A stretch of DNA of 64,000 bases. It comes from Protula sp. h YS-2021 (Eukaryota; Annelida; Polychaeta; Sabellida; Serpulidae). Location of the stretch: assembly GCA_949752745.1 (NCBI GenBank), contig OX457026.1:47749256-47813255 (forward strand), given 5' to 3'. The notes under the pieces are model-generated. The model worked only from the letters and a program-made list of their open reading frames with translations, was not told where the DNA came from and ran no database searches. Both the position numbers and the translations under genes were made by a program. Below, in pieces: positions 1-64,000 of the stretch (its first letter is position 1; every line of letters begins with the position of its first letter).

Positions 1-345
1 ATCTTCAAATTTTGCAAAGTTGTTCAGTGGGCGCGGTATGCTTTTGGAAAGTTATTTTTTGGCGATCAGCCAAAAATTGGCTAAAGGGGGGTATTTATAA
101 ATATTTAGTAGCAATTTTGTAAAATGCTTCTTCTCCCACAATTTTGAGCGGATTCCTTCATAAATATGTAAGATTTTTCTGCAGCCGTGTTTTGCAATAT
201 GACCACTTTCTGGCGACCATACAAGCCTACTGATACGTGATTTACTAGATTGGTCACAACGTCCCTGGACATTCTTGCTTTATTTTCATTTTACATGTTA
301 GATTTGTATTGTTTGAGAGTGAAAATAAACCATTATAACAATAAC
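1..345. other. No gene recognised
   Basis: AT-rich sequence without a convincing coding frame, RNA gene or repeat structure. Nothing here can be supported as a feature. Confidence 0.5.
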
Positions 346-359
346 AAAAATCATCTTTT

Positions 360-560
360 TTGGAAAAATCTTAGTGGTGGCATCGATGACCTGTTGATGG
401 CCCTGAGGCTCGGTTGGTGGTACTGAGGATTCGGTAGTCGTAATGAGGACCCGGTGGTGGTAGTGAGGACTCGACGGTGGTAGTGAGTACCCGGTGGTGG
501 TCCTGAGGCCACGGTGGTGGCCCTGAGGACCAGGTGATGGTACTGAGGACCCGATGGTTT
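360..560. repeat. Short-unit minisatellite, GGTGGT-ACTGAGGAC type
   Basis: About six to seven imperfect copies of a 27-30 bp unit read GGTGGTACTGAGGACCCG and variants. The unit is the reverse complement of the TCCTCAGTACCACC blocks in the array that follows at 575-2,060. The two therefore form opposed arms that could fold on each other. The copies are diverged and the boundaries approximate. Confidence 0.7.
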
Positions 561-574
561 TAAATTTTAGATTA

Positions 575-2077
575 CGTAGTTTACGTTTCTTTCAGCTTAA
601 AACCACTTAATCTAGCATTTTGAAGCAAAAAAAATGTTTGGGTCCTCAGTGCCACCACCGAGCCTCAGTGCCACCACCGGGTCCTCAGTACCACCACTTT
701 ACTTTTTTCTGAAAGTAAGCATTGATTTTTGGTTTTGAACGTTTCTTTCAGCTTAAAACAACTTAATCTAGCATTTTGAAGAAAAAAAAAGCTTGGGTCC
801 TCAGTGCCACCACCGGGCCTCAGTGCCACCACCGGGTCCTCAGTACCACCACTTTATTTTTTTCTGAAAGTAAGCATTGACTTTTGGTTTTGAACGTTTC
901 TTTCAGCTTAAAACAACTTAATCTAACATTTTGAAGCAAAAAAAAAAAGTTTGGGTCCTCAGTGCCACCACCGGACCTCAGTGCCACCACCGGGTCCTCA
1001 GTACCACCACTTTACTTTTTTCTGAAAGTAAGCATTGATTTTTGATTTTGAACGTTTCTTTCAGCTTAAAACAACTTAATCTAACATTTTGAAGCAAAAA
1101 AAGTTTGGGTCCTCAGTGCCACCACCGGGCCTCAGTGCCACCACCGGGTCCTCAGTACCACCTCTTTATTTTTTCTGAAAGTAAGCATTGATTTTTGGTT
1201 TTGAACGTTTCTTTCAGCTTAAAACAACTTAATCTAACATTTTGAAGCAAAAGAAAAAGTTTGGGTCCTCAGTGCCACCACCGTGCCTCAGTGCCACCAC
1301 CGGATCCTCAGTGCCACCACTTTACTTTTTTCTGAAAGTAAGCATTGATTTTTGATTTTGAACGTTTCTTTCAGCTTAAAACCACTTAATATAGCATTTT
1401 GAAGCAAAAAAAAGTTTGGGTCCTCAGTGCCACCACCGGGCCTCAGTGCCACCACCGGGTCCTCAGTACCACCACTTTACTTTTTTTCTGAAAGTAAGCA
1501 GTGATTTTTGGTTTTGAACGTTTCTTCCGGCTTAAAACCACTTAATCTAACATTTGAAGCAAAGAAAAAGTTTGGGTCCTCAGTGCCACCACCGAGCCTC
1601 AGTGCCACCACCGGGTCCTCAGTACCACCACTTTACTTTTTTCTGAAAGTAAGCATTGATTTTTGGTTTTGAACGTTTCTTTCAGCTTAAAACAACTTAA
1701 TCTAACATTTTGAAGCAAAAAAAAAAAGTTTGGGTCCTCAGTGACACCACCGGGCCTCAGTGCCACCACCGGGTCCTCAGTACCACCACTTTACTTTTTT
1801 CTGAAAGTCAGCATTGATTTTTGGTTTTGAACGTTTCTTTCAGCTTAAAACAACTTAATCTAACATTTTGAAGTAAAAAAAAGTTTGGGTGCTCAGTGCC
1901 ACCACCGGGCCTCAGTGCCACCACCGGGTCCTCAGTACCACCACTTTATTTTTTTTCTGAAAGTAAGCATTGATTTTTGGTTTTGAACGTTTCTTTCAGC
2001 TTAAAACAACTTAATCTAGCATTTTGAAGCAAAAAAAAATTGGGTCCTCAGTGCCACCGGGTCCTCAGTGCCACTTC
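575..2077. repeat. Tandem array of about 9.5 copies of a 155-158 bp unit
   Basis: The mark TTGGGTCCTCAGTGCC recurs at 638, 793, 951, 1,105, 1,261, 1,416, 1,572, 1,730, 1,885 and 2,040, giving 154-158 bp spacing. Each unit holds a C-rich block (CCTCAGTGCCACCACCGGG two to three times) and an AT-rich block (GAACGTTTCTTTCAGC, then TTTTGAAGCAAAA). Length variation is mostly in an A run. A single diverged unit recurs at 11,512-11,650, so this is a dispersed family amplified locally. Confidence 0.9.
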
Positions 2078-2111
2078 GGGACCTCAGTACCACTGGTGGT
2101 ACTGAGGTCCC
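2078..2111. repeat. Perfect 16 bp-arm palindrome ending the 155 bp array
   Basis: The arm GGGACCTCAGTACCAC is followed after TG by its exact reverse complement. The same palindrome, slightly changed, stands at 11,063-11,094 and near 11,645-11,678. The flank CGAGCAGACGGTGACCCCGCC recurs after the 11.65 kb copy. This looks like a family-specific terminal hairpin. Confidence 0.85.
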
Positions 2112-2755
2112 GAGCAGACGGTGACCCCGCCTCTAGACGTAAGGCCGACGCGTAGGATGCCAGAGGTCCCAGGTTCAATGCCAGGTAAGTACGAATGTTT
2201 AGTTTCAGATCAGTGTGCTGTAGTGTTGTTTGAATGATCAATGGTCTTAAATGGACGCTACAAATGATAATTATTTTAAGAATCACAAAAAAGGGTTTCA
2301 GAATTTTATTGTCAAAACCCCGACAAAATGGTTCGGAAAAAGTTTCATTTGAAACCTTCAAAAACGTTCCCAAAAGAACGTTTTCTAGCATTTCAAATAT
2401 AACTAAAATTAAAACGTTTTTTTTTTTTTTGAAGTTTTTTTAGGTTTCACAAAAAACGTTTATGAAACGTTTTCCAAACCAAAAAAGTTTACCGGGAACA
2501 CACATCAAAACGCAACGACTCCAAACCCTAAACTAAAGTCAATTCTTTTCTCACAGAACTTTCTTTTTCTTACTCGGATTCTAATTCTAGGGTGGCGTTA
2601 TATTGCTTCCCCCATTTCGTTCACATGGGTGGGGACGCCATATCACCACCACCCACTTTAACATCGGGAGGCGGAATCATGAGGGGGTGGAGCAAACCGT
2701 CTCACCAGATGGGGGCGAACACACAAGCACGCGCTCTTTGTTTACGAGCACAGCA
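2112..2755. other. Intergenic, no gene recognised
   Basis: Mixed sequence with short A/T runs. Around 2,290-2,470 there are short self-similar pieces (AAAACGTT and its complement). No coding frame or known repeat is recognised. Confidence 0.4.
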
Positions 2756-3140
2756 TAACGCACCACCATGCTAGGGGAGAGATACACATTCACTCGCCAC
2801 CAAACAGCAAGGTGGGAGCGTGGAACTTCATCTCTCCAGCACACAGCAAAATGGGGGAGCGAAGCTGTGCCTCGCCACCAGTGCTAGGTGGGGGCGTACA
2901 CTCATGTCTCCACCATAAACTTAAGTGGGGAAAGTACCAATACCTCGCCACCACAGTGCAAGGTGGGGTCATGTATTCACATCGCCACCACACAGCAAAG
3001 TGGGGGAGAGCAGCCACGCCTCGCCACCACAGTGCAAGGTGGGGGCGTGTACCAGCATCGCCACCACACCGCATAGCGGGCGAGAGCAGCTACACCTCGC
3101 CACCACAAACAAGGCGGGGGCAAACTGTTTTACTTCACCA
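2756..3140. repeat. Minisatellite, CGCCACCACA-AGGTGGGGGCG type
   Basis: About ten degenerate copies of a 36-40 bp unit combine CTCGCCACCAC, AGTGCAAGGTGGGG and CGT/GAGAGCAGC. Reading frames stay open on both strands only because the unit is GC-rich and stop-poor. No gene is supported. Confidence 0.8.
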
Positions 3141-3255
3141 CCATGCAGCGATGTGGAGACGTCCACATACAAGAATTGGCGAATTGTGTGTCCGTTCCCA
3201 CTGCACAATGACGATTAAATTACTGACAAATTATTTCCCAAAATATTAAGCCAAC

Positions 3256-3981
3256 AGCTTTTCATTATGGGAGAGACCACAAGTCACATACAGCAGTATT
3301 GACCTGCATTATACATAATCGCGTGCGCGCAATAGGCACCTTGCACTGTGAGATGTGCGTGTTTTAACATTTGTGTGCATTTCGGGGGGGGGGGGGCGTT
3401 TTACAGCGCGTTGGAGAGTTTAAAGTAACTTTTATCCGTCAATTGGTATTCAATTGAGCGTTCTGTATACTAATAACAAAAAATCCGCTTTAAAACCGAC
3501 CAGTAACAAAAAAACCGAAAAATGACGTCATTATGACGTCATACACTAAAATTAAGGTCTTCACGATGTCCTTTGCCAAAAAGCCAAATCTCTAGCTCCA
3601 GCCGTTTTGAAGATATTAAGCTCTAAAATATTCATGACGTCATAAGATGCGGAAGATGACGTCATACGTTAAAAATGTTTCGCTTGGATCGAGTATACCA
3701 CATATCCTATCTGTGTGCCAAGTTTCACTTTCCTAGCTCAAACGGTCTCGGAGGCGCGAAAACCAAGTGACGAAGAATAACAAAAAAAAAAAAAAAAACG
3801 AAACATGAAAAAAAAAATAATAAAAAAGGGAAGAAAAGAGAAAGGTACGGAATTCGCGGAAATTTAAAATCTCCTTGGGACGTTGTCCCAAGTGTAAAAT
3901 AATAAAAAAGGGAAGAAAAGAGAAATTGCGAAATTCGCGGAAATACAAAATCTCCTTGGGACGTTGTCCCAAGTGCAAATA
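3256..3981 (+). repeat. Dispersed repeat, copy 1
   Basis: This block matches 8,579-9,176 in the same orientation over almost its full length, with indels. It starts AGCTTTTCATTATGGG, includes a poly-G run, TGACGTCA sites and TCCGCTTTAAAACCGACCAG, and ends with the hairpin CTTGGGACGTTGTCCCAAG. In this copy the last ~70 bp are duplicated in tandem, so the hairpin appears twice. A diverged relative lies at 4,160-4,360. It is a short non-coding mobile-type repeat with a 3' hairpin; the class is not proven. Confidence 0.75.
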
Positions 3982-4886
3982 ACCTTATTGTGATTTCAGA
4001 TTTGAAAACGTATGACCACAGTCAGCTTTACAAAGAAGAAGTGTAATGGTGCCTTTGCTCCAAAGCCTTAATCTTTTTCGAATCCTGTCATTTAAAAAAC
4101 AAGTTTTGACCTGCTAAGACACTGATCATAACTTCATAAGTCAGCAATTTGTCACGTGGTTACAGACCCTGTGGCCCACTGTCTGTGTCTCAAGTTATAT
4201 TTTCCTTGCTGAAACCGTTCCGTCGGAGTTATTCGGAAACCAGACGAAGAAAACGAAAAAATGCCAAGAAAATGAATTAAAAAGGAAACAAGAGAGAAAG
4301 TTTCGAAATTTCCGGTAAGCCAAAATCTCTTTTGGTCATTCAGTTTCAAGTGCATAGCTGCGGAAATTTACTAAATTAAGATGTCTCTGCTCGTACAAGT
4401 TATTACTGCTAAATCCAATGTTCGACTGAACCAAATTTAACCAAAATTAAGATAATTATACAATAACCAATAATAGGTGAGCAAGCTAAAGAAGATGCTG
4501 GATCGCACCTTCACAGCTAACCCCGTGTGTCTGAAATACAAAACACGCTAAAGCGGACTGCCGTAGTGATCTACTTCCCCTATGATCTCATTGGTTAGCC
4601 TGTGGCGTGGGCTATTCGAAGATTTTGCGAAGTAAAAGACACGCCATAGACTGATGTGCATCATGTGCTATCACTCTTTGTGTAAATGTTACACTTGTAA
4701 CCTACTTTGAAGTCTACAGCTGCCACTCCTGGGTGTAATGATCATGAACTAAAGACATATTTAATATATTCTTGTAATATCGCTCACCCTAAAAGATATC
4801 AAAGAACTTTCTGTGAAGGTGGCTGCTACCACGTAGAGTCTATGTATTCTACGTATTCTTTCATTTTTTAATATTTTATCCGTTTT
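3982..4886. other. Presumed intron/intergenic with diverged repeat tail
   Basis: If the receptor exon at 5,075-5,783 is spliced, this lies in its first intron. At 4,160-4,360 there is a diverged copy of the tail of the 3.3/8.6 kb repeat. No downstream receptor exon is recognised. Confidence 0.45.
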
Positions 4887-5074
4887 TCAGACTGGCCCAA
4901 AACGCGTTGACAGAAGTTTTTTTTCTAGAGGACCCATAAATGTACCGCACCCACGGCAACTACCTCCATTATGCCCCAAAGGAAATAAATTCTTGCGCTG
5001 GAAGGACTCTTCATGGAGAGTAGTCTCTGTACTGATAACCTGAAATAACAAAAAAAATGAGGTGCAATACATAC

Positions 5075-5783
5075 CTGAGAAAGTGAGACCGATCTCAATG
5101 TCCAGTTTCTCCAGAATGACCATGTCTGTTTCATCATTCATCTTGAAGTAGTCTTGAGAAATGTGTTCGCTTACTAGGGTCCTATGCAGTGAATCCGCCA
5201 CCAAATGACAGAACTTTTCTATGACATCGTGATATCCATTGTATTGGTAGATCAGTTTCACCTTTCGCCATCGATAGAAATCCAAAAATTTAATAATTGA
5301 AGTAGCCAGGGAGTTGAAATCGGCATTTATTCGAGTGAGTAACCTATACTCTTGTTCTCTGTTCCGACCAAAATCACCAGACATAGCACCTGCTGTTATC
5401 ATAGGAACGTTCCAATACGACACCTGGCGGGCAACAGGTGCAGCTGCGTAGTCACAGCAGGGCCCAAGAAACACATCTGCTGTTCCCTTCATATAGAATT
5501 TAATCGCCTGGTTAATGGCTTCGCCGATGTTGCATTTCGAATCTGCAAACTGTACTCCCAGTTTCGTTTTAGGCAACAAGGCAGTTCTTTTAATTGTATT
5601 TAAAGCAACTTCAATAGCAGGATGAACGCGCTGGATGCAGAATGGTCGCTGTAGGTCTTGCGGTAAAATAACAACAATATGAGTGTCCAATGGAGCTTGC
5701 TTGACTGTGTTCGGATTAGCAGCGGAGCTGACACAATATGTGACAATGCTCATGACGCAGATATGCACATATGTATAGGGCAT
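5075..5783 (-). CDS. Natriuretic peptide receptor-like protein, first coding exon
   Basis: The exon encodes about 236 residues of an atrial-natriuretic-factor-receptor-type extracellular ligand-binding domain. The family are membrane guanylate cyclases or clearance receptors; which one cannot be said, since the transmembrane and cyclase parts are absent. Visible are a hydrophobic N-terminal signal-like segment (about residues 1-22), paired cysteines (PFCIQR, DSKCNIGEA) and the family-like stretch FLGPCCDYAAAPVARQVSYW followed by NVPMITAGAMSGDF. The frame starts at ATG 5,783-5,781. It leaves the family pattern after the codons for LTF, exactly where the minus strand reads CAG|GTATGT, a good splice donor with the last exon base at 5,075. 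The open frame continuing to 4,887 is intron read-through. The assignment is by memory of family motifs. A processed copy is unlikely because of the intact donor. Confidence 0.72.
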
Positions 5784-6482
<699 letters not shown>

Positions 6483-6632
6483 CAAGAACATTTGTTTAGC
6501 GCATATATCGCTTTACATCAGCTATAAACTAAAATGATAAAAATACCAATTACAAAGTAAATATTAAAAAGGTGAACGTTATAACGATTAAGCTAACACT
6601 GGAACAATACTGTGTCTAAGACCAGATGTACA

Positions 6633-6742
6633 TCACATGCAATTAACAGCTCTTGAAAACAACACGATTTTAAGCTCTTTTTTAAACTGTTCGATAGTTA
6701 CACAGTATCTTACTGGTTTTGGTAAATTATTCCATATCGTCG
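6633..6742 (-). pseudogene. LINE reverse transcriptase, C-terminal end (3' part)
   Basis: The minus strand encodes SGPTIWNNLPKPVRY, EQFKKELK and a stop at 6,633. This is the typical last segment of non-LTR reverse transcriptase proteins of the CR1/L2/Rex type. The preceding part of the same protein is at 9,721-10,110 on the same strand, so this LINE was split by the 6,751-9,712 insertion. It is a 5'-truncated fossil; upstream catalytic domains are not seen. Confidence 0.75.
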
Positions 6743-6750
6743 GACCAGAC
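6743..6750. repeat. 8 bp target-site duplication, left (GACCAGAC)
   Basis: GACCAGAC immediately precedes the left end of the 6,751-9,712 insert, and the identical octamer follows its right end at 9,713-9,720. Both copies fall in the LINE coding sequence at the junction of its two halves. Confidence 0.8.
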
Positions 6751-7189
6751 GGAGTACGGAAAAAATGGTAACGGAAAAATGGTAACGGAAATAACGGTAA
6801 ACGAAAAAAAAAGGTAAATGGAAAAAGGTAAAGTGCTAAAAACGGAAAAAAATGGTAAATCATCTAATCATATAGTAACTAGACCGATTTCGCAACCGAG
6901 CTGCGAAACAAACACTTGGGATAACAAAAAATACTTATTGACCGAGTTAAAAATTTCTTATCTTATTTCAGTTTTTAAATTCGCATTTTGATTCTTGATT
7001 CTGTTCCGGTTAAAGTTTGCATGGAGAATGAAAATTTTCAGACATAATTAACATTCCTGTTATAATTTAAAATTAGATGCTAAAATTAGATATTAAATAA
7101 AACCTAGCCATTTGGAAATCATTAAAGAACACAGCAATACTTTATAGAAGATCAACGATGTCAGAAGCACATGCTAACAATTTTCGAAA

Positions 7190-7770
7190 TAATAGTCAAC
7201 TTCTGGTTTTTTACCTTGACCGTGCTCCAAAAGGCCAAGGTCACCGAGGTACCTCTTATGTAACGTCTTTTAGGCCCAAATGATCGAAAATGACCTCACA
7301 TTCACTCGATCTCAAACCCTTTTAGAGATAATAGTCAACTTACGGTTTTTGACCTTGACCGTGACCCTGGAGGTCAAGGTCACCGAGGTACCTCTTATGT
7401 AACGTTGCTTAAGCCCAAAGGGTCGAAAATGAGCTCAAAATCGCTCTATCTCTAACCGATTTCGAGATAATAGTCAACTTCCGGTTTTTGACCTTAACCG
7501 TAACCCAGAAGGTCAAGGTCACCGAGGTACCTTTTATGTACGTTGCTTAAGCCCGCAGGGTCGAAAATGAGCTCAAAACCACTCTATCTCTAACCAATTT
7601 CGAGATAATAGTCCACGCACGGTTTTTGACCTTGACCGTGACCCAGAAGGTCACGATCACCGAGATACCTCTTATGTAACGTTGTTTAGGCCGGAAGGGT
7701 CGAAAATGAGCTCAAAATAGCTCCATCTCTAACCGTTTTCGAGATATGTCAGCCTGTCGTTAACGGCGCG
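7190..7770 (-). repeat. Diverged 139 bp-family satellite, about 4-5 units
   Basis: Units of about 125 bp carry GACCTTGACCGTGACCC, GGTCAAGGTCACCGAGGTAC, GGGTCGAAAATGAGCTCAAA and CGAGATAATAGTC. The reverse complement aligns with the 42.2-50.65 kb array: CGGAAGTT, TTATCTCGAAA-CGGT-AGAGATAGAGC, ATTTTGA-CTCATTTTCGACC, GACCTCCAGG. It is the same family in the opposite orientation, strongly diverged. Confidence 0.8.
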
Positions 7771-8290
7771 TGAAGTCACGGGACCTTTGACCTTGACCCT
7801 CAAGGTCAAGATTAGTGATCAAAGTTTTCCTCCTACAGAGTACGTTTTATGTATTCAAGCTGGGATTTGAGCACCTTTATGGCTACTTTTCGTGATAATT
7901 AGGCACTTCAAAAAATATTTTGATCTCGCTTTGACCTTGACCTCTGAGGTTCCAGGTAAAAAAACTTGCGGATTTGACGACAACTCATTACCCTCTATGT
8001 CTCTGCCACATGCCGTCTTTCTACGACAAAATCTGTAGGAGGGGTTTTCTTGAAAACCACTTTGAGGTAAAAAAATACTTTGACCTCAATTTGACCTTGA
8101 CCTTCAAAGCAAAGGTAAAAATTTTTGCGGATTTGACGACATCTCATCACCCTCTATCACTGTACCAAATTTCATCGCCCTACGTCAAATAGCGTAGGAG
8201 GAGTTTTCTGGAAACCTCCGTGACGGAAAAGAGGGCAGAAATTTCGAGAAAAACTGCAAACTTATACCCATTTGCAAACGAAGTTTGCGA
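7771..8290 (+). repeat. Satellite-linked tail with terminal hairpin
   Basis: Two diverged subrepeats (AAAAACTTGCGGATTTGACGAC ~ TTTTTGCGGATTTGACGACA, each followed by TCA-TACCCTCTAT) lead to the hairpin TTGCAAACGAAGTTTGCGA at about 8,271-8,290. An array followed by a tail with hairpin matches, in reverse, the 41.9-42.2 kb edge of the large array. Confidence 0.55.
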
Positions 8291-8578
8291 GTGGGAACTA
8301 TGCACCTATCGAGGTTTTCGAAATAATATATCGTCACAAAATAGTAGGAGTGAGCAATAAATGAACACTACACAGTTATCACTACCACAGTTCCGTAACA
8401 TTCAATATATTCACAAATTATCACGCAGTTATTTGTAAAAAAACAAGTTTAATAAAAATGCAACATTTGCTCTCCGTGCTCAACTTTTCACTGAATGCAG
8501 CATTGAAAAAAAAGCCCAGTTCATCACAGCCACTTACTTACAAAACAACAGTACTGCATGGTCACCTTGCCACAGAGT

Positions 8579-9176
8579 AGCTTTTCATTATGGGTGAGGC
8601 CACAAGCCACATACAACCGTATTGATCTGCATTATATGTGTACATAATCGCGTGCCAGCAATAGGCACCTTATACTGTGTGATGTTGTATTATAACACTT
8701 GTGTGCATTTCGGGGGGGGGGGCGTTTTACAGGGCATTGGAGAGTTTAAAGTAACTTTTATCCGTCAATTGGTATTCAGTTAAGCGTTCTGTGTACTAAT
8801 AACAAAAAGTTCCGCTTTAAAACCGACCAGGAACAAAAAATCGAAAAGTAGTCTCATAACGTATTTGACGCCAAATCTCTAGCTCCAGCCGTTTTGAAGA
8901 TATTAAGCCCTAAAATATTCATGACGTCATAAGATGTAAAAGATGACGTCATACGTAAAAAAATTTTCGCGTGGATCGAGTTTACCACATATCCTATCTG
9001 TGTGCCAAGTTTCACTTTCCTAGCTCAAACGGTCTCGGAGGAGATGCGCAGAAACCAAGTGACGAAGAATAACAAAAAAACGAAATATGAAAAAAAATAA
9101 TAAAAAAGGGAAGAAAAGAGAAATGTAGGAATTCGAGCTAATTTAAAATCTCCTTGGGACGTTGTCCCAAGTGTAA
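8579..9176 (+). repeat. Dispersed repeat, copy 2
   Basis: This is the second copy of the 3,256-3,981 repeat, same orientation and same 3' hairpin (CTTGGGACGTTGTCCCAAG), here single. Internal deletions relative to copy 1 remove part of the TGACGTCA-rich segment. Confidence 0.8.
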
Positions 9177-9188
9177 ACTATATTACAG

Positions 9189-9493
9189 GCTTAATTTTTA
9201 TCAACGAAACTAACCTGCATGCTTACTCAACATCAAAGAAAGTCAACTCAGTGTCTGAAGTGCCACAAGATGCCATCTACTGGTTGAAGGTGGATGCAGC
9301 CCAAGTCAGCGCCATATTACTTTCCAATGCCCGTGGTGAACCACAGCGCAAGCGCGTAAAGCGCGCTTACTCGCAACTGCAAGACAGGCTGTACAGACTT
9401 TGTGTGGAGCGACAGGAGGGCACCAAGATAGTGGAAGACTTTCTTCGAGGAGTAGGCTACAATATTCGTTGGAAGCCTAACTCCAACCGTTGA
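9189..9493 (+). CDS. Possible terminal exon, protein unrecognised
   Basis: An open frame of about 101 codons follows a potential acceptor (TATATTACAG at 9,179-9,188) and ends at TGA 9,491-9,493. It has no ATG near its start; 9,251 begins with GTG. Codon use looks coding: GC-richer than its surroundings and strongly charged (RKRVKRAYSQLQDRLYRL). AATAAA lies 60 bp after the stop at about 9,555. No family is recognised. It lies inside the 2,962 bp inserted element, so it may be part of the element's lost coding region or a captured host exon. No other exon was found. Confidence 0.35.
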
Positions 9494-9552
9494 ACTGTTT
9501 AATGATGATTGAGTGTGATTCAGTTTGCTTCGTTATCTTGTTAGCTTTATAT

Positions 9553-9560
9553 GTTCAATA
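9553..9560 (+). terminator. Poly(A) signal AATAAA after the 9.2-9.5 kb frame
   Basis: TTCAATAAAGC occurs about 60 bp after the stop codon. It is a canonical animal polyadenylation hexamer at a plausible 3' UTR distance. Confidence 0.4.
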
Positions 9561-9720
9561 AAGCTTTAAATTTCAATACCTTTTTTATTCTTACCATTTT
9601 TTCCGTTTTCAGCACTTTACTTTTTTTCCGTTTACCATTTTTTCCGCTTACCGTTATTTTCGTAGCCATTTTTTCCGTTGCCATTTTTTCGTTACCATTT
9701 TTTCCTACACCCGACCAGAC

Positions 9721-10110
9721 ACGTAAAAACTAAGTTCGCCTGCTGTTTTAAGGTTAGTTTTTGGAGCTTCTAGAGTCTTTGACTGGTTTGATCTCAGTGT
9801 TCGCGTTGATTTTTTCACTGTGAACAAGTCCGATAAATAAGTGGGACCCTCGCCATTGAGAACTTTATATACAATCAGTGCGATCTTGCACTGGATTCGA
9901 AAACGTATTGGGAGCCAATGTAGACCTTTTAGCGCATCTGAGATATGGTCGTACTTTTAAAGGCCAAGTACCAGTCTTGCGACGCTGTTTTAGTGTCTTG
10001 CGTTGAAGTGTTTGTCTATGAGATTTTCCGATATCCCAGACAAAACACTGTTACAGTAGTCCATTCTGGAAGTAATCAATGCTTGTACTATGGTCTGTGG
10101 CGCTAGTCGT
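9721..10110 (-). pseudogene. LINE reverse transcriptase, upstream C-terminal part
   Basis: The minus strand shows SRMDYCNSVLSG, then after stops DHISDALKGLHWLPIRFRI, KIALIVYKVLNG and GPTYLSDLF. This is the well-known post-RT segment of CR1/L2/Rex-type non-LTR elements. Two in-frame stops lie near 9,960-10,000. The frame runs into the left half at 6,742 once the insert is ignored. The upstream RT catalytic core is not found beyond 10,110. Confidence 0.75.
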
Positions 10111-10221
10111 TAAATACTGCCACACAGACTTGATTTTTTTTCGAATGTTGAAAAACAAACTTTGCACAGATAATTTAGATATATATAATTTCACATTTCC
10201 CATGTATACAAGTTGCAGGTA

Positions 10222-10293
<72 letters not shown>

Positions 10294-10440
10294 TTATATA
10301 TATTTATATATATTTATATATATATTTATATATATATATTTATATATGTATACATACTCTAAAATCTCTTTGATGTTTTTTATGTTTTATGTTTCACACA
10401 GGAAGAAGTAAAACTATGATTTTATTTGATAAAACGCTGT
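10111..10440. repeat. (TA)n microsatellite with flanks
   Basis: (TA)n occupies about 10,224-10,356, with TTTATA variants in its right half. Flanks carry no recognised gene. Confidence 0.9.
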
Positions 10441-10790
10441 TTACGAGAAAAGCGTAGCTTGCGTCCTCCAAATTTAGACGGAATTTCCTTTTTAGTTTCA
10501 GTAAACGACGCATAAATTGTGAATTTAACTTTTCTAAACGTGTATAATGTAAATGAACTTTGCCAAAAAGTGCCTTGTCAGAAAAAACCGGAAACACTAG
10601 ATTGTGTAAGGCTGAGTAACAACAAATTACCCACAATCCTTATTTTGAAGACGTTATTTACCAAGTTTCCAGGACAAGAGGCGCTTATTTGGTTTTTGGA
10701 TACATTTATGCTTGCTTGTAACGAGTATGATGTTACGACAGGCTTAGCAGTGGGCTGAACGCTAAGCTAAATAGCACCAGGTGTAGCATT
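10441..10790 (+). repeat. Inverted repeat, left arm
   Basis: This arm matches the reverse complement of 15,262-15,657. Shared blocks include ACCAAGTTTCCAGGA, GCTTGCTTGTAACGAGT and TGCCTTGT/TAGA. The enclosed 4.5 kb contains a possible DIRS-like retroelement fossil, and inverted terminal repeats are typical of DIRS elements. The arms are strongly diverged. Confidence 0.6.
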
Positions 10791-11054
10791 GAAACACCAC
10801 AGCATTGAAACACCACAACATTGTATGGGCCCATCCAATGGCTGAGTCGAATCAATACAGAAGCTATTGAAACAGCACATACAGTTTCTCTCCATGAAAC
10901 ACGACTCGGTGAAGGAAAACAGTGCATAAGTACTTCGTCTGTAGCCTCAGTAAAACATTTTGTTTTATATTTAGATTTTGGTGATATATTTTTTTCTTGT
11001 TAAAAATTGTTAATTGACGAAACAATGGCAATATTTTTCAGTAATGGGTTGTCG
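10791..11054. other. No gene recognised
   Basis: Short GCATTGAAACACCACA direct repeats near 10,785-10,820 and a GATGGGCCCATCC-type motif that recurs near 12,155-12,180. Nothing else is visible. Confidence 0.4.
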
Positions 11055-11300
11055 TCTGCTCAGGACCTCAGTACCACTAGTGGTGCTGAGGTCCCGAAGT
11101 GGCACTGAGGACCCGACAAATTTTTCATATGAACTTCCCGCCCCCGCCCCGCCTCCACCTTTAATTGTGTCTTAAAATCACTGCTTCTTCCGCCCCCTCC
11201 CTGCCACCCCGTTAGGCGATGCCGTCAGGGGTGGCATGGGATCTTTTATCTTCTTGTATTCCCACCGTCCCGCCCCCACCACCCAATATATGGTTTTTTT

Positions 11301-11389
<89 letters not shown>

Positions 11390-11700
11390 GATTTATATAT
11401 AGCCCCTACCCCCCCCTCCCACCAAAGCAAAGACAAACTGCGTTTTTTTTCTTTTCCATCGGCTTTGTAGTTAAAGCCTTGATCAAAGCAGCAATATAGA
11501 AGCATTGTTTTGGTTTTGAACGTTTCTTTTAGCTTAAAACTGCCTAATGTAGCATTTTGAAGTGAAAAATAGTTTGGATCCTCAGTGCCACTAGCGGGTC
11601 CTCGGTGCAATCGGGTCCTTAGTGCCACTTCGATCTGGATCTCATTACCACTGGTGGTACTGAGGTTCCGAGCAGGCGTTGACTCCGCCTCAAATATTAG
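11055..11700. mobile_element. Foldback-like element with hairpin ends
   Basis: Ends are inverted: about 11,055-11,115 reads as the complement of 11,590-11,695 (GAGCAGRCG, GGACCTCAGTACCACTRGTGG, GGGTCCTCAGTGCCACT). Each end contains a palindrome. The interior holds a (TA)n tract (11,303-11,384) and one unit of the 155 bp repeat (11,512-11,580). It is the same family as the array at 575-2,111. No coding capacity. Confidence 0.6.
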
Positions 11701-11714
11701 GTACAATTCTGCCG

Positions 11715-11965
11715 GCCTTGATGTGCTGTTTCCGTGGATGGGGTATTATTCCTACGCAACTGTCTGTAGATTTGGCCCATATTCTCGATCAGATGTGTTG
11801 TTTCTATGGATGGGGTATTCCTATGTATCTGTCTCTAGATTTGACCCGTATTCTTGATCATATTCTTGATCAGATGTGTTGTTTATATGGGTGAGGTATT
11901 CCTATGTATCTTTCTTTAGATTTGGCACATACTGATTCTACATGTGCTATTTCTATGGCTTACAG
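11715..11965. repeat. Tandem repeat, three units of about 75-85 bp
   Basis: Units carry GTGCTGTTTCYRTGGATGGG, GTATTCCTAYG and CTGTCTGTAGATTTGGCCC, repeated near 11,718, 11,795 and 11,875 with internal indels. Non-coding. Confidence 0.75.
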
Positions 11966-12995
11966 CTATAGGATGGACCCATTCTACACCCATCAACCAT
12001 TAAAACAGCCCATCTTGTTCACAACACCAGGCAATTTGTTCCCATTTTTAAGGGGAGAAGAAAATATGTGCTATTTCTATAGCCAAATATGGGCTGAAAC
12101 TATAGAAGCGCAAAACAACGAAGATGGGGTAAATCAATACCTCGCTGTTATTGGATGGGCCCATCCTACGGATGGGCTGTTTCAATACAACACCAGGAAT
12201 CAAGGTGTTGATCACGAGTAAGCACACTCGTTTTTTGCTCTCGTAAGCGCTACTTGGAGATACCAGGAGCTGTGTCAGTCATCAATGAATTAACAATCTC
12301 GATGCACAATAGCATATATACTAAAAGGTCAGAGAATTGCAATGAAAGAATGATAGTTGAAGTTCCAGCCTTGCGTCAACCTGTGGCTCAGACCGTGAGC
12401 ATTGGGTGGATCTATCCATAGATGCCCAAGTGGCTAATGGGTATAGCCATGTGGGAAGATCCATTATTTGAAGTAGATCTGCTCATTTGCTTACTTGGCT
12501 CCCCCCCCCCCCCCGCTACCTTTTAAGAAGAGGAATGGACCAGAGTCTAGCTGTTCAAGTACTCAAGAACCTCCCATATATGGAATGCCCAAACGATGTC
12601 TAGATATCACACAACATCTAGAAATAAACAGTTTGTGCACTAATTATTGCCAGAGACCAACTAAAATTCATTGATTGATAAAGCGAAATTAACAAATAAA
12701 TCACATATTCCTTCATAAGCCATTACGCCACGACAATAGATGAGAAGTCGGGAAACTGCCTCTAAGCCGACCGACGGCTTGAACTTGCGGTCCCATCTGG
12801 GCAAGTAACAGTCCTAATGTTCTTGAACGTTAACTGCCTTGGGGCTGCTTTTCTCCGCTAGTTGTGGTTGTGGACAGGTTCAATGGAAGCTTTAGAAACA
12901 GGAATATTCTTCCTTATCTGAAAGCACAGATATTTGTTACTCTTCAAGTTTATTGGGTGCGCATCTGATTAATCTACTGCCCTATTGTAATAGTT
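11966..12995. other. No gene recognised
   Basis: Contains GATGGGCCCATCCTACGG palindromic pieces (12,155-12,180), a poly-C run at about 12,502 and otherwise unrecognised sequence. Its right part may belong to the DIRS-like fossil, but no motif is clear. Confidence 0.35.
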
Positions 12996-12998
12996 TTT

Positions 12999-13120
12999 GG
13001 TTACTTGGGCAGTATCCATCTGAAAAATGATCGCACTGAGAAACTGGTTAGCTCTGAGAAGTCTATGACCATTCTCAAGCCCCCGGATCTCTTGGATCAG
13101 AAATCCCCCACTGAAAAGCC
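12999..13120 (-). pseudogene. Reverse-transcriptase fragment, DIRS-like
   Basis: The minus strand reads FLIQEIRG, then LLRANQFLS and IIFQMDTAQV. This resembles the early RT segment of DIRS/Ngaro-type and related retroelements, where a K-x-G-G/R turn is followed by LNxF and FxMxT. It is short and diverged. The strand agrees with the gag-like frame upstream at 13,655-14,077, and both lie inside the inverted repeats. The family call is tentative. Confidence 0.35.
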
Positions 13121-13654
13121 CTTTCCGGAGTCTGAAATTCCTGTATAGCTCTGTTGGCTAGCAACCCTCGCATCATATTTTGCCGAGCATCATTTAAGAG
13201 CTATGAGATGGAGAGGTTTAATAAAGCACGTGCACCTTTCGTCGCTTTCAAGCGGAAGGGGATTGTCCTGCCGAAACCATTTGACTATCCGCCATGACGT
13301 CCCCAATTCTGTTCATACTTTGGAAAAACAGCCTAGCCTTCCTCCTACGGGCCAAGAGTCTACAGTCCAGTAGCTCCTTTATTTCTTATGATAACAGAAC
13401 GACATTACCTGGGAATGAGTTCATCTCTACGCGGCGACATGGCTCGTTGATACCTGTATTGCTGCTAGGTATATCGACTGACTATATTGACTCTCATTAT
13501 GCCGTCTCTGTTTCTTGGCTGAAAAGGAGTCCTCTCTCCTCTGCGTTGCCCGTTGATGCGACCCCTACTGAAAGCAGCCCTCTCGGGGCGTTTAGGCGTC
13601 TAACGCTAAGTTCTGTCACAGAGCACTGTTTTCCAGGTTAACTGTCTCGATGTC

Positions 13655-14077
13655 TTAAGGAGGGAATAATTTCAGCTGGCTCAAGATGCTCTCGATGTGT
13701 CTCAATGCTCGTTTGACCGAGGACCAGTAATGCAGCAAGAGCGGTTCTCTTCGCAACTGTACCATTGATTTGCAGCTATCTTTGTCGTATCGCGAGTGGA
13801 CATTGTAACCTTTCGCTAGTGCTTTCTTCAATGCCTTTAGCGGATGGTCCTGCATTGAAGTAATGTTCAGCGTTTGACGAGCTAGCCCCTCCAGCATTTT
13901 CGCTTCCTTTTCCATAAGGAGGATGTATGGTTTTATTCTGAGCATCCACACTGTTCTCTTAGCAGATTGCCCTAGCGGTTCGATGGGAATGACGTTGTCA
14001 GCGGATCTAGGCGTTGCCGGTCTGACCCCTAATTGATGGGATGGGTAGGGTCGCGCGATGACTTTGCCCTCACCCAC
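13655..14077 (-). pseudogene. Possible gag-like retroelement frame
   Basis: A 140-codon frame contains a helical, basic stretch (KALKKALAKGYNVHSRYDKD, then HYWSSVKRALRHIESIL). It lies upstream, on the same strand, of the RT-like fragment, where gag would be in a DIRS-like element. A further basic frame follows upstream at 14,504-14,707 (RIKKQRRKELREESRKQK) preceded by a CIEC motif. No family can be named with certainty. Confidence 0.3.
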
Positions 14078-15261
14078 GAGCGGGACTTTACCCTTGATGA
14101 GAGCATGTGGAGAAATCAGCTGAATTTACATCTGTTCTTGTGTAATTCTCATCGCCCCCGTCTCTTTTGCCAGCGCTAGTCATATGGAGTCCCTGGCTCG
14201 ACTTTGCAATGGCTCTAACTGGGGCGGCACTTGTGCCTGTAAACGTTGCGACAGGGTGATGCATAGCTCTCCGTCTTGGATAATCATAACAGGCGAGTTG
14301 ATCTTATTGCCACTTCTCACTATTACAGTTTCACCTTTAGATGTGGTACTCTCATGGAAGGGGGGAGGTGAAAGGAAGGCTATGGGGAGGGCTTGGCATC
14401 GCTCAGCGCCTCTCTGTCGTCCAGTTCTAGGTCAACCACTGTCTTTAAAGTCCAGCTTGCCAATTTTGCGACTTTTGCCCAGAGGAGGCACTCCTGAGTA
14501 TCCTCAGATGCTACAGTTGGCTAAGATTCTGCGATAGTCGTAGCCTAAGACAGAAAGAGCCTTCTGTTTTCTGCTTTCCTCACGGAGTTCTTTGCGCCTC
14601 TGCTTCTTAATACGGTTTGACTCTATCGCCTTCCAATTCGTATGAGATACGTGTTCGCACTCAATGCATGTGTTTTGTTCCTCACTACTCCTTCCATTAG
14701 TCGGCACTTGTCCTAGAGGGAGTGGGGGTTACATATGGCCACAGGCTGACTTGCCCACTGAGCCTTCTGTCTGTGCCATTCCTGCCATAGAAACCTAAAG
14801 TACGCAATCCTGCGACAAATCCCTTCTTGTTTGCCCCTACTCTGCCCTCTCTCCTATCCGCAACTAACCAGGAGGGAATGAGGGAGGGATTACAGGCAAG
14901 GGGGATAACCCTCGTGGGAAGCGCCGCGTTGGTAGAGCCACGCAAGTAGAGCCACAAGTGAATTCCCACTTTCGCTTACACTTCTACCGAAGTGGGCAGT
15001 GCCATTAGGCTCTTTCCTTCTAAATCGGTGCCTCTATCCAAATAGGTAGCGCCACTTGGTTAAACTACATGCCCGCAGGGGAGGGGAGCGGCATTAACTA
15101 CGTGCATCCAGCTAAAACGTATAAGCCAAATAGACGCTCTGCTCATAACAGCCTTGGAAACCAATAGCGCTGAAGCGGTATAGAGTCAGACAAAGAGAGA
15201 GAACTTATCAGCGCTACCGCCTGTCTCAGCGCCTCCACCCAACACCAATACCCCCAACGGA
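14078..15261. other. Probable continuation of the retroelement fossil
   Basis: GC-richer than its flanks and with broken minus-strand frames (14,504-14,707; 14,697-14,969). No domain is recognised. It ends at the right arm of the inverted repeat. Confidence 0.3.
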
Positions 15262-15657
15262 CTGTTAACACCATGTGCTATTTATCTTGGCATTCAATAC
15301 ACTGGTAAACTTCCGTCGTAGCATTAAACTCGTTACAAGCAAGTGTATATCTATCCAAAATCCAAACAAGCACATCTCATCCTGGAAACTTGGTGAAAAA
15401 AATCTTCAAAGATTCTTTAAAAAAACATCTTCACAGTTCCGTGAATAAAAAAGGAATGCGAATAATTTCATGTCCCACAGTCTTACACACTCGAATTTCC
15501 GATTGTATCTAACAAGGCAGTTTTGGGAATGTATATTTACAATGCAAACCTCCAAGCGTAGAACAGTTCACTTCATTATTTATGCGAACTTTATCGATAA
15601 TAAAGACAAATCCCGTCTAAAAGTTGTGGATGTTAACTAAAACGAAACTTTAATTTT
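15262..15657 (-). repeat. Inverted repeat, right arm
   Basis: Reverse complement of 10,441-10,790 with about 65-75 percent apparent similarity by eye. Anchors are CCTGGAAACTTGGTG and ACTCGTTACAAGCAAG. Confidence 0.6.
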
Positions 15658-16680
15658 CTAGAACGGCTTCGAGCTGGCAAAAAGACTCCTAGAAAGTTTT
15701 TAAAATATGCAAAAAAATCTATTTTGTCGGTAAAGGAAAAGCAAAATCAGGCTGAAAAGTTTTTGAAATTCTATTTGAAGGGAGAAAAAAGGAACGGGTC
15801 GAACATAGTATCTGTAATGATTTTACTTAGTCGGACTACTTTTCGCCAGAACCAAATGAAACCAATTGGTTTCTATTATTAAGGAACCGCACAAATCGGA
15901 CCACCCCGCAAATCGAACCAAAGGACCACTTTTGTGAGTCCCAAACGCAGACAGAATCCTGGAACTCGGACCAGCATATGCACATGACATGTACTCAGTA
16001 AGTAAACATCAATTGAGGTTATCGGTGTTCGGAATTATAATGTTTAATCATCACAGATTCATTGACTGCTTTGATTGGGGAGGGGTTTATGCCTTCTGGA
16101 GTGCACAAAGAACTTATTTGATTAAAAGAAACTCCGTCAATGTGATTATAAAACGGGGTTCTTGTGTGTGATGTCATCTTCACTGCTGATCATATAGTTT
16201 TAACCAATTTCAAACCAAACGGAGATTTTTAAAATAAAAGTTTTTTTTTAATTAATTAATCCTAAAAGCTCAACTGATTTGTATACTCAGGTTCCGATTT
16301 GTTGTGAAAAATCTTAAATAAAGCGTAGTGTCAGTAGACTATTCCGTTAGTCTTCAGAGTTTGTCGATTTAGTTGGAAATATGCATAAACACTCATTTAT
16401 TCTGAGTCAGATTTTTTAGTCTCCAGATTATGCAGATTTGGCTGTAAAGTTGATGTAAGAAATTGATTAATTAAGAATAAAGCTGATGATTTTAGAGCAG
16501 AAAGAGACGTCATTATTTCATGCCATATAGGTACACTATTAACATAACAAAAATGCACTCTTACACATCAAATTTGCTCGAACCCCAGAAATCGGACCAT
16601 ACCGGAAATCGGATCACTTTGGCTAGTCCCGCAGGAGGTCCAATTTCCTGGGGTTCTGGTGTAAAAAGAAAAACCTTGAA
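15658..16680. other. No gene recognised upstream of capsid fossil
   Basis: AT-rich. If the capsid fossil downstream kept Polinton gene order, minor capsid genes should precede it here, but no such motif was found. The short open frame at 15,989-16,171 shows no domain. Confidence 0.35.
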
Positions 16681-16682
16681 AG

Positions 16683-17670
16683 GAACAGTCTGCAGTGGAA
16701 GAAGCCAGCTGGATTAACTTTAGTCCAGTTGGTGAAATAAGTTCAACAACTGAATTTCAAATACCAGGAACCAGGATTTTGGGTGGCATAACATCTATAG
16801 AATCTAGAGATGACGTAGCGCTTGTAAACTTGTCCCTGCATTCATAAATCAGACAAGTGGACGTGTCGCTTCATCAACAAATTGTATCCAGTACGATTGG
16901 TCTGAGCTATCGATATAAAAGTTACTTAGACGTACTTTTAAAATAAGGGTATTGTGTGAAAGAGAGTCAGCTCCAAGAACAACCAATTCAGGATATAACG
17001 AAGATAAAACGAAGAACACTAACAAGATATCGGGACGCAGATTTTGAATCTGTTCTTCACATGGATGTATTTCAACAACCGCCATTTTATCGCCATTTTA
17101 TCGGGTGGCCAGATTGGCATAAAGCCTTTTCAGAGTGAGGATACTTTCAGAATGTCTGCAACCAGCAGAACCGCATACCAAGTCGAAATTAAAGAAGATG
17201 TACTTAAAGTGTGCCATTTGAAGTCAAACCCCAGTGTTGTGTTGTCTCATATTAAAAGGCTTCCAAAATCACGTGCAATATACCAGTTGTGGATATCTGA
17301 CATTAAACCATACACGATCAGTGCGGGTACCTTTAAATGTAGTATAGATGACATGTGGCACTCTTACGTACAAGCAAGATCGTTGCTGCATTTGTTTCAA
17401 GTGCAGCTTATTCTGGGGATTATAAGAAGAACCCTTTCAGTTTTTACCATTTCAATTTAAATCACAGCGACCAGAGTATGGATGAAAATCCCTTCGGACT
17501 CAAGCTTGCACACCCCATTTTGAATCTAACCCAGACGAAGCTGGAAGCTACCTTCCAAGTACGTAAATATTTAAATTTATTCAATGACTATCCACAAGAA
17601 AATGTTAATTTCATACAATGTAGTGAGTTTCCAGAAGGGTTCACTATATATATATGTTTGATCTGAAACC
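16683..17670 (+). pseudogene. Fossil Polinton major capsid protein (double jelly-roll type)
   Basis: Broken frames in the right order recall the Polinton/adintovirus hexon-like capsid family. They are: an N-terminal piece near 16,695-16,780 (WINFSPVGEISS, EFQIPG); a piece near 16,820-16,930 (QVDVSL, YKSYLDVLL, ESQLQEQ); a piece near 17,125-17,340 (IGIKPF, YQVEIKEDVLKVC, SVVLSHIKRL); and a piece near 17,385-17,665 (YSGDYKKNPFSFYHFNLNH, EFPEGFTIY). Several stops and at least three frame changes separate them. The order and spacing fit one gene of roughly 330 codons. It is the next gene's upstream neighbour, as in the element at 29.5-30.5 kb, but diverged from that copy, so it belongs to a different Polinton lineage. 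Confidence 0.7.
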
Positions 17671-17841
17671 TGGAAGATGTGAAAACTTGTTCGGTGTACT
17701 CGGAAGAAGACATGCAGGCCGAACTGCACGTTTTGAATCAGGCTTACCAGAAAGTGTTAAAAGTGTCACCGCGATTTTTCCTCATCAATTTCAAACCGAC
17801 AGAGCAAGAAACGTCATATTATTTTTCAGAAATTCAGAGAT

Positions 17842-17979
17842 ATGTGCAACCGGGACAACATAAGATCATATAGAAGTGTTCCTGCTGTGTATCAACTCCC
17901 ACTACAAGTTGATAAACCATCTCTCTATATAGTGAACCCACACCATATCGCCTCACCAGGAAACCATTGGATTGCGTAA
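17842..17979 (+). pseudogene. Fossil adenain-like protease, N-terminal part
   Basis: A 45-codon frame from ATG 17,842 reads YQLPLQVDKPSLYIVN and ends GNHWIA before a stop. This fits the start of Polinton/adenovirus-type cysteine proteases, with the catalytic His in the G-x-H-W context. It follows the capsid fossil directly, the usual gene order. The C-terminal half with the catalytic Cys is missing; the 18.0 kb repeat begins within 20 bp, so the gene was probably cut by that sequence. Confidence 0.6.
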
Positions 17980-17994
17980 TACAGGGATACAATA

Positions 17995-18243
17995 CGTGGG
18001 TTATGGTTGTTTATGGAAGTCAAACCAACGTCTGCCGAACAATGCTGAATAGACGTTTTATGTTGCTGGTTAAGTTCCTCCTAAGTGTCCCAAGAGTAGG
18101 CATAAGGCGACATTTCTGGACGCTGTTGGTTTTAACATATGGACGACATTTCTGGACGTTGTTGGCATAAATGTATGGACAAAAATTCTGGACAGATTTG
18201 GTATAAACGTATTAACGACATTTCTGGACGCTGTTTGGGTTTC
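17995..18243 (+). repeat. Inverted repeat with four 35 bp subunits, left arm
   Basis: Reads GGTTGTTTATGGAAGTCAAA, then CAAGAGTAGG, then GACATTTCTGGACGCTGTTGG repeated four times with spacer TATAAATGTATG. The opposite arm is split by the Polinton insertion: 23,385-23,463 plus 37,248-37,425, both in reverse orientation. Before insertion the two arms flanked about 5.2 kb. Confidence 0.8.
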
Positions 18244-18249
18244 TTCTTC

Positions 18250-19990
18250 AGTCTGCTTGCATTAAGTTCGCTAATCCACTTGTCATCATGAAGCCTCACG
18301 TCCTCACTAATGTCACGTTTCCACGCGGACCTGCTGTCTGCAGGGCCTCCCAGATCTTCTATGGGATCCCAAATGCTTTCATGTCACTTTTGCAGGCGTC
18401 TTTAAATCTGAGTTTTTGGATGTCCTTTGGCCTTTTGACATCAACTATTGCACCATAAAGTAGATCCTTAGGGATACGACCGTCATCCATACGGCGATCA
18501 TGGCCAAGCCATCGTAGTCGTCTCTGTTTCAGTAATGCCGACACACTTGGGAGTTCGACCTTCTGTAGTATGACCGCGTTTGGTACACGGTGCTGCCATT
18601 TTATGTGGAGTAAACGACATAGGCATCTCATGTGAAAACTATTTAGTTTTCTTTTTTGATAGCGGTAGGTAGTCCATGATTCGCTGCCATAGATCAAAGT
18701 ACTAAGAACGCATCCTCTGTTGATTTACATCTTCGTTCTAGTTTTGGGTTGTTCCAGGCGCAATGCGTAAGACGACCAAAGGTGGTTGCGGCATTGCCTA
18801 TGCGTATGTTTATCCCGTCGTCCATCGAAAGCCTCACGTCCTCACTAATGTCACGTTTCCACGAGGACCTGGTGTCTGCAGGGTCTCCCAGCCCTTCCAT
18901 GGGATCCCAAATGCCTTCATGTCACTTTTGCAGGCGTCGTTAAATCTGCAGTTGCCGTAGGCAGAATATCTTGTCAACTGTGTACCTCTTTCCTCTAAAG
19001 CCACACTGAGATTCGGGATACACTTTTTCTCCAAGCTTTTGTTTTCTCTTCAGAATAACGCGCTCAAACAATTTTCCGGTAATGCTCTGTGCGATACATC
19101 GATAGTTATTCCTTTCTTTTTGTACAAAGTTGTAATAGTTGCATCCTTCATATTCCAACAGCGTAAAAGTAATGCGCGTCGCTTGGGAAGGTGGGACTGC
19201 TTACCACATTTGAGGATTTCCGCTACAATACCATCCTTTCCTGGGGCCTTTCCACTAGACAATGCTTCGAGGTCGTTGCGATAACGATTTGACGGCCTCG
19301 TCACTGACTTCTGACACTCTTGAGTACAACTCGCAGTGGTGTTTGACTGGTTTTAAGAGGGACATTCTTTTTGACTGGAGGTCCCAGTGCTTGTTTTATA
19401 CCGTCATACATCGCGCGTATGTTGCCCATGTCTGCTGCCTCTTGAATATTATTACACAGATTGAGCTAGTTGAGATTCGCAAAGTGCCTGGCTTTCCGTT
19501 GAACATCGCTTTTGGCACGTTTTAGGCTATCAAACGTTTCCGGTGATGGGTTTTATTATGTGCAAGGTATCCTGTGTTCTTTGCTTCTACAGCTGATGTA
19601 ATTTAGTTAGCGTACGCAGCAAACCAATCCTTACTTCGGTTGATATTCTGATTTTAGGGTCGACCTTGCGTCGCCAATGCTGCAATCCCCACTTTGGAGA
19701 GACTCCACCTTTAGAGAAGTTCCTCGTTAAATTGGCGGCATTTATTTTCATCCTTTGAGTTAAGGATGTTGATTGGTGTTTGGCGAAGTGTATTTTCTTG
19801 CCGGTGACCTTGACCGTACCTAAGACCGGAGAATGCTCAGTGTCACAGTCAACACTGTGGTAGGTGCGAGTATGTGTCATCGTATGTAAGTCGCGTCGCC
19901 TGGTTACTAGATGGTCGAGTTTTTAAGTCATCTGCCAGTACATAGCTTCCCAATAAGCAAGATCTCTGCAGTACCTCAAAAGAGGAAGTC
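18250..19990 (-). pseudogene. Non-LTR retrotransposon (LINE), minus copy
   Basis: Minus-strand fragments in order are: an endonuclease/linker end (19,587-19,880); the RT start (19,050-19,304: SGKAPGKDGIVAEILKCG, MKDATITTLYKKKG); the next RT block (18,970-19,158: LFERVILKR, YPESQCGFRGKRYTVDKIF); then, after a deletion of the catalytic FADD part, the C-terminal domain (18,359-18,730: IYGSESWTTYRYQKRKLNSF, RLRWLGHDRRMDDGRIPKDL). A segment of about 120 bp near the 3' end is duplicated (18,290-18,410 and 18,830-18,950). Many stops. It is the mirror partner of the plus copy at 20.2-23.1 kb. Confidence 0.85.
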
Positions 19991-20200
19991 ATGCTCAGTT
20001 ATTTGCTGAAAAGATGGTTGGAATCGACCCCGCAGTTTTGAACTTATGTTCGTTTGAAATTTTGATGAGTGCCGCCATTATTGACGTCATCAAAAATGAT
20101 TAAAATCAATTTAGTAGTTATGAAGTGTATGACGTGGTGTAGTGTCTTTGATACAGGCTTATGTGTAGCGTCTAGTGCTGTAGTACAGTGCTTGTGGTAG
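19991..20200. other. Palindrome centre, left part
   Basis: Contains TGACGTCATC and a piece duplicated from 20,280-20,330 (CATAAGCAAGATCTCTGCAG also at 19,950-19,975). Otherwise unrecognised. Confidence 0.4.
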
Positions 20201-23115
20201 GTTTCTGCTTTCAGCCTTTCAGCTGCGGCCGCTGCCTAGCCATTAGGCGAACAGATGGTTGGGTGCGTAATTCCTTCCTGCCAGTTCATAGCTTTCCCAT
20301 AAGCAAGATCTCTGCAGTACGTCAAAGCGACCCACCACAGAAACTGCGGACCCAGGCTAAACTGCAGTGGATCTCGCAGCAGGATGGAGCCCAAGAGGTG
20401 CAGTGAGCACGGCCCACTGGGATGTGAAACTCGCCCTGGCACTCACCAGTCCATCCCCCCACCATGGGTGAATGGTTGGACAGAATGAGTCCTCAGCCTT
20501 GGATGACGACCATTCTAGGGGAGAAAAACTCTAACCAAACACTACTGACTTGTGGATCACATAGTGGATATGATTGACTGAGGGAGTCAACCCCGGCAGA
20601 AAACTGCAACCGAACCGGCTCCGCACGTATTAGCACCGGCTTTTTGTTCTTCTGATATAGTCAGCAAGGTCGAGAGAGAGACACAAATACTGGGCAAATT
20701 TGTTTCTTCCACCTGCCCAAGCCATCTGCAGAAGTTCTGTAAGGAGAGGTCATTCCAGCCTTGTTGCTCACCCCAGCAGGGAAACAACACGGGAGGCGTC
20801 AGTTACGGTTTATAAGTCCTTTTTCGATTGGCGTAGTATAAGGGCGCCACGGGTGGCCTCCGACGGTGGGAGAAGTCATCGCATTTCATTGTTCCGCTAC
20901 CGCCTGCCTAAAGCTGGGCAACCCCCAGCCAATACGGTACGGTTCAGCCACAGTTTTCCTGTTTCTCTGGGTGCGTGGAAGTTAAAGGATTCTTTTCCTT
21001 GACAAACAGATCGTAGCCTCTGTATCCAAAGTTAACAGACTTTTACGGATTGGTACTTAGAATGTTAGCAGCACGTGTCCCAGCATGAACCCTGAACTTG
21101 ACGCAACACAGAACATTCGCAAAACCTGCCAGATTGATCGTGAACTTTCTCGCCTGAATGTTGATATAGTCGCTCTTCAGGAAACCAGGCTACCTGACAA
21201 TAGGTCCTTTCGCGAAAACCACCACACGTTTTTCTGACATGGTAAGCGAGTCTAAGAAGCGCGCGAGCATGGCGTCGGTTTCGCTATTAGAAACGTCCTT
21301 CTGCAGTGTATGGAACCACCAAATGGAGTCGCTGAGCACATAGTGACTCTGCGTCTCTCAACTAATGTCGGTGCCGTAAACATCATTAGTGTACATGCAC
21401 CAACACTTTACTGAAACGACGACGACAAAGACCAGTTTTACGATAGTCTGAGCCAAGTAAGCTAAACTAAATTGGACAAAGATTACTTCATCTCTGCGCA
21501 CACTTTCATCAGCTTTGAATTCCTAGTACATATTTCGAATTCAAACAACGTCACAAGCTTTCATGGAGACATCCAAGGTCTGGCCATTGGCATCAACTCG
21601 ACCATCTAGTAACCAGGTGACGTGACTTACATACGATGACACATACTCGCATCTAGCACAGTGCTGACTGCGACATTAGTCTTAGGTACGGTCAAGATCA
21701 CCGCCAGGAAAATACACTGGTTTTGCTCGCATCAACATCCTTAACACAAAGGATGAAAATAAATGCCACCAGTTTAACGAGGAACTTCTTCTAAAGCTGG
21801 AATCCCTCCAAAGTGGGGAGTGCAGCATTGGCGACGCATGGTCGACGCTAAAATCAGCCATACATAAAACTGCTATAAATTGTTTTGGCAAGAGTTTCAA
21901 CCGAAGTAAGGATTGGTTTGCTGCCTACGCTAACGAAATTACATCAGCTAACCAAGGCCTTCGACACCGTGAGCAGATCAAGACTACACAAGATCTTGAC
22001 TAGAATAGGGTGCCCACCCAGACTTTTATGTCTAATTCGTGCTTTTTACGACGGCATGCGCAGCTCAGTCAACTTCGATGGTAATACCCACAACAGATTT
22101 TAAATCCTCAATAGAGTGACGCAGGGGTGCGTTATGGCCACAGTTCTGTCTTGCATATTCTTCTCCTTACTGCTCCACTTTGCGTTCCACTCTGTCGAGG
22201 AAGGTATCTATGTATACACGAGATCAGAAGGCAAATTGTATAGTGCTTGTAGACTTCGGGCGAAGGCTAAGCACAGACTCGTCATGATACAGGATCTCCT
22301 GTTTGCGGACGATGCAGCTCTAGTTGCACACAGCGAACAGAAACTGCAGCACCCGATGGACCGCCTCGCCATTGCTTGTGTAAAGTTCGGTCTAATAATC
22401 AGCGTGAAGGAAACGGTTATCATGGCACAAGGTGCCTGTTATTACCCTAAACAACGCTTCCCTAGAAGTTGTGCACTGTTTCTGCTACCTTGGGTCAACC
22501 GTCACAGACTCAGTTTCGATGGACGACGGGATAAACATACGCATAGGCAATGCCGCAATCACCTTTGGTCGTCTTACGCAGCGCGCCTGGAACAACCAAA
22601 AACTTACAACTAGAACGAAGATATACATCAACAGAGCATGCGTTCTTAGTACTTTGATCTATGGCAGCGAATCATGGACTACCTACCGCTATCAAGAAAG
22701 GAAACTAAATAGTTTTCACATGAGATGCCTATGTCGTATACTCCACATAACCTGGCAGGACCGTGTACCAACGCGGTCATACTACAGAAGGTCGAACTCC
22801 CAAGTGTGTCGGCATTGCTGAAACAGAGACGACTACGAGGGCTTGGCCATGTTCGCCATGATCCCTAAGGATCTACTTTATGGTGAAATAGTTGATGCTA
22901 AAAGGTCAAAAGGACATCCAAAAACTCAGATTTAAAGACGCCTGCAAAAGTGACATGAAAGCATTTGGGATCCCATAGAAGAGCTGGGAGGCCCTGCAGA
23001 CACCGGGTCCGCGTGGAAACGTGACATTAGTGAGGACGTGGGGCTTCATGATGACAAGTGGATTAGCGAACTTAATGCCCGCAGACTGAAGAAGAAATCC
23101 AAACAGACTTAAGCA
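20200..23115 (+). pseudogene. Non-LTR retrotransposon (LINE), plus copy with APE endonuclease and RT
   Basis: A leader (20,200-21,030) with a probable ORF1/5' UTR precedes an apurinic-type endonuclease remnant at 21,050-21,450 (LSRLNVDIVALQETRLPD, then IISVHAP). RT follows at 21,950-22,440 with TKAFDTVSRSRLHKIL, VTQGCVMATVLSCIFF and the catalytic LLFADDAALVAHS. The C-terminal domain is at 22,540-22,900 (LSTLIYGSESWTTYRYQERK). Stops and frameshifts lie in every part, so it is inactive. The same family as the minus copy; their 3' ends point outward from the shared axis. Confidence 0.85.
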
Positions 23116-23457
23116 GATAACCACCGCCTCTAGCCGACGGACGGATGCCATGTTGAATTGCTATGAAGTGACGCTAGTTCGAAAATTTGATCAATGACGT
23201 CATCAGTGCGTCATCAATAAAAATTTTAAGTGTTACTGAACACTTTGTTGAAAAAAATGGTAAAAATCATTCCAGTAGTTATGAAGTGATGCTCGTGTAA
23301 AATTTTCATAAATGACGTCACCAGAGACGTCATCAATGACGTCATGATGACGTCACTTCCAGTGAGTGATAATAAGATTTTTTATCATTTATACCAACAG
23401 CGTCCAGAAATGTCGTCAATGCATTTATACCAAATCTGTCCAGAAATGTCGTCTATA
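23116..23457. repeat. TGACGTCA-rich spacer and repeat arm
   Basis: 23,160-23,360 holds clustered TGACGTCA and GACGTCATC sites. 23,385-23,463 is part of the right arm of the inverted repeat (GTCCAGAAATGTCGTC with TTTATACCAAATC), cut by the Polinton. Confidence 0.7.
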
Positions 23458-23463
23458 CATTTA
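23458..23463. repeat. 6 bp target-site duplication, left (CATTTA)
   Basis: CATTTA directly precedes the AGTAGGGGGAAAAGG terminus. An identical CATTTA directly follows the other terminus at 37,248-37,253. Six bp is the known Polinton/Maverick duplication size. Confidence 0.95.
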
Positions 23464-23825
23464 AGTAGGGGGAAAAGGCCGGTTCTGCCACAGTGACGTC
23501 ATTCTACCCCCCCCCCCCCAGCCGGCAGTCGGGACAGACCCCCCTAGCCGGCAGTCGGGACAGAACCCCCAGGCCGACAGTCGGGACAGACCTCCCTTAC
23601 TTAAAATTGCGATAACTTTCGTTATAGTTGACCGATTTGTATGAAAATTTCGCTGTTTGATTCAGTTTTATATCTAGTTTTGACATAGTCATGGGCTAGT
23701 TGCACCGACAGCTGTATACATTTTTTGTCGCATGCCGCCATTTTAACTTAAAAGTGACCTAACATTCGTTATACTTAACCAAATTGTATGAAAATTTCAC
23801 TGTTTGATTCAGTTTAGTTTAAATT
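23464..23825 (+). repeat. Polinton terminal inverted repeat, left
   Basis: Outer part: AGTAGGGGGAAAAGG, CCACAGTGACGTCATTCTAC, a C run, then three GCCGGCAGTCGGGACAGACC units. Inner part: two copies of a ~115 bp unit with ATAACTTTCGTTATA, GACCGATTTGTATG and TGATTCAGTTT. It pairs with 36,660-37,247. The C-run lengths and the number of GGGACAGACC units differ between the two ends. Confidence 0.93.
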
Positions 23826-23930
23826 CTGCTGAGTCAACAATTTTAACAAGTTTGAAAAAGTTTCACATCATATTTTGTGAACAAAATCAAAGTGGTATGA
23901 ATACATGTGTGACAAGAAAAATCATTCACA

Positions 23931-24346
23931 ATGTCAACATTGCTTCTTCATCGATGTGTAGAGACCATGGATGACGTCTTCAAAGTGAATTATGCTGACT
24001 ATGTGTTTTCAAAGCTTCCTGCCTTTGAATCGGATTGGATGTTGCAAGTGAAGAATTTGCATCAGCATTGGGAAGCGGTTGGAAAGACCATTCCAAGAGA
24101 TCGTTTCATCCACTCATTTCTACGCGAATGTGAAGAACTGCATTTACCATTAACTTACGACATTGATTCAGCATTTGGGCAGTTGAGCTCATGTTAGTTG
24201 TGGCTGCAAGAATCATTTTACATTATGATGGTGATGTTCCATTGACGACGAATGTATCAGAGCTTGTCCGATTCAACCATGGACGAGTTGAAGTGAATTC
24301 AAAACTTTGCAAGATGTTTGATGACTCAGCAAATAGTTGGGTATAA
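23931..24346 (+). pseudogene. Polinton early gene A, unknown function, frameshifted
   Basis: From ATG 23,931 the frame encodes DVFKVNYADYVFSKLP, NLHQHWEAV and RFIHSFLRECEELH, an alpha-helical protein of about 150 residues. The related gene at 60,994-61,443 is intact and shows a 19 bp deletion here after 24,177. That deletion shifts the frame; the rest continues in another frame to TAA 24,344-24,346. The stop lies inside the TATA box of the next gene. No database family is recognised. Its presence first in both elements suggests an element-specific early or regulatory role (inference). Confidence 0.75.
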
Positions 24347-24350
24347 AAGG
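24341..24350 (+). promoter_or_regulatory. TATA box (GTATAAAAGG) overlapping stop of gene A
   Basis: GTATAAAAGG ends 35 bp before ATG 24,386. The TAA stop of the preceding gene is embedded in it. The same arrangement occurs at 61,438-61,447, 32,611-32,620 and 63,822-63,831. Confidence 0.75.
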
Positions 24351-24385
24351 GAGTGGACTCAAAGGCATCAGTACATTGTGCAGTC

Positions 24386-24867
24386 ATGGAGAAGACAAGC
24401 AGCTTTAAAATTAGTGCAAACTTAACCATTACTGTAGAGCATGGAGAATTTGGACCATTTCTTCGAATCAAACGTGGAGAGAGATGGCTTGCTTTATCAC
24501 TTTATCATCGCGTTACATCAACATGAATGATGGTGAATGGGAGACATTGCTTCAGGAATTGCAGAACATCAACTCAGTCTTATTCGCCAAACCTGAGCCA
24601 TGTACGAAATGTCATGGGAAGAAAACTCCTATCAAGCTGCAAAAGGATAAGCGAATGAAAGTGTCAAAGCTATCCAAGGACAGACTGGCTGAAGTGCGAT
24701 TGGAGAATATGAACGTGCAAAATCAACTTGGACTTACCTGTGAATATTGTGGTGCTTGCGGATATGCTGAGGATTATGATTGTCACTGCCATAAGTACAA
24801 TTGCAAGTTGTGTGAACCTGACAACTTCTGCAACAAGTGCGGCTCACTAACAGTATCTGTCGAGTAA
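24386..24867 (+). pseudogene. PC4-like domain plus cysteine-rich zinc module, internally deleted
   Basis: Starts at ATG 24,386 (MEKTSSFKISANLTITV), 36 bp downstream of a TATA box. It has lost roughly 120 bp, with a frame change near 24,500, relative to 61,479-62,114. What remains of the PC4-like unit is its end (NDGEWETLLQELQNI). The C-terminal ~75 residues hold CTKCHGKK and then dense CxxC-type ligands (CEYCGACGY, DCHCHKYNCKLC, FCNKCG), enough for two or more zinc sites. A DNA- or RNA-binding regulatory role is plausible but inferred. The frame stays open for 75 codons after the stop, see next entry. Confidence 0.7.
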
Positions 24868-25095
24868 GACTACAAGTCATTTGCTTGCCAGCCGTCAAAG
24901 TGTGCAGACGTGTCATATGGATATGTGAAAGATGGATGTAGAAACGTTTTTCAAGGGGATGTGGACTACATGATAAGTGAACTGGCGCGTTTTGGATCTA
25001 TTCAACAACACCTGGAACACTTTGGCATCTATTGGGAACTTGCTTATTCCGCGTTGAAAATTATGCGAGGATTTCATCAAAGAGTCAAACATTGA
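24868..25095 (+). CDS. Small unknown frame following the zinc protein
   Basis: In frame with the previous gene after its TAA, it encodes DYMISELARFGSIQQHLEHF and YWELAYSALKIM. A related stretch occurs after the zinc gene at 62,175-62,300 (DLMIAKLACCG, YWDVVHHSLDVIEL), so it is conserved between the elements. It has no good ATG at its beginning. It may be the C-terminal extension of the zinc protein or a separate small gene. Function unknown. Confidence 0.45.
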   Translation, partial: DYKSFACQPSKCADVSYGYVKDGCRNVFQGDVDYMISELARFGSIQQHLEHFGIYWELAYSALKIMRGFHQRVKH

Positions 25096-25247
25096 CGGAT
25101 CTGAGGAAGCAGGAAGCAGCATATCACTTTGCTCGATTTGATCCAAGACTGTTTGATGAAGTGAGAGAGGGGTTAATCTACATTGCATTATAATGACAGA
25201 CATTACATTGAGACAATATATTGTGCAAAAAAACATATTGTGAAGAA

Positions 25248-25526
25248 ATGTTATTAGCTGTAAAAAAGTTTGCATGTTCAGTATGTCCTGCTTGTCAAAA
25301 CGAAGAGTGTTCAGAACATACTTGTCATTCTGCATGTGTCTATTCATACTGGAATGAAGCTAAATATTATATTCATTTAGATAAAGTGTTAGATAAAGCA
25401 AATCAACGTTGTGAAAAATATGGTGTAGATGCTCTTACATTAGATGAACTGAGTAGTTGGTTAATGTTCATTGAAGATCAATGGTCTCCAGTTATTCACA
25501 CCATTGTATCAATACTTGATTTGTAA
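25248..25526 (+). CDS. Small cysteine-rich protein, unknown
   Basis: From ATG 25,248 it encodes 92 residues with CSVCPAC, EECSEHTCHSAC and an acidic C-terminal part (LTLDELSSWLMFIEDQW). The N-terminal CxxC-x-C pattern suggests one zinc site. It lies between the early genes and integrase and ends 36 bp before the integrase ATG. No counterpart was found in the right-hand element, where this region is deleted. Not recognised as a known family. Confidence 0.55.
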   Translation: MLLAVKKFACSVCPACQNEECSEHTCHSACVYSYWNEAKYYIHLDKVLDKANQRCEKYGVDALTLDELSSWLMFIEDQWSPVIHTIVSILDL

Positions 25527-25561
25527 AATATGTTGATTGAGTTGTAAGACAAAATAAAAGG

Positions 25562-26594
25562 ATGAACCAATATTACATGTCGACGTGGAAAGACTACTTA
25601 ACCAATATTTACTTTAAACCTGGACAACCTGGGGCATTTGCTGGCCCTTACAAACTTTATCACATATTAAAAAAACATAAAAAAACATGATCAACCAGTC
25701 ACTCATTCGCAAGTGAAGAAATGGTTACAGGATCAAGACGCCTTCAGTTTACTACAACCTGTAAAATACAGGTTTAAAAGGCAACGTGTCATTACACGTG
25801 GAATTGATGACATGTGGGATATTGATTTAGCTGACATGGGAAACATAGCTCCCTATAATGATGACACATACTTTTTATTTGTTGTCATTGATGTGTCTTC
25901 CAAATATTTATGGGTGCAACCAATACCTAATAAATCACATACCAGTGTCATAGAAGCCTTTCAAAAGATTTTTCATGAAATACAACGAAGACCACGAACT
26001 CTAAGGTCAGATAAAGGAACTGAATTTAAAAACAGATGGGTAAACGCATTTTTGAAGAAGGAGGGAATACATGCCTATACAACAAAAAATGAAACCAAAG
26101 CCAACTTTGCTGAGAGAGTCATTCGTACTCTAAAGGGAATGATTTATCAAAAATATTTCCTACATAATCAAACTTATCCCTATATGGACATCCTTCCAGA
26201 CTTAGTGTATAATTACAACCATAGACCTCATGGCTCCCTCCCTAATAAGTATGCTCCAGCAGATATTCGTAAAGACATCGAATCAAAAGTGTCGAAGTAT
26301 ATGTATGTAGACAAATTGAAATTGAAACCAAAGAAGAAAAAACCTTACAAATTTAAAATTGGTGATCAGGTTCGCATTTCCCACATGAAATATGTATTTC
26401 AACGAGATTATCACATAAAGTGGACGCAAGAAGTCTTCATTATAACACATCGTTGTAAGAAGCAAGGAATACACTTATATCGTGTGAAAGACTTTTTGCA
26501 GAAAGTAACAAAAGATATTGAATCTGTCTACAGAATTGAAAAGGTGTTGAAAACACGAAGAAGACGAGGTGTTAGAGAATTATTTGTGAAGTAG
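25562..26594 (+). pseudogene. Retrovirus-like integrase (DDE, rve family), one frameshift
   Basis: The enzyme inserts the linear element and creates the 6 bp duplication. The start at ATG 25,562 gives an N-terminal segment (YFKPGQPGAFAGPYKLYHIL). A frameshift in an A-rich run near 25,670-25,690 moves to the main frame (25,713-26,594). Catalytic residues are visible: first Asp in DDMWDIDLADM, second in LRSDKGTEF, Glu in KANFAERVIRTLKG. The C-terminal SH3/chromo-like part reads KIGDQVRISHMKYVF and WTQEVFIITH. About 340 codons in total, normal for Polinton integrases. Non-functional as read. Confidence 0.93.
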
Positions 26595-26647
26595 TTAGGT
26601 TGGCCAAAGAAGTTTAACAGTTGGGTGAAAGAAACAGATATTAAAAA

Positions 26648-27307
26648 ATGAAGCATCCATTCACATGTTTGGTCTCTGGACCTACAGGCAGTGGTAAAAC
26701 GTCTCTAGTTAGAGAAATTCTAGAACAAAAGTTAATTAAACCCTCTCCAAAAACCATTTTATGGCTCTATGCAGCAGATCAGCCTTTATACAAGGGAATG
26801 AAGGGTGTGGAATTTTACCAAGGCATTCCAGATGACATTGAAGAGCGTTTTAACCCGAAAAACCCAAACTTACTCATCATTGATGACTTAATGACCAAAT
26901 GTCAGATTGATGAGCGTATGACACGTCTCTTTAGTGTTGGCAGCAGTCATCAAAATCTAAGCATTATTTTTATTGTGCATAATTTGTTCCATCATGGTAG
27001 AGAAACGCGAAATATTAGTTTGAATACACATTACATCATTCTGTTTAAAAATCCTAGAGACAGTCAACAAATAAGTACATTAGCGCGACAAATGTATCCT
27101 GGAAAATCTAATTTTCTCATAGAAGCCTATCAAGATGCTACGAGCAAACCTCATGGCTATTTATTCATTGATTTGAAGCCGAAGACGAATGATCAACTAC
27201 ATATTCGTACAGGCATTTTACCAAAAGATACACATTACGTATATGTTGATAAAGTAGCGTATGAACAAGAACCAAGTCACTTGACCATTCGCAGCCAACA
27301 TGTCTAA
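26648..27307 (+). CDS. Genome-packaging ATPase (FtsK/HerA, A32-like)
   Basis: 219 residues from ATG 26,648. Walker A is GPTGSGKTS (residues ~10-18) and Walker B is NLLIIDDLM (~75-83), followed by a sensor-type FIVHNLFHH (~111-119). These are the marks of the adenovirus IVa2/poxvirus A32-like packaging ATPases found in all Polintons, which pump DNA into preformed capsids. It is the only large conserved gene of this element still open from end to end. Its stop overlaps the next gene by 8 nt. Length is typical (about 200-230). Confidence 0.95.
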   Translation: MKHPFTCLVSGPTGSGKTSLVREILEQKLIKPSPKTILWLYAADQPLYKGMKGVEFYQGIPDDIEERFNPKNPNLLIIDDLMTKCQIDERMTRLFSVGSSHQNLSIIFIVHNLFHHGRETRNISLNTHYIILFKNPRDSQQISTLARQMYPGKSNFLIEAYQDATSKPHGYLFIDLKPKTNDQLHIRTGILPKDTHYVYVDKVAYEQEPSHLTIRSQHV

Positions 27308-27626
27308 ACGTATTCAAGCGAATCAACCTTTCCTTCACTTGCTCCCACGCAGCGGGCCTAAACGACGTAAATCCTTGTTACAACAAGCTACTAAGGAGGA
27401 ATTAACTAGCTTGTTTGAAATTTGTTTGAATATATTGCGAGGACATTTACCCTTAAGCTCAAAAAGGTATAAGGAATTCAAGCGTGAACGTCATACCCTA
27501 CGCACACTGGCAGATAAGAAGATATCACTTCAAAGAAAAAAGAAGTTGGTTAATCAGAAAGGAGGATTCATTGGAGCTATTGCTAAATTTGCATTACCCT
27601 TGTTAGCTCAGTTGCTGTTAAAATGA
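27300..27626 (+). CDS. Conserved small Polinton protein with hydrophobic tail
   Basis: 108 residues, basic, with LLQQATKEELTSLFEICLNI, KISLQRKKKL and a hydrophobic C-terminus (GGFIGAIAKFALPLLAQLLL). I recall such proteins next to the ATPase in many metazoan Polintons. The amphipathic or hydrophobic tail suggests a membrane-active minor capsid component, but this is inference. It overlaps the ATPase by 8 nt and the next gene by 4 nt (ATGA), implying translation from one transcript. Confidence 0.75.
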   Translation: MSKRIQANQPFLHLLPRSGPKRRKSLLQQATKEELTSLFEICLNILRGHLPLSSKRYKEFKRERHTLRTLADKKISLQRKKKLVNQKGGFIGAIAKFALPLLAQLLLK

Positions 27627-28081
27627 AACATACTATGAAAATGTTCCTCATTCCTGAATATGAATATAAAATGTTGTTAGAAAAGAAGGAAAAAGATGGT
27701 GAAATCAAAACGAAAGTGAATAAACTTTTACGTGGGAAACGAACTCGTGAAAAGGCAATAGAAATGTCTCAAGTTCTTGGACGTCATTTACGAACAACTC
27801 AATCACAACAAAAGTCTGTTACATCATCCAAAGCAGAAAAATCAGAAAAGTCCCAACAGTTTCTAACCCATTTTCAACCTATTTATCATGTAAAACTAAC
27901 ACAACTTCTAGCGGAACTTAAGGAATATGGTACGAGATGGACAGATAAAAATGAACTTGTTTTAAAAACGGGTACTGTCATTAAAAATTCCAACATTATT
28001 GATTTATGGAAAGAAGCATTGGTTTTGTACAAGAAGAAAAGAACAACGAGAACCAAAACATGGTTGGAAGCAGTTTATTGA
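27623..28081 (+). CDS. Conserved Polinton protein, unknown function
   Basis: 152 residues, basic. A lysine-rich N-terminal part (EYKMLLEKKEKDGEIK) precedes a conserved C-terminal block (GTVIKNSNIIDLWKEALV). Its position between the small hydrophobic protein and the capsid genes is that of a virion-associated or scaffold-like gene in Polintons, but no function is assigned. The frame ends shortly after the conserved block; the following frame at 28,062-28,206 could be its lost C-terminus or another gene. Confidence 0.7.
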   Translation: MKHTMKMFLIPEYEYKMLLEKKEKDGEIKTKVNKLLRGKRTREKAIEMSQVLGRHLRTTQSQQKSVTSSKAEKSEKSQQFLTHFQPIYHVKLTQLLAELKEYGTRWTDKNELVLKTGTVIKNSNIIDLWKEALVLYKKKRTTRTKTWLEAVY

Positions 28082-28206
28082 GGAAAATTGTAGACGCTAA
28101 TAGTCCAAAAAATTTGTTTTGGTAAAAAGACAACTCGTGAAGATATTACAAAAGAGATACAACAACGTCAACAAAGGTTGCTTCCAGAAGGATGGGAAAC
28201 GTTTTA
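28062..28206 (+). pseudogene. Short broken frame
   Basis: From ATG 28,062 (MVGSSLLRKIVDANSPKN) the frame stops at about 28,125. After a one-base shift in a T run it continues as DITKEIQQRQQRLLPEGWET to TAA at 28,204-28,206. The stretch looks coding before and after the break. Function unknown. Confidence 0.4.
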
Positions 28207-28377
28207 ACACGGATTAAAGAGTTATGGTGTTGTTGTTGTAAAGAAAATGGAAATACTATTCCTGTAAAAATTAGGTGTGTCAGTGCTTGTTGTCAAGGAG
28301 AAGTAGTAGATACCAATGTAGATAGCAATTTAGACGACAATGTAGACAGCAATGGAGATGACGAGTGTCAAAAATGA
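28192..28377 (+). CDS. Small MGN-start cysteine-rich acidic protein
   Basis: 61 residues beginning MGNVLTR, a fit to the N-myristoylation pattern (Gly2, Thr6), followed by LWCCCCKENG (palmitoylation-like cysteine cluster) and an acidic repeat (NVDSNLDDNVDSNGDDE). Dual lipidation would place it at membranes; this is inference from pattern only. It sits just before the penton-like gene and overlaps the previous broken frame. Confidence 0.5.
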   Translation: MGNVLTRIKELWCCCCKENGNTIPVKIRCVSACCQGEVVDTNVDSNLDDNVDSNGDDECQK

Positions 28378-28431
28378 AGTAATGTATAGACACATCTAGT
28401 TAATCTACATCACACAAACGATTCAGTCATC

Positions 28432-29170
28432 ATGAAGTCAACAAGTTTTTATATAACTTTACCTAGCAATGCTAGTTTGAACTATTATCCTACTAATAAG
28501 GCGTCTACTTATCAAATTCGTTTACCTCGTACAATATATTTGAAAGGAAAGTAGCCTTAGATGAAATTCAATACCCACACACATGGACGACAATGAGGCC
28601 AGGAATAGACTATACTCTTCATTATCGATCATCATTAGATATATTTTATGCAGTTTCCATTCCATATGGTTACTACAGATCCATACCTGAAATATGTACT
28701 GCAATAAATGTAGAATTACAAAACTCTATTAATGCAAACCCTATTAGGTTAAAGTATGATAAAATTAGTCGAAAAGTTTCTCTTATTTTAAGAGATGATT
28801 ATGATATTGTCTTTTCTACTGGATTAGCTGAGATTTAGGATTTAAACCAGATAAATGGTATAAAGAATCCGGTCCTGCTGAACATCAATCCGATGTGAAA
28901 CATGGATTTCATACACTTTATGTGAACTGTAGTATTTGTGAGCCACAAGTAGTTGGAGATTATTATGTTCCCTTACTACGTTCTGTTCCCATTGAAGGGT
29001 ATGATGGTGATATTATTATGAAAACTTATGAAGAACCTCATTACGTCACTGTAAACACATCCAAATTTGACACAATAGAAATGAATATTAAGGATGACAC
29101 GGGTCATAATGTTTCATTTCAAACTGGGAAAGTGATATGTAAACTTCATTTTCGACCAAAAGCATTATGA
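28432..29170 (+). pseudogene. Minor capsid (penton-like, single jelly-roll) gene, two frameshifts
   Basis: ATG 28,432 opens with STSFYITLPSNASLNYYP, typical of Polinton penton-like proteins that occupy capsid vertices. A frameshift near 28,545 and another near 28,838 divide it into three pieces. The middle contains YRSIPEICTAIN. The last contains YVNCSICEPQVVGDYYVPLL and GKVICKLHFRPKAL before TGA 29,168-29,170. Total ~245 codons, normal for the family. The stop overlaps the next ATG (ATGA). Confidence 0.88.
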
Positions 29171-29523
29171 AAGCATATACACACGATCCGTCAGCACATC
29201 GCAACCATTTTCTTCGTCAAGTGGGCGGGGTATTACCAGGATTTAAAGGAGCACGAATACAGTATGGAGATGGTATTGGTTCAATACTGGGATCATTGGC
29301 TCGCAAAGCTATTCCACTGCTTAAGGCAGGGGCTAAAATCGTTGCACCACATCTTAAAAAGGCTGCAAAAGATGTCGCGAAAGATGTTACAGGCCGAGTA
29401 GCACAACGTGTCATTGGTGGTGTGTTAGGAGGACAAAAGAGAGCACAACCTGCAAAACCTGACAGAAGGCTAAAGGCAGCTAAACGGATAACATCAACAA
29501 AACATAAGAAAGATATTTTTTAA
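29167..29523 (+). CDS. Adenovirus pVI/pX-like minor capsid protein
   Basis: 118 residues, strongly basic. A conserved segment FKGARIQYGDGIGSILGSLA, then RKAIPLLKAGAKIVAPHLKK, is followed by an alanine/lysine helix and a basic tail. The family in Polintons lies between penton-like and hexon-like genes and is thought to bind DNA and/or disrupt membranes, as adenovirus core and pVI proteins do. The frame is intact. It starts in the penton stop (ATGA) and ends 2 bp before the capsid ATG. Confidence 0.82.
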   Translation: MKAYTHDPSAHRNHFLRQVGGVLPGFKGARIQYGDGIGSILGSLARKAIPLLKAGAKIVAPHLKKAAKDVAKDVTGRVAQRVIGGVLGGQKRAQPAKPDRRLKAAKRITSTKHKKDIF

Positions 29524-29525
29524 TC

Positions 29526-30460
29526 ATGTCTTTACTTCATAATCATTCTTGTGAATGTAGTCTTTCTCCATTAGAATGGTTTCACATACCACCAACGCAA
29601 ACTGCTGTAGAAAAAAAGTTATAATGTGGACTATCAACCACTCAGTACCATTAGAGAGGGCGCTCCAATAGAATTCTACATTCCTGCGAGTACAGAAGAA
29701 CATCTAGATTTAAAGAACAGTAGACTCCATATTGTATGCGCTATTGTAAAGGCTGATGTAAATGTTGAGGGTGGTAATGTAGCTCTGCAGGGAAATAATG
29801 GTTTACATAATCGTTATTTGTATACACGTCAAAGCCGTGAGTTTACGCTTACAGGCGGTTTAAGGGTAGATTTGTTTGAGCAAGATCGCTATCTTCCAAA
29901 TGGTATAAGTATGAAATTACGTTTACATAGACAAAAAGATGAATATGTATTAATGGCTGCAAATAATGGTTATAAAGTAGAAGTGAGAGATGCGTTTTTA
30001 ACCATTCGCAAAGTGAGGGTTAGTCCAGGTATTCAGTTAGGACATGCAGATGCATTGATGAAAAGTCCTGCTAAGTTTATTATTACTAGAAAAGAGTGTA
30101 AAGTGTTAGCTATTCCAGCTGGATTTCAATTTTTTGTGAAAGATAACATCTTTTTAGGCCAATTACCAAAACGTATTGTCATTGGACTGGTTCATAATGA
30201 AGCCTTTGCTGGAACAGTATTGAGAAATCCATACAATTTTGATCATTGATCTTAGAGTTTATGCTTTATTTTCTTTTGACTTAACACCTGATTATGATGG
30301 TGATGATCACTATGCCCTTATCAAGCATGGGAATTTGTGACTAGAAATGAATTTTGCTGGTGCCTTGCAAAATACAGTTAATGTTATAGTGTATGCTGAA
30401 TTTGATTACATTGTTGAAATAAGTGCAAATCGTAGCATTCAATTCGACTACCAGTCATGA
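29526..30460 (+). pseudogene. Major capsid protein (hexon-like, double jelly-roll), deleted and frameshifted
   Basis: ATG 29,526 gives HNHSCECSLSPLEWFHIPPT, a clear start for the Polinton capsid family. A frameshift near 29,622 leads to the main piece with IREGAPIEFYIP, VDLFEQDRYLPNG, FLTIRKVRVSPGIQLGHADA and PKRIVIGLVHNEAF. An internal deletion is evident near 29,760-29,800, where most of the first jelly-roll is missing. After 30,240 further breaks precede the C-terminal FDLTPDYDGDDHY and VIVYAEFDYIVEI. The family normally has 450-600 residues, so at least a third is lost. The stop overlaps the protease ATG. Confidence 0.92.
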
Positions 30461-30893
30461 ACACGAAGCAGATAGAAGCCATCCTATCCCATGATGCCAT
30501 GACAAAAGACTTGTTTCAAGGTGTGTTTTCCATGGACCAGTTACCATCTTTACAACGCGGTGCCTATGTCATCAACACAGACGATCATGCTGAGCCAGGA
30601 GAGCATTTGGTGGATGTATATTATGACAAAGACCCTGCAGAATATTTTGACTCTTATGGACTTTACCTATAGACAGTCGTTTGAATAAGTTTTTAAAGTT
30701 TAATTTCATTTATAATTCACTTCCATTACAAACATCAATATCATCTACATGTGGATTTTATTGTGTGTATTATATAATTGAAAGAGCTGGAGGACATAGT
30801 CCTTTTGAAATCATTGATGTATTAAGAAGAAGTGATGGTGATTTTGTTGTAAAGGATTTTGTATATAGACATTATAAACCATTATTTTATTGA
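30457..30893 (+). pseudogene. Adenain-like maturation cysteine protease, one frameshift
   Basis: Cleaves capsid precursors in the adenovirus/Polinton lineage. ATG 30,457. Catalytic His is visible in EPGEHLVDVYY (the usual Trp after His is Leu), the acidic member in EYFDSYG, and the catalytic Cys in the second frame in SSTCGFYCVYYIIERAGG. A frameshift near 30,672 separates the two parts. Total about 145 codons; the family has 150-200, so a little is missing in the middle. Follows the capsid gene as in other Polintons. Confidence 0.88.
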
Positions 30894-31160
30894 TGTTATA
30901 TTAGTTGTATTAGTGAAGTGGTTGGTAATTGTGAATTGTATTATGAATATTGTAAAGGATTTTGTATATAGGCATTATAAACCATTATTTTATTGATGTT
31001 ATATTAGTTGTATTAGTGAAGTAGTTGGTAATAATTGTGAATTGTATTATGAATATTGTAAGTAAACAAGACAGTTGTATACGACATTCTTTGTTTATTG
31101 TGTTATACATTATTTACATTTTTACAATTATTTAACATTAAACTTTTATTTTACAAATAC
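30848..31160. repeat. Tandem duplication and convergent-gene gap
   Basis: 30,848-30,950 (GTAAAGGATTTTGTATATAG ... TATTATGAATAT) is repeated at 30,951-31,058, duplicating the end of the protease gene and its 3' flank. The remainder, to 31,160, is AT-rich and lies between convergent genes. It probably holds poly(A) signals for both strands. Confidence 0.8.
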
Positions 31161-31162
31161 AT

Positions 31163-31522
31163 TCAATACATCGATACATGCCATTCATACCAATCTAAAT
31201 TAATATATGCATCATAGACATTACATTCACGTTTGTAAATGCTATGCAAGCTCACATAACACTGCCCATTACCAAACTTTATTATTTTAACATCTTCGTG
31301 TTCAGACACTTTCAGTTCATATCCATCTTCATTTATGTCAATGTTCATCACCATAACACACATGGGATGTGTCATCTCAATGGACTTGGTGCCTCGCATG
31401 AGTTGCACTCCTTCCTCTTTGAATTCAAGCGTCAGGTTCTTTCCAATCCAATGCTTGTAACAGAGCGTACCATTCCACTGTGTTGAGGGTGATGTAGTCG
31501 TAGCTTTCTGTAAGCTCGTCAT
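31163..31522 (-). CDS. PC4-like small protein, paralogue 1
   Basis: The conserved part is YELKVSEHEDVKIIKFGNGQ, CYVSLHSIYKRECNVYDAYI and NLDWYEWH, the strand-strand-strand-helix pattern shared by all small minus-strand genes here and resembling the PC4 single-stranded-DNA-binding domain. The frame opens at 31,522 inside paralogue 2 (98 nt overlap). A later start is possible, because the related gene at 62,389-62,640 has a stop upstream of its conserved part. Its C-terminus at 31,163 is close to the convergent protease gene. Function inferred from fold pattern only. Confidence 0.6.
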   Translation of the reverse strand: MTSLQKATTTSPSTQWNGTLCYKHWIGKNLTLEFKEEGVQLMRGTKSIEMTHPMCVMVMNIDINEDGYELKVSEHEDVKIIKFGNGQCYVSLHSIYKRECNVYDAYINLDWYEWHVSMY

Positions 31523-31766
31523 ATTGGCGAAATTGTATAAACACGTCTAGACAGTTCTCAGTCACACGCACTTCTATTTCATTTGAGAGTATTAGGAGAA
31601 AGCCAGGTACCCTCAACTTCTCTAGATGTTCTTTCAACACAGATTGTTCGTCAGGCGATAGAATGATATACTTTACAAAATGTTTTAGCACAATATCATC
31701 ACATAAGTTTCTCATATATGAGAATCCGTGTGTAATGGGATTATAATCCAACACATAGTCTTCCAT
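31425..31766 (-). CDS. PC4-like small protein, paralogue 2
   Basis: 113 residues. N-terminal helical part (YMRNLCDDIVLKHFVKYIIL) then a PC4-like unit (EIEVRVTENCLDVFIQFRQY, ITLNTVEWYALLQALDW). Close counterpart at 62,606-63,001. The tryptophan-containing helix E-W-x-x-L matches the position of the helix in PC4. It overlaps paralogue 1. Probably an element-encoded nucleic-acid-binding regulator (inference). Confidence 0.65.
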   Translation of the reverse strand: MEDYVLDYNPITHGFSYMRNLCDDIVLKHFVKYIILSPDEQSVLKEHLEKLRVPGFLLILSNEIEVRVTENCLDVFIQFRQYDELTESYDYITLNTVEWYALLQALDWKEPDA

Positions 31767-31783
31767 CTCGTTTAACAGTCAGA

Positions 31784-32184
31784 TCAACTATGAGCTTTCT
31801 CCTTGTCTGCAAAGACGTTTTTATGCTCGCAAGATGGTGAAAAGTAAGCAGCTTCTAGGAATCGTAAGACTGCACGCCAGTTTTTCATATCAAAGTGGAT
31901 CAAATCTGTATATGGAATATCTGGTACAACTCCGTTATAATACTCTGGATAATCCTGTAAAAGATTTCTCCAGAATGTCACACGTATGTTAGAATCATGT
32001 TCAGTCACAAACACTTCAACTTCATTTTCAAGTCTGCGTTTAAAGTCATGTTTAAGCGGTATGTTTTTAAAGTCTTTCCACACTTCAGGTTAACACCGAT
32101 AATCAGAACTTATCCGAGTGCCTAGTATCACTTCATTCCTATCATTTACAGTAAGGTAAGCACCATCGTTCAACATGAGTGCAT
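31784..32184 (-). pseudogene. PC4-like small protein, paralogue 3, frame-broken
   Basis: The intact relative at 63,061-63,423 shows that the N-terminal part (MNALMLNDGAYLTVNDRNEV) lies at 32,090-32,184, where it is now read in frame with paralogue 4. The rest lies at 31,784-32,083 (EVEVFVTEHDSNIRVTFWRN, MKNWRAVLRFLEAA). A small indel near 32,088 introduces the break. Same strand-strand-helix pattern as its neighbours. Confidence 0.65.
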
Positions 32185-32185
32185 T

Positions 32186-32563
32186 CATGATTTTACCTGG
32201 TTTTGCGCCGTCTTTTTGTCTTCGAAGCCTTTTATCCACTTCTTTCACTTGCTTCTTCAACATTTTCCATTCAGATATTGTTAGCAAAATACCCTTTTTC
32301 GTAGGACGGTTTCTTCCCGTCCCTTCATTTCTGAGGTACTTGCGAATGTTTACCACTCCTTCATTGCTTTGTTTCATAATCTTGATATACTTTCCATTGC
32401 CTAGAGAAAGCATTCCATCCCACGACTGTGGTGTTGGTGACGTCTCCACTTTCAATTTCTTGATGGTAGTGGTAGGATTGTTCACTTTTAAGTCTTTGAC
32501 TGTATCTGCATGAGTATCCATATCAGTTGTAGACCTCTTACGAATTCCAAATTCCATGTTCAC
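32186..32563 (-). CDS. PC4-domain transcriptional coactivator-like protein (paralogue 4)
   Basis: The best PC4 match of the group: DGMLSLGNGKYIKIMKQSNE, VVNIRKYLRNEG and PTKKGILLTISEWKMLKKQV. This corresponds to the PC4/Sub1 signature of two strands, an R-x-Y motif and T-K-K-G-I-x-L...EW...L. PC4 proteins bind single-stranded DNA and act in transcription and repair. A charged N-terminal tail (~60 residues, Thr-rich) precedes it. ATG 32,563 lies 50 bp downstream of a TATA box. The reading frame runs on to 32,090 into the start of paralogue 3 because of an indel; the natural end by comparison with 63,404 is near 32,186. Confidence 0.82.
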
Positions 32564-32610
32564 GCTTCAATGTTCACACCTCAAATAACTCTTACGTTGG
32601 AGGACCTCCC

Positions 32611-32620
32611 CTTTTTATAC
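32611..32620 (-). promoter_or_regulatory. TATA box overlapping polymerase stop codon
   Basis: On the minus strand GTATAAAAAGG contains the TAA stop (32,617-32,615) of the DNA polymerase gene and lies about 50 bp upstream of the PC4 gene ATG. The counterpart at 63,822-63,831 is built the same way. Confidence 0.75.
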
Positions 32621-35600
32621 CACAGCCTTGTAATGTCCATGCGCTAAGGTGGAATAGCCATCATTCAGCACATATCGCTTCTCGTCATATGGGGAGAGGG
32701 CTACTTTCCTCATCTTCTCTGAAAAAAGCTGGTGACTATGACTTCGAATAATATGTCCTGTAGCCATCGTTTGAGTTTTCTTGAACAAACTGTCTTTATA
32801 CTGCACATGTTTAATGCGTCTTTGGCAAGCTCGAGTGATGCCTTTAGTCGTAAGTTTTTCTTTCCCACCATACATCATACTGTACATTTTCGGTCGAAGT
32901 CCAACAAACTCTTCAATGGGAATGCCCGCCGTCTCATCTTTCATTTTCAGAAGCACTTTTTTGTTCACATTGGAATGTAGGAAATGATCTGGCGGATAGT
33001 CACTTGTGTCGAACAGGTCAGCATCTTGCTGCATATCCTTGTAGATATCGCCCGTTTCTATGTCATAACATAGATTGTCGGTGTCGCTGAACAACAACTT
33101 GGCATTGGGATACTTGACCATGATGTAGTTGTAATGAAAGTTGAACATAAGCACTTTGCTGAGGTCGAGAATGCTGAAGCCAACTTGAATGGGTTTATCC
33201 AGAAGCAAATCCGCTTTGCGCAAATGTACCGCAGTCAAATCTTCGTTGAAAATTTTGAATTTGTGGAAAGACGGTTTGGCTACAAGTTTCTTGAACCGCT
33301 TTTCCTTGTGAACAAGTTCAACATTGATTCGCCTTCTCACATTTTTCATGGTTTTGCCAAACACTGAATTGTTCATCAGTTTGAAGAAGTCTTTCTCAAA
33401 TGGGTTCTTGGCCAATTTTCTCTTTTCTGTGTTCAAGGTAATGTATTTTGCCAGCCATTTGCTCTGTTCAAACATGATGACGCGATGTACTTTGGTGACT
33501 TTCAACCCTAGTGAGACGTACTGTTGTAAATTCCTATAAAGCAGTACATATTTCTTCTTGTTAGACAAGTTAGGAATGAGCTTTTCACTAGGTTTGCCTT
33601 TCATGTTCAGATCTTCCAGTAGCTTCTGACTGTACTCTGACAATTCTCCAAATTTGACACATTTCCATTCTGGAGCCACTGGGTAGTGATTATGACGATC
33701 ATGGATTGAATTTGGGTATTCTAAATCCACTTCCAAAATGAATCCAATGTCGTCATCTTCTGCTACATCCATGAAATCGACGGATTCTGGCTTGCTCACC
33801 CATATAAATCCTCTTTGTGACATGCTTTGTGACATGGCCCAGCCATACAAGTTGTTTGCGTCGAGGTACATCAGGTAGTTGTTTGGTAACTCAGAATTGT
33901 AATCTGCTACGCAGGGATTATTTGCTTTCGCATACTTGTGCGCGATCACAGATATTCCTCCAAGTATGCCTTGCTCAACCATTTGGTACATGTCAATGTC
34001 ATCGATCAATTCCAACTTCCCCTTTGTCGCTTTTAACATAGCATCCCACGATGTCCTGGTGCTGTATAGTAGTGAGCAGGATCCAATTCATACGTGTTGA
34101 GACACACTTGACGAAAATGCTCAAACACGTCAGCTAGCAGTAGCACATCTGATTTCAGGTACAGGTCGTGGTATTCACCGAATGTGGTACAGTTGAATGT
34201 CTCCCACACCTTCTGAGCATGTACATAGTCCTCATCGCTAATGTTCTCTTCGCTAAGCTGACTATAAAACTTGTCCTTGGACGGCAGTTGTGTTTCAGCA
34301 AACTTGGATGGTTCGTCCACGTAATCGTAGGGATACACTCCCTTTCTCAGCAGCAAATCTTGTTGGCTGCTATCGCGAATGTGAGAGGCCATGTTGTAAA
34401 AGTTATCTTTCCCTTCTGCCGCAAGGTTGGATACCAACTTCTGTAGAGAGGTACTCATGAACTGAAAGCTGTCTGTAAATTTTAGATTGCTCATGGTGAA
34501 TGCAATATATTTCTCAATGGTGTTTGGAATGACTGTAATCGTTTCATTTTTAAATTTTCCAATTTCCTCCATGATCAAATGGCTGTCATGGCCTCGTAAA
34601 TTGTGGAAAAACACAGGAATGATAAAAGAATCTTTATCCCCCTGCTTATCCTTTCAAAGTCGGAATTGCAAATTGCATTCATTATGTGCAGCTCCGCGGT
34701 ATTTACCATTGATATGGTCATGATCTCTCACACGATCTGCTCCTAGAGGCTCATGACAAATGTAGCAATCAACAGCGTTCTTGATATCCTCTTTGTCTTC
34801 ACGAGTCATCACCATATCCTTTGGCTGCTGTAAACCATGCAAAATACGATCACGTTCATTCACCATATGGTCTAAAAAGGTTTTCACGGCATTATCACCC
34901 CGATACACAACTGGTGCACGTATGTCATACTGGCTGACAACTACATAGGCGAAGCTGTTCGGACGATGATGCTGATACCTGTCTCCTTCCTGCTTTTTCG
35001 TGAAACATTCAAAGTCTGCATAAATCACAAAAGGTGCTCGCTGTTGTTTGGCTCCATTCTTAAACTTGATGAAGGGTTCCTTGGGGAATGATAAACGTTG
35101 TGCTCCATGCTTGCCACACACTTCACGATGCTTGTCTAAAAGATCTTGTCGCTTAAACCCGTGAAGACAGTTGAAACAATAAAATGCTACATGCTGATGG
35201 TTTCATCGATAAGCCATAAGTCTGCTGAAATTCTTGATGAGACAGTAATGTCTTTTCTTGTCATTGCTAATCAAAAGCAAGTTGATTTCCCTCGCACTGG
35301 TGTTTCGACTCAGTTGTATCGGAACAACTACATCTTGTTCATATCCAAACACGTTGATGGACACATCATTTTCCTTTTCAAATTTTGGAATGTCTGTAAT
35401 CGGTGTGGGAAATGTCATGCCTTCCACCTTCAATTCGTTCTCAAATGGTGTGTATTGATTCACACGCTGTGGGTTTCTATTTGTTGAAGGGTGAAGGTAA
35501 GCCAATACGGACCATAAGAAGCATTTGTTGTCGTCATTCTGAATGTTTAACACAGCCTTTGTATTCTTTACTTTCTTCGGTAGTGGAATAAAACTACTCG

Positions 35601-35865
35601 CTTCTAGTGGCGCTGACGTAGCTGTATGCACTTCAATATACAATATGTTATCCAACACCCAGCCAGAACTTTGTCGCTCATGTTCATCAAACTTGGTAAA
35701 CAATTCTTTACAGGCTTCTGGCAAGTCCTTCTCAATATCCGCTGGATTGTATGCTACATATGTTGGACTGCTGATGAAGGCATTATCCACTTGTTCTACC
35801 ATTACACCTTCTGCATTCGCCGTCAGTTTCTTGAAGCGTGCATGCACCACAATATACCATTTCAT
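32615..35865 (-). pseudogene. Protein-primed DNA polymerase B, at least three frameshifts
   Basis: Replicates the linear element from its TIR ends. Pieces in order: 35,865-35,203 (N-terminal, with an OTU/cysteine-protease-like segment NDDNKCFLWSVLAYLHP); 35,200-34,654 (exonuclease motif VIYADFECF and a CYICHEPLG...RDHDHINGKYRG zinc/endonuclease-VII-like motif); 34,650-34,033; and 34,039-32,615 with polymerase motif A YLDANNLYGWAMS, motif B NNSVFGKTMKNV and motif C LLFSDTDNLCYD. Breaks are near 35,200, 34,650 and 34,045. Total about 1,080 codons, normal for Polinton pPolB. The ATG overlaps the zinc-finger gene stop. Confidence 0.95.
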
Positions 35866-36299
35866 GCCATGTTTAACGTTTCTAGCAAATGTCTCTTAAT
35901 CCGATTCTCTTGTTGTCGCATTTCAAGTAGTAAATCCGATCCATCTTCAGGCTCAAACCGCCTTTCCTGTGCATTTGCACCAAGACTCACTCTTCTGCCT
36001 TTGCCTGTCTTTTCTTTCTTTGAAACATGTTCTTCATGAGACACATTTTCCATCTCAGCTGGTATGCATGCATGTGTCTCAAACGCATCCAAAGATGTAA
36101 ATATCTTTGCACATCCACAGCATAGGACTGGATCAGGTCTGTCAACACCATCTTGCGCCGTCTTTCGTCTCTTGGCTTCAATCTGCTCAACAAGCTCTTC
36201 ACGAGCACGTTTCATCCTAGCTGGTTTGCATGTATGTGCTACGAACAATTCCAGAGATGGAAATGTTATATCGCAATCATGACAGTAGACTGTAGCCAT
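35862..36299 (-). CDS. Zinc-finger protein upstream of polymerase
   Basis: Two C2HC-type fingers: CHDCDITFPSLELFVAHTC and CCGCAKIFTSLDAFETHAC, separated by a basic helix (REELVEQIEAKRRK), then a charged C-terminus. An ATG at 36,350 exists but lies only 7 bp from a TATA box (36,357-36,364), so transcripts should start downstream of it; the ATG at 36,299 (MATVYCHDC) is the better start. The stop overlaps the polymerase ATG by 4 nt. It could be a DNA-binding or terminal-protein-like partner; not established. Confidence 0.75.
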   Translation of the reverse strand: MATVYCHDCDITFPSLELFVAHTCKPARMKRAREELVEQIEAKRRKTAQDGVDRPDPVLCCGCAKIFTSLDAFETHACIPAEMENVSHEEHVSKKEKTGKGRRVSLGANAQERRFEPEDGSDLLLEMRQQENRIKRHLLETLNMA

Positions 36300-36356
36300 C
36301 GCTGTTGTTGTTGTTGATAGAACTGAAATGAGGCGAAATACACGTTTCACTCTTCC

Positions 36357-36366
36357 TTTTATACCA
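36357..36366 (-). promoter_or_regulatory. TATA box for zinc-finger/polymerase unit
   Basis: The minus strand reads GGTATAAAAGG, 58 bp upstream of ATG 36,299. The promoter region is duplicated: 36,345-36,430 and 36,427-36,545 share GTTTCACTC, TATGGTGTGTAAC and CAGAATNTATCACT. Confidence 0.7.
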
Positions 36367-36429
36367 CTTTGATGGTATATGGTGTGTAACTTGTTGACTT
36401 AGCAGAATTTATCACTGTTTGAAATGCAT

Positions 36430-36659
36430 GTTTCACTCATGCTTTTATGCTACTTACATGTAATCAAAATATGGTGTGTAACTTTTAAAACTTGTTCAAA
36501 ATTGCTGACTCAGCAGAATGTATCACTGCTTGATATGAATGTCTCACCTATAGTTGTAGAGTTGTACAGCTGCACTGCTGCACAGCAGAGACATCTAGCG
36601 GTGAAGCCAAATAGTATTCATCCGCCAAATGGTATTCATCCGCGAAATAACACAGGATT
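36430..36659. other. Duplicated promoter flank
   Basis: Second copy of the promoter segment, then AAATAGTATTCATCCGCCAA and AAATGGTATTCATCCGCGAA direct repeats (36,609-36,650). No gene. Confidence 0.5.
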
Positions 36660-37247
36660 ACTGTAAACTGAATCAAATGGTGAAATTTTCATGTTAATCG
36701 GTCAAGTATAATGAAAGTTATCTCAATTTTAAGTTAAAATGGAGACATGTTACAAAAATGCATACAGCCACCTGCGCAACTAGCCCATGACTATTTTATA
36801 ACAAAACTCTACATAAAACTGAATCAAATGGTGAAATTTCCATACAAATTGGTCGAGTATAACGAAAGTTATTCCATTTTTTTCACTTTTTGTTTACAAA
36901 GTTTCCAATAATGCTTACAGCCACTTACCACTTACCGATAGGGCTGTCACTGTTGTTGTTGGGGAGTGAGGTGTGCTCATCCCTTATATACCACTCAGAC
37001 CTCGCCAAACAGCTCTTGTTTTCAGCTGACTTGACAAAATGTTGCTCGCCTGGGTGGGGGGGGGGGTGGAGTCGGTACATAGTATGTCCTGGGGGGGGGG
37101 GGGGTCGGTACATAGTATGTCCTAGGGGGGGTCGGTACATAGTTTGTCCTAGGGGGGTCTGTCCCGACTGCCGGCTAGGGGGGTCTGTCCCGACTGCCGG
37201 GGGGTAGAATGACGTCACTGTGGCAGTACCCGCCTTTTCCCCCTACT
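36660..37247 (-). repeat. Polinton terminal inverted repeat, right
   Basis: Inverted partner of 23,464-23,825. It is longer because of extra GGTCGGTACATAGTATGTCC units and G runs at 37,055-37,150 and an insert at about 36,890-37,050. The outer 100 bp (CTGTCCCGACTGCCGGC twice, GTAGAATGACGTCACTGTGG, CCTTTTCCCCCTACT) agree closely with the left end. Confidence 0.93.
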
Positions 37248-37253
37248 CATTTA
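37248..37253. repeat. 6 bp target-site duplication, right (CATTTA)
   Basis: Identical to 23,458-23,463 and directly adjacent to the terminal ACT. Confidence 0.95.
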
Positions 37254-37425
37254 TACTAACAACGTACAGAAATGTCGTCCATACGTTGAAAACAACAGCG
37301 TACAGAAATGTCGTCTTATACCTACTCTTGGGACACTTGGCAGGAACTTAACCAGCAACATAATGCATCTATTCAACGTTGGTCGGCAGACGTTGGTTTG
37401 ACTTCCATAAACAACCAAAACCCAT
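37254..37425 (-). repeat. Inverted repeat, continuation of right arm
   Basis: Reverse complement of 17,995-18,150: GTACAGAAATGTCGTC units, CCTACTCTTGGGACACTTGG, TGACTTCCATAAACAACC. Joined to 23,385-23,463 before the Polinton inserted. Confidence 0.8.
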
Positions 37426-38598
37426 CTCTGATCCGACTTCGGGTGCGACGTCTTGCCAACTTTGATCCAACATCGCAAAATTAAAGGTCCACGCGTGAGC
37501 TTGGTTTGATTTGTCTATACCCTCCCAGTAAACATTCTGGTGTCGATCTGAGGTTGCGACATGGACCCGAACTAATCCCAATAATTAATCTGACCGTACT
37601 TTAATTGTGGTAGGTCGCAACAGCAGATTGCTATTTCATCAATAGCTTTGGCATACTGACAAATAGACGTTGGATAAGCAACGTTGTTTAGACGTTGCTT
37701 AGCCCCACGTTGTGTAAATGTTGAAAATCGTCCTTGTGTAGGCGTTGGGGGTCACAACATAACAACAACGCCTCGTGTTTTGTTCATACAAAATGGATAA
37801 AATAAACAAAATAATGACTTGAAATTTTAGAATTTCTAAAGTATGCAAAATTTTTACCTCCTACTTTTGAAGAATATTAACAAAAAGTGACTTCATCCAT
37901 ATCCTGCTTTCCTGTATGGCCCAAGAGTGGGGTTACTTTGACGGAGCTTTGACCACGACACCGACAAATATCACTGTCTGGGAGATGGTTCTAGATTACT
38001 TTATTCCCCACGTCTGTACAAAGTAGCTCTCTCAACGCCTATACAATGCGAAGGGACAAATGTTGTTTCGACTGCCATTTGCAGCCTTTTCCGAATCCTG
38101 ACGAGACGTCGGGTCATCGACATCTGCACAACGTCAGCAGGAAAACGTTTCAACTTCCGTAACCAACAGCAATAATCCAACCTGTGGCATTGATCCAATG
38201 CTGGTGAAACATCGCAATGTTTACCAGGCTGCTTTGTGGTCCTCAGCAAATTATTCACTCGCCTTGGGTCGCGTGCTCTTCTTCGATTTCTAACTGACCA
38301 CTCGTTCAGATGGAAACTGCAATTAGTAATTATTAGCCAGCTTTGAAGAGTATGATAACCCTCAATTGCCCCTTATGCTCCAAATAAAGCTATGACAGGC
38401 ACCCTGTCCTGTTAATGAGGAGCAGCAGTACAACTAGGGGCAAGTTGTTGTTTTCAGATTTCTTACACGCTGTCGCTGGCCATCAGGTGGAACTTGAATT
38501 CGTTAAGTGCCAAGAAAACCGGGCAATTTGCATGTATTAAAGCCTTATTAAAATCCATCCGTCGATTTTTCAAAAGTTCTTTGTTTGTTGAAAGTTAT
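37426..38598. other. No gene recognised
   Basis: Sequence between the two Polinton-type elements. The frame at 38,001-38,258 (minus) has no domain. No TIR or tandem repeat was recognised. Confidence 0.4.
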
Positions 38599-38604
38599 AT
38601 TCAT
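38599..38604. repeat. 6 bp target-site duplication, left (ATTCAT)
   Basis: ATTCAT precedes AGTAGTTGTATAATGGG; identical ATTCAT follows the opposite end at 53,328-53,333. Confidence 0.93.
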
Positions 38605-39900
38605 AGTAGTTGTATAATGGGAGTCCTAAAACAATATATGATGGGCATACTAAAACAGTGACGTCATGAGTGTTTTAGAACGCCCATGGGCATACTAAAA
38701 CAGTGATGTAATAATGACGTCATAATGACGTCAGAAAGGTGTGGTGGATCAGATTGATAGGTCTGAGCGCGCGCCCGTACCAATGACGTCACAATGACGT
38801 TATAATGACGTCATCATGATGTTATGACGTCATATTGACATCATAATGACGTCATACTAACATAAGACTCTCCTAAGCAGCATAACCCTAACCCTAGGTC
38901 ACCTGTTATTCATCATGACGTCATTAGTCACGTGACTTGTCAGTCACGTGACCTGTCAATCATGTGTCATGTGACTCTAACCCTATATGAGGGATTTTTT
39001 CCCGATTATTAACCTTCCGACCTGAATGGCTCAGTTGGTAGAGCAGAGGACTCGCAAGCGGACCCATAATCTGAAGGTCGCTGGATCGATCCCGCCCTCG
39101 GGCATCACTTTCATATCATATCATGGGGACCCCCCCTCCCTCCCCCCCCGGGTCCTCCATGTGAGGACTTCCACCATCTGTCTATCATACCATGGGGACC
39201 TCCCTAGGACATAATATGTACGGACCCCCCTCCCCGGGTCCTCCATGTGAGGACTTCCATCATCTGTCTATCATACCATGGAGACCCCCCGGGACCCTCC
39301 ATGTGGGGACCCCCCTAGGACATGATTCAGCAGCCCTATAAGAACACATTGTGTGTGGACATGTGTTTCATTCATACTGTGGCTGCTGTTGGATACACAT
39401 GGAAAACAAGTGAAAACATTTGCTCTTGCTGTCATACTGTTGTACTGTTGTACTATTGTGCTATTGTTGGATATTACATGAAGAACAAGTGAAGGATTGG
39501 TTGGAATACACATAGGAGACAAAGTGTAAGATTGGTTATTCTTTGGAAAAGGAAGTGAAAGATTGGTTGGAAACACATAGGAAAGTGACAGATTGACGAG
39601 TCGTGGTAAGTGACTTTTTTTTACTTTTGTAGCTATGTAACATTATGTAACACTATGTAACACTATGTAACATTATGTAACATGTAACTTTGTAACATTA
39701 TGTAACATTATGTAACATTATTGACTCTGTAGCATCATGTAGCATCATGTAGCATCATGTAACATCATATGACACTATGTAGCATCATGTAACACTATGT
39801 AACATCATGTGACACTATGTGACTATGTAACATCATATGGCTTTATTATTATGTTAGGACTATGTACTTGCTATGGGAGCCTAATTAGTCCAACTATTTA
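38605..39900 (+). repeat. Terminal inverted repeat, left, with CRE sites and telomere-like motif
   Basis: Pairs with 52,100-53,327. From the end inward: CCTAAAACAATATATGATGG; about eight TGACGTCA-type palindromes (38,660-38,960); CCCTAACCCTA (38,884-38,895); a tRNA-like block; GGTCCTCCATGTGAGGAC and GACCCCC blocks; GTTGGATACACATGGAAAAC; a long run of ATGTAACATT-type decamers (39,635-39,830); and TTATGTTAGGACTATGTA. The left copy has about 90 bp (tRNA A-box half) missing from the right copy. Confidence 0.9.
39020..39106 (+). tRNA. tRNA-like sequence in the TIR, probably a pseudogene
   Basis: A box TGGCTCAGTTGG with a GCTC/GAGC D stem, and a B box-like GGATCGATCCC, are spaced as in tRNAs. The anticodon region is abnormal: it reads GACTCGCAAGCGGACCCATAATC, about 13 nt too long, as if two anticodon arms (CGC and CAT) were fused or an intron remained. 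Acceptor ends (GACCTGA / TCGGGC) pair poorly. A polymerase III promoter may survive. The right TIR keeps only the 3' two thirds (52,922-52,984). Confidence 0.5.
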
Positions 39901-39930
39901 TGTCATTCTTAGATGCTTCAATAGCCCTGC

Positions 39931-40003
39931 GTCTGTAGCTCACTTGGAAGAGTACAGGACTCGTAAGCAGAAGATTGGTGGTTCGATCCCGGCCCAGGAC
40001 AAA
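39931..40003 (+). tRNA. Second tRNA-like pseudogene (SINE-type)
   Basis: A box TAGCTCACTTGG and a perfect-looking B box GGTTCGATCCC, with GACTCGTAAGC between. Acceptor ends do not pair well. It resembles the head of a tRNA-derived SINE or a decayed tRNA. Confidence 0.5.
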
Positions 40004-40309
40004 CTTTTTTGGTTTTTTTTTGTTTACTTTTGTGACTAAGTAACATCATGTAACATCATGTGACATCATGTGACTGTGACATTATGTGACATTAGGTAAC
40101 ATTATGTGACTCTGTGACATCATGTGACACTATATGACATCATGTGACACTTTGTAACACCATGTGACTTTTTTTGACATTATGTGTCTCCGTGCCATGT
40201 GACTCTGTGACATCATTTTTATAAACATAGTAACTATATTTCTATAGTGGTTCTATTACAGTACAGTAACCACACACACACACACACAGCATAGGAATAA
40301 GTACATGAA
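40004..40309. repeat. GTGACATCATGTAACATC-type decamer repeat
   Basis: Degenerate repeats of GTAACATCAT/GTGACATTAT, a continuation of the TIR decamer run, followed by a (CA)n tract at about 40,273-40,289. Confidence 0.7.
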
Positions 40310-40480
40310 AGGTCTCAGAGTGTGAGAAAACGATCGATAAATTCCAGAGTGCACTACTTCAGAGCGTCGGGAACCGATCGATAAATTTTAGAGTGCACTC
40401 GTTCAGAGCGTGGGAAACCGATCGAGAAATTTCAGAGTGCACTAGTTCAGAGCGTGGAACGATCAATAAATTTGAGAAGG
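40310..40480. repeat. Tandem repeat, 3-4 units of about 55 bp
   Basis: Units carry AGAGTGCACT, TTCAGAGCGT, GGAACCGATCGATAAATT. Non-coding. Confidence 0.8.
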
Positions 40481-40509
40481 AATGGGATTTTCTCTACGTT
40501 AAGTCTAAT

Positions 40510-40830
40510 GTTATGTTTTATGTTATAGTAGTGGGAAAATGGTACTTCTAAAGCGCATTTAACAAATGCAGTTTTGGAAAACAGATAATGTATAAAATAA
40601 GTCTAAACATTTTAACATACAACTTATTCAAATGTTTTGAAGTTATAGTAGTAGGAAAATGGTAGTTCTAGATCAACTTTAATAAATTTAGTTTTTGCTA
40701 ACATATGATGTATAAAATAAGTTTGAACATTTTAGCATGCCACTTATTCGAATGTTCTAAAGTTATAGTAGTGGCAAAAAAATGGTGGTTCTAGACCAAC
40801 TTTAACAAATTTAGTTTTTGACAAGCGCCA
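40510..40830. repeat. Tandem repeat, three units of about 120 bp
   Basis: Units start GTTATAGTAGTGGGAAAATGG and continue TAGTTTTTGNNAAC, TATGATGTATAAAATAAGT, AACATTTTAGCATNCNACTT. They begin near 40,525, 40,643 and 40,762. Confidence 0.8.
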
Positions 40831-40879
40831 TTCGAAACATGTGTTTAATTTATTGTTGGAACATATTACGTCATAGTAT

Positions 40880-40985
40880 TGTTCAGCAATTTTTGAACAA
40901 GTTCAACAAATTGTTCAACAAGTTCAACATGTTCAACATGTTCAAAATGTTCAACATGTTCAGAAAGTTGTTGTTCAACAAGTTG
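40880..40985. repeat. GTTCAACAT repeat before the zinc-finger gene
   Basis: Repeated TTGAACAAGTTCAACAAATT and ATGTTCAACATGTTCAAAAT. An inverted counterpart (TGTTGAACATGTTGAAC) lies at 51,785-51,880 before the PC4-like gene. It may be a shared promoter element of the two genes. Confidence 0.65.
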
Positions 40986-40993
40986 TATATAAA
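40986..40993 (+). promoter_or_regulatory. TATA box (TATATAAA)
   Basis: Lies 52 bp before ATG 41,046 and directly after the GTTCAAC repeat. Confidence 0.6.
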
Positions 40994-41045
40994 GCTATGT
41001 TTAAAGACTTCTCATCATTTGAATAGTGTAAGTTGAACTGAAAGG

Positions 41046-41591
41046 ATGTATAAATGTAACATTTGTTCGACATCTTACAATTGGCCACAAAGTCTTAAAA
41101 GACACTTAAAGGTTGCTCACACTTCAGAAGTGGATGAAGAATCAGATATGGAAAACCCTGTAAAACTACCTTTCACGGAAACTTTAGATGAGTCTTCTAT
41201 GGAAAGTCAAAGCGTCAACATAGCTGAAAAGAATGCACATGCTTGTACAGAATGTGGTGCATTATACAACAGCGAAGAAGCTTTGCTCAAACATATGGAG
41301 ACGTGTGGTAAGGATGTTGATGACAGGAGTTCTGAAAGTGGGTCAGAAACAGACTCTGAAAGTGAGTCAGAAATAGACTCTGTTTGGCATGATATGGCTC
41401 AAGAAGTCTACGATGACTATGATGACAAATTTCAAGAAAAGGTTTTAGAATATGAAGAACAAGGACTTGAAGATGCGCGTGAAATAGCAAGTTATGACCT
41501 TCGACCCATTTATAAGCATGGAATAAAACAACTGTTTATCAGACTGTTCAACTATACCCAGCGTCTAGAACAAAGCCAACATTATCAATGA
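41046..41591 (+). CDS. C2H2 zinc-finger protein of the non-autonomous element
   Basis: 181 residues. Finger 1 is YKCNICSTSYNWPQSLKRHL...H (classical C2H2); finger 2 is HACTECGALYNSEEALLKHM...C (C2HC). Then an acidic Ser/Glu-rich linker (~residues 95-115) and a conserved-looking block (SVWHDMAQEVYDDYDDKFQE, KHGIKQLFIRLFNYTQ). I recall zinc-finger genes of this layout, with two N-terminal fingers and an acidic middle, in animal Polintons. The stop overlaps ATG 41,588 of the following frame (ATGA), so the two may be one gene split by a one-base change or translationally coupled. Likely a DNA-binding regulator. Confidence 0.75.
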   Translation: MYKCNICSTSYNWPQSLKRHLKVAHTSEVDEESDMENPVKLPFTETLDESSMESQSVNIAEKNAHACTECGALYNSEEALLKHMETCGKDVDDRSSESGSETDSESESEIDSVWHDMAQEVYDDYDDKFQEKVLEYEEQGLEDAREIASYDLRPIYKHGIKQLFIRLFNYTQRLEQSQHYQ

Positions 41592-41785
41592 TTTTAGAGG
41601 ACTTTAATTTCTTTGTTGATGAAAAACATTATAAGTATTCAAAGGCACTAAAGGCGGCTATAAGGAAAAACAATGCATTCTTTGAAGAACTACTAAATAT
41701 GGAGGAGGAGGAGGATGGTAGCAGTGACGAAGAAAGTGGCATGGACAGTGAGGTGCAACAGAGTGAAACAGATGCAGAAGAATAG
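41588..41785 (+). CDS. Acidic small protein or C-terminal part of the zinc-finger gene
   Basis: 65 residues: DEKHYKYSKALKAAIRKNNA, FFEELLNM, then a Glu/Asp/Ser tail. It overlaps the previous stop by 4 nt. AATAAA lies 20 bp after its stop (about 41,805), so it is the end of the transcription unit. Confidence 0.65.
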   Translation: MILEDFNFFVDEKHYKYSKALKAAIRKNNAFFEELLNMEEEEDGSSDEESGMDSEVQQSETDAEE

Positions 41786-42238
41786 TCTTAATTAACTCAA
41801 CTTTATAATAAAGACTTTGTAAATGTAACATTTTATTAACTTAAGCGTTGCGTATTAATATATGTCTTGCTTTACAACATATGAAGTCGCGAGAGGCTAA
41901 GGCCCCTGGTGCGGTGTGAATTCACCCGTAGACCATATATCATGTATTGTGCATTATAATTAATTTTGTATTATTATGTATTATATTCAAGTATTGTATC
42001 ATCATGTATCATATTCAAGTATTTTATTATTTCCACTTGGCATTGAAAATGCCAAATGGAGATGGATTGCCTCGAATTCTTCACCTATTTTTTTTTCATC
42101 CCTTTTTTTAATTTTTTTTCTTTTTCCGCCGAATCGGTTTCCAGACATCTCCTCCGAGACCACTGAAGCTAGACCAACCAAACTTGGCACCTATATGGAG
42201 GGTCATCTGAAGTGGTGCACCTGATAAAAATTTTTGAC
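41786..42238. repeat. 3' UTR and reverse-oriented repeat tail before the satellite
   Basis: AATAAA at about 41,805. TATCAT/GTATTAT repeats (41,930-42,020). A hairpin CTTGGCATTGAAAATGCCAA (42,036-42,055). TCTCCTCCGAGACC...CAAACTTGGCACC is related, in reverse, to the tail of the 3.3/8.6 kb repeat (GGTCTCGGAGG, GTGCCAAGTTTC). The segment 42,139-42,250 is repeated directly at 50,655-50,765 on the far side of the satellite. Confidence 0.65.
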
Positions 42239-45200
42239 CTTGACCTTACTTTGACTTCGAGCCCCAAACCGGAAGTTGGCCCTTATCTCGAAAACGGTAA
42301 GAGAGAGAGCAATTTTGACAAAATATTCGACCTCCACCCCCTATACGACGATACGTAAGGTATAACTTCCGGTGTCCTTGACCTCCAGGTCACTTTCGAG
42401 CCCCAAACCGGAAGTTGGCCCTTATCCCGAAAACGGTAAGAGATAGAGCAATTTTGACCTCATTTTCGACCTCCACCCCCGATACGACGATACGTAAGGT
42501 ATAACTTTCAGTGTCCTTGACCTCCAGGTCACTTTCGAGCCACAAAAAGGAAGTTGGCCCTTATCTCGAAAATGGTACGAGATAGAGCAATTTTGACCTC
42601 ATTTTCGACCTCCACCCCCGATACGACGATACGTAAGGTATAACTTCCGGTGTCCTTGACCTCCAGGTCACTTTCGAGCCATAAACCGGAAGTTCGCCCT
42701 TATCTCGAAAGCGGTAAGAGATAGAGCAATTTTGACCTCATTTTCGACCTCCACCCCCTATACGACGACGCGAAAGGTATAACTTCCGGTGTCCTTGACC
42801 TCCAGGTCACTTTCGAGCCCCAAACTGGAAGTTGGCCCTTATCTCGAAAACGGTACGAGATAGAGCAATTTTGACCTCATTTTCGACCTCCACCCCCGAT
42901 ACGACGGTACGTAAGGTATAACTTCCGGTGTCCTTGACCTCCAGGTCACTTTCGAGCCATACACCGGATGTTGGCCCTTATCTCGAAAACGGTAAGAGAT
43001 AGAGCAATTTTGACCTCATTTTCGACCTCCACCCCCTATACGACGATACGTAAGGTATAACTTCCGGTGTTCTGGACCTCCAGGTCACTTTCGAGCCCCA
43101 AACCGGAAGTTGGCCCTTATCCCGAAAACGGTAAGAGATAGAGCAATTCTTGCCTCATTTTCGACCTCCACCAACTATAGGACGATACGCAAGGTATAAC
43201 CTCCGGTGTCCTTGACCTCCAGGTCACTTTCGAGCCACAAAAAGGAAGTTGGCCCTTATCTCGAAAATGGTACGAGATAGAGCAATTTTGACCTCATTTT
43301 CGACCTCCACCCCCGATACGACGATACGTAAGGTATAACTTCCGGTGTCCTTGACCTCCAGGTCACTTTCGAGCCATAAACCGGAAGTTCGCCCTTATCT
43401 CGAAAGCGGTAAGAGATAGAGCAATTTTGACCTCATTTTCGACCTCCACCCCCTATACGACGACGCGCAAGGTATAACTTCCGGTGTCCTTGACCTCCAG
43501 GTCACTTTCGAGCCCCAAACTGGAAGTTGGCCCTTATCTCGAAAACGGTACGAGATAGAGCAATTTTGACCTCATTTTCGACCTCCACCCCCTATACGAC
43601 GATACGTAAGGTATAACTTCCGGTGTTCTGGACCTCCAGGTCACTTTCGAGCCCCAAACCGGAAGTTGGCCCTTATCCCGAAAACGGTAAGAGATAGAGC
43701 AATTCTTGCCTCATTTTCGACCTCCACCAACTATAGGACGATACGCAAGGTATAACCTCCGGTGTGCTTGACCTCCAGGTCACTTTCGAGCCCCAAACCG
43801 GAAGCTGGCCCTTATCTCGAAAACGGTAAGAGACAGAGCAATTTTGACCTCATTTTCGACCTCCACCCCCTATACGACGATACGAAAGGTATAACTTCCG
43901 GTGTCCTTGACCTCCAGGTCACTATCCAGCCATAAACCGGTAGTTGGCCCTTATCTCGAAAACGGTAAGAGATAGAGCAATTGTGACCTCATTTTCGACC
44001 TCCATCCCCTATTCGACGATACGTAAGGGATAACTTCCGGTGTCCTTGACCTCCAGGTCACTTTCGAGCCCCAAACTGGAAGTTGGCCCTTATCTCGAAA
44101 ATGGTACGAGATAGAGCAATTCTGACCTCAATTTCGACCTCCACCCCCTATACGACGATACGCAAGGTATAACTTCCGGTGTCTTTGACCTCAAGGTCAC
44201 TTTCGAGCACCAAAGCGGAAGTTGGCCCTTATCTCGAAAACGGTAAGAGATAGAGCAATTCTGACGTCATTTTCGACCTCCACCCCTTATACGACGATAC
44301 GTAAGGTATAACCTCCGGTGTCCTTGACCTCCAGGTCACTTTCGAGTCCCAAACCGGAAGCTGGCCCTTATCTCGAAAACGGTACGATATAGAGCAACTC
44401 TGACCTCATTTTCGACCTCCACCCCCTATACGACGATACGTAAGGTATAACTTTCAGTGTCCTTGACCTCCAGGTCACTTTCGAGCCACAAAAAGGAAGT
44501 TGGCCCTTATCTCGAAAATGGTACGAGATAGAGCAATTTTGACCTCATTTTCGACCTCCACCCCCTATACGACGATACGTAAGGTATAACTTCCGGTGTC
44601 CTTGACCTCCAGGTCACTTTCGAGCCCCAAACTGGAAGTTGGCCCTTATCTCGAAAACGGTACGAGATAGAGCAATTTTGACCTCATTTTCGACCTCCAC
44701 CCCCGATACGACGATACGTAAGGTATAACTTCCGGTGTCCTTGACCTCCAGGTCACTTTCGAGCCATAAACCGGATGTTGGCCCTTATCTCGAAAACGGT
44801 AAGAGATAGAGCAATTTTGACCTCATTTTCGACCTCCACCCCCTATACGACGATACGTAAGGTATAACTTCCGGTGTTCTCGACCTCCAGGTCACTTTCG
44901 AGCCCCAAACCGGAAGTTGGCCCTTATCCCGAAAACGGTAAGAGATAGAGCAATTCTTGCCTCATTTTCGACCTCCACCAACTATAGGACGATACGCAAG
45001 GTATAACCTCCGGTGTGCTTGACCTCCAGGTCACTTTCGAGCCCCAAACCGGAAGCTGGCCCTTATCTCGAAAACGGTAAGAGACAGAGCAATTTTGACC
45101 TCATTTTCGACCTCCACCCCATATACGACGATACGAAAGGTATAACTTCCGGTGTCCTTGACTTCCAGGTCACTTTCCAGCCATAAACCGGTAGTTGGCC

Positions 45201-48200
45201 CTTATCTCGAAAACGGTAAGAGATAGAGCAATTGTGACCTCATTTTCGACCTCCATCCCCTATGCGACGATACGTAAGGTATAACTTCCGGTGTCCTTGA
45301 CCTCCAGGTCACTTTCGAGCCCCAAACTGGAAGTTGGCCCTTATCTCGAAAATGGTACGAGATAGAGCAATTCTGACCTCAATTTCGACCTCCACCCCCT
45401 ATACGACGATACGCAAGGTATAACTTCCGGTGTCTTTGACCTCAAGGTCACTTTCGAGCACCAAAGCGGAAGTTGGCCCTTATCTCGAAAACGGTAAGAG
45501 ATAGAGCAATTCTGACGTCATTTTCGACCTCCACCCCTTATACGACGATACGTAAGGTATAACCTCCGGTGTCCTTGACCTCCAGGTCACTTTCGAGTCC
45601 CAAACCGGAAGCTGGCCCTTATCTCGAAAACGGTACGATATAGAGCAACTCTGACCTCATTTTCGACCTCCACCCCCTATACGACGATACGTAAGGTATA
45701 ACTTTCAGTGTCCTTGACCTCCAGGTCACTTTCGAGCCACAAAAAGGAAGTTGGCCCTTATCTCGAAAATGGTACGAGATAGAGCAATTTTGACCTCATT
45801 TTCGACCTCCACCCCCTATACGACGATACGTAAGGTATAACTTCCGGTGTCCTTGACCTCCAGGTCACTTTCGAGCCCCAAACTGGAAGTTGGCCCTTAT
45901 CTCGAAAACGGTACGAGATAGAGCAATTTTGACCTCATTTTCGACCTCCACCCCCGATACGACGATACGTAAGGTATAACTTCCGGTGTGATTGACCTCC
46001 AGGTCACTTTCGAGCCATAAACCGGATGTTGGCCCTTATCTCGAAAACGGTAAGAGATAGAGCAATTTTGACCTCATTTTCGACCTCCACCCCCTATACG
46101 ACGATACGTAAGGTATAACTTCCGGTGTTCTCGACCTCCAGGTCACTTTCGAGCCCCAAACCGGAAGTTGGCCCTTATCCCGAAAACGGTAAGAGATAGA
46201 GCAATTCTTGCCTCATTTTCGACCTCCACCAACTATAGGACGATACGCAAGGTATAACCTCCGGTGTGCTTGACCTCCAGGTCACTTTCGAGCCCCAAAC
46301 CGGAAGCTGGCCCTTATCTCGAAAACGGTAAGAGACAGAGCAATTTTGACCTCATTTTCGACCTCCACCCCATATACGACGATACGAAAGGTATAACTTC
46401 CGGTGTCCTTGACTTCCAGGTCACTTTCCAGCCATAAACCGGTAGTTGGCCCTTATCTCGAAAACGGTAAGAGATAGAGCAATTGTGACCTCATTTTCGA
46501 CCTCCATCCCCTATGCGACGATACGTAAGGTATAACTTCCGGTGTCCTTGACCTCCAGGTCACTTTCGAGCCCCAAACTGGAAGTTGGCCCTTATCTCGA
46601 AAATGGTACGAGATAGAGCAATTCTGACCTCATTTTCGACCTCCACCCCCTATACGACGATACGCAAGGTATAACTTCCGGTGTCTTTGACCTCCAGGTC
46701 ACTTTCGAGCACCAAAGCGGAAGTTGGCCCTTATCTCGAAAACGGTAAGAGATAGAGCAATTCTGACGTCCTTTTCGACCTCCACCCCTTATACGACGAT
46801 ACGTAAGGTATAACCTCCGGTGTCCTTGACCTCCAGGTCACTTTCGAGTCCCAAACCGGAAGCTGGCCCTTATCTCGAAAACGGTACGATATAGAGCAAT
46901 TCTGACCTCATTTTCGACCTCCACCCCCTATACGACGATACGTAAGGTATAACTTTCAGTGTCCTTGACCTCCAGGTCACTTTCGAGACACAAAAAGGTA
47001 GTTGGCCCTTATCTCGAAAATGGTACGAGATAGAGCAATTTTGACCTCATTTTCGACCTCTACCTCCGATAGGACGATACGTAAGGTATAACTTCCGGTG
47101 TCCTTGACCTCCAGGTCTCTTTCGAGCCATAAACCGGAAGTTCGCCCTTATCTCGAAAACGGTAAGAGATAGAGCAATTTTGACCTCATTTTCGACCTCC
47201 ACCCCCTATACGACGATACGTAAGGTATAACTTCCGGTGTCCTTGACCTCCAGGTCACTTTCGAGCCCCAAACTGGAAGTTGGCCCTTATCTCGAAAACG
47301 GTACGAGATAGAGCAATTTTGACCTAATTTTCGACCTCCATCCCCTATTCGACGATACGTAAGGTATAACTTCCGGTGTCCTTGACCTCCAGGTCACTTT
47401 CGAACCCCAAACTGGAACTTGGCCCTTATCTCGAAAATGGTACGAGATAGAGCAATTCTGACCTCATTTTCGACCTCCACCCCCTATACGACGATACGCA
47501 AGGTATAACTTCCGGTGTCTTTGACCTCCAGGTCACTTTCGAGCACCAAAGCGGAAGTTGGCCCTTATCTCGAAAACGGTAAGAGATAGAGCAATTCTGA
47601 CGTCATTTTCGACCTCCACCCCTTATACGACGATACGTAAGGTATAACCTCCGGTGTCCTTGACCTCCAGGTCACTTTCGAGTCCCAAACCGGAAGTTGG
47701 CCCTTATCTCGAAAACGGTAAGAGAGAGAGCAATTGTGACCTCATTTTCGACCTCCATCCCCTATTCGACGATACGTAAGGTATAACTTCCGGTGTCCTT
47801 GACCTCCAGGTCACTTTCGAGCCCAAAACTGGAAGTTGGCCCTTATCTCGAAAATGGTACGAGATAGAGCAATTCTGACCTCATTTTCGACCTCCACCCC
47901 CTATACGACGATACGTAAGGAATAACTTCCGGTGTCCTTGACCTCCAGGTCACTTTCCAGCCATAAACCGGATGTTGGCCCTTATCTCGAAAACGGTAAG
48001 AGATAGAGCAATTTTGACCTCATTTTAGACCTCCACCCCTTATACGACGATACGTAAGGTATTAATTCCGGTGTCCTTGACCTCCAGGTCACTTTCGAGT
48101 CCCAAACTTGAAGTTGGCCCTTATCTCGAAAACGGTAAGAGATAGAGCAATTCTTGCCTCATTTTCGACCTCCAACAACTATAGGACGATACGCAAGGTA

Positions 48201-50650
48201 TAACCTCCGGTGTCCTTGACCTCCAGGTCACTTTCGAGTCCCAAACCGGAAGCTGGCCCTTATCTCGAAAACGGTAAGAGACAGAGCAATTTTGACCATA
48301 TTTTCGACCTCCACCCCCTATACGACGATACGTAAGGTATAACTTCCGGTGTCCTTGACCTCCAGGTCACCTTCGAGCCCCAAACCGGAAGTTGGCCCTT
48401 ATCTCGAAAACGGTAAGAGACAGAACAATTTTGACCATATATTCGACCTCCACCCCCTATACGACGATACGTAAGGTATAACTTCCGGTGTCCTGGACCT
48501 CCAGGTCATTTTCGAGCCCCAAACCGGAAGTTGGCCCTTATCCCGAAAACGGCAAGAGACAGAGCAATTTTGACCTCATTTTCGACCTCCACCCCCGATA
48601 CGACGATACGTAAGGTATAACTTCCAGTGTCCTTGACCTCCAGGTCACTTTCGAGCCCCAAACTGGAAGTTGGCCCTTATCTCGAAAACGGTACGAGATA
48701 GAGTAATTTTGACCTCAATTTCGACCTCCACCCCTTATACGACGATACGTAAGGTATTACTTCGGGTGTCCTTGACCTCCAGGTCACTTTCGAGCCCCAA
48801 ACTTGAAGTTGGCCCTTATTTTGAAAACGGTAAGAGATAGAGCAATTCTTGCCTCATTTTCGACCTCCACCAACTATACGACGATACGCAAGGTATAACC
48901 TCCGGTGTCCTTGACCTCCAGGTCACTTTCGAACCCCAAACCGGAAGTTGGCCCTTATCTCGAAAACGGTAAGAGATAGAGCAATTTTGACCTCCTTTTC
49001 GACCTCAACCCCCTATACGACGATACGTAAGGTATAACTTCCGGTGTCCTTGACCTCCAGGTCACTATCCAGCCATAAACCGGTAGTTGGCCCTTATCTC
49101 GAAAACGGTAAGAGATAGAGCAATTGTGACCTCATTTTCGACCTCCATCCCCTATTCGACGATACGTAAGGTATAACTTCCGGTGTCCTTGACCTCCAGG
49201 TCACTTTCGAGCCCCAAACTGGAAGTTGGCCCTTATCTCGAAAATGGTACGAGATAGAGCAATTCTGACCTCATTTTCGACCTCCACCCCCTATACGACG
49301 ATACGCAAGGTATAACTTCCGGTGTCTTTGACCTCCAGGTCACTTTCGAGCACCAAAGCGGAAGTTGGCCCTTATCTCGAAAACGGTAAGAGATAGAGCA
49401 ATTTTGACGTCATTTTCGACCTCCACCCCCTATACGACGATACGTAAGGTATCACTTCCGGTGTCCTTGACCTCCAGGTCACTTTCGAGCCCCAAAGCGG
49501 AAGATGGTCCTTATCTCGAAAACGGTAAGAGATATAGCAATTTTGACGACATTTTCGACCTCCACCCCCTATACGATGATACGTAAGGTATAACTTCCGA
49601 TGTCCTTGACCTCCAGGTCACTTTCGAGCCCCAAAGCGGAAGTTGGTCCTTATCTCGAAAACGGTAAGAGATATAGCAATTTTGACGACATTTTCGACCT
49701 CCACCCCCTATACGATGATACGTAAGGTATAACTTCCGGTGTCCTTGACCTCCAGGTCACTTTCGAGCCATAAACCGGAAGTTGGCCCTTATCTCGAAAA
49801 CGGTAAGAGCTAGAGCAATTTTGACCTCATTTTCGACCTCCACCCCTTATACGACGATGCGTATGGTATAACTTCCGGTGTCCTTGACCTCCAGGTCACT
49901 TTCGAGCCCCAAAGCGGAAGTTGGCCCTTATCTCGAAAACGGTAAGCGATAGAGCAATTCTTGCCTCATTTTCGACCTCCACCCCCTATACGATACGCAA
50001 GGTATAACCTCCGGTGTCCTTGACCTCCAGGTCACTTTCGAGCCCCAAACCGTAAGCTGGCCCTTATCTCGAAAACGGTAAGAGATATAGCAATTTTGAC
50101 CTCATTTTCGACCTCCAACCCCGATACGACGATACGTAAGGTATAACTTCCGGTGTCCTTGACCTCCAGGTCACTTTCGAGCCATAAACCGGAAGTTGGC
50201 CCTTATCTCGAAAACGGTAAGAGATAGAGCAATTTTGACCTCATTTTAGACCTCCATCCCCTATACGATGATACGTAAGGTATAACTTCCGATGTCCTTG
50301 ACCTCCAGGTCACTTTCGAGCCCCAAACTGGAAGTTGGCCCCTATCTCGAAAACGGTACGAGATAGAGCAATTTTGACCTCATTTTCGACCTCCACCCCC
50401 TATACGACGATACGCAAGGTATAACTTCCGGTGTCCTTGACCTCCAGGTCACTTTCGAGCCCCAAAGCGGAAGTTGGCCCTTATCTCGAAAACGGTAAGA
50501 GATAGAGCAATTTTGACCTCATTTTCGACCTCCACCCCCTATACGACGATACGTAAGGTATAACTTCCGGTGTCCTTGACCTCCAGGTCACTTTCGAGCC
50601 CCAAAGCGGAAGTTGGGCCTTATCTCGAAAACGGTAAGAGAAATAGCAAT
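42239..50650. repeat. Satellite array: about 60 copies of a 139 bp unit with 1,251 bp higher-order repeat
   Basis: The landmark CCTTGACCTCCAGGTCAC starts at 42,376, 42,515 and 42,654, giving 139 bp spacing. The consensus unit carries GAAGTTGGCCCTTATCTCGA, AACGGTAAGAGATAGAGCAA, TTTTGACCTCATTTTCGACC, CACCCCCTATACGACGATAC and GTAAGGTATAACTTCCGGTG. The marker CTGACGTC occurs at 44,261, 45,512 and 46,763, exactly 1,251 bp (nine units) apart, and again at 47,597 (six units later). Nine-unit blocks were therefore amplified as a whole. Frames inside the array are by-products and not genes. Confidence 0.97.
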
Positions 50651-50654
50651 CATT

Positions 50655-51100
50655 TTCCAGACATCTCCTCCAAGACCGTTCAAGCTAGACCAGCCAAACT
50701 TGGTACATGAATAGAGGTCATCCGAGGTGGTACACCCGATAAAAATTGTTTACCTTGACCTTACCGGTATAGTATTTAGGAGGATATTCTACATTCAGAT
50801 ATGTGAAAATTGTTAACAAATAGCAATATCATCTACGTTCCGTTTTAAGTTATCATTCCAAGTGGGTCTAATTAGCTGTGCGAATTTTGGTCTAGTTATG
50901 TATTATATCCAATTATTGTAGGAGAAAAATAAATAAATTTAAAAGCATCATATGTGTTTCTTTTATTAAATATTACAAATATTTACAATTATGATAAAAA
51001 CAAAACTATTTCAATTACATATTATGCTAATACATGTACCTACTCATAAGAACTAAAATTGATAAGTTTACAAATGTTATAAAATCTGACTTTACATCAA
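50655..51100. other. Right flank of the satellite and 3' region of PC4-like gene
   Basis: 50,655-50,765 repeats 42,139-42,250 directly (TCTCCTCCAAGACC, CAAACTTGGTAC). A minus-strand AATAAA (complement of TTTATT at 50,962-50,967) could end the PC4-like transcript. Confidence 0.55.
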
Positions 51101-51350
51101 CATAGATAATGTTAATTCATTTCATAGTCATGCTGTTAAAATTGTATACAGTCGCATATGACTTTCTACTCAATCATCTTCTGACAGTCACTACATTTAT
51201 ACACATCCATTTTCTGAAGCATGAGATCCACTGATGTCATTTGCTTCTTCAGCATGTGCCAGTCTTTCAATGACAACAAAATTCCCTTCTTGGTAGGATA
51301 TAACCTCCCAGATGCATGATTCGTAACATATTTACGAATGTTAACCATCA
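51060..51350 (-). repeat. Inverted duplication, left arm
   Basis: Mirror of 51,866-52,105. Covers the 3' half and 3' flank of the PC4-like gene (ACATTATCTATGTTGATGTA, GTTAAAATTGTATACAGTCG). Confidence 0.85.
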
Positions 51351-51714
51351 CTTTCTGTTGATATTTCACCAATTTAATATATGTTTCCCCATTAATGGGT
51401 ATCATAACCAGTGAATCGTCTAAGCGCATCTTCTTCATGGTGGTATCAGCTTTACGCTCCGGTTCTCGCTTCATATTAGGCTCTGTCTTAATTTTTCGCA
51501 TTTTACACGGCACCGTCTTAGCTGGTAACTCATCTCGTTTTATCTTTCTAAAATGTGGTCGCTTTTGACGCTGCTGACGTGACTTCACCTTGGACTTTAC
51601 CATAGACATTGCCTTAGACTTTGCTGTAGGTATTGTCTCAGGCTTTGTTATAAAATGTTCTGCAGGCATTGTCATAGATGGTAGTTGTTGTTCACTCACT
51701 GCAGACATGTTCAC
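51166..51714 (-). CDS. PC4-like protein of the non-autonomous element
   Basis: 182 residues. A long basic N-terminal tail (KSKVKSRQQRQKRPHFRKIK, NMKREPERK) precedes a PC4 domain at about residues 100-165: LVMIPINGETYIKLVKYQQK, VMVNIRKYVTNHASGR, YPTKKGILLSLKDWHMLKKQ. It ends with one CxxC (YKCSDCQKMIE), a half zinc site. Same family as the minus-strand genes of both Polintons. PC4/Sub1 binds single-stranded DNA and assists transcription; here it may serve element expression or replication. Intact frame. The 3' half is duplicated in inverse orientation at 51.87-52.1 kb. Confidence 0.8.
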   Translation of the reverse strand: MNMSAVSEQQLPSMTMPAEHFITKPETIPTAKSKAMSMVKSKVKSRQQRQKRPHFRKIKRDELPAKTVPCKMRKIKTEPNMKREPERKADTTMKKMRLDDSLVMIPINGETYIKLVKYQQKVMVNIRKYVTNHASGRLYPTKKGILLSLKDWHMLKKQMTSVDLMLQKMDVYKCSDCQKMIE

Positions 51715-51865
51715 TCTTCAGTATCTTGATACAGAATGTGCGTTATGTCTGAGGGCAGGTACATTTAATGCTCTATAGTGAGTTGTCTTAATATGTTGAA
51801 CAACAACTTGTTGAACATGTTGAACAAATTGTTGAACAACAACTTGCTGAACATGTTGAACGTTG

Positions 51866-52105
51866 TTGTTGTTAACATTCGTAAATACATTACGAATCAT
51901 GCATCTGGGAGGTTATATCCTACCAAGAATGCGAATTTTGTTGTCATTGAAAGACTGGCAAATGCTGAAGAAGCAAATGACGTCAGTGGATCTCATGCTT
52001 CAGAGTAGAAAGTCATATGCGACTGTATACAATTTTAACAGCATGACTATGAAATGAATTAACATTATCTATGTTGATGTAAAGTCAGATTTTATAATAC
52101 ATTTT
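51866..52105 (+). pseudogene. Inverted partial copy of the PC4-like gene
   Basis: Reads on plus VVNIRKYITNHASGRLYPTK and then, in another frame, LLSLKDWQMLKKQMTSVDLM, with a short deletion before the end (the CxxC tail is gone). The arms 51,060-51,350 and 51,866-52,105 are complementary, with a loop of about 500 bp. Confidence 0.85.
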
Positions 52106-53327
52106 ATAATACATTGCTAATTGCTCCAATAGCAATTATATAGTCCTAACATAAAAATATAGCGATTTGTTACATAGCCACATAGTGTCACATGATGTTA
52201 CATAGTGTCACATAATGTTACATAGTGCCACATGATGTTACATGATGTTACAGTCACATAATGTCACATAATGTCACATAATGTTACATAATGTTACATA
52301 ATGTTACATAATGTTACAGAGTTACATAATGTTACATAATGTTACATAGTGTTACATAATGTTACACAGTTACAAAAGTTAAAAGAAGTCACTTACCACG
52401 ACTCTTTTTCCAATTCGTCTCCATGTGTATTCCAGTCAATCTGTCACTTTCCTATGTGTTTCCAGCCAATCTTTCACTTCCTTTTCCAAAGAATAACCAA
52501 TCTTACACTTTGTCTCCTATGTGTATTCCAACCAATCCTTCACTTGTTCTTCATGTAATATCCAACAATAGCACAATAGTACAACAGTACAACAGTATAT
52601 CAGCAAGAGCAACTGTTTTCACTTGTTTTCCATGTGTATCCAACAGCAGCCACAGTATGAACGAAACACATGTCCGCACACAATGTGTTCTTATAGGGCT
52701 GCTGAATCATGTCCTAGGGGGGTCCCTACATGGAGGACCCCGGAGGGTCCCCATGGTATGATAGACAGATGGTGCAGGTCCTCAGCTGGAGGACCCGGGG
52801 AGGGGGGTCCGTACATATTATGTCCTAAGGGGGTCCCCATGGTATGATAGACAGATGGTGGAAGTCCTCACAAGGAGAACTCGGGGGAGGGAGGGGCTCC
52901 CCAAGATATGATACGAAAGTGATGCCCGAGGGCGGGATCGATCCACCGACCTTCAGATCATTGGTCCGCTTGCGAGTCCTCTGACAAGTCACGTGGCTAA
53001 TGACGTCATGATGAATAACAGGTGAACTAGGGTTAGGGTTATACTGCTTAGGAGAGTCTTACGTTAGTATGACGTCATTATGATGTCTATATGACGTCAT
53101 AACGTCATAACATCATGATGACGTCATTATAACGTCATTATGACGTCATTGGCGCGGGCGCGCGCTCAGATCTATCAATCTGATCCACCACACCTTTCTG
53201 ACGTCATTATGACGTCATTATTACATCACTGTTTTAGTATGCTCATGGGCGTTCTAAAACATTCTTGACGTCACTGTTTTAGTATGCCCATCATATATTG
53301 TTTTAGGACGCCCATTATACAACTACT
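52106..53327 (-). repeat. Terminal inverted repeat, right
   Basis: Mirror of 38,605-39,900, in the order ATAGTCCTAACATAA, TGTTACATAATGTTACATAG runs, GTGTATCCAACAGCAGCC, GGACCCCC blocks, truncated tRNA-like block, AGGGTTAGGGTTA, TGACGTCA cluster, GCCCATCATATATTG and terminal CAACTACT. Confidence 0.9.
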
Positions 53328-53333
53328 ATTCAT
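53328..53333. repeat. 6 bp target-site duplication, right (ATTCAT)
   Basis: Directly follows the terminal ACT and equals 38,599-38,604. Confidence 0.93.
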
Positions 53334-55107
53334 GACAGGCCTCTTTAAAAGTAGCTCGAAAAAGCAGAATTTCAATAGTAAGTTTTTCCCACCTAGTTTT
53401 AGAAAATATCCATTGAAAGACCCAGGGCTGCGGGTACTGTAAGGGAGAAGTGCCCACACTATGACTCTCGCTATTTAGACATCGATTCCAGGTTAAAATT
53501 TGTTCGACATCTGTTTAACGTCCCTCCCTGTTCTAAGTCACAAGTGTGTTCCTCCTCAAGAAACCTTTTGTGCTAGAAGTTTGTCAGGTTTAACCCAGGA
53601 CAGAAAAGTTCGAGACCCCGATCGTGATCTCATCGGGGCAATGAGCGGGAATTTGTCCTGCTAACATCTCGGGATATCTACCAATACTTTTTCTCTGGGG
53701 GAAACTTTTTATCCTCTCAAGTGATTAAAATTCTTTTCCTGAATGCTTGAGCAGTGCTCAGGATCTTGAAATTACTTTACAACGTATTTATAAGAAGATA
53801 TAGGATGATTTTAATGGGGAGGGCTTGATGTGACTGAAACAAGACTCGAATAAAAAGAGTTTGTTACATTGCGATAAATGTGAATGTCCAGAAACAGCTG
53901 TATAAGTGTATACAGAGTGTAAAGTGTACACAAGTGTTTACACATTTTTGGCTTTAAAAGAGGATTTCGAACTTGTGCACACTATACGATCGAAGAAACT
54001 AGAGGACTCTTCACGGTCCTTCACATGCCACTTATGCAAAGTGAAAAGCGTCAACAAAAGGATTTCATAGATGATAATCTTCATGCAAGGAGAATGCATC
54101 ACGCCACAGATCTGCTTTAAATTTAAACGCAAAACAGAAAATGGGAAACGAATCGATTTTGCAGTTTTCATTTTACATCTCGACCAGCAAAAAGGAAAAA
54201 TCGTTTTCTTTTGCTTGTGCCATGTAGCTATCTGGAATTAAAATGAGGTATTTTTTAGATTTGAGTTGCCTTAACACCTGACGTCACAGGAATGAAACAA
54301 CCTTTACACAGTGAATGATCTCATCGCTGATTTCGTCAGGCATTGGCTATCCCTTTTTATGCACAAATATGTGATTTTTTTCATGTTAGGCTCTATGCCT
54401 AGTTGTGTCACCGGCTTCATCATTTGTCTCCTCACAAAATACGGCCAGCCTGTTGTGACTGACCCGTGAAGAAAAGAGGAGTAAAGCAAACTTGAGTTTT
54501 GAGCCGTAGTCATCAGAGCCAATGCTCTGTTTGGGGGTAACGCAGCCCCGGGGTCCTCCGAACGTCTAAAGGAGCGGCTTCGCAAGTGCGAAATGCGCAA
54601 TGACATCGCTACCCTCGGGTAGGAGTTTTCTGCGTTGGCTAAGTAAGAAATACCCCCTCCCCATTCTCGCTCACTAGCTACACCAGGTTCTTCTTGGTCT
54701 CCACTCCTTCACACGCCGAGTAGTTTAAGGATATTTTTGTGGCGTCATTGCTCAATGAAAGGTTACTTTATCGCGAGAGAGGATCAGGGTCGAAAAGAGC
54801 GCTCCAAACGAAAATGTTAAACAGGTCGCTGCTAAAATCGTTATTTTTTATTTTAATTTTTATTTTATTTTATTTTTTGGTCATGCATTTTTTTTTGTTA
54901 AATGCAAGCATATTTGAGATCCGTAAAAAGTAGCCTGGAGAACGGGAATTACGCTTTTACTAGTAAAAGCTCGTTTGACAAAACAAAATGTATGTCAGTT
55001 TCACTTCGCAAAATTTCCACTTTTAGATTGGGACTAAAAATCCCTTAAGAAAATTTTTTTTGTGAATTATGACATGATCATAGTACCATATGAAAGTAAT
55101 TAAGGTG
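53334..55107. other. No gene recognised
   Basis: Unique-looking sequence. Frames at 53,938-54,171 and 54,304-54,606 (minus) show no domain. Poly-T/A runs near 54,840-54,900. Confidence 0.4.
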
Positions 55108-55668
55108 TCTAGGACAATTCCCCCTGGAAACCCCCCAGACAACTCCCCCCCCCCCCCGACAATTGCCCCTCCCCCGAACAATTCCCGAGGTAGGACAATT
55201 CCCCCGAGGACTATTCCCCTCCCCCAGTTAATTTTGATCCTGTAGTATCTCAAAGGCAAATTGCAATTGAGTATATGAAATTATTGCAATTATAATGATC
55301 AAACACTTCAGTTACTGGTTGTGTAATTGCAGCTGAGTAGATGAAAGGCAAAGCAACATATTTGAAAAGTGCGATTACAAGATGAAAGGACAAATTCAGT
55401 TGGAATATAAAAGGCATGTAAATTGCAATTGCGACAATGGTGAAAGGACAATTACACGACCTCCAGTTATAAGATAAAAGGGCAATAATTTGCAAAAAGA
55501 GAAAAAATACAAATGAAAGAAAAAAATTAAGAAAAATAAAAATGAATTGGGGGAATAGTCCTCTTGCGAATTGTCCTATGTCGGAATGTGGGGGGGGGGG
55601 GATTGTTGGGGGAGGGGGTGGGGAGTTGACTGGAGTTGTCTGGGAGAAGTGTCCTGCTCCCGTAATTA
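55108..55668. mobile_element. MITE-like element with G/C-rich inverted ends
   Basis: Left end about 55,108-55,225 (AGGACAATTCCCCCTGG, AGACAACTCC, GACAATTCCCCCGAGGACTA) is mirrored by 55,545-55,668 (GGGGGAATAGTCCTC, GAATTGTCCTA, GGAGTTGTCTGGGAGAAGTG, TCCTG). About 560 bp, with no coding and a variable G run inside each arm. No clear target duplication could be fixed. Confidence 0.6.
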
Positions 55669-56279
55669 AGACTTTACCATTTCTTTTAATTGGAAACAAC
55701 GGTACAGTGAGCATTCTGACGGTGCAATAATCCATATGTCACAAGAAAACCAACGCTGGACTACAAAAACCAACATTTACCAATAAATACCAAGGAATTA
55801 CCAATTTTTTACCATTTACCAAGAATTATAAAGGAATGCCAAGACCGCTGGGTGTTCCAATAAACCAAGCGTCTTGATATCGGTGAATCAAATCGACAGG
55901 AACCTGCGTACCAAGAAGTCAAACATGTTTGCTAACATTGCCTAGTAACATGCCCACGGCGTAAACCTTAGTAACATAAAAATAGCCCTTGTATGTAGGT
56001 CATATTTAGTTAAGCCTTGCCTAGTCCATTAAGATCGGTAACTCAAAAGGGGGCATCTGGACATGTAATAAAATTTAAATAGTCCGCCTAAGCTACCAAG
56101 CGTAAGGATGGGAGAAGCAGCCATACTTGGTCACAACACTTAAAAGGTTTGGTCACTATAAGCATGCAGTGACCGAGAGGCCATGAGACAAGGTATTATT
56201 ATCTTAGAAAACCATATAATGATTTTGACTATTTTTCACTGGACCATGACTATGTAAGTCACGTGAGATTAGTCTGTGC
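55669..56279. other. No gene recognised
   Basis: Repeated ACCAATTTACCA-type words near 55,760-55,840. Otherwise nothing supported. Confidence 0.35.
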
Positions 56280-56690
56280 TAGAGATTGAGCAGTTTTGAC
56301 CTCGTTTTCGGAATTCACTCCTCTACGTTGTGACATAGAAGTAACGAGATCTGAACTCTGGCCAAGATTTTCAAGATAAAAGGTACGTGACCTGTGTTTT
56401 ATTGTGTAATAATTAGAAATAGAGCCATTTTGACATCATTTCTGTACTCTATCCTCTCGATAGAGTTACATAAATGACAAATTCGTGATATGAACTTTTG
56501 TCTACATTTTCAGGTTCAGAGTTCACGTGATATCTGTGTTATCTGGAAAACTATTAGAGCGATTTTGACATCATTTTCGGGCTCTACCCCTCTGCGGAGT
56601 TATTTAAAAGGTAAGAAAGGTCAGAAAGTTGTATAAGAGGTCAGAAGTTTGACTTAGATTTTCAAGGTGGAAGGTCACGTGCTTTACCTC
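56280..56690 (+). repeat. Highly diverged 139 bp-family satellite, three units
   Basis: AGAGATTGAGCAGTTTTGAC, AGAAATAGAGCCATTTTGAC and ATTAGAGCGATTTTGACATC recur at about 120-140 bp, each followed by TCATTTYCGG/TC-CTCTACCCCTCT and later GTTA-GTAA-AGGT. Word order equals that of the large array in the same orientation. Much older than the 42-50 kb array. Confidence 0.65.
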
Positions 56691-57730
56691 AGAACCTGTT
56701 ATTTTGTGCTGATTTCGGATTCGACATCCTTCACAAAAAAGACAACAATACTTGTTTCTTTCATGTTGGGTGTTTCGGTACACAGTGGGAAAATGCGGCC
56801 TAATTTAATGAATAAAATAATGTGTGTTTATTTTCTTTCAAAAGAGTGGCGGAAGAATGTTTTATGACAAGTGTCACTATCAAAGTAAACGAGGCCGAAA
56901 GTTTTCCCTGGCCAGTAATAATCGGTTGAATGAGCAATCTAAACTCGGCTTGTGATTGGCAAATTTTCGGCACTCATCTTGTCACCATTCCGTCAGGCGG
57001 CTATATGTCGGGCTTTGTCCTCATTGGCCAAGTGCCTTTCCCAGGGGGAGTTGCGGGTGTATTTTAATCACCCTTTTGCATGCTTTATTCAATAATTGTG
57101 GTCATCAAGTTCTTTCGGCGAATAAATTTCTGCCCAACTCATCACCCCCCCCCCCCCCACACATGTCATGTTTGTTTGCCCGCCCAACCCACACACTGGT
57201 TTCCCATTGTGATGTCTAAGTTGAAGTCTTGCTCGCCACCTGCCTCTTCTTTGTCGGTGTAATGTTATTCAAGTTATATTATTGTTATGGTTATATTTCA
57301 TACCCACCCCACTCCCTCTTATCGTATTTAGCTCAGTAGTTAAGGAACGACAGAATCACTGCATACAAAGAATGATAAAACGACAAAATGAACGACAGAA
57401 TCACTGCATACAAAGAATGATAAAATGCTAGAATTACTGCATAGCAACGCTGTTGCTATGACAGTTTCACTGCATAGCTGTGCATGTGATTGCAGCCGTG
57501 CTGGAGTGGCTGGAGTAGCGATGCGCTTGTGACGAGATGGTGTAAACGACAAAAGGAGAGAAATGAGAGCGAAAAGGGAGCGAGAATGGACCAATGAGAA
57601 TGGGCTGTTAAAGGTGCATTTCTATTGGTGAGAAATAGCCCATGTGATCTGAAAATTTCGCTCCTTTTGCTGCGGCATATAAAAGCAGTGTGTTGAAGAA
57701 GAAACCAGTTGGAAAGACCAAGTTGCCAAG
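56691..57730. other. No gene recognised; short tandem duplication
   Basis: A 46 bp unit (AACGACAGAATCACTGCATACAAAGAATGATAAAA) is repeated at 57,344-57,430. TATAAAAGC at about 57,679 could be a plus-strand promoter, but only a 21-codon frame (57,733) follows. Confidence 0.4.
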
Positions 57731-58390
57731 CATGTCTATGGGACCCCCCTCCCCCTCCCTCCCTTTTTTGGGGTTTACCATTGAGGCTTTGGAGTGAGTT
57801 GTTAGAATGTGGTTTGGAGTGTGATTGATAACGAGAGAAGGAAAACGTTATTTGATGCAGTTTTTTTTTTTACCATGAAGGTTTTGCAGTTAGTTGTTAG
57901 AGTGTGGTTGGGAGTGATGACGAGAGAAGGAGAACGTCATTTGATACAGTTGCAACGATTGCGAGCCATTGGGAGCGAAAGAAAGGTGTTTCCGGTGAAG
58001 GGTGGTGTGGATTTTTGGTGGACATAGGTATTGGGGGGAGGGGGAGGGGGAGGGCTTGTAGGTTTTTTCTAAAGAAGGCGTGCGCGCCGAGGCGGGTTGG
58101 GGAGAGGGTGACAGTATCAGAGGGAGGGGGAGGGCTTGCAGGCTTTTATTGAAAGAAGGCGTGTGCGCCGAGACGGGTTGGGGAGAGGGTGACAGTATCA
58201 GAGGGAGGGGGAGGGCTTGTAGTGTTTTTTTTTTTGAAAGAAGGTGTGTGCGCCGAGGCGTGCCGGGTTGGGGAGAGGGTATCAGAGGGAAGGCTTGCAG
58301 TCTTTTTTTTTTAAGAAGGCGTGTGCGCCGAGACGGGTTGGGGAGAGGGTGACAGTATCAGAGTTTTTTTTAAGCATTTCCCACACATTC
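57731..58390. repeat. Two tandem repeat blocks
   Basis: 57,774-57,960 holds two copies of a ~95 bp unit (TTAGTTGTTAGAGTGTGG, GACGAGAGAAGGAGAACGT). 58,030-58,365 holds four to five copies of a 75-90 bp unit (GAGGGGGAGGGCTTG, AAGAAGGCGTGTGCGCCGAG, GGGTTGGGGAGAGGGTGACA). Possibly within the left part of the right-hand Polinton-like element; no TIR was recognised. Confidence 0.75.
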
Positions 58391-59313
58391 TCATGCATAC
58401 ACATACTCACGAACACGATAGGTTTGTTTGCTTATTTTGTAAGAATGGGTGGCAGCCAAAAGGCAGCCGTGAGTCGTGGAGGGATTTTCAGAGTCTTCCT
58501 TCCTCCTCCTACTTTCGGTTTTTCTGCCACTGGTGCCACTGGTGCTAGCTTCGCTGCTGCTAGTCTCACTGCAGACACACTGCCTTTTGTGTGCTGCGAC
58601 CCCAGCCCTGGTCGAGTTTAAACCTTCGCCTCGAAGACAGCAAAAGTAATGTTCAGATTTCATGGCTTCTGCACATCGCTGTTCATGCAGGCGCATAGAA
58701 GTGCCTGCAGGAATGGATTGATGACAGAATTCACAAAACTCGATGCCGCTCAAATCGTCTACGAGGTTCATAAGGCCCTGGAGGTTTGTATTTTTCATCA
58801 CGAAATCCTCCAGTTTCGACCGATCAGGATTGAAGTTGCAGTCAGTGCCGGAAGGTGCCTGCATCGGAGTATTTGAGATGCTAGCGACAGCGGCTGCTAG
58901 CTCATCCGTAGGAGTTGATCTTGTTGCTGCGATGTTGCACTGTTGTTGTTGCTGTGTAGTGGTGCCGCCGGCACCTGAACATCAACTGCCTGTGGATGAG
59001 CCACCAGCGGAGTCGTCAGCACGGTTGGCGCAGTTGGCACAGTGACAGGAGTCACTTTGGTAGGAGGAGGAGCCGTTGCTGTGTCTTCTTGGCAGGGCGG
59101 CGGGTTCCTCCTCTTCAGACGCTCGTGGCTTTCATCTGCCGCTCTGCCAAACCGGTTGAATTCCTGATTTGGCCGAGTCTGAAAATCCCTCCACAGCTCG
59201 TAGAGAAACGCCTGATAATCCACGTACACTTCCTCGAAGAGGTCGGCATCTTTCTGGCTAAAATGGTAGCTTCTCAGGCGCTCCTCTGTAAAAAATTTCT
59301 CTTTGTGCTGCAT
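58391..59313 (-). pseudogene. Zinc-binding-motif protein, unknown, one frameshift
   Basis: Two minus-strand frames appear to form one gene: 59,313-58,897 (FTEERLRSYHFSQKDADLFE, then a Pro/Thr/Val-rich linker) and the region continuing at 58,900-58,391. The second contains SKLEDFVMKNTNLQGLMNLV, CEFCHQSIPAGTSMRLHEQR and FCCLRGEG...HKRQC, which look like two C2HC-type fingers. The break is a single base near 58,900. The Ser-rich tail continues to 58,391. Position upstream of, and divergent from, the 59.8 kb gene suggests an early regulator; inferred only. Confidence 0.55.
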
Positions 59314-59764
59314 CTTGCTGCCGTGTGTGAACTGTGTTCGAAAGCTCTGCAGGCGGAGATGACGAAATGTGTGTATGTGACGAAATGGTGTGTGTGTGTA
59401 AGCGAAACGTCAGACCATCCTCCCCCCTCCCCCGTCGACCCAGAGTATCGAGGACCCCCCCCCCCCTCCCCAAGAACAGCGTATGTGTTGATGACCCCCC
59501 CTACCACCAAAGAAGAGTTAAAAATCATTTCCCCAAACAAAAAGAAACTTATGTTAGGGTTTTTAAAAGCATTTTCCACACATTTTTCTTGACGAAATGG
59601 ATGTATAAACAAAACGCCATTTGTGCAGTTGTCAAGGCGATTAAGGGATTTGAAATAACGGCTTCCGCTGAAGCGCTGATGAAGCGCTGATGAAGCGCTG
59701 AAGTGTAAAATGACCACCCACCCACTCCCTCCCTCCCTCCCCAAATTTTAGCACAAAAAACTCA

Positions 59765-59772
59765 TATATAAG
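59765..59772 (+). promoter_or_regulatory. TATA box (TATATAAG)
   Basis: Thirty-three bp before ATG 59,805. A divergent minus-strand gene begins at 59,313. Confidence 0.6.
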
Positions 59773-59804
59773 GGTCTGGGCTGTTATCGAGGTGTGGCTA
59801 GATC

Positions 59805-60884
59805 ATGGAAGCGTTGCTGAATACACCTCCTCTTCCTGCAGCTATCAATACGGACATCGACGACTTGTTTGGGTTGGAACCGTTTACTTTTGATAGTGTA
59901 TTACCAGTGGAAGAGATTGATGCATTCCTGGCTAACATGACAGAGGCTGAAAAAGACTTGGAGGAACTGCTAGGCATTCCATCAGATGTCCCTCCTCCTG
60001 CAGTACAGCACAGTACAGTACAGCAAGGAATAGAGGAAGGAATGCCAGATCCTGATGGCCCCGACTACCCGTTCTGGGTTGCACATACACTTGTCAATGG
60101 GAGAAACACACAACTCAGCACAAAGTTAGAAGCTCATCTGAAGCAACTTAAGGAAGAAATGAGTGCCGAGGACGAGCCCGACGAGCCCAGCGAGCCCGAC
60201 GAGTCCGAGGAGCCTGAGGATTCAGAAGTGGACATGTTAAGCGATGATGAAGAAGACAAGCATTTGAAATCGAAATTTGAATCGAGTAAGACCATCCCTG
60301 TGACTGAGGAAGATGTGATGCTGTTGAAAAGAAACTTTCAAGCCGTGCTTCCTCTGATTGATTGCAACATTTTATGGTGTTTATGTGAAGAAGGCTTTTT
60401 CACCAAGCACGCGTACATGTACCTAATGGAAGAAGTGAATACCGTCATTGTGCTCATGTTCATGCTAGAAGGAAAGATAGAGCATGTTCCCGCGTCAGAG
60501 CCAAAGTTCACCGAAGCCATGACTCGACGTTTCATTCAACTGTTTAGAATCCTTCATGAGGAACAGTTTAAGGCGTTGTGTCTGCCAGAGCCGAAGCGTG
60601 TGAATAAGGGTCGCGATTCCAAATGTGCAAAGGTCATGCTACATGGTTTCAAATACCTTGAAGAACGCATTAAGTTCTATGATATGATGGTCTACCTCTA
60701 TGAAAAAGGACATTTCACCATTTCAATGCTGTTTCAATGGATAGTAGGTAGTCGGAAACCAGGAAACTTTTTAGTGATTGTCATGAGACAATCTTTAACA
60801 GGTGGTTTACCAACAGCCTTCCTGGGTGGTGTCAATGAGATGACTCCGCGATTTTACAAGCATCTCATGAAAACCTACATGTAA
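59805..60884 (+). CDS. Acidic protein of unknown function in Polinton-like element
   Basis: 359 residues, intact. N-terminal ~100 residues acidic and proline-containing (DIDDLFGLEPFTFDSV, LANMTEAEKDLEELL), resembling acidic activation regions. Residues ~125-150 are a Glu/Asp/Ser run. The C-terminal ~220 residues form a helical domain (VMLLKRNFQAVLPLID, CLCEEGFFTKHAYMYL, IQLFRILHEEQFKALC, FTISMLFQWIVG). The first helical block looks faintly like a death-fold/CARD (helix-loop-helix with LL..G..T), but I would not assign it. An element-encoded transactivator or host-interaction protein is possible. No counterpart in the 23.5-37.2 kb element. Confidence 0.75.
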   Translation: MEALLNTPPLPAAINTDIDDLFGLEPFTFDSVLPVEEIDAFLANMTEAEKDLEELLGIPSDVPPPAVQHSTVQQGIEEGMPDPDGPDYPFWVAHTLVNGRNTQLSTKLEAHLKQLKEEMSAEDEPDEPSEPDESEEPEDSEVDMLSDDEEDKHLKSKFESSKTIPVTEEDVMLLKRNFQAVLPLIDCNILWCLCEEGFFTKHAYMYLMEEVNTVIVLMFMLEGKIEHVPASEPKFTEAMTRRFIQLFRILHEEQFKALCLPEPKRVNKGRDSKCAKVMLHGFKYLEERIKFYDMMVYLYEKGHFTISMLFQWIVGSRKPGNFLVIVMRQSLTGGLPTAFLGGVNEMTPRFYKHLMKTYM

Positions 60885-60898
60885 CCCCGCCTTCCCTG

Positions 60899-60908
60899 GT
60901 ATAAAAGG
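60899..60908 (+). promoter_or_regulatory. TATA box (GTATAAAAGG)
   Basis: Fifteen bp after the stop of the acidic gene and 86 bp before ATG 60,994. Confidence 0.7.
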
Positions 60909-60993
60909 GACGGGGGCGCGCGGTGCGGACCACCAAAGTCATTATTTCATTGTGGGGGCAGCTTTAGAAAAGCTTTTTTCATCATTAACCTCA

Positions 60994-61443
60994 ATGTCTT
61001 CAATATTTCGTCTTCTTCACAGATGTGCAGAGACTATGGATGATGTTTTCAAAGTGAACTATGCTGACTGGGTGTTTTCAATGCTTCCTACTTTTGAATC
61101 GGAATGGATGTGGCAAGTGAAGAATTTGCATCAGCATTGGGAAGCTGTTGCAAAGGCCATTCCAAGTGATCGTTTCATCCACTCGTTTCTACGCGAATGC
61201 GAAGATCTACATGTACTATCAGCTTATGAGATTGATTCAGCATTTATCCACGCGAATACAATTTGGGCAGTGGAGCTCATGTTAGTTGTAGCTGCAAGAA
61301 TCATTTTACATTTTGATGATGATGTTCCATTGACGACGAATGTATCAGAACTTGTTCGATTCAACCATGGACGAGTTGAAGTGAATTCAAAGCTTTGCAA
61401 GAAGTTTGAAAAGGGAGCTGATTCAGCAGATGGTTGGGTATAA
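60994..61443 (+). CDS. Polinton early gene A, intact copy
   Basis: 149 residues from ATG 60,994, chosen because the related gene at 23,931 starts at the same position (MSS / MST). A GTG further upstream is not needed. Helical: DVFKVNYADWVFSMLPTFES, NLHQHWEAVAKAIP, SAFIHANTIWAVELMLVVAA. Function unknown. The stop TAA (61,441-61,443) is inside the next gene's TATA box. The 19 bp missing from the other copy are present here. Confidence 0.8.
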   Translation: MSSIFRLLHRCAETMDDVFKVNYADWVFSMLPTFESEWMWQVKNLHQHWEAVAKAIPSDRFIHSFLRECEDLHVLSAYEIDSAFIHANTIWAVELMLVVAARIILHFDDDVPLTTNVSELVRFNHGRVEVNSKLCKKFEKGADSADGWV

Positions 61444-61447
61444 AAGG
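61438..61447 (+). promoter_or_regulatory. TATA box overlapping stop of gene A
   Basis: GTATAAAAGG with TAA at 61,441-61,443 as the stop of the upstream gene. ATG 61,479 follows 31 bp later. Confidence 0.75.
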
Positions 61448-61478
61448 GGAGTGAAGGCATCAGTGCATTGTGGCAGTC

Positions 61479-62114
61479 ATGGAGAACAAGACAAGCAGCA
61501 GTTTTAAAATTAGTGCAAACTTAACCATTACTGTGGAGTCTTGACAATATGGATTATTTCTTCGCATCACACGTGGAGAGAGATGGTGCGCTTATTCACC
61601 ATCTTTGTGGAAGGTTGTGTGTCAGAACTTGAAAAAATGTCGCGACATTGGCTTCAAACTGTACTTAACGGAAACAAAGTTGCTTGAAGTCATTTCATAT
61701 CAAGGCATGCGCTATGTGAGCTTCATACGCACATCACGGTTTGAAGGGAAAGAATACACACACCACATCAACACGAATGATGGTGAATGGGAGACACTGC
61801 TTCAGGAGATGGATAACATCGACTCAGCCTTATCGGTTGAACCGTGTACGGAATGTCATGGTGAGAAAACGATCATCAAGCTGCAAAAGGATGATCGGAT
61901 GAAGGTGTCAAAGTTATCCAAGAAAAGACTGGCTGAAGTTCAGTTGGAGAATGTGGCTGTACTAAATCAAATTGGACTTACCTGCGACTATTGCGGTGCT
62001 TGCGGATATATGGAGGATTATGATTGCCACTGCCACAAGTACAATTGCAGGATGTGTGAACCAAACAACTTCTGCGGCAAGTGTGGAGTACTTAAGGTCT
62101 GTGAAGCACAGTAG
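61479..62114 (+). pseudogene. PC4-like domain plus zinc module, one premature stop
   Basis: 212 codons from ATG 61,479, broken only by TGA at 61,542-61,544. The PC4-like unit is GFKLYLTETKLLEVISYQGM, RYVSFIRTSRFEGKEY, NTNDGEWETLLQEM, clearly the same pattern as the minus-strand small genes (for example RYVSFQSFYKRGCNVY at 62.5 kb). The C-terminal zinc module has CTECHGEK, CDYCGACGY, DCHCHKYNCRMC, FCGKCG. It is the less damaged copy of 24,386-24,867. A regulator with nucleic-acid-binding and zinc parts is inferred. Confidence 0.75.
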
Positions 62115-62159
62115 AAGCCCCCCCCCCACACACACACACACACTGCAAACAAGATGCAT

Positions 62160-62335
62160 GTTTTAGAAAAGCTTATGTTGACTTGATGATTGCTAAACTT
62201 GCTTGCTGCGGCACTCCAGACTATCAGCTTTGTCACTTGGACGCTTATTGGGATGTTGTACATCACAGTCTTGATGTGATTGAACTACATTCAAGATTTC
62301 TTGGAGAATGTGACACAAACTGGTTTCAAACTGGT
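62160..62335 (+). pseudogene. Small unknown frame after zinc gene, truncated at module deletion
   Basis: DLMIAKLACCG and YWDVVHHSLDVIEL match the frame at 24,960-25,070. A C run and (CA)n tract (62,117-62,142) separate it from the zinc gene. Past about 62,310 the similarity changes to the sequence that follows the protease in the first element (TTTATTGTGTTNTNCA). Confidence 0.5.
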
Positions 62336-62388
62336 CTTGTTTATTGTGTTTTCCAAACTCCCCCCTTCTTATCTACCAACTACTTTTT

Positions 62389-62640
62389 TTACAGTTTTTC
62401 TCTCAATACATTGATCAATGCATGCCATTCATTGCAATTTAAATTAATATAGGTATCATAGACATTACACCCACGTTTGTAAAAGCTCTGAAAGCTCACA
62501 TAACGCACATCACCAAACTTTATCACTTTAACAGTTTCATGTTCAGACAGTTTCAGTTCATATCCTTCTTCTTCCATGTCCATCAGCCGCATAGGCTGTG
62601 TTACCTCAATGGATTTGGTACCCCGCTTGAGTTGTATTCA
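62389..62640 (-). CDS. PC4-like small protein, paralogue 1 (second element)
   Basis: Conserved part YELKLSEHETVKVIKFGD, RYVSFQSFYKRGCNVYDTYI, NEWHALINVL. A stop lies upstream at about 62,640 in the frame matching the first element, leaving starts at ATG 62,592 (MRLMDMEEEGYEL). Either the true start is there or the gene is truncated. Confidence 0.6.
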
Positions 62641-63001
62641 ATCGTCTTCTATGAATTCCAGCCGAAGATTCTTCCCAATCCAATGCGTGTAACAGCGCGT
62701 TCCATTCCACTGTGCTGAGGGTGATGATGTCGTAGTGTTCTGTAAGCTCGTCATATCTGCGAAATTGTACAAACACGTCTAGACCGTTCTCAGTCACACG
62801 CACGTCTAATTCATTTGAGACTGCTAGGAGAAAGCAGGGTATTCTCAACTTGTCTAGGTGATCCTTCAACACGGATTGGTCATCAAGCAATAGGACGAGA
62901 TACTGTCCAAAATGCCGTAGCACAATGTCATCACATAAGTTTCTCAGATAGGAGAATCCATATGTCATGGATTCATAATCCAACAAATAGTCGTCTTCCA
63001 T
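62606..63001 (-). CDS. PC4-like small protein, paralogue 2 (second element)
   Basis: 131 residues: YLRNLCDDIVLRHFGQYLVL, ELDVRVTENGLDVFVQFRRY, ITLSTVEWNALLHALDWEE. It matches 31,425-31,766 along its length, with an extended C-terminus. It overlaps paralogue 1's region. Confidence 0.7.
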   Translation of the reverse strand: MEDDYLLDYESMTYGFSYLRNLCDDIVLRHFGQYLVLLLDDQSVLKDHLDKLRIPCFLLAVSNELDVRVTENGLDVFVQFRRYDELTEHYDIITLSTVEWNALLHALDWEESSAGIHRRRLNTTQAGYQIH

Positions 63002-63060
63002 CTCGTCTGTGTAAAATATTCATACTCGGATGATGTCGAACAGTGGAAGTTGTATAGCTT

Positions 63061-63423
63061 CTAGGAATCGTAAGACTGCGCGCCAGTACTGATATCAAAG
63101 AAGATCAACTGTGCATATGGTTTATCTGGCACAACTCCCTTATAATCCTTTGGATAATCCTGTACAAGATTTCTACAGAATGTCACACGTATGTTAGAAT
63201 CATATTCAGCCACCGTCACTTCCAGTTTATTTTCAAGTCTGCATTCAAACCCAGGTTCAAGCGGTATGTTTTTAAAGTCTTTCCATACTTCAGGTTTAAA
63301 CCGATAAGCAGAACTTCTCAGAGAACCAATCATCACTTCATTCCTCTCATTTACAGTAAGGTAAACACCATCGTTCAACATGAGTGCATTCATGATTACC
63401 TTGTTATGCGCTGCCGCCGTCAT
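63061..63423 (-). CDS. PC4-like small protein, paralogue 3 (second element)
   Basis: 120 residues, open: MNALMLNDGVYLTVNERNEV, KLEVTVAEYDSNIRVTFCRN, YAQLIFFDISTG. Starts within the end of paralogue 4 (20 nt overlap). The C-terminus seems shifted: the first element continues NWRAVLRFLEAA while this copy leaves the pattern at about 63,085, so a small indel near the end is likely. Confidence 0.68.
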   Translation of the reverse strand: MTAAAHNKVIMNALMLNDGVYLTVNERNEVMIGSLRSSAYRFKPEVWKDFKNIPLEPGFECRLENKLEVTVAEYDSNIRVTFCRNLVQDYPKDYKGVVPDKPYAQLIFFDISTGAQSYDS

Positions 63424-63781
63424 CTTGTCTGCAAAGCCTTTTATCCACTTCTTTCACCTGCTTCTTCAGCATTTTCCATTCAGGTATTGTCAGCAAGATA
63501 CCCTTTTTCGTAGGACGGTTCCTTCCAGTCCAGTCTCTGAGGTACTTGCGAATGTTCACCACACCTTCATTGCTTTGTTTCATAATCTTGATATACTTTC
63601 CATTCCCTAGAGAAAGCATTCCATCCCACGACTGTGGTGGTTGTGGTGCCGCCGCCGTCGCCGTCTCCACTTTTAATTTCTTGATAGTGGTGGTGGTGGG
63701 ATTTTTCACATTCAAGTCTTTCACTGTATCTGCTAGAGTATCCATATCCGTTGTTGCAGATCTTTTCTCATTCATGTTCAC
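63404..63781 (-). CDS. PC4-domain protein, paralogue 4 (second element)
   Basis: 125 residues. Thr/Lys-rich tail (~55 residues), then DGMLSLGNGKYIKIMKQSNE, VVNIRKYLRDWTGR, PTKKGILLTIPEWKMLKKQV, nearly identical to 32,186-32,563. ATG 63,781 lies 41 bp after a TATA box. Good PC4 family fit. Confidence 0.85.
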   Translation of the reverse strand: MNMNEKRSATTDMDTLADTVKDLNVKNPTTTTIKKLKVETATAAAPQPPQSWDGMLSLGNGKYIKIMKQSNEGVVNIRKYLRDWTGRNRPTKKGILLTIPEWKMLKKQVKEVDKRLCRQDDGGSA

Positions 63782-63821
63782 ACACCCTCAACAACTCTGA
63801 AGTTTTGGCGAAAGTCTCCCC

Positions 63822-63831
63822 CCTTTTATAC
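63822..63831 (-). promoter_or_regulatory. TATA box overlapping polymerase stop (second element)
   Basis: The minus strand GTATAAAAGG holds the TAA stop (63,828-63,826) of the polymerase frame. Confidence 0.75.
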
Positions 63832-64000
63832 TGTTGCTGCTGCTGCCTTGTAATGCCCATGCGCCAAAGTGGAATAGCCATCATTCAACACGTATCGCTT
63901 ATCAGCATAGGGGGTGAGAGCTACTTTCCTCAACTTCTCCGAGAAAATCTGATGGTCATGACTTCGAATGGTGTGTCCTGTCACCATCATCTGCGTTTGG
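63826..64000 (-). CDS. DNA polymerase B, C-terminal end (partial, runs off window)
   Basis: The last ~57 codons: TIRSHDHQIFSEKLRKVALT and RYVLNDGYSTLAHGHYKA, then an alanine-rich end, equal to the end of the 32.6-35.9 kb polymerase apart from a few changes. No break in the visible part. Confidence 0.88.
   Translation of the reverse strand, partial: QTQMMVTGHTIRSHDHQIFSEKLRKVALTPYADKRYVLNDGYSTLAHGHYKAAAATV

What the first reader, a model, noticed from the sequence alone, without database searches (positions are those of the whole stretch)
38605..53327. Giant non-autonomous Polinton-type element carrying a satellite array
A 14.7 kb element with AGT...ACT ends, 1.2 kb TIRs and the TSD ATTCAT has none of the Polinton enzymes or capsid genes, only a zinc-finger gene, a PC4-like gene and 8.4 kb of satellite. 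Non-autonomous Polintons of this size with a higher-order satellite cargo are, to my knowledge, not a described class. They could spread satellite seeds through a genome.
Basis: partly seen in the sequence, partly recalled or inferred. Interest (0 to 1): 0.92.

Follow-up and report, generated by a model that had tools for sequence, protein, structure and literature searches.

The report
Satellite-carrying transposon nested inside Polinton relative
The satellite array is the cargo of one jumping element that landed inside another: the outer one is a two-gene, enzyme-less relative of the virus-like Polinton transposons whose zinc-finger gene sits in at least 150 places of this genome, and it is likely moved by enzymes borrowed from fuller Polintons.

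Summary
In detail: 38605-53327 has AGTAGT...ACTACT ends, TIRs of about 1.2-1.3 kb, TSD ATTCAT, a C2H2 and a PC4 gene, and a 60-copy, 139-bp satellite. One genome search (40 of 2956 candidates scored) gave 13 further paired-TIR copies; in the 9 whose ends I could place there is a 6-bp TSD (6 exact, one ambiguous in register, two 5/6). In 8 other copies where the junction beside the zinc-finger gene is visible, no satellite lies there. The satellite block, 42032-50895, is itself a mobile element: both ends recur genome-wide with fixed boundaries (40 scored matches each, window included), and three complete short copies (0.88-1.09 kb) carry about 2-3 of the same monomers. It has Helentron/HINE hallmarks. 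Without it the outer element is 5.9 kb, not giant. The outer family is the part worth following: its zinc-finger gene was found at 150 of 150 scored places with at least 90% identity, 135 without stops; some copies are palindromic; 149 of 150 scored places of a Polinton ATPase gene are stop-free and could mark enzyme sources. Mobilisation in trans is inferred, not shown.

The parts
38599..38604 (.). left target-site duplication ATTCAT of the outer element
   Evidence: sequence
38605..39888 (+). left terminal inverted repeat (AGTAGT end) of the outer, Polinton-type element
39889..42031 (+). left interior of the outer element, holding the zinc-finger gene; conserved in other copies
41046..41591 (+). 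C2H2 zinc-finger gene (181 aa, shortened in this copy)
42032..50895 (+). nested Helentron/HINE-type element (8,864 bp) carrying the satellite
42032..42060 (+). 5' end of the nested element: subterminal inverted repeat plus inverted repeat able to form a hairpin
42256..50650 (+). 139-bp satellite array, 60.4 monomers: central repeats of the nested element
50651..50895 (+). 3' end module of the nested element: 3' subterminal inverted repeat (CCAAGTGGG) and a degenerate palindrome, ending GGTCTAG
50896..52116 (+). right interior of the outer element, holding the PC4 gene and a partial inverted duplicate of it (51871-52104)
51166..51708 (-). PC4-domain gene (180 aa)
52117..53327 (-). right terminal inverted repeat (ACTACT end)
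53328..53333 (.). right target-site duplication ATTCAT
   Evidence: sequence
23464..37247 (.). resident Polinton (13.8 kb, AGTAG...CTACT ends, TSD CATTTA) with integrase and ATPase genes: the kind of element likely to supply enzymes in trans; not part of the finding itself

Best explanation
It is one transposon nested in another: an 8.86-kb satellite-bearing element of Helentron/HINE type (42032-50895), whose two ends recur with fixed boundaries elsewhere in the genome, interrupts the spacer between the two genes of a 5.9-kb non-autonomous element with Polinton-type ends, which is likely mobilised by the polymerase and integrase of fuller Polintons. Shown: the ends and 6-bp TSDs of the outer family, its two genes in other copies, the satellite-free junction in other copies, the separate genome-wide distribution of the nested element's ends, and short complete copies of it with the same monomers. 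Inferred: that the nested element was placed by rolling-circle (Helentron) enzymes, that its array grew to 60 monomers by unequal exchange or replication slippage, and that the outer element is copied and integrated in trans. I further infer that the zinc-finger and PC4 proteins bind the element's own DNA (duplex ends and displaced single strands) and help its replication or transcription; this is a guess from domain type.
For: Outer element: AGTAGT...ACTACT and ATTCAT TSD, matching the (AGT)2//(ACT)2 ends and perfect 6-bp TSDs described for vertebrate Mavericks (PMC8097293, passages). One TIR search gave 66 matches (40 of 2956 candidates scored), pairing into this element and 13 others. TSDs in the 9 of those 13 with ends placed: exact in L031, L032, L033 (there a simple ATA repeat), L042, L045 and L035/L037; 7 shared bases in L034; 5 of 6 in L041 and L043. 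PC4 is 43% identical over 84 aa to the resident Polinton's PC4. A homologue of the zinc-finger protein from another source, P0004, is joined in one frame to a Polinton-type packaging ATPase, 43% identical over 189 columns to the window's (Adeno_IVa2 match just above cut-off). Nested element: left end, the 40 full-length matches (window included) start at query base 1 or 2; right end, 39 of 40 (window included) end at query base 245 and one at 244; complete copies L051 (931 bp), L052 (1,088 bp), L057 (880 bp) with the same monomers and T-rich flanks. In L059 and L060 the similarity to the outer element's left part stops at window 42031 and to its right part begins at 50896. Trans source: 150 of 150 scored ATPase places are at least 96% identical to the resident Polinton's, 149 without stops (150 of 6898 candidates scored); that Polinton has an integrase core (PF00665, E 2.1e-10) and a frame with a sub-threshold DNA_pol_B_2 match (E 2.2e-5, 24.0 bits against a cut-off of 25.8).
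Against: No Rep/helicase Helentron partner was looked for. The 3' stem-loop is poor in the window copy itself (z -0.92) and in L057 (z 0.15), better in L051 and L052 (z -2.26, -3.13); the 5' hairpin scores z -2.71 in the window and -1.65 in L051. Of 8 left-end copies fetched, only 3 show a right end within the stretch, and one (L058) carries monomers of the other satellite type, that of window 7174-7746. The resident Polinton's main presumed polymerase frame (32618-34039) has no Pfam match and nothing convincing in PDB or PHROGs; I call it polymerase from recalled motifs. No Polinton with the same terminal 17 bases or with this zinc-finger gene was found in this genome; by eye none of the 150 scored ATPase places lies within 10 kb of the 150 scored zinc-finger places. 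Four of 13 paired copies (L038, L039, L040, L044) had ends I could not place, so their TSDs are untested. dN/dS among copies is only weakly below 1 for the zinc finger (0.41-0.98 with one 1.24) and mixed for PC4 (0.31-2.00). No reads were available to exclude an assembly error in the array length.
Confidence: 0.9

Rival explanations
1. One reading: the satellite is integral cargo of a giant non-autonomous Polinton class, which spreads satellite seeds.
For: The array does lie between intact TIRs with a TSD.
Against: None of 8 other copies with a visible junction has an array there; the array's flanks are a separate mobile family with its own ends.
Confidence: 0.05
2. The outer element belongs to another DNA transposon superfamily that happens to have AGT...ACT ends and a 6-bp TSD, and captured Polinton genes.
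For: No integrase or polymerase was found in it, so its enzyme source is not shown.
Against: Ends and TSD both match Polinton rules; its PC4 has a homologue in resident Polintons and its zinc finger a homologue joined to a Polinton-type ATPase; AGTAG ends are shared with two long Polintons of this genome, the one at 23464-37247 and the one inside the 22-kb copy.
Confidence: 0.07
3. The satellite block was not inserted by a Helentron-type element but arose as a plain satellite seeded by recombination, with the flanking modules carried along.
For: The array is long (60 monomers), about 92% within itself, and related arrays occur elsewhere, e.g. 7174-7746 at about 69%. Direct repeats 42132-42249 and 50648-50764 flank it.
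Against: Both outer boundaries coincide with the ends of a dispersed family whose short complete copies have the same order of modules.
Confidence: 0.06

Closest known systems
HINE / non-autonomous Helentron with satellite-like central repeats (Cg_HINE of the Pacific oyster, PMC7492417; DINE-1, PMC4067079; passages read)
   Same: 5' subTIR with a nearby inverted repeat, 3' subTIR with palindrome, central tandem repeats, insertion at T-rich TT sites; an array of 89 monomers is reported for mobile-element-associated CgiSat01 (PMC8268682, passage)
   Different: Different monomer sequence and length (139 bp); this copy sits inside a Polinton-type element and has a long array; no Helentron partner tested here.
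Polinton/Maverick
   Same: AGTAGT...ACTACT ends, 6-bp TSD, long TIRs, PC4 homologue, zinc-finger homologue joined to a Polinton-type ATPase in a protein from another source
   Different: None of 17 non-PC4 Polinton ORFs tested matches it; 5.9 kb of its own DNA; TIRs longer than the 402 bp mean, though within the 46-1,447 bp range, given for vertebrate Mavericks (PMC8097293, passage).
CgiSat52, an oyster satellite with a Polinton match (PMC8268682, table passage)
   Same: A printed link between a satellite and Polinton sequence
   Different: 1,656-bp monomer that matches a Polinton; here the 139-bp satellite belongs to the nested element.
Defective-interfering or snap-back genomes of protein-primed viruses such as adenoviruses (recalled, not from a call)
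   Same: Palindromic copies made of one end and its mirror (L031, L042)
   Different: Here they are integrated in a genome with TSDs; the replication route is inferred only.

Membership tests
Helentron/HINE (inner element 42032-50895) | 5' subterminal inverted repeat with a nearby inverted repeat | tested here: met
   CCACTTGGCATT-GAA-AATGCCAAATGG in the window; hairpin z -2.71; same or one to two bases different in 7 of 8 left-end copies read, more diverged in L058
Helentron/HINE (inner element 42032-50895) | 3' subTIR followed by a palindrome or stem-loop | tested here: met
   CCAAGTGG plus AATTCGC-TGT-GCGAATT in L051 and L052; degenerate in the window copy and weaker in L057
Helentron/HINE (inner element 42032-50895) | Insertion at TT without target-site duplication | tested here: met
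   ATT|...|TTA at the window; TTT or TTTT after GGTCTAG in 3 of 3 complete copies; no longer duplication seen by eye
Helentron/HINE (inner element 42032-50895) | Central tandem repeats between fixed end modules | tested here: met
Helentron/HINE (inner element 42032-50895) | Shares ends with an autonomous Rep/helicase Helentron | not tested
   no search made
Polinton/Maverick (outer element) | 6-bp target-site duplication | tested here: met
   ATTCAT here; 9 of 9 other copies with ends placed: 6 exact, 1 with 7 shared bases, 2 at 5/6; 4 paired copies untested
Polinton/Maverick (outer element) | (AGT)2//(ACT)2 or similar AG...CT terminal motif and long TIRs | tested here: met
   motif from PMC8097293 (passage)
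Polinton/Maverick (outer element) | Protein-primed DNA polymerase B, rve integrase, packaging ATPase, capsid proteins | tested here: not met
   of 19 resident Polinton ORFs (integrase, ATPase and presumed polymerase frames included) only the two PC4 ORFs match the element; capsid genes were not identified in the query set; so it is filed as a non-autonomous element with Polinton-type ends, not as a Polinton
Polinton/Maverick (outer element) | Mobilised by Polinton enzymes | not testable with these tools
   needs a transposition assay

The most novel reading that the evidence does not exclude
The outer family is a two-gene hyperparasite of Polintons: it keeps only a zinc-finger and a PC4 protein, uses Polinton polymerase and integrase, has reached at least 150 gene places in one genome, and its palindromic members are integrated snap-back genomes that record protein-primed replication of Polinton-type DNA in the host germ line.
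Probability: 0.35. Interest if true: 0.75.

Novelty: new variant of a known kind. Interest (0 to 1): 0.45.

Why it matters
It removes a supposed new class (satellite-carrying giant Polintons) and replaces it with a clean nesting of two elements, the inner one of a known kind. What remains new to me is an abundant, gene-bearing but enzyme-less Polinton-type family with mostly open zinc-finger genes (135 of 150 scored places without stops) in a genome with at least 149 stop-free places of a near-identical Polinton ATPase gene. It would let one ask directly how non-autonomous Polinton relatives are maintained, and whether their palindromic copies are traces of Polinton replication.

Tried and rejected
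Rejected: satellite as Polinton cargo. tRNA-like stretches in the TIR: ARAGORN found none in the window, Rfam none in the window at gathering threshold, and in 38605-42250 five matches, all far below their gathering scores. Viral contigs: no confirmed relative of the PC4 or zinc-finger protein (3 scans of 8). PC4 protein search: 8 candidates, none at E 0.001. Structure of the zinc-finger protein: mean pLDDT 63.7, a confident helical stretch at about 109-192; Foldseek against PDB gave 189 matches at E up to 10 and 0 at E 0.001. dN/dS gave weak, mixed signals; the second script stopped with a division by zero and only its first 7 lines are used. Presumed polymerase frame of the resident Polinton: no Pfam family, no convincing PDB or PHROGs match; its upstream neighbour matches DNA_pol_B_2 just below cut-off.

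Literature (7 of 10 searches): Polinton + satellite DNA + non-autonomous, 14 papers; Polinton + tandem repeats + terminal inverted repeats + mollus, 6; at least 3 of Maverick, Polinton, nonautonomous, satellite, 75 of which 20 listed; none with any of six 'nonautonomous Polinton/Maverick' phrases, Polinton+PC4 or Polinton+PC4+zinc finger+integrase; one with Helentron+Polinton+nested. Passages, not whole texts, were read in PMC8268682, PMC6431247, PMC7492417, PMC8097293, PMC10294476 and PMC4067079; the others were seen as listings. In those passages I saw no satellite-bearing element nested in a Polinton. The library holds open-licence PMC papers only.
Full report
1. The observation. It begins AGTAGTTGTATAATGGG at 38605, ends with the inverse (one base different in the first 18) at 53327, and is flanked by ATTCAT on both sides. 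The TIRs align at 94% over 347 and 88% over 881 columns, with about 100 bp only in the left arm. It holds a C2H2 zinc-finger ORF (PF00096), a PC4 ORF (PF02229) and a 139-bp satellite of 60.4 copies. Of 19 ORF translations picked from the two Polinton stretches in the window, only the two PC4 proteins match it. The claimed higher-order structure is slight: 93.6% identity at a lag of nine monomers against 91.1% at a lag of one.

2. Other copies. The window lies in an 863-Mb assembly of 218 contigs. One search with the first 496 bases of the left TIR gave 66 matches, with 40 of 2956 candidates scored, so counts are lower bounds. Facing pairs define this element and 13 others: twelve of 0.67 to 8.3 kb, and one of 22 kb. 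Ends could be placed in 9 of the 13 (L031, L032, L033, L034, L035/L037, L041, L042, L043, L045), and each has a TSD: exact 6 bp in six (in L033 a simple ATA repeat), seven shared bases in L034, five of six in L041 and L043. Ends of L038, L039, L040 and L044 could not be placed. The 22-kb copy is long because a Polinton of about 16 kb, with its own ends AGTAGGGTAGAAAG and TSD AGTACA, sits in its right arm; that insert matches the integrase, ATPase, PC4 and presumed polymerase ORFs of the window Polinton.

3. What the family normally contains. In 8 copies where the junction is visible (L034, L035, L040, L043, L046, L048 twice, L059, L060) the zinc-finger region and the PC4-side spacer lie next to each other with no satellite between them; PC4 itself is partial in L040 and L046 and not matched in L035. 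L059 and L060 were taken from the zinc-finger search as typical hits; each carries open zinc-finger (244, 245 aa) and PC4 (180 aa) frames in convergent order. No match to the 139-bp satellite was found between the paired TIRs of the 13 copies (BLAST, E 1e-10). In L038 and L044 a related satellite abuts the TIR matches on both sides; since their ends are not placed, 'outside' is likely but not certain. L060 starts inside a monomer of such a satellite.

4. The satellite block is another transposon. In L059 and L060 the similarity to the outer element's left part stops at window 42031 and to its right part begins at 50896; L043, L048 and L034 show the same spacer uninterrupted. Searching the genome with 42032-42255 gave 86 matches with 40 of 1986 candidates scored: 40 full-length ones (window included) that start at query base 1 or 2, and 46 partial ones to the inner part. 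Searching with 50651-50895 gave 47 matches with 40 of 2217 scored: 40 full ones (window included) that end at query base 245 (39) or 244 (1), and 7 partial ones. Of 8 left-end copies fetched, L051, L052 and L057 are complete (931, 1,088 and 880 bp) with about two to three monomers of the same satellite; L053 has at least six full monomers and runs off the stretch; L054-L056 carry monomers of it without a right end in the stretch; L058 carries the type of window 7174-7746. The ends have a 5' subterminal repeat with an adjoining inverted repeat, a 3' subterminal repeat followed by a stem (clear in L051 and L052, poor in the window copy and L057), and T-rich flanks. These are the hallmarks given for HINEs and Helentrons in PMC4067079 and PMC7492417 (passages). 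A mobile-element-associated array of 89 monomers is reported for an oyster satellite in PMC8268682 (passage). The window array is therefore long but within a described range.

5. Array history. Monomers in the window array average 92.1% identity (90.7%, where a non-monomer end piece is included), those in L053 98.8%; 54 of 60 window monomers have their closest relative inside the array, but only 12 outside monomers were available for comparison. This fits growth in place after arrival, then decay, but does not prove it.

6. Relation to Polintons. (AGT)2//(ACT)2 ends with perfect 6-bp TSDs are stated for vertebrate Mavericks in PMC8097293 (passages). The element's PC4 is 43% identical over 84 aa to that of the Polinton at 23464-37247. 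The zinc-finger protein has five homologues at E 0.001 in the protein collection; one, P0004, is a 451-aa frame whose first part is a Polinton-type ATPase, 43% identical over 189 columns to the window's. So both genes have Polinton relatives, yet the zinc finger matched no other ORF of 60 aa or more in the window at E 1e-4. The resident Polinton has an integrase core and a frame with a DNA_pol_B_2 match just below its cut-off; its larger presumed polymerase frame is named from recalled motifs and has no Pfam match.

7. Abundance and state. The zinc-finger protein search scored 150 of 5803 candidates; all 150 are at least 90% identical and 135 have no stop. These are the best 150, the window included, so the sample is biased to intact ones, and mirror-image copies count twice. 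In the same list I count by eye 10 pairs in opposite orientation within about 7 kb of each other, plus a head-to-tail run of four on contig 3. The resident Polinton's ATPase search scored 150 of 6898; all are at least 96% identical and 149 have no stop. Polintons with an open ATPase gene are thus common here and could supply enzymes; that they do so is inferred.

8. Palindromes. L031 (3,487 bp) and L042 (675 bp) match their own reverse complement end to end at 89% and 82%; L045 has arms of about 255 bp around an unpaired centre. L048 has both gene regions in mirror order. Turn-back synthesis on a linear, protein-primed template would make such molecules; I recall this from adenovirus work and did not test it. 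Ordinary inverted duplication remains possible, and the 11-18% difference between arms means that, if made by turn-back, these copies are not recent.

9. Verdict. The enzyme-less, two-gene Polinton-type family is the part worth following.

Noticed in passing
window 23464-37247: A Polinton of 13.8 kb with ends AGTAGGGGG...CCCCCTACT and TSD CATTTA, holding integrase, ATPase, PC4 and presumed polymerase frames.
   Followed up: partly
window about 58000-64000: Part of a second Polinton, about 79-84% identical to the first in places, cut by the window end (PC4 63404-63775).
   Followed up: no
window 7174-7746: A short array of a 139-bp satellite about 69% identical to the nested one, outside both elements; related arrays abut copies L038, L044 and L060 of the outer family, and HINE copy L058 carries this type.
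   Followed up: partly
L031, L042, L045, L048: Palindromic or mirror-image copies of the outer family; L042 and L045 consist of little but terminal sequence and carry exact 6-bp TSDs.
   Followed up: partly
L034 6115-8357: Five tandem 449-bp units at 99% identity made from part of the right TIR.
   Followed up: no
G000 contig 3, 90631492-90641382: Four zinc-finger gene copies head to tail at about 3.1-kb spacing.
   Followed up: no
window 39019-39105 and 39930-40000: Stretches that look tRNA-like by eye but were found neither by ARAGORN nor by Rfam.
   Followed up: partly
L035 from about 5710 through L036 to L037 about 5316: A Polinton of about 16 kb (TSD AGTACA) inserted in the right arm of an outer-family copy.
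   Followed up: partly
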